Of a stretch of DNA of 43,191 nucleotides, positions 1 through 43,191 are shown in pieces. Both the position numbers and the translations under genes were made by a program. Under the pieces are notes generated by a model. It was not told the DNA's origin, ran no database searches, and saw nothing but the letters and a program-made list of their open reading frames with translations. This DNA comes from Prevotella sp. (GTDB lineage Bacteria; Bacteroidota; Bacteroidia; Bacteroidales; Bacteroidaceae): contig JAFWQE010000054.1 of NCBI GenBank assembly GCA_017509155.1, positions 1-43,191 of the forward strand. The letters run 5' to 3'. The first letter of the stretch is position 1; every line of letters starts with the position of its first letter.

Positions 1-151
1 CCATCTCAGGGGAGGGGTGCAGGGGTGGGGTACAAATCTTTCATGCACACCCCACCCCTGCCCCTTCCCTGAGATGGGAGGGGAGCTGCTGCGCCAGAAA
101 ACAGGTAGACGATTTACGGGTATAAACATCGGGCCTACATGATGCCATCTG
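1..151. repeat. Palindromic interspersed element, copy A (cut by window edge)
   Basis: Two G/C-rich arms (1-31 and 48-81) can pair around a short loop, followed by a less repetitive tail with AAAACAGGTAGACG. The whole stretch, including the tail up to about 151, matches 16823-17011 in reverse orientation at high identity by eye. The window starts inside the first arm, so the true left end is not visible. No ORF or transposase lies in it, so it behaves like a non-autonomous dispersed element. Confidence 0.8.
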
Positions 152-222
152 TCTAAAGTTATGAAAAAACGAACACATAACAAAAAGAATGCTAATTTAT
201 GTGTTAACAAAATGAAGCTACC

Positions 223-252
223 GTTGGCTTTGCCTGGTTTTTTGTACTTTTG
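223..252 (+). promoter_or_regulatory. Bacteroidetes-type promoter for the Crp/Fnr gene
   Basis: The -7 element TACTTTTG (245-252) fits TAnnTTTG. A GTTG at 223-226 is a fair -33 element with 18 nt between them. The start codon at 280 lies about 20 nt after the expected transcription start, giving a short leader. Confidence 0.65.
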
Positions 253-279
253 CACGGATAATTCATCAAGGATTGGTGC

Positions 280-858
280 ATGGAACTGAAATTCAACACG
301 TCGAAAATGGCATCTGAATTGCTGCGGCTGCGGGCGTTCTGCCTTCAGGCGGGCGATGCCGTGACCTATAGCAAGGGCGAATTGTTGGAACGCGAGGGCG
401 AGCCTTCGCGATGGATTGCCTTTGTGGAGTCGGGTTGCTTCAAGTACGTTACGCGCGGCTATAGCGATGGTAAGGACCACATCACCTGGTTTTCGTTTGA
501 AGGAGAGTTCGTGGCAGACTATCCCCGTTTCCTCTATGGCGTTCCGGCCAAGTCTACCATTGAGGCCATGATGCCCTGTCGTGTGCTGAGGGTCAGCGGT
601 GATCAGCTGAAGGTGTTTTTTAGTCAGAGCATTGAGACGATGGAAATGCGGGCCCATATTGGCGAGCACATCCTCGGGCAGTTTCATGAGCGCTATCTCG
701 ACTTCCATTGTGCTACTCCCCGCGAGCGTTACGAGCTGTTGCTCAGTCGCTGTCCCGGCATTGTGAACGACCTGCCGCTCAATGCCATCGCCTCGTTTCT
801 CAACGTTACGCCCAAGACCATCTCACTGCTTCGTCGCGACATCACCTATGGAAAGTGA
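280..858 (+). CDS. Crp/Fnr-family transcriptional regulator
   Basis: The 192-residue protein has the two-domain layout of Crp/Fnr regulators. Residues about 20-120 form a cyclic-nucleotide-binding-type beta-barrel (for example GELLEREGEPSRWIAFVESG, then a block ending PCRVLRVSGDQL). A long dimer helix follows at about 120-150, and a C-terminal helix-turn-helix at about 155-190 (PLNAIASFLNVTPKTISLLR). The Fnr cysteine cluster is not visible, so an iron-sulfur oxygen sensor is unlikely, and the ligand is unknown. The start at 280 sits just after a good promoter. The gene stands alone: 990 bp of repeats separate it from the pectin operon on the same strand, so a regulatory link to that operon is only a guess. 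Confidence 0.85.
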   Translation: MELKFNTSKMASELLRLRAFCLQAGDAVTYSKGELLEREGEPSRWIAFVESGCFKYVTRGYSDGKDHITWFSFEGEFVADYPRFLYGVPAKSTIEAMMPCRVLRVSGDQLKVFFSQSIETMEMRAHIGEHILGQFHERYLDFHCATPRERYELLLSRCPGIVNDLPLNAIASFLNVTPKTISLLRRDITYGK

Positions 859-884
859 CCAGTTTTCATGGAACTCGTCATCTG

Positions 885-1203
885 ACTCTAATCCGCGAAT
901 CCGCGCAATCTATATTCATAAAAGCAACGAACACGGATGACACAGATAAAATGCGGATTTCTTGGTTCTGACGACAACTGCTTTCGTTGTATTTGTCACT
1001 GGCTTCAATCATAAATCCGTGCAATCTGTGTTCAAAGAATCAACGAACACGAATGACACAGATGCGGATTTCTTGGTTCTGACGACAACGGCTTTCGAGG
1101 TATTTGTCACCTGACTTTAATCTGCATAAATCCGTGCAATCTGTGTTCATAAAAGCAACGAACACGGATGACACGGATAATGCGGATTTCTTGGTTCTGA
1201 TGA
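885..1203. repeat. Tandem repeat, three copies of about 111-118 bp
   Basis: The block GCGGATTTCTTGGTTCTG recurs at about 953, 1064 and 1182, giving periods of about 111 and 118 bp. Each unit also carries CAACGAACACGGATGACACA and a CCGTGCAATCTGTGTTCA segment, with small differences between copies. A further copy in reverse orientation is at 17105-17190 and a fragment lies at about 36867-36900, so the unit is dispersed as well as tandem. Confidence 0.85.
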
Positions 1204-1292
1204 CAACGGTCCTTTTGTCGCGGTCACACCTTGATGTCTGTGTCATCGCTCTCTGTGTTTCTGAAAATCCTTAACCTAAGTAAAGACTTTCA

Positions 1293-1331
1293 CCCTCGGC
1301 ATCCTTTTTCGGGTTGTGGCGAGGGCTTTTT
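1293..1331 (+). terminator. Possible intrinsic terminator
   Basis: CCCTCG (1293-1298) pairs with CGAGGG (1320-1325) across a long loop and is followed by C and six T residues. The stem is short and the loop is large, so this is a weak candidate. Confidence 0.35.
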
Positions 1332-1345
1332 TGTGCGCGATTCCG

Positions 1346-1440
1346 TAACTTTGCCGCTCAAAGAGTCTTTTTTCCATAAGACTCTCTCGTTATAAATACA
1401 TCAGGCAGCATCCGTCGCGATGACGGGTGCTGTTTTTTTA
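1346..1440 (+). ncRNA. Candidate small non-coding RNA with its own promoter and terminator
   Basis: A -7 element TAACTTTG (1346-1353) is followed at the expected distance by about 80 nt that fold into two hairpins. The first pairs AGAGTCTT (1362-1369) with AAGACTCT (1378-1385). The second pairs CAGCATCCGTC with GACGGGTGCTG (1406-1432, one G-T pair) and ends in seven T residues, a good intrinsic terminator. No ORF of useful size is inside, and no convincing -33 element is visible. I do not recognise the family; it could also be the leader of a lost gene. Confidence 0.4.
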
Positions 1441-1489
1441 GGAAAGACATGGCAAAGATGAGACGGTGACGTGACCGTTCCATTTTCCT

Positions 1490-1556
1490 TCATTTTATTT
1501 GCCGTCTTTTTTCAATTTATCTGCCATTTTTTTACAGTTTATTTGGCGTTTTTTTT
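1490..1556. repeat. T-rich degenerate tandem repeat, about 22 bp per unit
   Basis: Three loosely similar units (TTTATTTGCCG, TTTATCTGCCA, TTTATTTGGCG), each followed by a long T-run. The TCTGCCA/TGGCAGA word reappears in the hairpin loop at about 7570 and in the inverted pair at 33921-33983. Confidence 0.5.
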
Positions 1557-1787
1557 TCTTGTCCTGCCCGCTTCTTTTTTCGGTTGCGAAGGATTCTTTA
1601 ATAGAAGTAAACAATAGTCGGCTTTGCTTGACTATACTATTCAGTTCAGTCTGAGTAATTCTTCGTCTGAGGGAGACACTGGCTCTATCATTGGCGTTTC
1701 TGTTGCCGGTGCTGGCGGTTTGTAGGGCTGGCAATAGGATGTGTGGCAGTGTTTTTTCGGCGAACGATTGAAAAGTATGGGCAAAAG

Positions 1788-1819
1788 TTTGGCGGTGCAG
1801 GGAAATAATTGTACTTTTG
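1788..1819 (+). promoter_or_regulatory. Promoter of the pectin operon
   Basis: TTTG at 1788-1791 and TACTTTTG at 1812-1819, spaced by 20 nt, match the Bacteroidetes sigma-ABfr consensus very well. The first start codon follows at 1849. Confidence 0.85.
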
Positions 1820-1848
1820 CATGCTGAAAAAACTGCTAAAACAGAAAG

Positions 1849-4167
1849 ATGATGAAATACAGGCTAAGATTCCTACTGACGTGGGTCATGCTGAGTGTTT
1901 CCTCCGTTGTTGCCTCTGTGCAGGCGCGGGGCGAACTGACATGGTTCGACGGAAAGCATCCCATCACGTTTAGCGTTCCCCAGGATTGTTCCAAGGTGCT
2001 GCAAGTGGCGGTCGGCATGTTCTGCGACGACATGTTGCAGGTGACAGGGCTGATGCCCGAGGCCAGTCATAAGGCCACCATCGTGGTGACTGAGGGTCAT
2101 GGCGAGACCGACGGTTTCACCATTACCAACACCGGCAAGCAGATTCTGGTGCAGGGCGACACGCCCCGTGGCGCCGCCTACGGACTGCTGGAGCTCTCGC
2201 GCATGGCCGGCGTGTCGCCGTGGATATGGTGGGGCGACGTGAAGCCCGAGCCCAAACAGCTCCTCACGATGGCCGACGACTTCAGCACTCGTCAGACCGC
2301 CAGCGTGCAGTATCGTGGCATCTTCATCAACGACGAAGACTGGAGCCTGCGCCCATGGGCCACACAGACCTTCGAGCCTACAGGCAAGGAAGGCCGCATA
2401 GGACCGAAGACCTACCGCAAGATTTTTGAACTGCTGCTGCGTCTGCGTGCCAATGCCCTGTGGCCAGCCATGCACGAAGGCACCGAGGCTTTCTTCCAGG
2501 TGCCCGGCAATCGCGAAATGGCCGACAGCTGCGGAATCGTTATTGGCACCAGCCATTGTGAGCCCATGCTCCGCAACAACGTGGGCGAGTGGGACGTGGA
2601 ACGTCAGGGACGTTTCAACTATGTGACCAATCGCGCTGCCGTGCAGCAGTACTGGCGTGAGCGCCTCGACGAGGTCAAAGGCGGCGAATACATGTACACC
2701 CTGGGCATGCGAGGCATTCACGACGGCTCGATGGAGGGTGTGAGCACGATGGAAGAAAAGACCCGTGCCCTGCAGATGGTCATCGACGACCAGCGGCAGA
2801 TGCTCCTTTCACGACCCGCCTCGTGGCACAAGGGCCCGCAGGTGTTCGTACCCTACAAAGAGGTGCTCGAAATCATGGAGAACGGGCTCCGCGTTCCCGA
2901 CGACGTGACCTTGATGTGGTGCGACGACAACTATGGCTATCTGACCCGCCTGAGCACAGAAAACGAGCAGAAGCGAAAGGGTGGGGCAGGCGTCTATTAT
3001 CACCTGAGCTATTGGGGACGACCGCACGACTACCTGTGGCTCACCACCACACAGCCCGGACTCATCTACCACGAGATGCGCACCGCCTTCGACCGCAACG
3101 CCCGCAAGATATGGATTGCAAACGTGCACGACCCGAAGGTGGCCGCCTACGACCTGCAGCTCTTTCTCGACATGGCGTGGAACATCGACTGTGTGAACAG
3201 CCATACCCTCTACGACCACCTGCTGAACTGGCTCAGCACACAGTTCGGCCAGGAGGTGGGCCAGCTGTCGGCTCCCGTCATGAGAGAGTTCTATCGGCTC
3301 AGCGCCATCCGTCGCCCTGAGTTCATGGGCTGGACACAGGTGGAGCTCGACAAAAAGGTTTATGAGCGCGGTCTCTCACCCGTTGGGCAGGTGGAACTGA
3401 CGACGAGCGAGGCCAGCCAGCGCATAGCCGCCTACGAACGCCTCTGCAACGACGTGATGGAAATCAGCAAGAGCGTCAGTCCCGACCAGCACGATGCCTA
3501 CATGGCAGCGGTGGTCTACCCGGTGATGTCTGCCGCAATGATGACCAATAAGATACTGGGCGACTCTGTCTCCAGTAGCGCTTCCTACGAATGCATCAAG
3601 CTTCTTTCATATTCCTACAACGACCAGCTGTCCCACGGTAAGTGGAAAGGCCTGATGGACGATGAGCCGCGCCGTCTGCCCGTCTTTGGCAACGTGCGTG
3701 CCCAGCTCATGGCAGACGACACCCTCCATCTGCCGCGCATCTGTCGCAATGCCTGCGACTACAACGAGTCGTCGCAAAGCCTTGAGACCGTCGACATGCT
3801 GGGCCATTCCATGATGGCCTTGTCACTTCCGCAGGGTGCGTCTGTCAGCTATCGTTTCGACGTTCCGCAAGCTGGCGAGGCTGCCTTGTATACTGCCCTT
3901 GTTCCCACACAGCCTCTTGATGGCGGCGACCTGCGCTTCAGCGTCAGCATCGACGACGGCGAGCCTGTGGAGTATACGCTCAAAGAGCCTTTCCGCTCTG
4001 AGCAGTGGAAGCTGAACGTGCTGCGCAATCAGAGTCTGCGCAAGCTCATCGTGAACCTCACCGAGGGCAGTCATACACTCACCATACGCGCCATAGACGA
4101 CCACATCGTGCTCGACCAATGGATGCTCGACTTCAATCCCAACCGATTGTTCTACGAACTGAAATAA
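1849..4167 (+). CDS. Glycoside hydrolase family 115 (alpha-glucuronidase type)
   Basis: The protein has 772 residues. A signal peptide covers about residues 1-26 (ending near SVQARG). The sequence then reads as GH115: an N-terminal alpha/beta domain, the hallmark SPWIWWGDV and YRGIFINDEDWSLRPWA, a TIM-barrel region to about 460, a helical part, and a C-terminal beta-sandwich from about 640. GH115 enzymes release glucuronic or 4-O-methyl-glucuronic acid from xylan or arabinogalactan-type side chains. I did not assign catalytic residues. The length is at the short end for the family. Beside GH28 and a rhamnose enzyme it more likely acts on pectin side chains or arabinogalactan than on xylan. 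It is the first gene of the operon; two ATG codons in a row (1849, 1852) are possible starts. Confidence 0.88.
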   Translation: MMKYRLRFLLTWVMLSVSSVVASVQARGELTWFDGKHPITFSVPQDCSKVLQVAVGMFCDDMLQVTGLMPEASHKATIVVTEGHGETDGFTITNTGKQILVQGDTPRGAAYGLLELSRMAGVSPWIWWGDVKPEPKQLLTMADDFSTRQTASVQYRGIFINDEDWSLRPWATQTFEPTGKEGRIGPKTYRKIFELLLRLRANALWPAMHEGTEAFFQVPGNREMADSCGIVIGTSHCEPMLRNNVGEWDVERQGRFNYVTNRAAVQQYWRERLDEVKGGEYMYTLGMRGIHDGSMEGVSTMEEKTRALQMVIDDQRQMLLSRPASWHKGPQVFVPYKEVLEIMENGLRVPDDVTLMWCDDNYGYLTRLSTENEQKRKGGAGVYYHLSYWGRPHDYLWLTTTQPGLIYHEMRTAFDRNARKIWIANVHDPKVAAYDLQLFLDMAWNIDCVNSHTLYDHLLNWLSTQFGQEVGQLSAPVMREFYRLSAIRRPEFMGWTQVELDKKVYERGLSPVGQVELTTSEASQRIAAYERLCNDVMEISKSVSPDQHDAYMAAVVYPVMSAAMMTNKILGDSVSSSASYECIKLLSYSYNDQLSHGKWKGLMDDEPRRLPVFGNVRAQLMADDTLHLPRICRNACDYNESSQSLETVDMLGHSMMALSLPQGASVSYRFDVPQAGEAALYTALVPTQPLDGGDLRFSVSIDDGEPVEYTLKEPFRSEQWKLNVLRNQSLRKLIVNLTEGSHTLTIRAIDDHIVLDQWMLDFNPNRLFYELK

Positions 4168-4179
4168 TCCTGCTCATCT

Positions 4180-5574
4180 ATGAAACAAATCACGCTCACG
4201 CTTTTCTTTCTGCTAACCTCGCTTTGTTGCATGTCGCATTATATATATAATGTACGCGACTACGGTGCCAAGGGCGACGGTCAGACGCTCGACCACGAGG
4301 CCATCAACCGTGCCATCGATGTCTGCACCCAGCAGGGCGGCGGTCAGGTGGTGCTGCCCACGGGCACCTATCTCTGTGGCAGCATCCGTCTGAAGAGCAA
4401 CGTTGAACTTCACCTGACGCCGGGAGCGCGCATCCTGGCTGCTCCCGCCTCGATGAAAGCCTACGATGAAAGCGAGGTGTTCGGTGGCCCAGAATATCAG
4501 GACGGCGGCCATACCTATTTCCACAACTCGCTCATCTGGGCCGAAGGTCAGCATAACGTCAGCATCACCGGACGCGGCACCATCGACGGCGACGGTCTGA
4601 CCAAGCACGACACGGAAAACGCCGGCAACGTGCAGGGCGGCAGCATCGGCACCGGTGACAAGGCCATTGCGCTGAAGCTCTGCCGAAATATTCTCATCCG
4701 CGATGTGACCATCGTGCGCGGCGGCCACTTCGCCATCATTGTCACGGGATGCGACATCGGCACTATCGACAACGTGCTCATCGACACCAACCGCGACGGT
4801 ATCGACATCGACTGCTGCAAGTATCTGACCGTGAGCAACTGCAAGGTAAACACCCCTAACGATGATGCCATCGTGCTGAAGAGCTCGTATGCCCTGAAGA
4901 AACCCGTGCTATGCGAACACATTCTCATCACCAACTGTCTCGTGACGGGCTATAAGCTGGGCACGCTCGTGGACGGTACCTACGTGCCGGAAAAGGTGAA
5001 CTGGGTGTGCGGACGCATTAAGCTTGGAACGGAATCGAACGGTGGGTACCGCAATATTGCCATCTCAAACTGCACCTGTATGTGGAGCTCGGGTCTGGCC
5101 TTTGAAGAAGTGGACCAGGGCATCATGGAGAACATCACCGTGAGCAACATCTCCATGAGCCACGTGCACCACTATCCCATCTACATCACCACGGGCTGCC
5201 GCAACCGCGGCCCCAAGGAGCGCACCACGGTCAGCTCCGCCCGCGACATCAGCATCTCAAACGTCGTGGCCGACGACTGCGACTCACTGGCCGGCATCAT
5301 CGTGACAGGTATGCCCGGCGCGCCCATCCGCAACGTCTCGCTCAGCAATATTCGCCTGCAATTCAGAGGCGGAGGCCAGAAGGTGGAGGGTGAATACCGC
5401 GAGCAGTCAACCCACTATCCCGAGCCGAGATGGGCCGGACCGACGCCTTCCTATGGTCTTTTTGCCCGCCACGTAGACGGTCTGCGCCTGCGTGATGTCA
5501 CCTTCGAACTGCTGCGACCCGACGAACGTCCCGACGTGTTGCTCATCGACGTGCAGAACCCCGACATACGCTAA
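4180..5574 (+). CDS. Glycoside hydrolase family 28, polygalacturonase-like
   Basis: The 464-residue secreted protein (signal peptide about 1-19) folds as a right-handed parallel beta-helix. It opens with the typical YNVRDYGAKGDG and a repeated pattern of short strands. Catalytic landmarks are N204-R205-D206 (family NTD) and D228-D229 in NDDAIVLKS. The segment where polygalacturonases have G-H-G reads CGRIKLGTESNGG, so the usual histidine is absent. The overall class is clear, but the exact bond (galacturonide, rhamnogalacturonan or glucuronide) is not. It starts 12 bp after the GH115 stop, in the same operon. Confidence 0.88.
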   Translation: MKQITLTLFFLLTSLCCMSHYIYNVRDYGAKGDGQTLDHEAINRAIDVCTQQGGGQVVLPTGTYLCGSIRLKSNVELHLTPGARILAAPASMKAYDESEVFGGPEYQDGGHTYFHNSLIWAEGQHNVSITGRGTIDGDGLTKHDTENAGNVQGGSIGTGDKAIALKLCRNILIRDVTIVRGGHFAIIVTGCDIGTIDNVLIDTNRDGIDIDCCKYLTVSNCKVNTPNDDAIVLKSSYALKKPVLCEHILITNCLVTGYKLGTLVDGTYVPEKVNWVCGRIKLGTESNGGYRNIAISNCTCMWSSGLAFEEVDQGIMENITVSNISMSHVHHYPIYITTGCRNRGPKERTTVSSARDISISNVVADDCDSLAGIIVTGMPGAPIRNVSLSNIRLQFRGGGQKVEGEYREQSTHYPEPRWAGPTPSYGLFARHVDGLRLRDVTFELLRPDERPDVLLIDVQNPDIR

Positions 5575-5641
5575 CCCTTTCCATCACGCATTTTCTGGCT
5601 GCGCTACCGGTGCAGCCTCTCCATAGAAACAATTCTCAATC

Positions 5642-6868
5642 ATGAAAAAAACGATATCCATACTCGCGGTCTTCCTCATGGCCGCCTCCGTCCACGGCCA
5701 GACGCTCGTGGACACCGTGCTCAACAAAGTCTCCAACAGTCCTTTCTATTTCTCGGTTCCGGCCACCGACGGCAACTACCGTGTCACCGTGACACTGGGT
5801 TCCAAGAAGCGTGCCGCCCACACCGTGGTGAAGGCCGAGAGCCGCCGTCTCTTTGTCGAAGGCATTGACACCAAGAAGGGAAAGACGCAGACCGTTTCGT
5901 TTATTGTCAGCAAACGCTCACCCAAATACCTCTACAAAGAGCCTTCGCGTGACAACAAGTCGATTGAGCTGAAGGAGGGCGTGGTGAAAATCAAGGAGCG
6001 CGAAAAGGACTACCTGAACTGGGACGACCTGCTCACGCTCGAGTTCAACGGCAAAGCGCCTGCCGTGAGTCGCATCCAGATAGCACGCGACACCACAGCC
6101 ACCACCATCTTCCTCTGTGGAAACTCCACCGTGGTAGACCAGGAAAACGACCCCTGGGCTTCATGGGGGCAGATGATTACGCGCTGGTTTGACGACCAGG
6201 TGGCCATATCCAACCACGCCGAGAGTGGTCTCACCGCCCGCACCTTCCTGGGCTCCAACCGTCTGGACAAGATTCTCTCCATGCTTCGGAAGGGCGACTA
6301 CGTGGTGTGCGAGTTCGGCCACAACGACGAGAAAGAGCACCGTCCGGGCGACGGCCCCTGGTATCACTATGTGTACAATCTGAAGATATTCATCGACCGT
6401 GTACGCGAGGCCGGCGGCCACATCGTTTTCTGCACGCCCACGCAGCGGCGTGCCTTCGACGACGAGACCCATGCCTGCATCCTGAATACCCACGGCGATT
6501 TCCCCGCCGCCATGCGCATGGTGGCCGAACGCGAGAATGTGCCCGTCATCGATCTCAACGGCATGACCAAGGCGTTTTTTGAAACGCTCGGCTTCGAGGG
6601 CAGCAAGCGAGCCCTGGTGCACTATCCCGCCAACACCTTCCCCGGACAGGATAAGGCGCTGGCCGACAACACCCACTTCAATCCTTATGGTGCCTATCAG
6701 ATTGCCAAGATGGTGGTCATGGGCATGAAGGAGCACGACCTTCCCTTCGTCAGTCACCTGCGTGCCGACTGGAAAGACTACGACCCCACCGACCCCGACG
6801 ACCCCGATGCCTTCCCGTGGTGGCTGTCGCCCAGCAAGGCCGACATCACCAAGCCCGATGGCAACTGA
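5642..6868 (+). CDS. SGNH/GDSL esterase, rhamnogalacturonan acetylesterase-like (CE12 type)
   Basis: The protein has 408 residues with a signal peptide at about 1-19 (ending HGQ). Residues about 20-150 form an extra N-terminal beta-rich region. The SGNH hydrolase follows: block I FLCGNSTV with candidate nucleophile Ser162, block II with SGLTARTF, block III GHND (G226-D229), and block V D342-N-T-H345 supplying the catalytic Asp and His. The nucleophile motif is GNST instead of GDS. The role is removal of acetyl groups from rhamnogalacturonan or related pectin, opening it to GH28-type enzymes. It lies 67 bp after GH28 in the same operon. Ester specificity cannot be read from sequence. Confidence 0.85.
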   Translation: MKKTISILAVFLMAASVHGQTLVDTVLNKVSNSPFYFSVPATDGNYRVTVTLGSKKRAAHTVVKAESRRLFVEGIDTKKGKTQTVSFIVSKRSPKYLYKEPSRDNKSIELKEGVVKIKEREKDYLNWDDLLTLEFNGKAPAVSRIQIARDTTATTIFLCGNSTVVDQENDPWASWGQMITRWFDDQVAISNHAESGLTARTFLGSNRLDKILSMLRKGDYVVCEFGHNDEKEHRPGDGPWYHYVYNLKIFIDRVREAGGHIVFCTPTQRRAFDDETHACILNTHGDFPAAMRMVAERENVPVIDLNGMTKAFFETLGFEGSKRALVHYPANTFPGQDKALADNTHFNPYGAYQIAKMVVMGMKEHDLPFVSHLRADWKDYDPTDPDDPDAFPWWLSPSKADITKPDGN

Positions 6869-6979
6869 TTCACTCGGCCTCGCCTTCTGTCTCCCGATGC
6901 GGGCCATCACCCCTCAGGCTAAGCGTAGGCAGCGGCACCGCCGCTGCTCCCCTCTATAACCCCTAAAAACCTAAAGACA

Positions 6980-7297
6980 ATGAAAAGATTCGCATTCAAA
7001 ATGTACTTGAAGCCTGGCTTCGAGAAAGAGTATGAGAAACGCCACGCTGCCATCTGGCCCGAACTGGTGAAGATGATCAAAGAGCAAGGCGTGGGCAACT
7101 ACAGCATCTTCTGGGATGAGGACACCAACATCCTCTTTGCCTATCAGGAGTGTTCGGGCGAAGGCAACAGCCAGGACACCACCGACGTAGACCCCATCAC
7201 GCAGAAATGGTGGGACATGATGGCAGACATCATGGAGGTGAACCCCGACAATTCGCCCGTCACCATCCCCATTCAAGAGGTGTTCCATCTGGATTAG
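6980..7297 (+). CDS. rhaM: L-rhamnose mutarotase
   Basis: The 105-residue protein matches RhaM over its full length: KRFAFKMYLKPG, then H22 in EKRHAAIWPEL, then NYSIFWDEDTNILFAY and a conserved tail with QKWWDMMADIM. The family interconverts the alpha and beta anomers of L-rhamnose in the cytoplasm as a small dimeric ferredoxin-like protein. It is the last gene of the operon, 111 bp after the acetylesterase. It strongly suggests that the enzymes ahead of it release rhamnose, that is, attack rhamnogalacturonan. No rhamnose isomerase, kinase or aldolase is in the window. Confidence 0.93.
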   Translation: MKRFAFKMYLKPGFEKEYEKRHAAIWPELVKMIKEQGVGNYSIFWDEDTNILFAYQECSGEGNSQDTTDVDPITQKWWDMMADIMEVNPDNSPVTIPIQEVFHLD

Positions 7298-7382
7298 AAC
7301 GTACCTTCTGGCAGCTTCCACTGCGAGTGTTGCCATGTGCGGTTTCGTTATCTGGCTGAAGTCTTAGTTGCATTGTACTGTT

Positions 7383-7508
7383 TTGGAGTTTGGGAGTTTA
7401 GGAGTTCGGGAGTAGAGACGATAGTATTTCCGCTCATTTTTCAGGATTCTTGGAATCGGAACTATCGTCTAAACTCCCACACTCCCACACTCCTAAACTT
7501 CTAAATTA
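7383..7508. repeat. Inverted word-array element
   Basis: The left side carries repeated GGAGTTTGGGAGTTTAGGAG-type words. The right side carries their complements (AAACTCCCACACTCCCACAC). Between them GACGATAGT (about 7417) faces ACTATCGTC (about 7467). The TATCGTC word next to a TAACTCC-type array recurs at about 14784 and 17868, so the three loci belong to one family. This copy lacks the GCAAGCAAAGCG core seen in the other two. Confidence 0.65.
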
Positions 7509-7538
7509 ATTGCCGAGAGTTGAGTTGTCTGACAATAT

Positions 7539-7607
7539 CACAAAAAAAATCTAGAGAAATTTCGTCAAAACTGGCAGATTCGACGAAATTTCTCTAGATT
7601 TTTTGTG
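7539..7607. terminator. Strong hairpin, probable bidirectional terminator
   Basis: Two arms of 26-28 bp (7539-7566 and 7582-7607) are exact inverted copies apart from two extra A residues. They are separated by about 15 nt including CTGGCAG. The outer arm ends are A/T runs, so the RNA from either strand forms a long stem closed by U-rich sequence. The position between two convergent operons suits a terminator for both. The perfect arms are far longer than termination needs, so a mobile palindrome origin is also possible. Confidence 0.65.
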
Positions 7608-7657
7608 CGCACTTTGGTAAGTTGGGCCAGACAAGCTGGCCTTATGCGCGAGCAGAA

Positions 7658-9235
7658 TTACTTGATGACCACCTTGCGGACGCTGCCATCGGACATGCGA
7701 ATGATGTTTACACCCTTGTTCAGTCCGGTTGTCTGGCGGCCAGTGATGTCATAGCTGCCGAGGGCCGTTGCCGTAGCATTGGCGTTGTGGGCAGCAATGG
7801 CGGTGCTCACCTCCGTGTTCTTTTCGGGAAGTATTTCCTCGCCAGTGGCACCGAAGTCGTCGAAGCAGAAGTAGGTAGGTGTCTTGATGTCGAAGCCTTC
7901 TCCGTCGGAGCTGCTGGCCTCAATCTTCAGTTGTTTCACCTTGCCCAACATGCTCAGGTCCACGTAGCGCCAGTCGTCAATGATGTAGGCTGTGGCGGCA
8001 TCGCGCAGGTCGGCCAGATAGTAGTCCTTCGTGCCGGTTACATTTTCGTCGGCATCGTAGCCCGTGATGGTGAGCTTGTACCAGTCGCCAAAGTCGAATT
8101 TCTTGGCATAGCCGTCGCCATTGGTGAGCGAGCTGTAGGTGTAGGCCGAGTTGGTGATGTAGAATCCGGGTACCACGGCACCCTCGTCGGCCAGCACGGT
8201 CACGAAGGCCGGTCCGTTGAAGGCTGCCACATAGCCCACGCCATAGTTGGCCGAGCCATTATAGCCACCGCCAACCACGTTCTTCCACTGGTCTTCGAGG
8301 TCTTTGTAGGTGTTGTCGGTTTCGTTTGCGTAGCCAAAGAAGAACCAGTAGCTCCAGTCGTGCATGCAGCCCGTAGCAAACTCATATCCTCCGCTGACAA
8401 ATTCCGTTCGTTCGTCGTCGTCCTCGGTGCTGACACTCATGTGGTGCTCATCGCCAATTTCCAGGTCCTCAAACGTAGCCACGGCGGGCGCAGTCGTAGA
8501 GTTTGCGGTCTCAATTTCGATGTCGTCGATACATGCGTAAAGAGGAACTCCAGTATTATGTACGTCAAAGGTGAAGGTCAGCTTGACCACGTCGTCGCCC
8601 AGCTGGCTTAGATCTACTTTCGTCCATTCCTTGATATAGCTCAGTTCAGTTGTGAATTCTGCCAGTTTGATAGTCTGCTTGGCTGTGGTGCCGTCGGCTT
8701 TAGTGGCTGTCACATCCAGATAGATGTGGTCTCCATCATTTTGGAATTTAGCCGAATACCCATCACCAACAAGCACGTTTTGCATGGTGTAGGCACTATT
8801 GACCACGTACATGCTTTTTACCTTGGCACCGCCTTCCACATTGATGTCTATGGAATAGAGGTCACCATATATGACCGCAAAGGTCTTAGAGTCGTTGGCA
8901 CCCTTACCCACAATGTTGTTGTATTGGTCGTCCATTCCACCGAGTTCGGTTCCTGTGCGCTGCGAGAGAGCTAAACCTCCCCACCAGTCGTAGCTGCCGT
9001 AACCTTCGTCTGGCATGAAGTTGTAGTCAATATGGCCGGTCACGACCCCGCTTGTCCATGAGCAGTGATAAATCTCTTCGCCCCAGTCGCCTTCCTCGGG
9101 CGTTCCGATTTTTCCTCCGTTCCAGTAGTTTTGTTCGTTGAAGTCCACGTTGGTGTCTTCAAGTGTACTGATACTCGTCTGCTGAGCCATGACGGGCATG
9201 GCGAAAAGCAATGTTGCGTAAAAAATCTTTTTCAT
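7658..9235 (-). CDS. Secreted protein with two DUF4465 domains, probable B12-locus surface protein
   Basis: The 525-residue protein has a signal peptide (about 1-18, ending AMPVMAQ). Two repeats follow, about 20-240 and 250-470. Each has the DUF4465 pattern FED/LED...W.GG or SGGYEF...WSYW..F.YAN.TD...DQWKN.VG.G.N.S..YGV. The C-terminus (SYDITGRQTTGLNKG ending in KVVIK) resembles the sorting-tail family seen in five other proteins here. It is the last gene of the riboswitch-controlled operon, 12 bp after its neighbour. DUF4465 proteins often sit beside BtuB-like receptors in Bacteroidetes, so a role in capturing cobalamin outside the cell is a reasonable inference; direct evidence is lacking. 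Confidence 0.8.
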   Translation of the reverse strand: MKKIFYATLLFAMPVMAQQTSISTLEDTNVDFNEQNYWNGGKIGTPEEGDWGEEIYHCSWTSGVVTGHIDYNFMPDEGYGSYDWWGGLALSQRTGTELGGMDDQYNNIVGKGANDSKTFAVIYGDLYSIDINVEGGAKVKSMYVVNSAYTMQNVLVGDGYSAKFQNDGDHIYLDVTATKADGTTAKQTIKLAEFTTELSYIKEWTKVDLSQLGDDVVKLTFTFDVHNTGVPLYACIDDIEIETANSTTAPAVATFEDLEIGDEHHMSVSTEDDDERTEFVSGGYEFATGCMHDWSYWFFFGYANETDNTYKDLEDQWKNVVGGGYNGSANYGVGYVAAFNGPAFVTVLADEGAVVPGFYITNSAYTYSSLTNGDGYAKKFDFGDWYKLTITGYDADENVTGTKDYYLADLRDAATAYIIDDWRYVDLSMLGKVKQLKIEASSSDGEGFDIKTPTYFCFDDFGATGEEILPEKNTEVSTAIAAHNANATATALGSYDITGRQTTGLNKGVNIIRMSDGSVRKVVIK

Positions 9236-9247
9236 AAGCGTTGTATT

Positions 9248-10294
9248 TTATTTGTTAATAATGATTTTCTTTCCGTTCATGATGTAGATGCCTTTCTGCG
9301 AGGGCTTGCCTGAGAGCGTTCGTCCGCTGAGGTCGCGCCATGTGGCCATTGTCCTGGTCTCAGCGATGCGCGTGTTGGCCTGTGTAGCATCGTCTATGCC
9401 CGTCTGCTGGGCGAGCGATTCCTCCAGATGCAGGTCTTCAGCTCCCGTCACCTCGGTGGATGTTTCGCCGAGCCAGCCTGGTACCTGGTTCAGTGCCGTG
9501 TAGACGCGGATGAAGTCTGCGTGGCTGAGGCTGACGCTTTGGCGGCTGACGGGTTCCACGGCCCAGTCCAGGTTGAAGCTGTTGCCCTCCACGTTGGCGT
9601 TGGGCTGGTTATCGACATATCCATATCGAAGGGCCGAAAGCACCCAGTACTGCCCACTGGTCGCGGTGTTGCGTGCATTGGTGGGCAGCAGCGTTCCCTT
9701 GAAGGTGAGCTGGTTGCCGAGCCACAGGGGGAAGTATTCCTGCTTGTGGAATCCGTTTCGTGGCACTTCGCCCGATTGTCCACGGTTGTCGGTCCAGCCA
9801 ACATTCTTCAGGTCGCCCTGTTTGGTGTAGATGATTTCGTAGCCGTAGACCACTTTGCCGACGCTGTCCACGTCGGCCGAGCCCGACAGCTCGTACCATG
9901 TGTCGTCGGGCTTTCCGTTGCCGTTTTCATCCTGGCTCACCATCACGATTCCGGGTTCGCTGCCGTTTCCCATGGCATTTCCCCATACAGCAAAATCCAT
10001 TTCGCCTGGCACGTTTGCCACGGTATGGTCAAAATGGAAGGTGATGTAGCCGCCGTAGGCGCCCAGCGTCACCGCTTCACCTGCACCGTTGGCCAGCAAT
10101 TGTGTGCACTTGGCGGCCATCGTTGCGGGAGTGTCGCTGGCATCGGCTGCAGGCATTGTGTTGATGAACTGTCCGGGCGCCGGCACGTATTCGTCGACAC
10201 CGGCAATGTACTTTGTGTTCTGTGCGCCGCCTGTCTGCCATGTCAGCAGCCCCAGCAGCAGGCCCAGCATTGCGTTTCTTGTAGTTCTCTTCAT
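9248..10294 (-). CDS. Uncharacterised secreted surface protein of the B12 operon
   Basis: The protein has 348 residues. I chose the start at 10294 because MKRTTRNAMLGLLLGLLTW begins a clear signal peptide, and its ATG overlaps the upstream TGA as ATGA, indicating translational coupling to the BtuG-like gene. The mature protein is beta-rich, with GAYGGYITFHFDHTVANVPG, a calcium-loop-like DENGNGKPDDTWYE, and WVLSALRYGYVDN. It ends in WRDLSGRTLSG...GIYIMNGKK, the shared sorting-like tail. Homologues are usually called only 'cell surface protein' and recur beside BtuB/BtuG genes. Its place in a cobalamin-riboswitch operon makes B12 or corrinoid binding the likely job, but no ligand motif is recognisable. 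Confidence 0.82.
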   Translation of the reverse strand: MKRTTRNAMLGLLLGLLTWQTGGAQNTKYIAGVDEYVPAPGQFINTMPAADASDTPATMAAKCTQLLANGAGEAVTLGAYGGYITFHFDHTVANVPGEMDFAVWGNAMGNGSEPGIVMVSQDENGNGKPDDTWYELSGSADVDSVGKVVYGYEIIYTKQGDLKNVGWTDNRGQSGEVPRNGFHKQEYFPLWLGNQLTFKGTLLPTNARNTATSGQYWVLSALRYGYVDNQPNANVEGNSFNLDWAVEPVSRQSVSLSHADFIRVYTALNQVPGWLGETSTEVTGAEDLHLEESLAQQTGIDDATQANTRIAETRTMATWRDLSGRTLSGKPSQKGIYIMNGKKIIINK

Positions 10295-11478
10295 GGCTTT
10301 GTCTTTATTTTCTGTTCTTTCACATACCAGCAGGCATGACCGGGAATGTCGCCTGTGGCGGTCTTCCACTTGAAGTTTCCGTCCTTGTCATAACAAAAGA
10401 GGTAGCCACTCGACACGTAGTTGGTGGCATCCATCACGTAGACGTCGCCCGTGAGGGGATGAATCATCAGTCCGTAAGGCGTTTCCAACTCGCTGGTGTT
10501 CTTCACCAACTGCTCGTTGATGGCCTTGCCGCTCACCACGTCAACTATTCCTATGCTGGCGATGGTGTTCCAGTTCTCGTCGAACGTCGTGGCCACATAG
10601 CAGAGCGAATCTCCACGGAAGGCCATGTCGCTCACAGGGATGTCCAGCCTGTAGGCCTTCTCCATCTGGCCGTATGTGTTGGGTTTCAGGCAGTATAGGC
10701 ACGAAGGATTGTCGCCATAGTCGCCACGCGAGCTCACCCAGAGTTGCCCGTGGCTGTCCGCACGCAGACGGAACAGGTTGGGTGCCACGTCAATGCGGCG
10801 CTCCTCCTTGAATGTCTTCAGGTCGATGACGCTCACCGTGCGGTCGTAGTCGCGACCTTGCAGCGCTTCATATCCGCCGCTGTTGGCCACGTAGAGCTTT
10901 CCTTCCACCACGGCCATCTCCTCCGGCTGGTAGCCAACGGCTATCTTATCGACCACCTTCAGCGACAGTGTGTCCACCTTGTAGACGCTTCCCTGCACCG
11001 ACTCGCCGCCTACCTGACCCACATAGCTGGTTACATAGGCAAAGCCACCGTCGAAGGCAAGATAGCGGCAGTTGGGGATGTCGACGTGTCCTTGCGACAC
11101 GGTTGTTGTGGCATCGCACACCTCTACCTTGTTCGAGCAGTTGATGACGAGCCACAGCTTCGAGCCGTATATCTTCACGTCGTTGCCCACGTCGCCCAGT
11201 TCTTTCACCTGTTGCGGGTTGCGCGTCGGGAAGATGTTCTTCAGATACTCGCCCGTGTGCAGGTCCAGATAGTCGAGTGTGGCCTTGTTCGACCCCATGT
11301 TTCCCTCGCACAGAACGTACATGCCCATGTAGTCCGTCACCACTTTCTCGCCCGTGTCGTCGGTCGTGATGGGCACCACGGTCTCGTCTTCGCGGCAGCC
11401 CACGACCACGGTCAGCAGCGTCAGGAGCACCATCAGCACGCACCGTCGTGCTCTTTTCGTCTTCATCGTTGTTGTCAT
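10291..11478 (-). CDS. btuG: BtuG-like surface lipoprotein, beta-propeller (YncE family)
   Basis: The protein has 395 residues from 11478; the ATG at 11466 is an equally good start. A lipoprotein signal peptide ends in LLTVVVGC, and the lipidated Cys is followed by REDE, the acidic pattern linked to surface export of Bacteroidetes lipoproteins. The rest is a seven-bladed beta-propeller with repeated KLYVANSGG and VSVIDLKTF-type blades. In Bacteroides, BtuG is such a propeller, sits as a lid on the BtuB channel and binds cobalamin extremely tightly. The gene follows a BtuB-like receptor in a riboswitch operon. The symbol is assigned from family and context; binding is not proven by sequence. 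Confidence 0.78.
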   Translation of the reverse strand: MTTTMKTKRARRCVLMVLLTLLTVVVGCREDETVVPITTDDTGEKVVTDYMGMYVLCEGNMGSNKATLDYLDLHTGEYLKNIFPTRNPQQVKELGDVGNDVKIYGSKLWLVINCSNKVEVCDATTTVSQGHVDIPNCRYLAFDGGFAYVTSYVGQVGGESVQGSVYKVDTLSLKVVDKIAVGYQPEEMAVVEGKLYVANSGGYEALQGRDYDRTVSVIDLKTFKEERRIDVAPNLFRLRADSHGQLWVSSRGDYGDNPSCLYCLKPNTYGQMEKAYRLDIPVSDMAFRGDSLCYVATTFDENWNTIASIGIVDVVSGKAINEQLVKNTSELETPYGLMIHPLTGDVYVMDATNYVSSGYLFCYDKDGNFKWKTATGDIPGHACWYVKEQKIKTKP

Positions 11479-11689
11479 TTTCTTTATACTCAGTTTCTTA
11501 TTGTTTGCATGACTTCTTGTTTATCACGAATTCCGGAATTAGAGATTCCCCTGTTTCGTTGACATTCAGATTTGCTTCAGTGAGAGTTATAATTGCAAGT
11601 AATCCACAGAAGCAACCTCAGACACTCGTTGCCTTTCTTCTTCTTTATCATTTATCATTTGTCATTTGTCATTTAGGCACGCCGTGCCG
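11479..11689. repeat. Intra-operon spacer with a short-word tandem array
   Basis: A 211-bp gap splits btuB from btuG. At 11647-11677 it carries repeats of the word TCATTTG/TCATTTA (five units). At 11520-11568 it carries a roughly 49-bp segment similar to 36814-36862 (TTTATCACG ... TTCGTTGACATTCAG). No gene is visible, and no strong promoter for btuG was found. Confidence 0.6.
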
Positions 11690-13714
11690 CTACAGCCTTA
11701 TCTCCACGCCCACGGCAGCGTTGCGTCCGGGCATGGGGTAGTTGGTGATGACGTCGTATTGCTGGTCAAACACGTTGTTCACTTCTGCGCTCACTCTCAT
11801 CTGGCATCTGCCCATCTTGAAGCGGTAGGCGGCCGAGAGGTCGCTCGTGTACCAAGGCTCCACGTGGTTGTAGACGATGTTCTCCTGCTCGTTCCATCGC
11901 TCACCAGTGTAGAGAAAGCTGTAGTTCACGGTCAGGCTTTTCCACTCCAGTCCCACGATTGCCGAGCCACTGTGGCGAGGGATGTACGGAATCTGATGGC
12001 GGTAGAAGGACTTGGAGGCGTCGGTAACGTCGATGGAACGCTGGTGGGTGTACTGGCAGCGGAACGTGCCGACGACAGGATGGGTGGCGTACGACGGACT
12101 AAGACGGAACGAACCTTCCAGCATCACGTCGAGTCCACGAATGTCCACTTTGCCCAGATTGAGCATCGTCCATCGGAACTGCTGTCCCTTGGGGTAGGCA
12201 ATGATCTTGTCCTTCACCTTATTATAATATATGTCTGCCTGCAGTCCTACGTGTGTGATGAGTCCGCGGCTGAAGTGCTTTCCCAGCACCAGTCCGGCGT
12301 CGTACTGCGAAGCTCTCTCTGGTTTGAGGCTCGCATTTCCGAAGTCGGTGTAGTAGAGGTCGTTGAATGTGGGCATGCGGAAGCTCTGTTTGGCAAAGGC
12401 ACGGAGCGAGAGCCATCGTGCTTGTCTGAGCGGATAGACGCACACAAAGAGGGCGGGCGTCAGCCTGCTCAGCGAGGAGTGGCTCTTGGTGCCTTCTGGT
12501 CGCTGGCTGTCGTTCACCAGTGTGCCCACCATCGACCCCTGCACTTTCAGGTGGCGGTAGTCGATGGCCGTGGCCACGGAGAGCGAATGAGTGAAACGTT
12601 GAGGAAAGGCAAAGCGATAGGTGTCGGCATGAAGCTTGTTCCAGCGCAGGTCGTAGCTCAGCGATGCGCTCCAGTTGGGCATCAGTTCCACCACGTTGGC
12701 AGTGGAGAAGAATGCCTCCTGCTGCTTGTAGACATGGTCGACGGGTAGAATGGTGGAGTCGCGGTTCACGTAGTGGGTCCTGTAAAAAGCATACTTGGCT
12801 ATCCATTTCGTGCTGAACACGTTGCCCACTTCCTTCTGGTATTGTCCTTGCATAAAGGTGTTCAGGTCGCCTTGTCGTTCGCCCCGTCGCCACACGTTGT
12901 TCACGATGGCACCGGGAATTCCGCGCTGTGAGTTGTAGAGATAGCCCTTCAGCTGCCATGTGCCCTTGTTCACGACCCCGTGTATGTTGGCTTCCAGTCT
13001 TTCGGCATGGATGTCGCCGTTTTCACGCACCGCCGTCGTATCCCACGCCGTTGTTCCGTCCAGGTTCTTTCTGTGGTAGCGGAAATGGTATTTGCCGCTG
13101 GCCGTGAGTGCCTCGGTGTTGACGCTCAGTCTGAGGTTCGTGCCCAGCAGTCTCTCGTAGAGTGTGGAGAGGCGCAGCAGGTCGCTGGCTCCATATTTCA
13201 TCTTCACCCGCCAGTTCTCGTGCTTGCCGGGCTCAAACTGTGGAAGTCGCGTGCGGATATACACCGACGACGCCGAAGCAAAATCACTGGCCGACTGGAA
13301 GATGGCGCTTTTCTGTCCGTTGTAGAGCGATATCTCGTCCACGTTGTCGAGCGAGAACTGTCCAAGGTCTATCTGGCCATTCTGCGCGTTTCCCAGCACG
13401 ATGCCGTCGTAGCTCACGCCCAGATGGTTGGTGCCCATGCTGCGCACGTCCACCGTCTTCACACCGCCCACGCCGCCATAGTCCTTGAGCTGTACGCCGG
13501 AGAAATAGCGCAGCGCGTCGGCCACCGACAGTTCCGACAGCCCTTCGAGCTGTGCCCCGCTGAGCTTCTGTGAGGGAATCACCTCGCGATACGTCAGCTT
13601 AGAGGTCACAACCACCTCCTTCATCAGCAGTGTTGTGTCCCATTGCTCCTGTGCCCAGCCCACAATGGCCGTCAGCACATAAAGTGTGACTATCGTCAGA
13701 CGTCGTATATACAT
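11690..13714 (-). CDS. btuB: BtuB-like TonB-dependent outer-membrane receptor for cobalamin
   Basis: The protein has 674 residues with a signal peptide at about 1-21 (ending IVGWAQ). A TonB-box-like KEVVVTS is at about 32-38. The plug domain spans about 40-160 (SVADALRYFSGVQLKDYGG, then VDVRSMGTNHLGVSYDG), followed by a 22-strand barrel ending in VGVEIRL. The size and the lack of the N-terminal carboxypeptidase-like domain separate it from SusC proteins. It imports vitamin B12 or other corrinoids using TonB energy. It is the first gene of the operon, about 50 nt downstream of a cobalamin riboswitch, and the BtuG-like partner follows. Together these make the assignment strong. Confidence 0.92.
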   Translation of the reverse strand: MYIRRLTIVTLYVLTAIVGWAQEQWDTTLLMKEVVVTSKLTYREVIPSQKLSGAQLEGLSELSVADALRYFSGVQLKDYGGVGGVKTVDVRSMGTNHLGVSYDGIVLGNAQNGQIDLGQFSLDNVDEISLYNGQKSAIFQSASDFASASSVYIRTRLPQFEPGKHENWRVKMKYGASDLLRLSTLYERLLGTNLRLSVNTEALTASGKYHFRYHRKNLDGTTAWDTTAVRENGDIHAERLEANIHGVVNKGTWQLKGYLYNSQRGIPGAIVNNVWRRGERQGDLNTFMQGQYQKEVGNVFSTKWIAKYAFYRTHYVNRDSTILPVDHVYKQQEAFFSTANVVELMPNWSASLSYDLRWNKLHADTYRFAFPQRFTHSLSVATAIDYRHLKVQGSMVGTLVNDSQRPEGTKSHSSLSRLTPALFVCVYPLRQARWLSLRAFAKQSFRMPTFNDLYYTDFGNASLKPERASQYDAGLVLGKHFSRGLITHVGLQADIYYNKVKDKIIAYPKGQQFRWTMLNLGKVDIRGLDVMLEGSFRLSPSYATHPVVGTFRCQYTHQRSIDVTDASKSFYRHQIPYIPRHSGSAIVGLEWKSLTVNYSFLYTGERWNEQENIVYNHVEPWYTSDLSAAYRFKMGRCQMRVSAEVNNVFDQQYDVITNYPMPGRNAAVGVEIRL

Positions 13715-13765
13715 CAGCCTTTTTCTTTTTCCGCCGCCCTAACCCCAGAGGAACGTCGGAGCAAA

Positions 13766-13926
13766 CGTATCGTGGCAGGTCTTCTGACTTCGTCGCACAA
13801 AGGCAAGCGTCTTCCCAATAATATCAGTGACACTTGTGCTTGCCTCGTATGAAAGGCGACTCACAGCTGCGGGACAGTTGGGGACTTTCACCCCATTCCC
13901 TTTTTAATCGGTCATCGAACCACGAT
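13766..13926 (-). promoter_or_regulatory. Cobalamin (AdoCbl-type) riboswitch
   Basis: Reading the minus strand, the conserved core appears in order: GGGAATGGGGTGAAAGTCCC, then AACTGTCCCGCAGCTGTGA, a variable arm, and finally AGAAGACCTGCC. The closing P1 helix pairs CCACGAT (plus 13920-13926) with ATCGTGG (plus 13769-13775). The RNA senses coenzyme B12 and in this class usually represses the gene behind it. Here it precedes btuB by about 50 nt, so repression when B12 is plentiful is expected. Confidence 0.96.
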
Positions 13927-13940
13927 AACTCTATCGGGTG

Positions 13941-13972
13941 CAAAGGTACGAATAAGCGAGCAATAAACCAAA
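13941..13972 (-). promoter_or_regulatory. Promoter of the B12 operon
   Basis: On the minus strand TTTG (13972-13969) and TACCTTTG (13948-13941) are 20 nt apart, a near-perfect Bacteroidetes promoter. Transcription would start around 13934, a few bases ahead of the riboswitch. Confidence 0.85.
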
Positions 13973-14044
13973 TATATAAGTGCTTTTTCGAAACCTGCCG
14001 AAATTTTTTTTTCCTTTAAAAACCTTAAATGCCTGGCGTTTTTC

Positions 14045-14075
14045 TTGCCGGTGCAAAAAGATTTTCATACATTTG
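14045..14075 (+). promoter_or_regulatory. Promoter for the YjbQ gene
   Basis: TTG at 14045-14047 and TACATTTG at 14068-14075 are spaced by 20 nt. The leader to the start codon at 14191 would be about 110 nt. It diverges from the B12 operon promoter about 75 bp away. Confidence 0.7.
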
Positions 14076-14190
14076 CCCTCCGTTTTGGGAGACCTCTGCC
14101 GCCCTCTCAGCAAGAGCATGGCGACGTGATCCCCCATGTCAGGTATGTTGCTGTGTCGCAGCAACCAACACCCCTTCAGTAGTACAACGC

Positions 14191-14601
14191 ATGATTCAGC
14201 AGACAGAAATCACCCTCAGACCACGCCCCCGTGGCTTTCATCTTGTCACCGACGAGATAGTGAGCCAGCTGCCCCGGCTGCCCCAGACGGGCATCGTCAA
14301 CATCTTCGTCAAGCACACCAGCTGTGGACTGTGCATCAATGAGAACTGCGACCCCGACGTGCGCACCGATATGGAGACCATCTTCAACCGTCTGGTGCCC
14401 GCCAACCGTCCGGAATACGAGCACACGCTGGAGGGTTCCGACGACATGCCCGCCCATGCCAAGTCGGCCATCAGTGGAGTCAGCCTCACCATTCCCGTCA
14501 CTGGCGGACGGCTGAACCTAGGCACATGGCAGGGCATCTATCTCTGCGAATACCGCAATCACGGCGGAGCGCGCAGGCTTGTGGTCACGATTGTGGGCTG
14601 A
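14191..14601 (+). CDS. yjbQ: YjbQ family protein (UPF0047)
   Basis: The protein has 136 residues. I chose 14191 because residues from MIQQTEITLRPRPRGF onward match the family and give its usual length; an earlier in-frame ATG at 14029 would add unrelated sequence and lies upstream of the promoter. Family landmarks are VKHTSCGLCINEN, EGSDDMPAHAKSAI and LGTWQGIYLCEYR, which hold conserved His and Asp residues of a small trimeric fold. Members rescue some thiamine mutants of E. coli, and a thiamine-phosphate-synthase-like activity has been suggested; the physiological role is unsettled. It stands between the B12 operon and greA. Confidence 0.92.
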   Translation: MIQQTEITLRPRPRGFHLVTDEIVSQLPRLPQTGIVNIFVKHTSCGLCINENCDPDVRTDMETIFNRLVPANRPEYEHTLEGSDDMPAHAKSAISGVSLTIPVTGGRLNLGTWQGIYLCEYRNHGGARRLVVTIVG

Positions 14602-14667
14602 CGGTCATGGAAAACAACTAAAACAACAGGAAACATCAGAGAGTCATGGAACTCAACTTTGAAAGTT

Positions 14668-14836
14668 GATTTAGGAGTGTAGGAGTCTGGGTGCTTAGGA
14701 GTTCTCTGCAAGCAAAGCGACCAAAGGTCGAGCGTGGACATCAGTTCTGATTCTAGAAACCCCTGCAAAAGAGCGAAAACGTCTATCGTCATAACTTCCA
14801 AACTCCTAAACTCCTAAACTCCCAAACTCCCAAGAA
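14668..14836. repeat. Inverted word-array element with conserved core (core 14701-14734)
   Basis: The left arm holds TAGGAGTGTAGGAGTCTGGG-type words, and the right arm holds complements (AAACTCCTAAACTCCTAAAC). The inner core GCAAGCAAAGCGACC...GGTCGAGCG occurs again at about 17786-17820 and, reversed, at 24690-24722. A TATCGTC word precedes the right array, as at 7470 and 17868. Confidence 0.7.
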
Positions 14837-14860
14837 TATAGAACAACCGAAACATCAATT

Positions 14861-15370
14861 ATGGAATACATGTCACAGGAAGGCTACGACAAGCTGGTGG
14901 CAGAGCTGCGCCACATGGAGAGCGTGGAACTACCGCTGGTGAGGGAGGCCATTGCCGAGGCGCGCGACAAAGGCGACCTCAGCGAAAACTTTGAGTATCA
15001 TGCTGCCAAGCGCGAGCAGGCACGGCTGCTGGGACGCATTCGTTTCAAGCAGAGGGTGCTGGCAAATGCCAGGGTCATCGACATGTCACGGCTGAACAGC
15101 GACTGCGTGCAGCTGCTCAGCAAGGTGCAGATGACCAATCTCGCCACCAACAAGACCATGACGTTTACCATAGCCAGTCCGCATGAGGCCAACATACGCG
15201 AGGGAAAAATCTCCATCAAGTCGCCCATCGCCCAGGCGTTGCTCAGCAAGAAGGTTGGCGACGAGGTCTCGGTGAGGGTGCCTGCAGGACTGATGAAACT
15301 GCGCATCGACCACATCAGCCTCGATGGGGAGGCGACCGACGGCTCTTCTGATTCCGTGGCCAATGAATGA
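14861..15370 (+). CDS. greA: Transcript cleavage factor GreA
   Basis: The 169-residue protein begins with the classic GreA coiled-coil hairpin (YMSQEGYDKLVAELRHME, then EARDKGDLSENFEYHAAKRE). The acidic DLSEN tip reaches into the RNA polymerase secondary channel to trigger cleavage of backtracked RNA. The C-terminal FKBP-like domain follows (about 85-155: GKISIKSPIAQALLSKKVGDEV). It is about ten residues longer than typical because of a Ser/Asp-rich tail. Its last 8 bp overlap the start of the next gene. No clear promoter is visible directly upstream; the repeat element fills that gap. Confidence 0.96.
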   Translation: MEYMSQEGYDKLVAELRHMESVELPLVREAIAEARDKGDLSENFEYHAAKREQARLLGRIRFKQRVLANARVIDMSRLNSDCVQLLSKVQMTNLATNKTMTFTIASPHEANIREGKISIKSPIAQALLSKKVGDEVSVRVPAGLMKLRIDHISLDGEATDGSSDSVANE

Positions 15371-16781
15371 ACTGATCGGACAGCTGAGCGACGTTCTCTG
15401 GACCTATGTCTTAATGGGTGTCTTGGTGGCTTGTGGGCTTTGGTTCACGTGGAAGACGCGTGGCGTGCAGTTCCGCATGCTGGGCGAGATGGTTCGCCTG
15501 CTGTCTGATTCGGCTGTCGCTCAGTCTTCGTCAACAACCAACAGTCCTTCTTCTTCCAAGACTCACATCTCCTCGTTCCAGGCCTTTGCCGTTTCCGTGG
15601 CCACACGTGTTGGAACGGGCAACCTGGCAGGCGTGGCCACGGCCATTGCCATAGGAGGACCGGGTGCCGTGTTCTGGATGTGGGTCATCGCATTGCTGGG
15701 CGCTGCCACCGCCTTTGTGGAGTCAACGCTCGGACAGCTTTTCAAGAAACATCACCACGGTTCGTTCATCGGCGGCCCAGCCTACTACATCGAGCGTGGA
15801 CTCCATTGCCGATGGATGGCCTGCTTGTTTGCCGTGCTCATGACCATCACCTTCGGTCTTTCCTACAACTCCATACAGAGCAACACCATCTGCGGTGCCA
15901 TGCACGAGGCCTTCGGATGGGACGAGACCTTGGTGGGTGTTGTCTTGTCAGCAATGGCGCTCGTCATCGTCTTCGGCGGCATCCATCGCATCGCCCGTGT
16001 CAGTTCCGTTCTCGTGCCCGTCATGGCCATCGGCTATTTCATCCTTGCCCTGGTGGTTGTGGTGATGAATATCCATCTTGTTCCCCACGTGCTGAAACTG
16101 ATTGTGGGGGGAGCCTTTGGACTGGAGCAGGGCGCTGGCGGCGCATTGGGAGCCGCCATCATGAACGGAGTGAAGCGCGGACTGTTCAGCAACGAGGCCG
16201 GAGAGGGCAGTGCGCCCAATGTGGCGGCCACGGCCTTGGTGTCGCATCCCGTCAAGCAGGGACTCATACAGTCGCTCGGCGTCTTCACCGATACGCTTCT
16301 CGTGTGCTCATGCACGGCTTTCGTCATCCTCATCAGCGGGCTCTACAACGTGCCCGAACTGAATGGCATCGCCCTCACTCAGGCTGCCCTGAGTTCAGAG
16401 ATAGGGCACTTTGCCCAAGTGTTCATCGCGGTGGCCATCTTCCTGTTTGCCTTCTCGTCCATCATCGGAAACTACTATTATGGTGAGGCCAACATCCGTT
16501 TCATGACGTCCCGCGGTTCCGTCATCACCATCTACCGTATCATGTCGGGCGGCGTGATGGTCATGTTCGGCGCCATGGCCAGTCTTCAGCTGGTGTGGAA
16601 CCTCGGCGACCTGTGCATGGCATTGCTCACGACGTGCAACCTCGTGGCCATTGTCACCCTTGGCAAATACGCCTTCCGCCTGCTCAACGACTACCGTCAG
16701 CAGAAGCGTCGAGGCATCAAGGACCCCGTCTTCCACCGCAGTCAGCTGCCAGAGATCGCTGACGACCTGGAGTGCTGGTGA
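15363..16781 (+). CDS. Sodium:alanine/glycine symporter (AGCS family)
   Basis: The protein has 472 residues. The start at 15363 overlaps the greA stop by 8 bp; the longer frame from 15324 would read through greA. It is an integral inner-membrane protein with about ten or more hydrophobic segments. AGCS signatures are clear: ATRVGTGNLAGVATAIAIGG, GGPAYYIERGL, and GVKRGLFSNEAGEGSAPNVA. The family imports alanine or glycine with sodium. A Ser/Thr-rich stretch at about residues 45-68 is an odd insertion in the first cytoplasmic loop. Overlap with greA implies co-transcription, but no functional link is known. Confidence 0.93.
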   Translation: MNELIGQLSDVLWTYVLMGVLVACGLWFTWKTRGVQFRMLGEMVRLLSDSAVAQSSSTTNSPSSSKTHISSFQAFAVSVATRVGTGNLAGVATAIAIGGPGAVFWMWVIALLGAATAFVESTLGQLFKKHHHGSFIGGPAYYIERGLHCRWMACLFAVLMTITFGLSYNSIQSNTICGAMHEAFGWDETLVGVVLSAMALVIVFGGIHRIARVSSVLVPVMAIGYFILALVVVVMNIHLVPHVLKLIVGGAFGLEQGAGGALGAAIMNGVKRGLFSNEAGEGSAPNVAATALVSHPVKQGLIQSLGVFTDTLLVCSCTAFVILISGLYNVPELNGIALTQAALSSEIGHFAQVFIAVAIFLFAFSSIIGNYYYGEANIRFMTSRGSVITIYRIMSGGVMVMFGAMASLQLVWNLGDLCMALLTTCNLVAIVTLGKYAFRLLNDYRQQKRRGIKDPVFHRSQLPEIADDLECW

Positions 16782-16822
16782 GTAAAGAACCGCTCTATGC
16801 CATAAAAAAGGCAACAACACAT

Positions 16823-17011
16823 CAGATGGCATCGTATAAGCCCGACGTTTGTACTCGTAAACCGTCTACCTGTTTTCAGGCGCAGCCGCTCCCCTCCCAT
16901 TTCAGGGGAGGGGTAGGGGTGGGGTAAGCGTAGACCTTGTGCACGAAAGTTTTTCACCCCACCCCTGCACCCCTCCCCTGAGATGGGAGGGGAGTAGCTG
17001 CGCACAGATGG
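16823..17011. repeat. Palindromic interspersed element, copy B
   Basis: Full-length, reverse-oriented relative of 1-151. Two G-rich/C-rich arms (CTCCCCTCCCATTTCAGGGG and CCCCTGAGATGGGAGGGGAG) flank a central loop. The flanking CCGTCTACCTGTTTTC and CAGATGGCATCG blocks are shared too. Length is about 185 bp, with no coding potential. Confidence 0.8.
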
Positions 17012-17104
17012 AAAGACACATACGGAACTGAATACTAATCTTCATTCCTCTCTAGACGTTGCGGAGGTGCCCACTGCTATCTTGTCACCTAAAAAAGCGT
17101 ATTC

Positions 17105-17190
17105 TTTGGAAAAGCCGTTGTCGTCAGACCAAAGAAATCCGCATTATCCGTGTCATCCGTGTTCGTTGTTTCTTTGAACACAGATTGCAG
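17105..17190 (-). repeat. Dispersed copy of the 115-bp unit
   Basis: Reads in reverse as the unit of 885-1203: GTCGTCAGACCAAAGAAATC, then CCGCATTATCCGTGTCATCC and a GAACACAGATTGCAGATT segment. A single copy, lying just past the 3' end of the tmRNA gene. Confidence 0.75.
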
Positions 17191-17230
17191 ATTGATCGGA
17201 TTATAAGTGGTATCCTCTCACCTCTAAAGC

Positions 17231-17276
17231 CGAAAAACAACTCGCCCTTCTCATCCCCGGCAGTGGGAGAGAAGGG
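17231..17276 (-). terminator. Probable terminator of the tmRNA gene
   Basis: On the minus strand CCCTTCTC (17276-17269) pairs with GAGAAGGG (17252-17245), and a T-rich stretch follows at about 17238-17233. It starts 11 bp after the tmRNA 3' end. Confidence 0.55.
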
Positions 17277-17286
17277 TGAAAAGAAG

Positions 17287-17681
17287 TGGACCTGGTGGGA
17301 TTCGAACCCACGTCCGCACAAGGAAACCATGCGCTTTCTACATGCTTATTCCGGTCTTCATTTTCGTGATGCTGCAAGACCCGGACCACCAACAGCACCC
17401 TTATCCCCTAAAACTTCATCGCGACATCGGGGCTTGCCTCGACTATTTCCGATTTTACTGCGCCGCTTGTCCCTCAGATTCGGAACAACACCCTTGGAGC
17501 GACGTCTCGTTTCCTCACCTGGTGAAGAAATAAAGCTTTAATCTACTGTACTTCGATTAAGCAGCGAGAGCATACTCGTTGTTGCCAATTAATTTTTCGA
17601 CCGAGTTGTTTCAAGAGTTCACAGTCTTCACTCCACATGCTTACGCACCATCTCGTCTTGCCGTCAAATCCTGTCAAGCCC
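17287..17681 (-). ncRNA. ssrA: tmRNA (transfer-messenger RNA)
   Basis: About 395 nt. The 5' end GGGCTTGACAGGATTTGACG pairs through GGGCTTG with CAGGTCC at the 3' end to give the tRNA-like acceptor stem; CCA is not encoded. The 3' T-arm reads GTGGGTTCGAATCCCAC. The tag frame at 17598-17557 encodes EKLIGNNEYALAA followed by TAA (the exact resume codon is uncertain, possibly one or two codons earlier). The YALAA end is the degradation signal seen in Bacteroidales tags. The RNA rescues stalled ribosomes with SmpB. Its own promoter lies directly upstream. Confidence 0.97.
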
Positions 17682-17694
17682 ATTGATGCGGCCG

Positions 17695-17726
17695 CAAAGG
17701 TAACGTTTTTTTTTGGAATATACAAC
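17695..17726 (-). promoter_or_regulatory. Promoter of ssrA
   Basis: Minus-strand GTTG (17726-17723) and TACCTTTG (17702-17695) are 20 nt apart. The expected start near 17688 is just ahead of the mature tmRNA 5' end, leaving only a few bases to be trimmed. Confidence 0.8.
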
Positions 17727-17769
17727 ATTCTTGCGAAGTTTTTTTTCTTTTTCAGAGAAGATTAAGTGT

Positions 17770-17903
17770 ATAGGAGTTACAGGAGTACTTTGCAAGCAAA
17801 GCGAACAAGTTCGAGCGCTCTGCAAGCAAAGAACTTCTGTATTTAAAAGGTGCCGCTCTAAACGTATCGTCTGTAACTCCTGTAACTCCTGTAACTCCTG
17901 ATC
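17770..17903. repeat. Inverted word-array element with conserved core
   Basis: Left words AGGAGTTACAGGAGT and right words GTAACTCCTGTAACTCCTG form the inverted arms. The core TTTGCAAGCAAAGCGAAC lies at about 17789-17806, and a second partial core, CTGCAAGCAAAGAAC, at about 17820-17834. TATCGTC again precedes the right array. Confidence 0.7.
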
Positions 17904-18010
17904 AATGGTGTCAACGCAACAACTAACGCCTTTTTGCAATTGCCTGTTCGTGTTCACGAGAGAGAATCCGGCAGTTTTTTCGCGATTACAGACATATTTT
18001 TCCTCCTTTT

Positions 18011-18042
18011 CTTGCTCATAACAACCGAAAAGAGTACCTTTG
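18011..18042 (+). promoter_or_regulatory. Promoter of the CotH-domain gene
   Basis: CTTG (18011-18014) and TACCTTTG (18035-18042), 20 nt apart. The leader to the start at 18250 is about 200 nt. Confidence 0.75.
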
Positions 18043-18249
18043 CCACGCTATCATCAGCAATCACGCAATCAACAGGTGTCTCCAGACGAGGAGAGCACAT
18101 TCTAAGAAAAAGACGATTAAAGGTATAAGAATGCAAAAGAAAAAACCTGTTTCCGCTGCTTTCCATGCTCATGTATACGAATACGTGGGCGGCTGATGTC
18201 GTTGTCGATGCTGGAAAAAATGAAGAATCAGAATAAAGAACCTAAGAAA

Positions 18250-21200
18250 ATGGAAATGAAGAAAACCATTCTCGCCACGGCACTGTGGGTGCTTGTGGCA
18301 ATTTGTTCGTTTGGTGAGACAGCCACTTTCAACGCGAAAGGCGGCAGCTGGCCTCAAGGCAACTGTGCGAGTCTCACCATCAGCAACCGCACGTTTGCGC
18401 ATGGCAAGTGGACAACCCTGGCACTTCCCTTTGCCGTCAGCAAGGCCCAGCTCGACCAGGCTTTCGGCACCGACGCCTACGAAGTGCAGCAGCTGACCGA
18501 GGTGAGTGGCAACACGTTCGTGTTCAACCGACTCGAGTCGCCCGCCATGGAGGCAGGCAAGCCCTACCTTTTTAAGTACAATGGCTCAGCCGACCTGTCG
18601 TCGGTGACCTTTCAGAATGTCAGTGCGACCGTCACCACAGGACAGGTCCTTGGCACCGACACCCACAAGTTCAAGGCCCAGCTGGTCTATCTCTACGACT
18701 GGTCCTACCTGAACAGCGGTGGCCACTACTACACCATGCGCGACGGTGCCTGGTGGGAACTGGGCTGGGGACAGGGCGATGCGGCCAACATCCTTGGCAC
18801 CGAAGCCCTCTTTGAAGTGCCGTCGGGCACCACCGCCCTCATCAGCATCGAGGGCGGTCAGGGTGGAAACGGCGACCCTTCCGACGACCCCGACGACCCG
18901 TCAGACCCCACCGACCTCGCATCGAAGATAGCGGCCCACGCCCAGATTTCCGATGTCCCCACCATCTATCTCTCCATCCCCGACGTCACCTCCGTGAGCA
19001 GCTGGGGCAAGGAGCAGGATGCCGACGGTAACGACATCTACCGCCGCGCCACCATTCAGGTGGTCGACCAGTATGGCCATCTGGAGGAGTTCACCGACCC
19101 CGGACTGAGCATCAAGGTGCGTGGCAACTCCACCGCGAGCGTCGGAAACGGCAAGCGTCCCTATCGCCTGAAGTTCGACAAGGACGTGAAGCAGGGTGGG
19201 GTGGTCACCGAGACCCATAAGCACGACCTGCTCGGACAGGGCTACAAGAAGCGCAACTGGACGCTGCTGGCCAACGCCTTCGACAACTCCATGATGCGCA
19301 ACGCCCTGACCTATCACATCGGAAAATACGTGGGCATGCCCTTCTGTCCCGGCTACAGGTTCGTCGACCTCGTCATCAACGGCGAGTACCGCGGCACCTA
19401 TCAGGTGTCTGACCATGTGGAGGTAGGCACCAACCGCGTGGACATCAATGAGGACACCGACTGGTTCCTCGAGGGCGTTTCATGGACCAGCATGACCGAA
19501 GAGCCCTACGCCGGAACGGGCGAGCCCTACTTCAACATCAAGAACCCGGAGCCCGCCACCACGGCAGAGCTGGACCAGCTGAAGAGCGACATCAACAGCT
19601 GGCGCGAGCAGTGGCTCGCCTCGTTCGACAACGGTTCATGGCAGAAGACCAACGATCTCGCCTCGCTCGTCAGGTACTACATCGCCATCAATCTCACAGG
19701 CGACCTCGACGGATGGTTCGTCTTCAAGGGCTACCGGACGCCAGACGGACCCTTCACATGGGGCCCGCTATGGGACAAGGACCTGGCATTTGGCAACCAC
19801 GGCGACGCCAAGGACGACAAGATGGTCGAGAACTATGGCAAGTGCAATTTTGAGTGGAAGATCAGGGCCTTGCAGCAGAACCGCACGTTCATGATGGCCG
19901 TGAAGGCGAAGATGGACGAGCTGGTGGCCGACGGCCTGACCGACAAGCTGATGGCCGACATTGACAACCTCGCCGACATGCTCAGTCAGACGCAGGCCTA
20001 CAACTTCAGCATCTACAACATCAACGACGCCAGCTGGGCCAAGGTGCATTTCCCCACCTTCCCCGAGTATGCCGCACAGCTGAAGGAGTGGCTCACCGCC
20101 CGCATCAGCTTCGTGCAGAGCTCCATCGACTCCTTCGTGGAGAACCTGCCCGCGCCCACCGAGGGAACCTACAATCCCGCCAACGCCTGGTGGGGCACAG
20201 GACTCATGAACGGCACCACCTACAACATGAGCATCGCCAACCCGCACCGCCTGACCGCCGGCCAGTGGAACACCTTCTGCCTGCCCTTCGACGCCACGCA
20301 GCAGCAGATGGAGCAGGCCCTGGGCTGCACCTACGAGCTGAAGGTGCATACTGGAATGGATGCCGACGGACACACCATGCTGTTTGGCGACCCTGCCACG
20401 CTCGACATCGAGGCCGGCATGCCCTACCTCATCAGGCCCGCCAGCCATGTGGACAGCTACGGCGTGTTTGAGGACGTGGTCTACTCCGTCAACGTCAGCA
20501 ACGGCCAGAACGCCTACAACGGCGACGGCGTGACCTTCGACAACCAGCACTATTTCTGCGCCTCGCTGTTCCACGGCTACGAGCTCTCCACCGCCACCGA
20601 CTATCTTTTCGACAACGACCTCTACACCGAAGGCACCGCCGCCTTCACCCGGACGCCGTCGGACAACCCCCACGACGGCATGCGCGCCTACCTCCGCGTG
20701 CCGGCCGGAGAGACACCTGCCATCGCCTTTGCCGCCGCACCCGATGTGAGACGGCAGAAGACCCCCGGTGTGACCACCATCTATATCGACACCCAGGACG
20801 GCGCCCCCATCGACCACGACAACTATGTGGCCGCCACCATGCAGGTCATGGAGACCTCCCTCGACGATGCCACGCCGCTGGGAGAGTTCACCGAGAGCAA
20901 CCTGACCATCAAGGGCTACGGCACCGACACCTGGAACCTCGCGAAGAAACCCTACCGCATCAAGTTCGGCAAGGGCAGCGGTCACGACATGACCGGTCGT
21001 GGCTACAACAAGCGCAACTGGGTGCTGCTGGCCAATGCCGCCGACGAGTCCCTGCTGCGCAATGCCGTGGCCAAGCGCCTCGGCGACGCCCTGCAGATGC
21101 CCTTCACGCCCGGATATAAGTTCGTCGACCTGGTGCTCAACGGCACCTACGTGGGCACCTATCAGCTGACGGAGCATGTGGAGGCCGACCTCACGCGTGT

Positions 21201-22107
21201 GAACGTGAACGAAGACACCGGCTGGCTGTGGCAGATGACCAACCAGGCCGTGGCCGGTGAGCTGCAGGTGGAAGGCAGCGCGACCGTTCCATACGTGACC
21301 ATCAAGAATCCCGAGGGCGAAGACGACGAGGAGAATGCCGATATCCAAAATGCCGCCGCCGACTACCTGTGGCGTTTCTGGACGGCTATCCAGACGGAGG
21401 ACGGCTTCTCCCAGTATGTTGAGCCCTCGTCCTTTATCAACTGGTATCTGGCCAGTGAGCTGCTGGGCAGCTACACCGCCTTCTCCACGTTCTACGCCTA
21501 CAAAGAGGCATCGGCCACGCAGCTCTGCTTCGGACCGCTATGGGACAACGACCACGCCCTCGGCAACTCCTCCCAGCTCGACATGGCAGCGCTGATGAGC
21601 GACAAGGCCACCGTGGGCTCGCGCCGCGCCATGATCTACCTCTGCGGAGAGCCGTCGCCATGGACCGCCATGCTCGCGAAGCTGTGGGACTGCGACTGGT
21701 TTGCCCAGGCCGTAGCCGGGCGATGGGCCGACATCTACGCCCAGCGAGAGACCGTGGTGGGACTGGCCGATGCGTTCGACAGCAGCTGGTTCCGCGACAC
21801 CTGGGCCAACAACTACAGGCCGCAGGCAGAAGGCGGTGCCGGATGGGAAGCCAGCGTGCAGGCCTCGGCCTTCTCGTCGCAGATCGTGGCGCCGATGAAG
21901 ACCTGGCTGTCTGACCGCATGGACTATCTGAACGCGAAGATTGTGGAGCAGAGCATGGACGATGTGGCCACCGGCATCCATGAAGCCCGGCAGACGAGCG
22001 ACCGTCCCACAGGCTATTACAACCTGAACGGACAGTATGTCGGCGAGCGCATCGCCGCAGGCCGGCACGGCGTGTTCATCCGCAACGGCAAGAAACAGGT
22101 GCGGTAA
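18250..22107 (+). CDS. Giant secreted protein with two CotH-kinase-like domains
   Basis: The protein has 1285 residues. I chose 18250 (or 18256) because MEMKKTILATALWVLVAICS starts the signal peptide; an in-frame ATG at 18196 adds a charged leader. Order: a beta-rich module with WTTLALPF (about 10-195), an acidic linker rich in Asp and Pro (about 200-217), CotH domain 1 (about 235-600: RPYRLKFDKD, GPLWDKDLAFGN), a second LPF module (about 635-830), CotH domain 2 (about 838-1215: KPYRIKFGKG, GPLWDNDHALGN), and a sorting-like tail (YYNLNGQYVG...GVFIRNGKK). CotH proteins are atypical kinases; the WDxDxxxGN aspartates are present in both domains. In Bacteroidetes they occur on surface proteins of unknown substrate. 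It has its own promoter. Confidence 0.88.
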   Translation: MEMKKTILATALWVLVAICSFGETATFNAKGGSWPQGNCASLTISNRTFAHGKWTTLALPFAVSKAQLDQAFGTDAYEVQQLTEVSGNTFVFNRLESPAMEAGKPYLFKYNGSADLSSVTFQNVSATVTTGQVLGTDTHKFKAQLVYLYDWSYLNSGGHYYTMRDGAWWELGWGQGDAANILGTEALFEVPSGTTALISIEGGQGGNGDPSDDPDDPSDPTDLASKIAAHAQISDVPTIYLSIPDVTSVSSWGKEQDADGNDIYRRATIQVVDQYGHLEEFTDPGLSIKVRGNSTASVGNGKRPYRLKFDKDVKQGGVVTETHKHDLLGQGYKKRNWTLLANAFDNSMMRNALTYHIGKYVGMPFCPGYRFVDLVINGEYRGTYQVSDHVEVGTNRVDINEDTDWFLEGVSWTSMTEEPYAGTGEPYFNIKNPEPATTAELDQLKSDINSWREQWLASFDNGSWQKTNDLASLVRYYIAINLTGDLDGWFVFKGYRTPDGPFTWGPLWDKDLAFGNHGDAKDDKMVENYGKCNFEWKIRALQQNRTFMMAVKAKMDELVADGLTDKLMADIDNLADMLSQTQAYNFSIYNINDASWAKVHFPTFPEYAAQLKEWLTARISFVQSSIDSFVENLPAPTEGTYNPANAWWGTGLMNGTTYNMSIANPHRLTAGQWNTFCLPFDATQQQMEQALGCTYELKVHTGMDADGHTMLFGDPATLDIEAGMPYLIRPASHVDSYGVFEDVVYSVNVSNGQNAYNGDGVTFDNQHYFCASLFHGYELSTATDYLFDNDLYTEGTAAFTRTPSDNPHDGMRAYLRVPAGETPAIAFAAAPDVRRQKTPGVTTIYIDTQDGAPIDHDNYVAATMQVMETSLDDATPLGEFTESNLTIKGYGTDTWNLAKKPYRIKFGKGSGHDMTGRGYNKRNWVLLANAADESLLRNAVAKRLGDALQMPFTPGYKFVDLVLNGTYVGTYQLTEHVEADLTRVNVNEDTGWLWQMTNQAVAGELQVEGSATVPYVTIKNPEGEDDEENADIQNAAADYLWRFWTAIQTEDGFSQYVEPSSFINWYLASELLGSYTAFSTFYAYKEASATQLCFGPLWDNDHALGNSSQLDMAALMSDKATVGSRRAMIYLCGEPSPWTAMLAKLWDCDWFAQAVAGRWADIYAQRETVVGLADAFDSSWFRDTWANNYRPQAEGGAGWEASVQASAFSSQIVAPMKTWLSDRMDYLNAKIVEQSMDDVATGIHEARQTSDRPTGYYNLNGQYVGERIAAGRHGVFIRNGKKQVR

Positions 22108-22164
22108 AAGTCCGGTGCGCCTGTGCGCTCCCTGTCCGTCACTGATGCCGACGGAAACGCAGTT

Positions 22165-22228
22165 CCGCCCCTACAGCGGTTGTCTTCTGGCAAGCCAGCC
22201 CTTGCCACCAGCAGCCCTGTAGGGGCGG
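22165..22228. repeat. REP-like palindrome, possible terminator
   Basis: CCGCCCCTACAG (22165-22176) and CTGTAGGGGCGG (22217-22228) are exact 12-bp inverted copies. A smaller pairing, GGCAAGCC...GGCTTG-like, lies inside. There is no T-run after it, so a terminator role for the CotH gene is uncertain. CCTGTAGGGGCGG-type palindromes are widespread in environmental bacterial genomes. Confidence 0.55.
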
Positions 22229-22358
22229 ACGAGTGTCTTCAGCCCGCAGCGTCTCATGGTTCCAGTTGTCAGCGACGCCCGTCTTTCAGCCCGTTCTTGC
22301 CAGTTCTGACAGGCAACACCGACCATCTTACGCGTCCTTTTTGGCGAAACAGAAAAAC

Positions 22359-22446
22359 AAATCCATTGAAATCGTTGGACGAAACCAATGGAATCGTTGA
22401 ACGAAATCAATGGATTTGTTGCACAAAATCAATGGCTTTGTTTCGA
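22359..22446. repeat. Tandem array, four units of exactly 22 bp
   Basis: Units start at 22359, 22381, 22403 and 22425. Each contains a variant of CAATGG or CCATTG with AATCGTTG/ATTTGTTG and an AACGAAATC-type block, so the unit is nearly self-complementary. A related four-unit array of the same 22-bp period lies at 33990-34077 with the complementary strand dominant. Confidence 0.85.
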
Positions 22447-22563
22447 AAGACGGGCTTTTTTGTTGTTTCCTTCTGTCGTTTTCGCCGCTCTTTTCCAGCG
22501 GTCTTGCCTGAGAGTGCGGGCGTTGTCGCCCGTCGTGAATGCCGTGAGGGTGGGGTGGGGGTG

Positions 22564-23328
22564 TCAATAGGAGGCGGTGCAGGCGATGCCCTCGGCCACC
22601 ACGCGGTCGCGAATGCTGTCGAGCTCCTGGTGCGTAGCCTTCTGCAGTCCGTGCATGGGCGTCTCGCGGTCAATGGTGTAGATCATGACGCTTTGCGGAC
22701 GGATGGCCTTCACCACCTGTAGCCACGGGGCGACAAACGCCTCGCCGGTGTTGTCCAGCTCATCGCCCTTCATGAACATGGTCTGAATGATGACGTGCCC
22801 ATGGAAGCTCTTCAGGTGGGCGATGACCTCGTCGACGTCGTAGCGGCCCGTCGGACGGTCCACCTTATTGATATACTCGGGGCTGACGGTGTCGAGCTTC
22901 TGAATGTTGTTGTCCACCCGCATGAGTGCGCGTCGCACCGATTCGCGGTGGAGCATGGTGGCGTTGCTGAGCACGGACACCTTTGCCTCGGGACAGTAGA
23001 TGTTGCGCAGACGGAGGGTGTCATCGATGATTTCCTCGAACTGCGGGTGTGCGGTGGGCTCTCCGTTTCCGGCGAACGTCAGCACGTCGGGCCGCTGCTG
23101 TTCGGCGGCCATCAGCCGGAGCCGCTCCTCGAGTGCCGTGGCCACCTCGTGGCGCGTTGGCCTTGGCAGGTGGGGGCGGTGGTCGCCATTGAAGCCGCAT
23201 TCACAGTAGACGCAGTCGAACGTGCATATTTTCCCATCGGCAGGCATCAGGTTGATGCCCAGCGAGAGGCCGAGGCGGCGGCTGTGCACCGGGCCGAAGA
23301 TGGGGCTGGGATAGATGATTGTTGCCAT
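22564..23328 (-). CDS. Radical SAM protein (COG0731-like)
   Basis: The protein has 254 residues. The opening FGPVHSRRLGLSLGINLMP followed by C35-x3-C39-x2-C42 (CTFDCVYC) is the radical SAM iron-sulfur motif, in the form typical of the COG0731 group. Further landmarks are FAGNGEPTAHPQF and a VSVLSNATMLHR strand. It should cleave S-adenosylmethionine with a 4Fe-4S cluster, but the substrate is unknown. I chose the start at 23328 because the upstream in-frame ATG (23391) lies before the promoter. The -7 element ends at 23337, so the mRNA would be almost leaderless. No operon partners are present. Confidence 0.88.
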   Translation of the reverse strand: MATIIYPSPIFGPVHSRRLGLSLGINLMPADGKICTFDCVYCECGFNGDHRPHLPRPTRHEVATALEERLRLMAAEQQRPDVLTFAGNGEPTAHPQFEEIIDDTLRLRNIYCPEAKVSVLSNATMLHRESVRRALMRVDNNIQKLDTVSPEYINKVDRPTGRYDVDEVIAHLKSFHGHVIIQTMFMKGDELDNTGEAFVAPWLQVVKAIRPQSVMIYTIDRETPMHGLQKATHQELDSIRDRVVAEGIACTASY

Positions 23329-23336
23329 AGTGGGGG

Positions 23337-23344
23337 CAAAGGTA
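23337..23344 (-). promoter_or_regulatory. -7 element of the radical SAM gene
   Basis: Minus-strand TACCTTTG sits only 8 bp before the start codon at 23328. Transcription from the usual distance would begin at or within a few bases of the ATG. A good -33 element is not visible in the G-rich stretch upstream. Confidence 0.55.
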
Positions 23345-23406
23345 AGAAAATTATTGCAGATGGAGGAGGGGAAAGAGGAAAAAATAAACACACGAACCTC
23401 AGACCA

Positions 23407-23632
23407 AGCCCCAGCCTCACCCCCGACCCCTCTCCGAGGGGAGAGGGGAGTGGTTAGTATTGAAGGTTGTAGATTTTGGATTTTTGGTCGGTTGGGGGCT
23501 TCTCAGTTCTCAGTTCTCAGTTTTCAGTTTGAGCCCTTGGGCTCACAAACATCCCCCTCGGGGGCTTGGGGGGCTCCTGGGGCTTGGGGGGCTTCCTTGC
23601 CTCTTACCTCTCACCTCTCACCTCTAGCACCT
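23407..23632. repeat. Composite repeat, left of ftsX
   Basis: In order: CCTCACCCCCGACCCCTCTC with a palindrome and GAGGGGAGTGGTTAGT, TTGAAGGTTGTAGA, a GGGGGCTTCTCAG block, TTCTCAG words repeated four times (about 23500-23527), a GAGCCCTTGGGCTC palindrome, CATCCCCCTCGGGGGCTTGG, and TCACCTC words repeated (about 23600-23627). The outer blocks match 24604-24840 in reverse order and orientation. Confidence 0.8.
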
Positions 23633-23656
23633 TAGGTGGTTAATAAATGTAAAATA

Positions 23657-23688
23657 TTTCCTCTGTTCGGATAAAATGCGTAAATTTG
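23657..23688 (+). promoter_or_regulatory. Promoter of the ftsX operon
   Basis: TTTC at 23657-23660 and TAAATTTG at 23681-23688, spaced by 20 nt. The start codon at 23722 follows with a leader of about 25-30 nt. Confidence 0.7.
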
Positions 23689-23721
23689 CCGCAAATTTGG
23701 CGTAGTGCGCCCTTTTTGATT

Positions 23722-24603
23722 ATGGCAAAAAAGCGTAAGAAGACCCGCAGCCGTCGTGGACTGCAGGTTGTGACATTGTGCATCAGCACCGCTATGGTGT
23801 TGGTATTGCTGGGTCTTGTGGTGTTCAGCGTGCTCACCGCCCGCAACCTCTCGGCCTACGTGAAGGAGAACCTGCGGGTGACGGTGATGCTCTCTGAGGA
23901 CGTGACCAATCCCGAGGCCGAGCAGATGTGCCGTGAGCTGAGACAGCGTCCGTATGTGACGGACCTCACCTACATCAGCAAGGAAGAGGCCCTGAAGGAA
24001 CTCACCGCCGAGCTGGGGGCAGACCCCACGGAGTTTACCGACGGCGTGAACCCCACGCTGGCCAGTGTGGAGATGCAGATGAAAGCCGACTATGCCAACG
24101 GGGACTCGCTGCAGTGGATTGAGAAAGAGCTGAAGAAGAACGCGAAGGTGCAGGAGATCAGCTATCCGAAGGACCTGATGGAACAGGTGAACCGCACGCT
24201 GGCCAAGATCAACTTCGTGTTGCTGGTGCTGGCCGTTTTGCTGCTCATCATCTCGTTCTCGCTCATCAACAACAGCGTGAAGCTCGGTGTCTATGCCCGG
24301 CGGTTCACCATCCACACCATGAAACTGGTGGGCGCCTCGTGGGGATTCATCCGCTGGCCTTTCATGCGGCGCAGCATCGGCATCGGACTGCTGGCAGCAC
24401 TGCTGGCCATCTTGGTGCTGGGCGGCTGCGTGTATGCCCTCTATCGCTACGACCCCGAGGTGCTGACGGTCATCACATGGCAGGACATGAGCATCACGGC
24501 TGTCGTCGTGGTGGTGGCTGGTGTGCTCATCACGTCGCTGTGCGCCTATTTCTCGGTCAACAAGTTCCTGAGGATGAAGGCCGGCGAACTGTATAAAATT
24601 TGA
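23722..24603 (+). CDS. ftsX: Cell-division ABC-transporter permease FtsX
   Basis: The protein has 293 residues. I chose the ATG at 23722 (MAKKRKKTRSRRG), after the promoter; a start at 23686 would overlap the -7 element. It has a basic cytoplasmic N-terminus, a first membrane helix (about 20-45), and a periplasmic domain (about 50-165) with LRVTVMLSEDV and YISKEEALKELTAELG. Three more membrane helices follow, including VKLGVYARRFTIHTMKLVGA, the FtsX coupling region. FtsX works with the ATPase FtsE to control cell-wall hydrolases at division. FtsE is not adjacent. It is the first gene of a likely housekeeping operon, although the right-hand repeat separates it from the next gene. Confidence 0.95.
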   Translation: MAKKRKKTRSRRGLQVVTLCISTAMVLVLLGLVVFSVLTARNLSAYVKENLRVTVMLSEDVTNPEAEQMCRELRQRPYVTDLTYISKEEALKELTAELGADPTEFTDGVNPTLASVEMQMKADYANGDSLQWIEKELKKNAKVQEISYPKDLMEQVNRTLAKINFVLLVLAVLLLIISFSLINNSVKLGVYARRFTIHTMKLVGASWGFIRWPFMRRSIGIGLLAALLAILVLGGCVYALYRYDPEVLTVITWQDMSITAVVVVVAGVLITSLCAYFSVNKFLRMKAGELYKI

Positions 24604-24840
24604 AGCCCCCAAGCCCCCGAGGGGGATGTTTAAGTGATAAGTGATAAGTGAGAAGGCCCCCAAGCCCCCGAGGGGATGTCCTAACTGAGCGCTCGACCTT
24701 GGTCGCTTTGCTTGCAAAGAACTGAGAGGTGAGAAGCCCCTAAACGACAAAAAAACAAGGTCTACAACCTTCAAGACTAACCACTCCCCTCTCCCCTCGG
24801 AGAGGGGTTGGGGGTGAGGCTGGTGCAGGGCTGGTGCTGG
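24604..24840. repeat. Composite repeat, right of ftsX (inverted relative to the left copy)
   Basis: It begins one base after the ftsX stop with AAGCCCCCAAGCCCCCGAGG. GTGATAA words follow (about 24634-24652), a second AAGCCCCCGAGGGG, the reversed core GCTCGACCTTGGTCGC (24690-24722), GAGAAGCCCC, TCTACAACCTTCAAGACTAA, CCACTCCCCTCTCCCCTCGG and GGGTGAGGC words. Read backwards this is the block order of 23407-23580. Confidence 0.82.
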
Positions 24841-24889
24841 GGTTTGTGCCGGGGGTGAGGCTTGAGAAACAAGTAAAAATGCAAAATAT

Positions 24890-25120
24890 ATGGAAAAGAG
24901 AAACCTGGCCTTTGGCCGCATGAACTACATTCTGCTGGCTGTCAGCATGCTGGTGGTCATTATCGGTCTCGTGCTGATGAGTGGTAGCGCCTCCACCGAG
25001 GAGCAGTTCAATCCCGAAATCTTCAGTGCCATGCACATCAAGGTGGCGCCCGTGGTGACGTTCATCGGTTTTGTGTCGATTATCGTTGCCATCATGTACA
25101 AGCCCCGCAACAAGGAATAG
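24890..25120 (+). CDS. DUF3098 small membrane protein
   Basis: The protein has 76 residues with two membrane helices (about 12-31 and 51-71) around a short loop that begins SGSASTEEQFNPEIFS. The family is confined to Bacteroidetes, and its members regularly follow ftsX and precede uppP, as here. The function is unknown; the neighbours suggest cell envelope or division. The gene begins 36 bp before uppP ends its own leader gap and is probably co-transcribed with it. Confidence 0.88.
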   Translation: MEKRNLAFGRMNYILLAVSMLVVIIGLVLMSGSASTEEQFNPEIFSAMHIKVAPVVTFIGFVSIIVAIMYKPRNKE

Positions 25121-25156
25121 GACGGAGGAACTGGCAAAGCATAACAGAATCAAGAA

Positions 25157-26014
25157 ATGGATTGGATACAGACTATCATCATTGCCATCGTTGAAGGCCT
25201 GACAGAGTTCCTGCCTGTGTCGTCGACGGGGCACATGATTATCACCCAGAACCTGCTGGGCATCCCTCAGGGCGACGCCTTCGTCCACGCCTTTACGTTC
25301 ATCATTCAGTTTGGCGCCATTCTCTCGGTGGTGTGTCTCTACTGGAAACGATTCTTCCAGCTCGACAACACGCCTGCTCCCGAGGGCAGCAACCTCCTGC
25401 AGCGGCTGAAGCACAAATACAACTTCTACTGGCTGCTCATCGTGGGCGTGCTGCCCGCCGTGATCATCGGTCTGGCAGCCAAGAAGTCGGGACTGCTCGA
25501 CTGGTTGCTCGACAGTGTGGAGGTGGTGGCCGTGATGCTGGTGGTGGGAGGCATCTTCATGCTCTATTGCGACCGCTTGTTCAACAAGGGCAGCGACGCC
25601 AACAAGGTGACCGAGCGCCGCGCCTTCAACATTGGCCTCTATCAGTGCATCTCGGTCATTCCGGGCGTGTCGCGCTCGATGGCTACCATTGTCGGCGGCA
25701 TGACGCAGGGTCTGACGCGCAAGCGTGCGGCAGAGTTCTCGTTCTTCCTCGCCGTACCCACCATGGCAGGCGCCACGTTGCTCGACCTGCTCGACCTGTT
25801 CAAGGAAGACACGTCGTGGGCTACGGGCAACAACATCGCCATGCTCATCCTGGGCTGTGTGGTGGCTTTCATCGTGGCCCTGCTGGCCATGAAATGGTTC
25901 GTCAGCTTCCTGACCAAATATGGCTTCAAGGCCTTTGGCTACTATCGCATCATCGTGGGCACCATCATCATCGTGCTGCTGCTCACCGGACACTCATTAG
26001 CAATGGTTGACTGA
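25157..26014 (+). CDS. uppP: Undecaprenyl-diphosphatase UppP (BacA)
   Basis: The protein has 285 residues and multiple membrane helices. Signature 1, EGLTEFLPVSSTGH (E13 to H26), and signature 2, PGVSRSMATIVGGM, form the active site; the Gly of PGxSRSG is Met here, as in relatives from this phylum. The enzyme recycles undecaprenyl pyrophosphate to the monophosphate lipid carrier for peptidoglycan and other glycans, and extra copies give bacitracin resistance. Its stop overlaps the truB start by one base (TGATG), so the two are translationally linked. Confidence 0.97.
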   Translation: MDWIQTIIIAIVEGLTEFLPVSSTGHMIITQNLLGIPQGDAFVHAFTFIIQFGAILSVVCLYWKRFFQLDNTPAPEGSNLLQRLKHKYNFYWLLIVGVLPAVIIGLAAKKSGLLDWLLDSVEVVAVMLVVGGIFMLYCDRLFNKGSDANKVTERRAFNIGLYQCISVIPGVSRSMATIVGGMTQGLTRKRAAEFSFFLAVPTMAGATLLDLLDLFKEDTSWATGNNIAMLILGCVVAFIVALLAMKWFVSFLTKYGFKAFGYYRIIVGTIIIVLLLTGHSLAMVD

Positions 26015-26712
26015 TGCACTTCCGCGAAGGTGAAATCATCTGCATCGACAAGCCCTACGCCATGTCGAGCTTCGGAGCACTGGCGCATATCCGCTACCTG
26101 CTCACCAAAAGAATGGGCTACAAAGTGAAGGTGGGCCATGCCGGAACACTCGATCCACTGGCCACGGGCGTGCTCATTCTCTGCACCGGAAAGAAGACAA
26201 AGGAGATAGAGACTTTGCAGGCCCACGACAAGGAATACGTGGCCACGCTGCAGCTGGGAGCCTCTACGGCGAGCCACGACATGGAACATCCCGTGGACGA
26301 ACGGTTTTCCACCGACGGCATCACACGCGAGCGTGTGGAACAGGTGCTGCAAGGCTTCGTGGGCGACATCATGCAGGTGCCGCCCGTATACAGCGCCGTA
26401 TGCGTGAACGGAAAGCGGGCCTACCAGCTCAGCCGTAAGGGAAAGGACTTCGAAATCAAGGCCAAGCAGGTGCGCATAGACCACCTGGAGCTGCTGCATT
26501 TCGACCCCGAGCTCATGCAGATGAGCATCCGCGTGGGCTGCGGAAAGGGAACCTACATCCGCTCGTTGGCGCGCGACATCGGCGAGGCACTCAGCAGCGG
26601 GGCTTATCTCACGTCGCTATGCCGCACCAGGGTAGGAAAGGTGCGCGTAGAGGACTGCATCACGCTCGAACACTTTCCGCAATGGCTCGAGCAGCAACAC
26701 ATAGAAGGATAA
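26014..26712 (+). CDS. truB: tRNA pseudouridine-55 synthase TruB
   Basis: The protein has 232 residues. The catalytic motif [12 protein letters not shown] holds Asp47, the nucleophile that attacks the uracil. [49 protein letters not shown] and [14 protein letters not shown] follow in the family order. It lacks a long C-terminal PUA extension, giving the short form usual in this phylum. It converts U55 to pseudouridine in the T-loop of tRNAs. It lies between uppP and queA in the same operon. Confidence 0.97.
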
Positions 26713-26734
26713 TAAAAAAGGAACAGATATCATT

Positions 26735-27907
26735 ATGAAGTTATCACAATTCAAGTTCAAACTGCCAGAGGAACTCATCGCTCTCTATCCCCACAGCATC
26801 TACCGGGAGTTCGAGAATGAGCAGGGTGAGAAGGAAAGCTTCCGCATTACCCGCCGCGACGAATGCCGGCTGATGGTGCTCCATCGCAAGTCGCAGAAGA
26901 TAGACATGTACAAGACCGACGATGAGGGGAAGCCGTTGCTCGACGAGAACGGACAGCCCATCTTCCTGGATTTCCGCAATGTGCTCGACTTTTTCGACAA
27001 GGACGATGTCTTCGTGTTCAACGACACGAAGGTGTTTCCCGCCCGTCTGTATGGTACCAAGGAGAAGACCGATGCGAAGATAGAGGTGTTCCTTTTGCGT
27101 GAGCTCAACAAGGACATGCGCCTGTGGGACGTGCTGGTGGAACCGGCGCGCAAGATCAGGATTGGCAACAAGCTGTTCTTCGACGACAGCAGCACCATGG
27201 TGGCAGAGGTGATAGACAACACCACGAGTCGCGGGCGCACGCTGCGTTTCCTCTACGACTGTCCGCACGATGAGTTCAAGCGCGAGCTCTACGCCCTTGG
27301 CGAGGCGCCGCTGCCACACTACATCATCGACCGCAGGCCGGTAACCGAGGACGACCATGAAGACTTCCAGTGCATCTTCGCACGTCGCGAAGGCGCCGTC
27401 ACGGCACCCGCTGCAGGTCTGCATTTCTCGCGCGAGATGATGAAGCGCATGGAAATCAAGGGCATCAACTTCGCCTATATCACCCTGCACTGCGCGCTGG
27501 GCAACTTCCACGACATTGAGGTGGAAGACCTCACCAAGCACAAGATGGACTCCGAGCAGATGTTCATTGAGAAGGAGGCCTGCGACATGGTGAACACCGC
27601 GAAGCTCAACGGCAAGCACGTCTGCGTGGTGGGAACGAGCGTCCTGAAGGCCACCGAGACCGCCGTGGGCACCGACAAGCTGCTGAAGGAATACGAGGGC
27701 TGGACGAACAAGTTCATCTTCCCGCCCTACGAGTTTGGCGTGGCCGACTCGATGATAGCCAACTTCTATCACCCCATGTCGACGCTCCTGATGGAGACGG
27801 CTGCCTTTGGCGGCTACGACCTCGTGATGCAGGCCTACGACCTGGCCGTAGAGCATGGCTACATGTTCGGCTGCTATGGGGATGCGCTGCTGATTGTTGA
27901 CGACTAA
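26735..27907 (+). CDS. queA: S-adenosylmethionine:tRNA ribosyltransferase-isomerase QueA
   Basis: The protein has 390 residues. It starts [18 protein letters not shown] and contains the family blocks [41 protein letters not shown], and [19 protein letters not shown] near the end. It transfers the ribosyl part of SAM to preQ1 in tRNA to make epoxyqueuosine. It is about 40 residues longer than E. coli-type QueA; the extra residues lie near the N-terminus (about 25-75, charged, with [12 protein letters not shown] and [12 protein letters not shown]). It is the last clear member of the operon, 22 bp after truB. Confidence 0.96.
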
Positions 27908-28133
27908 TAGCCTCACCCCCGACCCCTCTCCGAGGGGAGAGGGGAGTAGTTACTCATTGAGACCGCTTGATAAAGTCCCGAAAGGGACGAAAAGACCATA
28001 GGGAGGGGTGGAAGCCCTTCTTGACAATCAAGGAGCTACAGAAGAGCCCCGAAAGGGCGACAGGATAGTCGTTTGGTCGTTTAGTCGTTTAGTCGTTTAG
28101 GTGTTTGGTCATTTAATCGTTGGAGGGTATTAC
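27908..28133. repeat. Composite gap: CCTCACCCCC block, GAAA-loop hairpins, GTCGTTTA array
   Basis: 27912-27948 repeats the CCTCACCCCCGACCCCTCTC block of the ftsX flanks. Two hairpins with GAAA loops follow: GTCCC-GAAA-GGGAC (27975-27988) and GCCC-CGAAA-GGGC (28046-28058). Then come TAGTCGTT words repeated about six times (28072-28122). The folK start lies directly after. Confidence 0.75.
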
Positions 28134-28601
28134 ATGGATGCAGTAAAAGATGCGCACACCGTCTATCTGGGCCTGGGCTCCAACCTTGGCCAGAAGAGGC
28201 GCAATATGCGCAAGGCCATCCGAATGATCTCTGAGCTGATTGGTGCCGTGGAGCGCCAGTCGGCTCTTTTTGTGTCCAAGCCATGGGGCTTTTCCTCCAG
28301 TCATGAGTTCGTCAACGCCGTGGTTCGCTGTACGACATCGCTGTCGCCGCGCGAGCTGCTCGAGGCCGTGCAGCACATTGAGCGGCAGATGGGTAAGACC
28401 ACAAAGTCGGTGAAGGGCGCCGACGGCCGTCTGCTCGATGGTCAGACCTATCACGACCGCGCTATCGACATCGACATCCTGCTCTACGACAACATCACCG
28501 TCTCCGAGCCTGACCTACAGATTCCCCATCCCCTCATGCAGGAGCGCGACTTCGTGATGATTCCCTTGCGCGAGGTGATGGACACTCCGCCCGCCTTGTA
28601 G
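28134..28601 (+). CDS. folK: HPPK, folate biosynthesis pyrophosphokinase
   Basis: The protein has 155 residues. I chose 28134 because VYLGLGSNLGQKRRNMRKAI, the family start, follows at once; an in-frame ATG at 28101 only adds residues encoded by the GTCGTTTA repeat. HPPK landmarks are ALFVSKPWGF, FVNAVVRCTT, YHDRAIDIDILLYD (metal-binding aspartates) and IPHPLMQERDFVMIPL. It transfers pyrophosphate from ATP to hydroxymethyl-dihydropterin. No dihydropteroate synthase is adjacent. The source of its promoter is unclear; the repeat array sits where it should be. Confidence 0.95.
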   Translation: MDAVKDAHTVYLGLGSNLGQKRRNMRKAIRMISELIGAVERQSALFVSKPWGFSSSHEFVNAVVRCTTSLSPRELLEAVQHIERQMGKTTKSVKGADGRLLDGQTYHDRAIDIDILLYDNITVSEPDLQIPHPLMQERDFVMIPLREVMDTPPAL

Positions 28602-28690
28602 CCGCCCTTTCATCCCCCCCGGAACCCTCCGCCCCGGCTTTGCGTACCTTGCGGCACCGCCGCAAACCACCCGCCACCCTCTCCAACACA

Positions 28691-28725
28691 AAAGGAGGAA
28701 GCCCAAACCGGACTTCCCCCTTTTT
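28691..28725. terminator. Bidirectional terminator between folK and the GH43 operon
   Basis: AAAGGAGGAAG (28691-28701) pairs with CTTCCCCCTTT (28713-28723) and is flanked by A and T runs on the two sides. It therefore serves both the plus-strand folK and the minus-strand gene ending at 28746. Confidence 0.75.
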
Positions 28726-28745
28726 CTGATACATCAAAAGCTGTT

Positions 28746-30533
28746 TTATTTCACGTATTTCTTCCCGTCCTGGATGTAGATGCCGCGCTGAACCTTCTCC
28801 ACGCGGACACCCTGCAGGTTGTACAGGGGTGCATCGGCCTGCTGGCTGCCCAGCTCGCTGATGCCTGTTGCGCTACCTGCATCGCCCGAAACAATCTCTA
28901 TGCTGTTCTCATCGATGATGAGATAGTTGGTGTCGCAGATGAGAAACGCGCGTATGTTCTGCGTTCCGTCGCCGCATGGCGCGTAGAATTCTTCCACGTA
29001 TTCGTTGCCGTCGGAGCCCAGGATGTTGAATGTGGCTGTCACCTTTTGGTCTTCCCGCTTCACGCTCATGTTCACCGTGGCGCCGTTCATGAACGCTCTG
29101 AACTTCGCCCAGTCCACGACTGTGTTTCCGTCATTGTCCGTCGTCGTGGGATAGTTGTTCGAGAAGTTCTGCACATTGTAGGCGTTTCCCCATCCGAAGA
29201 GGTCGCTTCTGATGACGAAGTATTCCTCATAGCCAACGGCATCTCCGTCGAAATCGGAGCTCACGCAGAGGTTATAGTTGTGCCAGTTTTCCTCTTGGTC
29301 GCCAAAGTTCTTGAACGTCATGTTGAGCGTTTCTCCCGGCTTCAGTGTGTAGCGGTCGCTGAATGCCTGCCACCAACCGGAGCTATAGTCGATGTTGCCC
29401 ACGAGTCCCTGTGGCAGGTCGCCGCTGATTTCGCTGTCGGTGACGATGAGGTGCGATTTGTCAACGGTCAGGAACAGGCGTATCACCTGGTTGCCGTCGC
29501 CACAGTTGGCGCTGCTGTTCAGTGTGAGCATCTCACCCGTGGTGGCCGTCATCGTGACGTCTATGTCCACGATGGCGCCGTTGCGCGTCAGTATCAGCTC
29601 CACGTCGGCTCCGTCCATCAGTCTGTTGAACTGGTTCCAGTCTGTCACGGTGTTGCCTTCTTCGTCGATGGTTGTGGGATAGGACAGGGTCACGTTCTGC
29701 TCGTCATAGGCGCTGCCCCATCCGAATCCGTCGGCTCTCTGCACGAGGTATTCGCTGTAGATGACGCCTCCACGCTTGGCGTTGGATGTCACCACGGCCA
29801 CCCAGTTCTGGAACATTTCCTGTCCTGCGGTGTAGTTCTTGAAGTTGAGGCGCAGGCTCTGGTTTGGCGCCAGCGTGTAGTAGTCGCTGAAGGCCGTCCA
29901 CCACATGCTGCTGTTGTCGGTGGCACCCACCAGCTGTCCTTCCACTTCCTGTCCGGCATTGTCGCTGATCTGAACCGAATTGTAGTCCACGTCGAGATGC
30001 GAGCAGTCTACCGAGAGATACACCACGATGTCCTGCGTGCCGTCGCCGCAATCCATGACGAAGTGCTCATAATAGCTGGTTCCCGACAGGGCTGTTATGT
30101 CGGCATACACGTCGACGGTCTTGCCCGAGCGCTTCACGGTGAGCTTCACCAGTGAGCCGTCCATGTCTTCCTTGAATGTGTCCCAGTTGAAGTTGCTTGT
30201 GAGCGATGTGAACCACGATACGTTCTCCCACGACACGTCCTGGGGCGACATGGCAGCGTTGTCGGCTCGCAACACGAAGTACTGGGTGTAGCCGTCGGCG
30301 CCGTGCTCTGCGTTGTTCACCTCCACGAGCCAGTTATTCCAGTTTTCGGCTTTGCTTGAATAGTTCACGAACTCCACGTAGAGAGTCTGCTCGGGTTCCA
30401 CGACAAACGGGTCGCTGAAAGCTCCGAGATAGCCCGTCGTGTTGTTCTCGTTTCCCACGATGTCGGCCTGTGCCTGAGTGCACACCAGCATCAGAGCTCC
30501 GATAAGGAGCATGTTTTGTAGAATCTTCTTCAT
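28746..30533 (-). CDS. Secreted protein with three tandem beta-rich repeats, function unknown
   Basis: The protein has 595 residues from 30533, where MKKILQNMLLIGALMLVCTQ begins a signal peptide ending near AQAD. Three repeats of about 170-190 residues fill the rest. Each has VGN/VGA..., W-x-AFSD-x-Y-x-L-x-P, NW-x-N-x-x-x-V-x-S, EYF/EYL-V-x-R-x-D, WGxAYxxQN, a [NT]FN/DWN-x-F strand and CGDGTQ/CGDGNQ. The regular Trp/Tyr pattern and the GH43 partner suggest a carbohydrate-binding module, but I recognise no named family. The C-terminus (PLYNLQGVRVEKVQRG...DGKKYVK) is the sorting-like tail. It lies 141 bp behind the GH43 gene with no promoter visible, so co-transcription is likely. Confidence 0.85.
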   Translation of the reverse strand: MKKILQNMLLIGALMLVCTQAQADIVGNENNTTGYLGAFSDPFVVEPEQTLYVEFVNYSSKAENWNNWLVEVNNAEHGADGYTQYFVLRADNAAMSPQDVSWENVSWFTSLTSNFNWDTFKEDMDGSLVKLTVKRSGKTVDVYADITALSGTSYYEHFVMDCGDGTQDIVVYLSVDCSHLDVDYNSVQISDNAGQEVEGQLVGATDNSSMWWTAFSDYYTLAPNQSLRLNFKNYTAGQEMFQNWVAVVTSNAKRGGVIYSEYLVQRADGFGWGSAYDEQNVTLSYPTTIDEEGNTVTDWNQFNRLMDGADVELILTRNGAIVDIDVTMTATTGEMLTLNSSANCGDGNQVIRLFLTVDKSHLIVTDSEISGDLPQGLVGNIDYSSGWWQAFSDRYTLKPGETLNMTFKNFGDQEENWHNYNLCVSSDFDGDAVGYEEYFVIRSDLFGWGNAYNVQNFSNNYPTTTDNDGNTVVDWAKFRAFMNGATVNMSVKREDQKVTATFNILGSDGNEYVEEFYAPCGDGTQNIRAFLICDTNYLIIDENSIEIVSGDAGSATGISELGSQQADAPLYNLQGVRVEKVQRGIYIQDGKKYVK

Positions 30534-30674
30534 GATTGTTGTTTTTTTGATTTGTAAATGTTTATTTCTGGTAATTTCTGATATTTGCTCGCAATCCTGT
30601 CTCTGATTCAAGCCGATTCTGAATATCAGCGCAATAGAGAATCCTTCATTCTATCATACGCGATGAACGGAACG

Positions 30675-33548
30675 TCACTTGATGACGGTCTTCTTTCCGT
30701 TGACGATGTAGATGCCTTTGGCGGTTCGCTTGCTGGCGTCGAGTTGCCTTCCCTGCAGGTCGAAGATGGTGTTTTGCCCGTTTGTCCGCGTGGCCATGCC
30801 GTCGGTGTGGATGGCTGTGGGCAGGGTGGCTTGCGGCCGGAAGTCGTAGACGCGGTTCTCCAGTGTGTTCAGGGCAGCGGCATCTGTGGCCGTCAGTGCG
30901 CGGTCAAACACAAAGAGGTCGTCGAAACAGGCGTCGGCGCTGCCCCAGAACGACCCTTTGCCCAGCCATAGGGTGGGGCACTGGCTGGCCAGTTCCACGA
31001 GCAGCGAGGTGTCGAAGCTCGATGCGCTGCTGATGGCGTTGCCGTCCAGGCTGCCGTTGGCCGCCTGCATGGCTTTCTGCTTGCCGTCAACATAGAGGCT
31101 GATGCCGTCGGTGGCCGACACGGAGAGCGTCACGAAATGCCACTGCCCCACGCCGATGTTGTCAGTCACCACGTCATTCGGATAGTTCATGTCTATCCAG
31201 TTGCCGGCGTTGTTGTTGAAGCCGATGTAGGTGTTGCCGGTCATATAGAGGCGCGCACCTGTCACGCTGTTCACCATTCCGAACAAGGCATCCCACAGGT
31301 TGTCGTCGTTTCTTTTCACCCAGAACGCCAGGCTGAAGCCGCTCATAGTGGCGCCTTGCAGCGGGTTTTCTATTTCCGTAAAGCTCTCGTTGCCGTTGAT
31401 GCCGAACCATTGGTGCACAAAGCTGCCCATGCGTTCGTGGTCGCTCTCGGTAGCGGGCGCCAGTGCCGTGCCCGCGCTTTCCAGTGTTGCCGTCTGCGCG
31501 GTGTTCATGGCGTTGACGAAGGGTGCCGCGTTGAAGTCGTAATAGGCCAGACGTCCAGTGGTGATGTCGCCGTCGGGTATGCTCTCAGGCTGCGCTTTCA
31601 CCTTGTATGTCTTCTCGTAGAAGTAGTGCTTGGTCTGCAGGCGCAGCGTCAGTGTGACGTCGGTGGCTGTGGTGAGCCCTGCGGGATTGTAGTGGCCTTC
31701 GTCGGAGATGATGTCGGGATGGCTCGACGTCCAGATTACCTCAACGCCCGGTTCCACGCTCATGCCATACAGATTCTGGTTGCTGCTGATTCTTTTCGAG
31801 GCATACACAGGCACCTTCAGGTTGACCAGCGTCCTGGCCAGATTGTAGCCGTCTTTGAGCTTATAGCCCCAGATGTTCACTCCGCCGCCGCTGCAAGCCG
31901 AGAAACACACCGCCTTCATCACGGTGGGGTCCACCTGCTGTTCTATCGTTACACCGCGGTAGGTCTCGCCGTTGAGTGTCAGGTTGATGTAGGAGGTGCC
32001 CTCCACGGTCTGCCAGCTGCCGCTGCGTTCGCCGCTCACGGTGCCGTCTTCGTGTAGCGTAATGGTGACGGGTGTCACCTGTTCCTTCTGGGTGTGGTCC
32101 AGTGCGTAGCGGTGTTCCAGCAGCTGGTATTCGCCCGTCAGCTCGTCGTCGGCGAAGGCTGCCTGCGAGGCGATGTCCTGGTCGGTTGTGGTCTCGCCGG
32201 TGTATTCAAAAGGCGCTGCCACCAGCCATCCGTCCTGATTCTGGAACACCTGATGGACGCGCACCTCGTGGGCTTCTCCACGATTGTGGAAACGCGTGTG
32301 GTAGACCAGATAGGTGCGTCCGTCGTCAGCGGCGATGATGGAGTTGTGTCCCTGCGCCGTTTCTCCGTCGTCGCCCACGGCCTGATAGCCCCATTCGCCA
32401 TAGCTGCCCAGCAGTTTCTCGCCGTGGCGGTCGCCGCCGGTGCCGTAGTTGTTCACCGCCTTGGTGTAGGTGGCAGTCTGTCCCAGCGGGTCTTTGTAGG
32501 GGCCGTCCACGGTCTGAGAGCGATACATGCGCATCTGGTATCCACCATTCGACTCGAGACCTCCATGGGTGACGAAGAGGTAGTACCAGTCGCCGATGTG
32601 CTCAATATACGAAGCCTCGCCCGACACGCTGTAGCCTCCGGCTATGCGCTTGCCGAAGTAGGCGTCGGTGGTCAGACCCATTCCCTTGCTGTCGTAGTCG
32701 CTGGCGTAGGTGTAGTCGTAGTCGCGCAGCCCGTTGTCTTCGTTGAGCCGCAGCATCCAGATGCCGCCAAACCACGAGCCGTAGGTCATCCACAGCTGCC
32801 CGTCCTCGTCGTAGAACACGCACGGGTCGATGGCATTGGGCCAGTAGCGCTTCCAGTTGGAGCCCTGATTATAGCGAGCAGGCAGCTGCGACAGCGTGCC
32901 CAGAGCCAGCTGCATGTCGGTCTTTTTGTAGGAGATGCCCATGTTGGTGGTGTTGAGGAATCCCGAGAACACCACAGGTCCCTGGTAGGTGTAGGGGCCG
33001 CCAATGTTGTCTGCGGTGAGCAGAATGATGCTCGATGCCCAGTTGTCGCCGTTGATGCTGAGGTACATGCACCACTTCTGCATCTTCTTGTTCCACAAAA
33101 CGTCGGGTGCCCACATGTTGCCGTTGATGTCGTAGGAAGCGGGATTGCTGCTCCCCGCTGCCGACCATGCCATCACGTTGTACGAGCCGAAGTTCACCGT
33201 CTGACCGCCTATGGTCACGGTGGTCGTCTGATTGTTCACGAACGCTTCGTTGTTGGCGGCGTCGTCGCTCACGCCCGGCACGCACCAGGGAGCGGTGAAG
33301 GCCGTCCATTGCGACAGGTTCGCGCTGCGGGCCGATGCCCTGTGCGAGCCGAAGATGTAGTATTGCTGGCTTGCAGACTCCCACACCACCGACGGGTCGT
33401 GCACCGAAACGCGGCTGTAGGGCGCTTTCTTCGTCATGGCCTGTGCGTCGCTCATGGTCATCTCCTGACGGTCGTCGGCCTGCGCGGCAACCACTGAAAT
33501 CATCGACAACGATACTATTGAAAAGACTCTTTTTAGCAGTTTGTTCAT
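30675..33548 (-). CDS. GH43 endo-arabinanase-like enzyme with LamG domain
   Basis: The protein has 957 residues with a signal peptide at about 1-24. The GH43 five-bladed propeller spans about 45-460. The catalytic triad is visible as D51 in VHDPSVV, D241 in AIDPCVF and E311 in GEASYI; GSHRASARS and NMWAPDVLWN also match arabinan-active members. A middle beta domain follows (about 460-650), then a LamG/concanavalin-like domain (about 655-900) that may bind glycan, and the sorting-like tail IFDLQGRQLD...GIYIVNGKK. It should hydrolyse alpha-1,5-arabinan, a side chain of rhamnogalacturonan, outside the cell. It has its own strong promoter and leads a two-gene operon. Confidence 0.9.
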   Translation of the reverse strand: MNKLLKRVFSIVSLSMISVVAAQADDRQEMTMSDAQAMTKKAPYSRVSVHDPSVVWESASQQYYIFGSHRASARSANLSQWTAFTAPWCVPGVSDDAANNEAFVNNQTTTVTIGGQTVNFGSYNVMAWSAAGSSNPASYDINGNMWAPDVLWNKKMQKWCMYLSINGDNWASSIILLTADNIGGPYTYQGPVVFSGFLNTTNMGISYKKTDMQLALGTLSQLPARYNQGSNWKRYWPNAIDPCVFYDEDGQLWMTYGSWFGGIWMLRLNEDNGLRDYDYTYASDYDSKGMGLTTDAYFGKRIAGGYSVSGEASYIEHIGDWYYLFVTHGGLESNGGYQMRMYRSQTVDGPYKDPLGQTATYTKAVNNYGTGGDRHGEKLLGSYGEWGYQAVGDDGETAQGHNSIIAADDGRTYLVYHTRFHNRGEAHEVRVHQVFQNQDGWLVAAPFEYTGETTTDQDIASQAAFADDELTGEYQLLEHRYALDHTQKEQVTPVTITLHEDGTVSGERSGSWQTVEGTSYINLTLNGETYRGVTIEQQVDPTVMKAVCFSACSGGGVNIWGYKLKDGYNLARTLVNLKVPVYASKRISSNQNLYGMSVEPGVEVIWTSSHPDIISDEGHYNPAGLTTATDVTLTLRLQTKHYFYEKTYKVKAQPESIPDGDITTGRLAYYDFNAAPFVNAMNTAQTATLESAGTALAPATESDHERMGSFVHQWFGINGNESFTEIENPLQGATMSGFSLAFWVKRNDDNLWDALFGMVNSVTGARLYMTGNTYIGFNNNAGNWIDMNYPNDVVTDNIGVGQWHFVTLSVSATDGISLYVDGKQKAMQAANGSLDGNAISSASSFDTSLLVELASQCPTLWLGKGSFWGSADACFDDLFVFDRALTATDAAALNTLENRVYDFRPQATLPTAIHTDGMATRTNGQNTIFDLQGRQLDASKRTAKGIYIVNGKKTVIK

Positions 33549-33583
33549 AAGTTGAATGTTTTAGCAGCGTTTGTTTTCGGTTG

Positions 33584-33615
33584 CAAATATAGTGCTTTTA
33601 GTTGATACCGCCAAA
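33584..33615 (-). promoter_or_regulatory. Promoter of the GH43 operon
   Basis: Minus-strand TTTG (33615-33612) and TATATTTG (33591-33584), 20 nt apart, match the consensus exactly. The start codon at 33548 is about 30 nt downstream of the likely start site. Confidence 0.88.
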
Positions 33616-33920
33616 CATTTTAGTGTTTTTCTTACACTATTTTGCCATTTTCCCTTTTTCGGTCCGTTTTTTCCAGTGATTGGAAGAAGAAACCTGAAGG
33701 CAGGACGGCGTAATGGGAAGGCGATGGGCCTTCCACAGATTCAGTGGATTGTCTGAGCAATGTCCGGTCTGGTGTGGCAAAGTGTGGGAAGAATGCGGTA
33801 AACCCAGTAAACGTTTCACGGCCTGTTTTTCAGGCAACCGTTCCCATCGGGCTGCACGGGTCTGGTTGTTGGGTGATGGGCGTTTGGTGTTGGTGGAAAA
33901 TTTACTTGGCGTCTTTCCTT

Positions 33921-33983
33921 AAAAAATCTGCCAGTTTTTTTGAATATATTTGGCAAATAAACTCAGAAAAACTGGCAGTTTTC
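33921..33983. repeat. Inverted pair around TCTGCCAG/CTGGCAG
   Basis: AAAAAATCTGCCAGTTTTT at the left and AAAAACTGGCAGTTTTCC at the right form inverted arms, with ATATTTGGCAAATAAACTC between. The CTGGCAG word also lies in the loop of the hairpin at 7539-7607 and, in TCTGCCA form, at 1490-1556. Confidence 0.6.
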
Positions 33984-33989
33984 CGAAAC

Positions 33990-34077
33990 GATTCCATTGA
34001 TTTCGTTGAACGATTCCATTGATTTCGTTCAACAAATCCATTGATATTGCTGAACGATTCCAATGGATTTGTTCTTT
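33990..34077. repeat. Tandem array, four units of exactly 22 bp
   Basis: Units start at 33990, 34012, 34034 and 34056. The first two differ at a single base and read GATTCCATTGATTTCGTT plus GAAC or CAAC. The array is the complementary-strand counterpart of 22359-22446. It directly follows the inverted TCTGCCAG pair. Confidence 0.87.
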
Positions 34078-34228
34078 CTTTCAGCCGCTTTTGTCGCCCA
34101 TATCTGTCGTCTTTGTCGCCTGATGTTGACGGTTTTAGACTGTGTCTCCTCCTTCTGACCCAGCCTTATCCCCTAACAGCCTCACCCCCTAACCACAGCC
34201 TCACCCCCTAACCCCCTCTCCGAAGGGC

Positions 34229-34340
34229 GAGGGGGAAGCCTTCGGCAGGGCAATGGGGGAAAGCCTTTGGCAGGGCAATGGGGGGAGACTTTGGCAGGGC
34301 AATGGGTGGAAGCCTTCGGCAGGGCGAGGGGGGAAGCTTC
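34229..34340. repeat. Tandem repeat of about 25 bp, four to five units
   Basis: The unit GGAAGCCTTCGGCAGGGCAA recurs with small changes at about 34234, 34259, 34284 and 34308, each preceded by a G-run. It ends 7 bp before the stop codon of the thioredoxin-like gene. Confidence 0.75.
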
Positions 34341-34347
34341 CGTCTTT

Positions 34348-36738
34348 TTATTGCATCTGCTCCAGCAGGCCAGCCAGCTTTTCGAGATCGCGAGGGTCTA
34401 CCTTCAGGTCAAGCAGGTCGCCGTCGCGGTTGAATAGCTTGTAGGTGGGGAATTCGTGTACGTTCAAGTGGCGCTCGATAGCGGTCTGCTGCTCTGGGGG
34501 CAGGTTATAGTGCGCTACGTTCGGACCACTGACATTGTACTCCTTGATGACATTCTCCCATGCCGTCTGCGGACTCTTGTTGGCGAGATAGAGGTATTGG
34601 ATGTCGTAGTCTTTCAGTCGGGCGTACTCCTCGGTGGAGTGGGAGAGAGCTTCCTTACAAGGCCCGCACCATGTGCCCCAGATGTCTAAGAGCACGAACT
34701 TCCCCTTGTATGGCTCGAGGATTTTCTTCAGCAGTGCCTCGCCCTCGCTGAGGTCAGCAAGGTTGTCGGATGACTTGATCACGAGCTTGTCGAACTCGCG
34801 GTTCTCAAGGGCGAGGTAGTAGTTGTTTTGTCTATCAATCATCGCGATGCTTAGGGGATTGCTGATCATGGTCTTTATTGTGTCGATGACGCTGGGCTGC
34901 AGCGATGTGTGCTTATGCTCAAAATGGCCTAATGCCAGGCGAGTGAGCCATATCTCTTTGATAAACGGGTCGGCTTGGAGCGAGTCGAGTGACAGGAGGT
35001 GTTGTCTAAGGGTACTGATGAGTACTCCTCCATTGCTTATCTTGGTGGCTTCCGGTCTTTGCACAATTCTGTCCACCTCCTTAATCATGTCAGCGTTCTG
35101 GGCATTGACCTCTTCCGCCTTACGTATCTTGTCCTGAATAGTGGGTTCTGCGTCGATGAGTGGCATGACCTCGTCAATCCATTTTGCCCAACGGTTGAGG
35201 AAAGCGAGCTCCTCATCGTTCGTGGCAAATTCTTTGTAATGATCCCGAAGGTTGTAGGAGATGACGGCGTTGCGTGCCCGTAGGGCATCCTCAAGATAGT
35301 CGCGCAGGAATCCGCTGAGGTCGCGGTGCAGCGTGTAGGGTTTTTGAAGCTTTGTCCAGAACGTGTCGTAGGCATAGCGGCGGGCTTTGTCGGGGAATTG
35401 TGTTCCCTGGGCACGGAAGCGTGCTTGTCCGAAGGCCCGGGCCTGCTGCATCAGCGTGTTGTCTTTTTTGTAGCGATTGAAGCGGGTGGAGAGCGTTGGA
35501 TGCTGCTCGCAGAGTGCATCGATGCTGGCAAATTGTGTGTTGATGAGGCTGTCCACCGAGGCGATGTACGGGGTGAAGAGTTCCTCGCTTCCCTTGCCTG
35601 CATTCTCCAGGCCTTCATACAATTCGACGGTATTCCAGTCGAGTGGAAACCTGAAGAGCTCATTCTGCAGGCGGCAGTCGTCGCCCATAAAGTAGCGTCG
35701 ACCCTCCTTGAAGTCGTAGAGCAAGAAGTAGGTCTTGCCCGCCTCGAGCATGGTGCGCAAGAAGCAACGACTCCAGTCGCAGAAGAACTCCGTGCTGTTC
35801 AGGACGGGTATTTTCACGGAGAATCGTCCCAGGGAGTCCAGGTTTGCATAGACAGACTCCTGCTTGTCGGTGAACAGGTTCCCCATTCCGAACTCGAAGG
35901 TCTTCATCTGTTTGAAATACTCTGGCATGTCCTTGAGCCATCCCACCACGGTGATGGTGTCCATCTGATAGCCATTGTCAACGAATTCGGTGCGCGTGTC
36001 CTTCACGGGATAGTCGGGCATGAAGCGGCTGGTCATCATGGAGTAGGTGTTGGTCGTTTGGGGGATTGGTGAGATGGTTATTGCGCGTGTACCCTTCTTG
36101 TTCTTTCCTACCTTCACCTTCAGCACGTCGTTGCCGTTGCGCATCACGATGTCGGCCTCGCCCGTCTTTTGGTTGACGTTGCACTGGTCGTAGTTCCAGA
36201 ACTTGCAGTCGTAGATGGCGCAGTCCTCGAAGAAGGCTATCTTCCAGTCGCCATTGTCGTCGCGCCAATAAGAGGGGAACAGCTGCTTCCAGCGTTCTTC
36301 CACGGGTTTGATGCCCTTGATTTGGAAGGCCCATTGCCCGTCGCCCTCAATGAAGTCGAACGAACGGGTGCCCTGCGGCAGCGGCGGGAAGTGGAACGCC
36401 ATGTCGCGGCGGCCGTCCTTGTTGGTCTGTACATACTTGTTGAGTTCAATGCCGTCAGCAGAAACAAGGGCGTAGCGCTGGTCGCCTGCCTTCAGGTAGG
36501 TGTCGCCCACAAACTGGAACGAAAAATCCGGATAGTCCGACCGCAGCTGGGCGGTGATATATACCACCGTCTCGTCGGTTTTCAGTTCTACCTTCGTCAC
36601 GTCGAGGGCGAGAGAGAAGTATCCGTCGCCGTAACTGCTTCCAAACTCTGTTGTGGGCTGTTCCCACACTACATCTTTCGCCTGTCCCACTACTGAGACA
36701 AGGGCAAGCAGGAGAGTAATGATAGTTGATTTGTTCAT
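34348..36738 (-). CDS. Large exported thioredoxin-like (TlpA-type) protein
   Basis: The protein has 796 residues with a signal peptide at about 1-21 (NKSTIITLLLALVSVVGQAK). The first roughly 400 residues form a beta-rich region of unknown family, followed by a helical region (about 400-640). A thioredoxin fold comes last with FVLLDIWGTWCGPC; C691 and C694 are the redox pair, and HEFPTYKLF supplies the cis-proline loop. It probably reduces or isomerises disulfides, or tethers a redox step, in the periplasm. It is a paralogue of the next gene: same signal-peptide wording, same domain order, lower similarity in the middle. Such long thioredoxin proteins are common in Bacteroidetes and lack defined substrates. 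Confidence 0.85.
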   Translation of the reverse strand: MNKSTIITLLLALVSVVGQAKDVVWEQPTTEFGSSYGDGYFSLALDVTKVELKTDETVVYITAQLRSDYPDFSFQFVGDTYLKAGDQRYALVSADGIELNKYVQTNKDGRRDMAFHFPPLPQGTRSFDFIEGDGQWAFQIKGIKPVEERWKQLFPSYWRDDNGDWKIAFFEDCAIYDCKFWNYDQCNVNQKTGEADIVMRNGNDVLKVKVGKNKKGTRAITISPIPQTTNTYSMMTSRFMPDYPVKDTRTEFVDNGYQMDTITVVGWLKDMPEYFKQMKTFEFGMGNLFTDKQESVYANLDSLGRFSVKIPVLNSTEFFCDWSRCFLRTMLEAGKTYFLLYDFKEGRRYFMGDDCRLQNELFRFPLDWNTVELYEGLENAGKGSEELFTPYIASVDSLINTQFASIDALCEQHPTLSTRFNRYKKDNTLMQQARAFGQARFRAQGTQFPDKARRYAYDTFWTKLQKPYTLHRDLSGFLRDYLEDALRARNAVISYNLRDHYKEFATNDEELAFLNRWAKWIDEVMPLIDAEPTIQDKIRKAEEVNAQNADMIKEVDRIVQRPEATKISNGGVLISTLRQHLLSLDSLQADPFIKEIWLTRLALGHFEHKHTSLQPSVIDTIKTMISNPLSIAMIDRQNNYYLALENREFDKLVIKSSDNLADLSEGEALLKKILEPYKGKFVLLDIWGTWCGPCKEALSHSTEEYARLKDYDIQYLYLANKSPQTAWENVIKEYNVSGPNVAHYNLPPEQQTAIERHLNVHEFPTYKLFNRDGDLLDLKVDPRDLEKLAGLLEQMQ

Positions 36739-36985
36739 AAAAGTTATTTTTGATTCTATATTTTGAACACCGAGACACTGAGACTCAGAGGTCTTGTTTA
36801 AAGAGACTTTCTATTTATCACGCATTTGAGAATTGGCTTTTTTCTATTTCGCTGATATTCAGAATGTTGAACACGGATGAAACGGATGTCACAGATGATT
36901 TGTTGAATTTTTAGAAGTAACCTAAAGAGCAAGAAACTCTGTGGCTCTGAGTCTCTGTGTTCCATTTTTCATATACGTTTTGTTT
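36739..36985. repeat. Spacer with inverted words and dispersed-repeat fragments
   Basis: GAACACCGAGACACTGAGAC (about 36765) and CTCTGTGGCTCTGAGTCTCT (about 36939) are inverted relatives at the two sides. Between them lie TTTATCACG...TTCGCTGATATTCAG (36814-36862), like the btuB-btuG spacer, and AACACGGATGAAACGGATG (about 36870), a fragment of the 115-bp unit. No gene is seen. Confidence 0.6.
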
Positions 36986-39052
36986 TTATTTGAATTTCTC
37001 TTTCAGCCTGTTCAACGTGAAGTCGAAGTTGTAGTAGCCGTTGAAGTTGAGGTCATCGCGCACTCGGCGGCCATCGGGCGTAATGGTCTCGTAGTGGGGA
37101 ATGCCGTTGAAACGGAAGAGCTCCTGCATACGGGTGAAGTCGGTGTTGGTAAGGCAGACGGTCTCCTCGTCGGCAAGCCACTCCTTCACATAGTTATGAT
37201 AGGCCTCGCTACCCTCGGCAGTTCGTTCCCCAGCGATAAAGATGAGTTTGATGTCGTCGCGCTTGGCGACCTCTGCCCGCAGGTTCTTACTGTTCTGGAT
37301 AGCTGAGCGGCAGGGCCCGCAGCCCATTCCCCAGAAGTCTATCATCAGGAAGCGGCCAGGATATTTGGCAGAAAGCTTTCGGATAAGGTCGGCAGAGGGA
37401 TTATCGGCCGGCAATGGCGTGGAGAGTTCCGTCTGTGCCATCTTTGCAGCATAGAAAGCCTCCGCCTTCTGGTGGATATAGGCATCAGAAAGTCTGCTGA
37501 GATAGAGGGGCATCATCTTGCCGGGTGACTGAAAAAAGGCCTCTGCTTCCTTGCGCTCATCGGCAGTCATCGTAGTGTCGGCAAGGACGCGCTGGAGTTC
37601 ATCCTCGTCTCTTCGCCAGTTGTCGAAGTTGCCCGCCATGTCTTTATAGGCGCAGAGTTGCGCCATAAAGCCATCGTGGTCTGTTCCCATCAGGTTTCGC
37701 AAGGCCAGAACATTATTGGAAACAATCTTCTCTGCATTTTCTAGACTGCTCACATATCCGCCATTCTCATTCAGCACCCCTTCGTACTTTTGCCTGTTTA
37801 TAGGACAGGCATACTGGATGCGGTTGAGGGTGATGGGATAGCTGTCGCTGGTCAGTAGCAAAGGATTGTCGAAATCCACACGGTGTAGTGCCCTGTAACT
37901 CTCCGTCTTGTATATCTCGTTCCATTCCATACTGTCTAGAATGACCATTTGGTAGCGGCCGTCTCGTTGCTCATATTTCCTCACTGCATCCTCGTGATAC
38001 ATCGCATAGTCCATCACGGCATAGGCGAAATGCACCTGCAGGTCGGCCAACGCCAGTTGCATCTCCTGGGGAGTGAAATGCTGGCGGAGACCTTCTTTTT
38101 GCAAGCTGTACAACATATTGTTCCATGTGCGCTCCATCATCTCGTTGGCTTCGCTGAACTTTCCTTTAAACATACGTAGGGGGTAAGCTAGGTCGCTCAT
38201 CTTCAGACTGGACTTCAGCCAACGTTCCACGTCCTTACTGCTGCCGTTGCCGTAGAAACACTCGTACTGGCCGTGTTCATTGGGGCGCACGATAACGTCG
38301 ATGGTCTCACCGGGACGGGCGAAGAAAGGTATCTCATTGAAGCCTATCTTTGTTTGTTCGGCAAAGAACATCTCACAGATGGGATAGCTGGCCTGGAACT
38401 TCTTCTCGAACGTGCCGTCGGCAGCAATGTCGAACACCAGTGTGTTTGCATCTTTCTCAAACACGTCCTCATAAAGGCACTCCATGGAGGTGAAGCCGAA
38501 CTTATCGGCATCGTAGCCCTCGAAGCGTCCGCGGATGGTGATGGTGTCTGTCTTGAACCAGTCTTTAGGAACGGCGTATGGATTGGCATCCGAAAGCGCT
38601 TTCAGTGTCGGAGCCTTTAGTTTGGTTTTCTTGTCGTGGATGCCCAGCAGCATAAACGCTCCCTTCACATCGCCCTCAATAAAGTCGAACACCTGTACCC
38701 GCTTGGGCATTGGTTCGAAGTGCATCGTGAAGTCGGTCACTCCACTCTCTGGCGACTGCACCCATGTATCGAGCGCCAGTCCTTCTGCCGAGCGCAAGGG
38801 GTAGCGATGACCGTCCTCGTCCATCAGGTAGCTCTCCTTGACGAAACGAAAATACTGTCCCTTAGGATACTCCATCGAGAAATGCACGGTGGTTGCTGTG
38901 TCCCTGAAAACTACTTCGCAGGCTTTCAGCCCGTCACCCATGACATTCACACAGGCCATCCACTCCGGGGCCTTTATGATCTTGTAGGTTTTTGCTTGTC
39001 CCTCTATTGCAACGAGGGTAAGCAGGATGGTGATGATGGTTTGCTTGTTCAT
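36986..39052 (-). CDS. Large exported thioredoxin-like (TlpA-type) protein, paralogue
   Basis: The protein has 688 residues with a signal peptide at about 1-20 (NKQTIITILLTLVAIEGQAK). The N-terminal beta region is shorter than in its neighbour, and a helical middle region follows. The thioredoxin domain has FLMIDFWGMGCGPC (C578, C581) and GIPHYETITPDGR with the cis-proline after Ile. The role should be periplasmic disulfide exchange; the substrate is unknown. The two genes are tandem on the same strand with 247 bp between them. Remains of at least one more member of the array lie at 40913-41108, beyond the HipBST genes. Confidence 0.85.
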   Translation of the reverse strand: MNKQTIITILLTLVAIEGQAKTYKIIKAPEWMACVNVMGDGLKACEVVFRDTATTVHFSMEYPKGQYFRFVKESYLMDEDGHRYPLRSAEGLALDTWVQSPESGVTDFTMHFEPMPKRVQVFDFIEGDVKGAFMLLGIHDKKTKLKAPTLKALSDANPYAVPKDWFKTDTITIRGRFEGYDADKFGFTSMECLYEDVFEKDANTLVFDIAADGTFEKKFQASYPICEMFFAEQTKIGFNEIPFFARPGETIDVIVRPNEHGQYECFYGNGSSKDVERWLKSSLKMSDLAYPLRMFKGKFSEANEMMERTWNNMLYSLQKEGLRQHFTPQEMQLALADLQVHFAYAVMDYAMYHEDAVRKYEQRDGRYQMVILDSMEWNEIYKTESYRALHRVDFDNPLLLTSDSYPITLNRIQYACPINRQKYEGVLNENGGYVSSLENAEKIVSNNVLALRNLMGTDHDGFMAQLCAYKDMAGNFDNWRRDEDELQRVLADTTMTADERKEAEAFFQSPGKMMPLYLSRLSDAYIHQKAEAFYAAKMAQTELSTPLPADNPSADLIRKLSAKYPGRFLMIDFWGMGCGPCRSAIQNSKNLRAEVAKRDDIKLIFIAGERTAEGSEAYHNYVKEWLADEETVCLTNTDFTRMQELFRFNGIPHYETITPDGRRVRDDLNFNGYYNFDFTLNRLKEKFK

Positions 39053-39236
39053 TGCCCGTTTCTTATTTATTGTTACCTTTTATTATATATACGACATTTT
39101 TACAAGAATATCCCGCTGCGAGGCGTTAAATCTTCATAACTAAGATACAGTTTTTTAAGTCGGTATATAATTCTGTGGATTATTACATAAAATACTCGCG
39201 CTCGGCCATCTGCAAACGAGTTTGCATGGCACTCTC

Positions 39237-40238
39237 TTAATGTCGAATGAAACGGGTTCTCCGTTCTTCTATAACACGCTTGTAAGTGCGTTTCATCTTG
39301 TCATTCAAGAAGGAGCGGTCGATGAGTGCGTATGTCTCTTGTGGAATCTCCATAAACATATCGAGCACAGAGGCAGCACGTTTCTTCGGCAATCCTATTC
39401 TTTCCGCGAATCGTTCAAAGTCCAGCCTGCAGGGATGACCTGTACGGTCATACGCATCGCTTTTTTCAATATCTGGTGAAAGCCCCTCCATCAGTCCCAG
39501 GTCGCTGCCACTTTGGATATGGATGCAGGTATTGATAAGATCGTATGCAGGAGCCAGGAAATACTCCCCGTTTCTGTTTATCAATGAGAAGTTCTTCATG
39601 TGGGCATCCTCGTTGGCAAACAGATAGTCAAACACTACCATCCGGAAGAACTGCTCCATTTGTGGCATCCATGCAGGCACGAACCGCCGGATGGTATCGG
39701 CTATCTGCGCATAGTTGCCATGATATTTGAAATTGCTGTCGCTGCCTTCCTCTGTCATCTGCAGAACGGTGGCAAAATCCTCCTGCGAACTCTCTTTCAC
39801 GCCGTTTATCACGTCAAAGCGCTTCGTGATATACACCGGCATACCACTGCTGCTGAAGCACAGGCCATTGCTGGTGGTGCGTATGCCATAGACCTGAGAT
39901 GCTATCTGCATGGTCAGGTGCTCGTTAGCAGGAATCTGTTTGCGAATGGAGAGACTCAGGTTGAAGGGTGCAGGCTTCAGGATGTAGGTGGCTTGTTCGC
40001 CTTTGTGAGCCAGACGGATTTTCCCGTTATCAATGATGGCAGAGAATTTTTCTTGAGCACCAGAGATCGACATGTTGTTCATGTTCTCCATCGCCTGTTG
40101 CTGGTCACGCTCGTTCTCGAAATCGATGTCAATAAACGGCGAAACCGCCACACCGTCAAACAATTCCTTGACGGCTTGGGGCGAATAGGTAGAAAAACCT
40201 TGTCGCAATGTCGATGGGCAAACTTCTATCGTCTTCAT
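39237..40238 (-). CDS. hipT: HipT toxin kinase (split HipA, C-terminal part)
   Basis: The protein has 333 residues and starts where HipA lacks its N-terminal subdomain. The Gly-rich loop reads MSISGAQEKFSA with Ser57 and Ser59, the SIS arrangement described for autophosphorylation of E. coli HipT. Lys88 in YILKPAP is the likely ATP lysine. The catalytic loop NEDAHMKNFSL has Asp211, and APAYDL has Asp233 for metal. HipT-type kinases phosphorylate an aminoacyl-tRNA synthetase (TrpS in E. coli) and stop growth. Its ATG overlaps the hipS stop as ATGA, so the two are coupled. The target in this host cannot be told from sequence. Confidence 0.9.
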   Translation of the reverse strand: MKTIEVCPSTLRQGFSTYSPQAVKELFDGVAVSPFIDIDFENERDQQQAMENMNNMSISGAQEKFSAIIDNGKIRLAHKGEQATYILKPAPFNLSLSIRKQIPANEHLTMQIASQVYGIRTTSNGLCFSSSGMPVYITKRFDVINGVKESSQEDFATVLQMTEEGSDSNFKYHGNYAQIADTIRRFVPAWMPQMEQFFRMVVFDYLFANEDAHMKNFSLINRNGEYFLAPAYDLINTCIHIQSGSDLGLMEGLSPDIEKSDAYDRTGHPCRLDFERFAERIGLPKKRAASVLDMFMEIPQETYALIDRSFLNDKMKRTYKRVIEERRTRFIRH

Positions 40239-40561
40239 TCTTCTGGTCTTCTAAGTACAAACTTTCCGATGGCATCCATGCCGCAAATCATCTCCAGCAT
40301 ACCGAAAAAATCGTTCTCGTCCACTTTCCTCATTCTGCATAATGCCCTGCGGTTGGCACCTTCAGGCAACATATTAGTGAACACGGGGAAGATGCGCTCC
40401 GAGTGATACACTTTCTGACTCTTGGGTAAGTTGACAGACACAGGAGGGGTGCTGCTGTCGGCACGAAAAGCATCATCGTAGGTGAATTCATAGTTGCCCC
40501 TTGACAACTCAACGAGCTGCCCGGCATAGACTTCACCGTAATACACATTCACTTTTCTCAT
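40235..40561 (-). CDS. hipS: HipS (split HipA, N-terminal subdomain; candidate antitoxin)
   Basis: The 108-residue protein corresponds to the HipA N-subdomain 1: VNVYYGEVYAGQLVEL, then FTYDDAF, VSVNLPKSQKVY and FPVFTNMLPEGANRR. In E. coli HipBST this small protein, and not HipB, neutralises the kinase. It contains no tryptophan at all, whereas the E. coli HipS is reported to use one to block HipT, so the contact may differ. It begins 8 bp after hipB and overlaps hipT by 4 bp. It could simply be a HipA subunit, but the three-gene order matches HipBST. Confidence 0.85.
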   Translation of the reverse strand: MRKVNVYYGEVYAGQLVELSRGNYEFTYDDAFRADSSTPPVSVNLPKSQKVYHSERIFPVFTNMLPEGANRRALCRMRKVDENDFFGMLEMICGMDAIGKFVLRRPEE

Positions 40562-40569
40562 CCTCTATG

Positions 40570-40773
40570 CTATTTAACGGTCTGTTTTACCTGCAATACC
40601 ATTTCCATACCCACCACATCCAATATCTTCTGTAGTGTCTGAAGCGACGGATTGCCCACGCCTCGCTCCAAGTCCTTGACTGTAGAGATGCCTACTCCAG
40701 AATAATCCGAGAGGTCTTGCTGCGAGATTCCCAGCAATGCCCTGCGCTCCTTAATCACTGTTCCTATATCCAT
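40570..40773 (-). CDS. hipB: HipB, helix-turn-helix regulator of the Hip module
   Basis: The protein has 67 residues from 40773 (MDIGTVIKERRALLGISQQD). I chose this start because an upstream in-frame ATG (40836) lies within the promoter. The Xre/HipB-type helix-turn-helix is IGTVIKERRALLGISQQDLS followed by GISTVKDLERG, and a short C-terminal strand (EMVLQVKQ) should form the dimer. It is expected to bind the two palindromes around its promoter and, through HipS/HipT, adjust repression. It is the first gene of hipB-hipS-hipT. Confidence 0.9.
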   Translation of the reverse strand: MDIGTVIKERRALLGISQQDLSDYSGVGISTVKDLERGVGNPSLQTLQKILDVVGMEMVLQVKQTVK

Positions 40774-40777
40774 CGGC

Positions 40778-40793
40778 GTATGATTTATCGTAC
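40778..40793. promoter_or_regulatory. Candidate HipB operator 1
   Basis: GTATGATTTATCGTAC is an imperfect palindrome lying between the hipB start codon and the -7 element. It differs from operator 2 at a single base. Confidence 0.75.
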
Positions 40794-40801
40794 TTTTGGC
40801 G

Positions 40802-40832
40802 CAAAGATACGAAGAAATACTGATTCTGCAAA
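40802..40832 (-). promoter_or_regulatory. Promoter of hipBST
   Basis: Minus-strand TTTG (40832-40829) and TATCTTTG (40809-40802) are spaced by 19 nt. One candidate operator lies on each side of it. Confidence 0.8.
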
Positions 40833-40838
40833 CCAAAA

Positions 40839-40854
40839 GTATGATTTTTCGTAC
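40839..40854. promoter_or_regulatory. Candidate HipB operator 2
   Basis: GTATGATTTTTCGTAC lies just upstream of the -33 element, 61 bp (about six helical turns) from operator 1 and in the same orientation. Confidence 0.72.
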
Positions 40855-40912
40855 TTCCTTAATTCGATTTAACTATATTCCCTTCATCCAATCCCCACGC
40901 ATTTCCTTTTCA

Positions 40913-40933
40913 CATGATGGCTTGTTTGTTCAT
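40913..40933 (-). pseudogene. Remnant start of a thioredoxin-like gene
   Basis: ATGAACAAACAAGCCATCAT reads MNKQAIM and then a stop. It matches the beginning of the intact paralogues (MNKQTIIT, MNKSTIIT) and lies 4 bp after the remnant at 40938. It marks where the thioredoxin array was cut on the hip side. Confidence 0.6.
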
Positions 40934-40937
40934 AATT

Positions 40938-41108
40938 CTATTTGTCGTTAAAGATTTCTGCAAGTTTCTTCTCTATGTCCTTACCACGTAGTCCTCGGGC
41001 GAGAATGGTGCCGTCGGGTGCGAAAAGGATGATGTGGGGGATTCCATCGATTCCATAGATACCAGTGATTTCTTCAGATACGTTGAGTATTATCTGTTTC
41101 TTTCTTCT
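40938..41108 (-). pseudogene. Remnant C-terminus of a thioredoxin-like gene
   Basis: The open frame of 56 codons ends with YGIDGIPHIILFAPDGTILA, then RGLRGKDIEKKLAEIFNDK and a stop. This is the last third of a TlpA-type thioredoxin fold, including the cis-proline in GIPH. There is no start codon, no CxxC and no signal peptide, and an in-frame stop closes the frame upstream at 41109-41111. Homology seems to end near residue VSEEITGIYG. It looks like the truncated 3' end of a third gene in the array. Confidence 0.78.
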
Positions 41109-41528
41109 TCAATGGTAACTCGCTGATATTCAAATTAAAAAATAGAGGTTCTACTATTTGGCAACCGTACTTATTTTTCCTGCCTGGTACTCCAAATGTG
41201 GAATTATCTGCCAACACAGACGCTTTGATAGCTGTAGGACGTACACCGAAGACCAAGCACTTTGTCGATAATGGGTCGATTTAACGGGAAAATTGCTCTC
41301 TTACGTAATTTTTTTCCAAAAGAATTGGTTTTCTCGGTTTTTTTTATTATATTTGCCGCGTCATCGATGATTTTTGCTTGACTTGCATTGCAGCACGAAG
41401 GTAAGTGAAAAATCTGACATGGCAAAAACCTGGGCTGCTCGGCTCTGCCGCTTGCCCAAGCAAGAACTTTTTGCTGCTTAGGAATTAATAAGGAAGGTTA
41501 TACTAACGTGCTGCGGAATTTAGGGATT
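41109..41528. other. 420-bp gap: unassigned open frame, promoter and leader
   Basis: A start-less plus-strand frame (41087-41284) and a minus-strand ORF (41074-41256) overlap here. Neither has a recognisable family, so I call neither. The sequence is more A/T-rich than the operons to the left. The promoter of the last gene is at 41324-41355. Confidence 0.5.
41324..41355 (+). promoter_or_regulatory. Promoter of the BspA-like gene
   Basis: ATTG at 41324-41327 and TATATTTG at 41348-41355 are 20 nt apart. The leader to 41529 is about 165 nt, with a short palindrome GCTTGCCCAAGC near its end. Confidence 0.72.
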
Positions 41529-43187
41529 ATGATGAAAAATAGAAAAATCTGGAAAAGTATTGGAGCAATCATTCTGCTTCTTATGTTTCATGTCGATGTC
41601 ATGGCCGCGCCATTAGTATACCATTTTGATGGTGTAGACGTTACTTTTAATGATGACGGAACTGCGGTAGTAAGCCTCAGTACCAGTGGAGCCATATCTG
41701 CTCATGCGTATCCTCCAAGCAACTTGCTTTATCTACCATGGAGTCAAATGACCTCCATCCAATTTAAAAGCGTAGACGATGCGGATTATAATAGTGACGA
41801 TTGGGGGGTAGTCGCACGAATTATTAACAATGCTACTGCTGCCGGGTCAAAAACGGTGGCACTTGATTTCTCGGGAATCTCTATTGCCGACAATCTCTTC
41901 TCTTTCCAGGGTGTAACCTATAAAAATAAAATCACATCTGTGGTAATGCCCAACGGCTTGAAAGAACTTGTTGATGGAGCCTTCAAACTCTGTACCGGCC
42001 TCAATAATGTGGGTTGGAGTCCAGCCTTGAAAAGTATCGGAGAGACGGCCTTCTACAATACCGGCTTTACCTCTATCACTATACCCGAGGGTGTGACGAG
42101 TATCGGCTATCAAGCTTTTGCATTTTGTGAATCGCTGGGCAGTATCACTTTTCCAGCCTCTCTTCAAACTGTCGGTGCGACTGTCATCGAGAAAAGTCCT
42201 GTCATCGCCTTATACTCACGTAACCCTACACCACCTGTAGTAAGCAGTGATTTCTGCACCTCTGAAGCCGCTTCAGTATACGCAAATGCATACAACTGGA
42301 ACTTCGAACATAATGAATTCGACTTTTACTATCACTGCATCCTCTATGTCGAGCCCACAACAGAAGTTTTAGAAGCATATAGCAATGCTGATTATTGGAA
42401 AAAGTTCTTCATTAAAGGTGTGGTGAAAATCTACCTGCGCCCCACAGACCTGCAACGTCCACAGGTGTCGGGAGTGCAGCAACTGACGGTGGAAAATCCC
42501 AACGTCAACGAATACGACTATATCTGTAACATCAACACCGTCTATGTACGGAGCATGGATTCCAGCAAATGGTACACCATCATGCTGCCATTCCCTGTTT
42601 CCAATACAATGTTGAAAGGGGTTTTCGGTGCAGATACCCAAGTGTGGGGCTATTCCGGTGTCTATGACAACACGCTTTGTTTCGATGAACCTGTCACAGA
42701 TATGGAAGCCGACACGCCTTACCTGATTAAACCAGGCGTGGGTAAAGGGGAATATGAATTCAACGGGGAGGATGTGGATTACACATCATTTAATGCCAGT
42801 CCGAGTCCGAGTCTTTCCGTGGCTGGTGGTAAGAAAGGAACTGAGCAATACCCCTCTTCCTTCCAAGGCACCTACACCAACCAGAAGATACCTACATACG
42901 CATACTACTTGAAAAGCAACAAATTCTATTATATGCCAGGCGAAAACACCAAATTGGGGTGGAAAGCCTATGGTGGTATCGTCTATGTCAGTGACGGAGG
43001 ACAGAGTGCCAAAGTCAGTGTCTTTGACATGACCGTTGGAGAACCAGGTGTTGCCACCGGTATCGAATCATACCAAATGGATACGAAGACGTCTGACCAA
43101 CCACTCTATAATTTGGCGGGTCAGCAGGTTCGTCAACCTAAAAGCGGTATCTATGTGAGAAATGGAAAGAAAATAATCATCAAATGA
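41529..43187 (+). CDS. BspA-like leucine-rich-repeat surface protein
   Basis: The protein has 552 residues. The start at 41529 (MMKNRKIWKSIGAIILLLMF) gives a normal signal peptide; 41508 is also open. After a short N-terminal domain come BspA-type LRR_5 repeats (about 105-225: ITSVVMPNGLKELVDGAFKL, FTSITIPEGVTSIGYQAFAF, GSITFPASLQTV). The LPF module follows (about 345-500: WYTIMLPFPVS, then ADTPYLIKPG), and the sorting-like tail PLYNLAGQQV...GIYVRNGKK ends the protein. BspA proteins are surface adhesins or binding proteins. Base use is more A/T-rich than in the CotH protein that carries the same module. It ends 4 bp before the window edge and has its own promoter. Confidence 0.87.
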   Translation: MMKNRKIWKSIGAIILLLMFHVDVMAAPLVYHFDGVDVTFNDDGTAVVSLSTSGAISAHAYPPSNLLYLPWSQMTSIQFKSVDDADYNSDDWGVVARIINNATAAGSKTVALDFSGISIADNLFSFQGVTYKNKITSVVMPNGLKELVDGAFKLCTGLNNVGWSPALKSIGETAFYNTGFTSITIPEGVTSIGYQAFAFCESLGSITFPASLQTVGATVIEKSPVIALYSRNPTPPVVSSDFCTSEAASVYANAYNWNFEHNEFDFYYHCILYVEPTTEVLEAYSNADYWKKFFIKGVVKIYLRPTDLQRPQVSGVQQLTVENPNVNEYDYICNINTVYVRSMDSSKWYTIMLPFPVSNTMLKGVFGADTQVWGYSGVYDNTLCFDEPVTDMEADTPYLIKPGVGKGEYEFNGEDVDYTSFNASPSPSLSVAGGKKGTEQYPSSFQGTYTNQKIPTYAYYLKSNKFYYMPGENTKLGWKAYGGIVYVSDGGQSAKVSVFDMTVGEPGVATGIESYQMDTKTSDQPLYNLAGQQVRQPKSGIYVRNGKKIIIK

Positions 43188-43191
43188 CAAG

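Follow-up and report, generated by a model that had tools for sequence, protein, structure and literature searches.

Does a short conserved core that lies among different word arrays at three loci of one Prevotella contig mark a fixed site to which arrays have been added, or is the core itself the part that moves? The window analyzed here is the whole stretch of 43,191 nucleotides, and "own" denotes the Prevotella-type genome that the window comes from. A preliminary description, made from the window alone, had proposed three copies of a constant core with exchangeable flanks; all three copies are present, their ends having been placed a few bases too wide, and their refined positions are listed with those of the surrounding elements in Table 1.

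Structure and copies of the core

The core consists of two adjacent hairpins, CTTTGC-AA-GCAAAG followed by CGACC-AA(A)-GGTCG, spans about 29–31 nt, and usually ends on the right in GAGCG. A length of 29–31 nt was found for 67/90 own copies and 87/154 copies from other genomes, a 44-nt form being a core variant with a longer hairpin 2, and the GAGCG end was missing in 9/90 own and 42/154 other copies. The two small palindromes noticed at the outset correspond to these hairpins, and both covary: in hairpin 1, the 90 own copies carried T-A (40), C-G (44), or a mixed combination (6; Fisher p = 3e-18), and in the 30-nt form the middle pair of hairpin 2 was Watson–Crick in 40/41 own and 20/20 other copies. 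Predicted folding was weak (30-mer as DNA, −3.9 kcal/mol, z −0.6), with a z near −2 for the 31-mer only among four core variants. The three 30-nt forms tested were free of stop codons in all six frames, yet so were 2,153/20,000 core shuffles and 3,436/20,000 random 30-mers from the window, and six-frame stop-freedom therefore carries no weight.

Table 1. Positions of cores, word arrays, and host elements in the window.
Feature	Position	Strand	Remarks
Core copy 1	14704..14734	+	31 nt; CTCTGCAAGCAAAG then CGACC-AAA-GGTCG; right end AGCG; GGAGTT before
Left outer hairpin (CAACTTTGAAAGTTG) and left GGAG word array, host element of copy 1	14652..14703	+	GGAGTT ends at 14703
Host element body, copy 1	14735..14790	-	GACGATA...TGATGTCCA on - strand
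Right arm, copy 1 element: inverted word array (CTCCTAAACTCC)	14791..14833	+	period 8
Core copy 2	17788..17817	+	30 nt; hairpin 2 variant CGAAC-AA-GTTCG, compensatory to CGACC/GGTCG
Partial second core abutting core copy 2	17818..17831	+	hairpin 1 only (CTCTGCAAGCAAAG)
Left words (GGAGTTACAGGAG) of second host element	17771..17787	+	
Right arm, second host element: inverted words CTGTAACTC	17871..17900	+	period 9; word type as in left arm
Core copy 3	24690..24719	-	30 nt; CTTTGCAAGCAAAGCGACCAAGGTCGAGCG on - strand
CTCAGTT, 7-bp word directly 3' of core copy 3	24683..24689	-	
CTCAGTT, 7-bp word directly 5' of core copy 3	24720..24726	-	ends in AGTT
Core-less inverted GGAG/CTCC element	7380..7505	+	kind as at copies 1 and 2

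Within the window, a 29-mer search with up to 3 mismatches recovered 2/3 copies (mean of 100 dinucleotide shuffles, 0.00), the 31-nt copy being missed for its one extra loop base, and the 16-mer TYTGCAAGCARAGCGA with up to 2 mismatches recovered 3/3 (shuffle mean 0.15, none reaching 3). Hairpin 1 of copy 1 reads CTCTGC-AA-GCAAAG, with one pair mismatched. The flanks are as first described, with GGAG words at copies 1 and 2 and GTGATAA words near copy 3. The word arrays return inverted on the far side of copies 1 and 2 (14791–14833, 17871–17900).

The genome-wide search that had been suggested as a check showed that the case had been understated: the own genome holds 25 exact copies of the 18-mer singled out in the preliminary description (control 0), and 132 places match a loosened core pattern with up to 2 mismatches (reversed control 4). 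The core is present in 67/200 genomes of the genus, own genome included, and the number of exact copies differs among species of the genus from 0 to 103. A family-wide search (2/151 genomes, own included) had suggested a species-specific core; that sample included just nine genus members besides the own genome, and the genus-level searches overturned the suggestion. The second core genome of the family-wide search, G017, may hold a misbinned contig. Abutting core copies were seen at L012, L070, and window positions 17788–17831. By automatic count, 24/97 own and 17/103 named copies lay within open frames of 150 aa or longer, figures that are unusable as a rate since the intergenic DNA here also contains long open frames. 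Replication-strand bias was considered and set aside, as the sign of the GC skew was inconsistent between 92 own copies (p = 0.28) and 112 other copies (p = 0.007, sign opposite to own copies).

Target site and flanking words

The core was preceded by AGTT (AGTT|C) in 79/95 own copies (97 minus 2 without upstream sequence). In other genomes, 53 copies chosen by hairpin alone, after 20 of 73 were set aside as already lying in AGTT-selected loci, had TT before the core in 50/53 and AGTT in 19/53 cases. Core orientation is fixed relative to this TT/AGTT target. The words around the core differ among species, with GGAG and CTCAGTT contexts in the own genome and other words elsewhere, so that a constant core with exchangeable flanks is borne out, and one long element with matching flanks at every locus did not occur; the view that this is no ordinary insertion sequence is likewise supported. 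Since TT/AGTT precedes most cores, the exchangeable flanks would mostly be targets, namely tandem words ending in GTT.

The same flanking words also occur without a core, both at 7380–7505 in the window and in further core-less element rows, and element copies with and without the core can be compared at like word junctions in the own genome (L060 versus L070/L072, L048 versus L072). Both arms of an element share the word type in 54/61 classified rows (arm type uncallable in 4/65; rows of L049, L064, L076, L077, and L249 overlap), and locus L247 alone accounts for 3 of the 7 arm-mismatched rows. A core lies in 28/65 element rows, which is no rate, because loci were fetched for cores or arrays. 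Taken together with the target rule, the words and elements without a core suggest that the flanking arrays are target DNA.

Core insertions in genes of relatives

In-frame 30-nt insertions were found in three genes of relatives, base-exact at three sites and of equal length at a fourth. The UPF0047 gene of L174 carries a 30-nt core and aligns to the window's own uninserted gene with a single 10-residue gap; the Hsp20 gene of L359 carries a 30-nt core relative to uninserted L362 and L363, with flanks nearly identical to those of L362; and the FlK-like gene of L360 carries a first insertion of exactly 30 nt relative to L371 and L372, and a second that shows a 30-nt length difference between diverged flanks (the L370 row gave no sensible alignment and was left out of the gene comparisons). 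No target duplication was seen at the three base-exact sites. Intragenic cores are sense to the gene at L174, L359, and L360, and antisense at L005, L015, and L022. The homologous sites without a core in relatives, together with the core-less GGAG elements, indicate that existing DNA received the core, the reverse of the proposal that arrays had been added to a recombination or protein-binding site.

Association with Y1 transposase genes

A REP-associated tyrosine transposase (RAYT) had been named as a possible partner, and the core could be a classical REP moved by the RAYT of the cell. REPs and REPINs with RAYT are 20–40 bp high-copy palindromic repeats, proposed to be miniature transposons (PMC3733652, PMC3116915), and the core agrees with them in size class, palindromes, and copy number (132 places in the own genome), which also has two strong Y1 genes. 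However, both of these genes are flanked by a different palindrome set (CCCAGGGC..., GGCCTTTCAGGCC-like), and no core-like hairpin lies beside either (up to 1.5 kb of flank, with a contig end shortening one side of L026). The unpaired GTAG or CGTC tag of REPs is absent from the core ends, where mostly TT/AGTT (the target) precedes hairpin 1 and mostly GAGCG stands at the right, and the core differs further in its sharp insertion after TT and its in-frame coding insertions.

Among core-bearing draft genomes of unstated completeness, a Y1 match was missing in 19/38, where the gene may be absent from the draft, and the three copy-richest of 20 counted genomes (33, 18, and 18 exact 15-mer copies) had no Y1 match. 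The strict core pattern, which misses imperfect cores, was found at 1/30 Y1 loci of core-bearing genomes (L290, ~1.3 kb from a Y1 fragment). Across own, related, and core-bearing genomes, a RAYT/Y1 enzyme could thus not be tied to the core and is poorly supported as the mover, and the REP reading is considered improbable. The GGAG arrays seem not to need Y1 either, being found in drafts without a Y1 match at 5 (G158), 4 (G162), 41 (G169), and 8 (G173) array places.

Proposed movement and alternative explanations

The best explanation overall is that the core is probably a very small non-autonomous mobile element; single-strand insertion in trans by a HUH-type enzyme is offered as a first guess at the mode of movement. 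In this picture, a single strand would fold so that its two hairpins form the ends to be recognized, and a trans-acting HUH-type enzyme, as in the IS200/IS605 group, would make its cuts at the TT target and the right end. The tandem words ending in GTT would provide many places where insertion does no harm, abutting and nested copies could arise when one site is hit repeatedly, and 30-nt copies in genes may survive through a kept frame and ten added residues. Counting against this explanation, TT is missing in 3/53 other copies and in window copy 2, which is preceded by GGAGTA and not AGTT. The weak predicted folding, the inconsistent sign of the GC skew, the copies without GAGCG, the Y1 results, and the missing space for a guide tetranucleotide weigh on the same side. 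A recognizable right end was lacking in 10/243 distinct cores by a crude expression; those inspected looked decayed or compound, or were apparently truncated where a contig ends, and the ORFs beside L159 included no recognizable transposase.

A related possibility, held more tentatively than the HUH-type explanation, is that the double hairpin of 30 nt is by itself a mobile element, and that the enzyme or pathway moving it lies outside both RAYT and the known insertion-sequence transposases; the species-specific tandem words of Prevotella intergenic DNA (GGAGTT, CTCAGTT, AAGAGTT, GACGAGTT, and others) would then be by-products or kept targets of the same activity. Spread through an RNA intermediate, by reverse splicing or reverse transcription, is doubtful: such a route has reportedly been proposed for small dispersed repeats of cyanobacteria, covarying hairpins suit a folded RNA, and the lack of target duplication also speaks for this route, but intragenic cores occur in both orientations, a pattern not expected from plain reverse splicing into messenger RNA.

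That the core is retained for its function as an RNA or DNA structure, such as a terminator or protein site, with any mobility old and irrelevant, is very unlikely; compensatory changes do keep the hairpins paired, whereas the copies stand in both orientations and within protein genes, vary from none to many among species of one genus, and fold weakly. Least probable by a little is that cores are only passengers, carried along when similar word arrays and host elements recombine or undergo gene conversion, since the many own cores within repeated arrays and the shared word type of the arms, which makes exchange between arms or copies plausible, are set against the same core among different words in other species and the insertions in array-free coding sequence of the UPF0047, Hsp20, and FlK-like genes, intragenic sites that already weaken this account.

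Comparison with known repeats

IS200/IS605 insertion gives no target duplication. Members of this group have subterminal hairpins and insert beside a short fixed target (PMC6006769). The core resembles them in its end hairpins that are kept paired and in inserting 3' of a fixed short target without duplication; it differs in having no transposase gene inside, in that a limited search of the examined loci turned up no autonomous copy, and in that the left cut falls directly before hairpin 1, leaving no space for a guide tetranucleotide. MITE-type terminal inverted repeats are not found in the core, which has two separate hairpins instead, and target-site duplication is also lacking at the three base-exact sites.

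The small dispersed repeats (SDRs) of Nostoc and relatives, said to have been described by Elhai et al. in Genome Res. in 2008, are reportedly 21–27 nt long, share hairpins with compensatory changes, are embedded in tandem heptamers or minitransposons, and include nested copies. By description, the Prevotella core is alike in being very short, with compensatory hairpins, in tandem words, and nested or abutting. For SDR5, the insertion point lies exactly between bases three and four of the HIP1 octamer (PMC4390886), a pattern that the Prevotella core shares. The Prevotella core differs in belonging to another phylum and in its two hairpins, its TT/AGTT target, and its uninserted homologous gene sites.

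Rickettsia palindromic elements are palindromic in-frame inserts of about 100–150 bp that are tolerated within protein genes. The in-frame core insertions in the three genes of relatives recall them, in another phylum and at mostly 29–31 nt (some 44). RPE repeats are named in PMC3733652. PINSR, a 188-bp repeat of the Prevotella intermedia/nigrescens group, has 177 and 184 copies in two strains (PMC4755523); it is likewise a multi-copy non-coding repeat in Prevotella, and is set apart from the core, by description only, by its length, its intergenic position, and its report from one clade. No description of the core was found in the literature searched by core sequence and topic, a coverage that leaves out most subscription journals.

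Significance

The origin and movement of very small bacterial repeats have long been open, since uninserted sites seldom come to light and the enzyme responsible can seldom be named. The present case offers uninserted homologues in conserved genes, base-exact boundaries at three sites, and a visible target rule, and roughly one in three sampled genomes of the genus has the core, at very different copy numbers, so that the enzyme should be findable by comparing copy-rich with copy-free species. Annotators should also be aware that mobile DNA can account for ten-residue stretches of Prevotella proteins, for example SLQAKRTSSS or FFASKATKVER. If it moved as proposed, the core of ~30 nt would be among the smallest mobile DNA elements known.

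Core copies and their surroundings

The preliminary description, according to which a constant core of about 33 bp with exchangeable flanks occurs at three loci, is borne out by the three copies present in the window, all of them intergenic. The core is built as CTTTGC-AA-GCAAAG, next CGACC-AA- or -AAA-GGTCG, and last AGCG, with the two hairpins abutting. Its recurrence is beyond what shuffled sequence yields (29-mer, 2 versus 0.00 expected; 16-mer, 3 versus 0.15 expected). Copies 1 and 2 lie inside an element with GGAG word arrays as left arm and inverted CTCC arrays as right arm, and copy 3 is flanked on either side by the CTCAGTT word.

The window is one contig of a 3.44-Mb draft genome (82% complete, 6% contaminated; hereafter own), in which the core pattern, loosened to at most 2 mismatches, matched 132 places, versus 4 for the reversed control pattern. 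Among the matches listed (100 of the 132 places), 73 were exact and 27 had one mismatch. The own-genome loci examined gave 97 distinct copies that depart from the pattern at no more than one position, and AGTT forms the four bases preceding the core's C in 79 of the 95 own copies having enough upstream sequence. The GGAG array pattern was found in 13 of 40 genomes (own counted), every one of the same genus, with 514 overlapping places in the own genome (control, 2) and 111 in G159 (control, 6). Among 61 classified rows, the left and right arms of an element match in word type in 54 (34 + 20 versus 7; Fisher p = 2e-9, with some rows overlapping and copies sharing descent). At three loci of relatives (L092, L093, L103), other short hairpins (CGCGGCTTTCAGCCGC; CGAGCGTAGCGAGCG) occupy GGAG arrays of this kind, as though further small modules shared these sites.

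Positions of core copies, related elements and other features (L-numbers, loci)
Feature	Location	Strand	Remarks
Core copy 1	window 14704-14734	+	between UPF0047 and greA
Core copy 2	window 17788-17817	+	between tmRNA and CotH-type gene
Core copy 3	window 24690-24719	-	between ftsX and next gene
Core-less GGAG/CTCC inverted array element	window 7380-7505		same kind as at copies 1 and 2; body GACGATAG...CTATCGTC
44-nt core variant	L049, L076, L089 (own)		longer hairpin 2 (CCAAGGCCTGATGCCCTTGG); 14 of 90 own copies
In-frame core plus CTCAGTT array	L005 (own)		AMP-binding enzyme
In-frame core plus CTCAGTT array	L015 (own)		cobT-like phosphoribosyltransferase
In-frame core plus CTCAGTT array	L022 (own)		P-type ATPase
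Y1 gene	L026, about 1402-1857		other palindromes adjoin (CCCAGGGCGTTGCCCTGGG, GGCCTTTCAGGCC-like; L026 and L027 together)
Y1 gene	L027, about 1402-1905		as for L026
115-bp unit, 2.7 repeats (AATCCGTGCAATCTGTGTTC...)	window 898-1209		inverted copy 16 kb off at 17111-17189, adjoining tmRNA gene
22-bp unit arrays (AACGAAACCAATGGAATCGTTG and similar)	window 22356-22442, 33987-34070		mutually inverted, 11.5 kb apart
REP-like palindrome (CCTCTCCGAGGGGAGAGG)	window 23413-23456, 24779-24822, 27909-27952		both orientations
Another REP-like palindrome	window 46-94, 16955-17003
CotH-type protein	window 18196-22107		two CotH stretches, internal 243-bp repeat (73% identity)
Cobalamin riboswitch	window 13757-13939	-

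Hairpin pairing and length

Across 90 own copies, the third base of hairpin 1 and its partner formed T-A in 40 and C-G in 44, the other 6 being mixed (Fisher p = 3e-18), p values for hairpin covariation not being strict because copies share descent. The 30-nt form had A-T or C-G as the middle pair of hairpin 2 in 40 of the 41 own copies, and A-T, C-G or G-C in 20 of 20 from other species. Predicted folding of the core is weak, and energy by itself is therefore no proof. Lengths fell within 29-31 nt for 67 of the 90 own copies and for 87 of 154 copies from other genomes, and the GAGCG right end was not found in 9 of the 90 and 42 of the 154.

Comparison with uninserted relatives

Cores also lie within genes. 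The protein of a UPF0047 gene carrying a core (L174) can be aligned to the window's UPF0047 with a single ten-residue gap, at 75% identity. For an Hsp20-family gene (L359), exactly the 30 nt of the core are absent from two relatives, and the flanks are nearly identical in one of these uninserted sequences (L362). An FlK-like gene (L360) carries two insertions, the first of exactly 30 nt relative to L371 and L372, and the second, whose core copy is itself diverged, seen as a 30-nt difference in length with an inexact junction because the flanks diverged. The reading frame is kept at all four sites, and no target duplication was found at the three exact ones (UPF0047, Hsp20, first FlK-like). In the own cobT-like and P-type ATPase genes with inserts, the Pfam match is split into two separate stretches each.

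Spread and target

The exact core pattern including AGTT matched GTDB assemblies in at least 87 stretches, many from ruminants; their labels are Prevotella, Prevotellaceae, Bacteroidaceae, Alloprevotella and, once, Bacteroides. The record Prevotella sp. P6B1 has it as well. In this set, chosen for AGTT, the words preceding the core vary with species (GACGAGTT, AAGAGTT, TTTAGTT, GTAGTT and GAAGTT among them). For an unbiased test of the target, 73 distinct copies were picked via hairpin 1 alone in 20 core-bearing genomes; TT precedes 70 and AGTT 36 of them, or 50 and 19 of 53 after removing 20 copies already in AGTT-selected loci. A core 15-mer occurs in 67 of 200 genomes of the genus (own counted, with the highest count, 103 places), and its reversed control matched once in each of two. 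Three IMG/VR viral contigs carry the core (L239, L240, L241), two of them at the same place of a common sequence. A contig with two cores (L242; compare L210) belongs to a genome that seems Bacteroides-labelled, and is possibly misbinned Prevotella DNA.

Mechanism and classification

The core inserts with defined ends, after TT and in fixed orientation to the target, its hairpins are paired, and copies of it abut. A folded single strand would be the substrate, and cutting would be done by an enzyme acting in trans. Both the target rule and the lack of target duplication agree with the HUH-type pathway that the IS200/IS605 group uses. The obvious enzyme, a Y1/RAYT protein (REP-associated tyrosine transposase), is poorly supported as the mover: the palindromes around both strong own Y1 genes differ from the core, and apparently form with them a separate RAYT-REP system. 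Of 38 core-bearing genomes, 19 gave no Y1 match, the ones with 33, 18 and 18 exact copies among them; single absences mean little because the genomes are drafts whose completeness is not stated. The occurrence of intragenic cores in both orientations argues against plain reverse splicing into messenger RNA.

Classification of the core as a MITE was rejected. Neither its sequence nor a description of this element was found in the literature searched, whose coverage left out most subscription journals. The tests for tag and transposase both went against REP/RAYT. Cyanobacteria carry very small mobile repeats; the core behaves like these and like REPs, and is filed as a new variety of very small mobile repeats.
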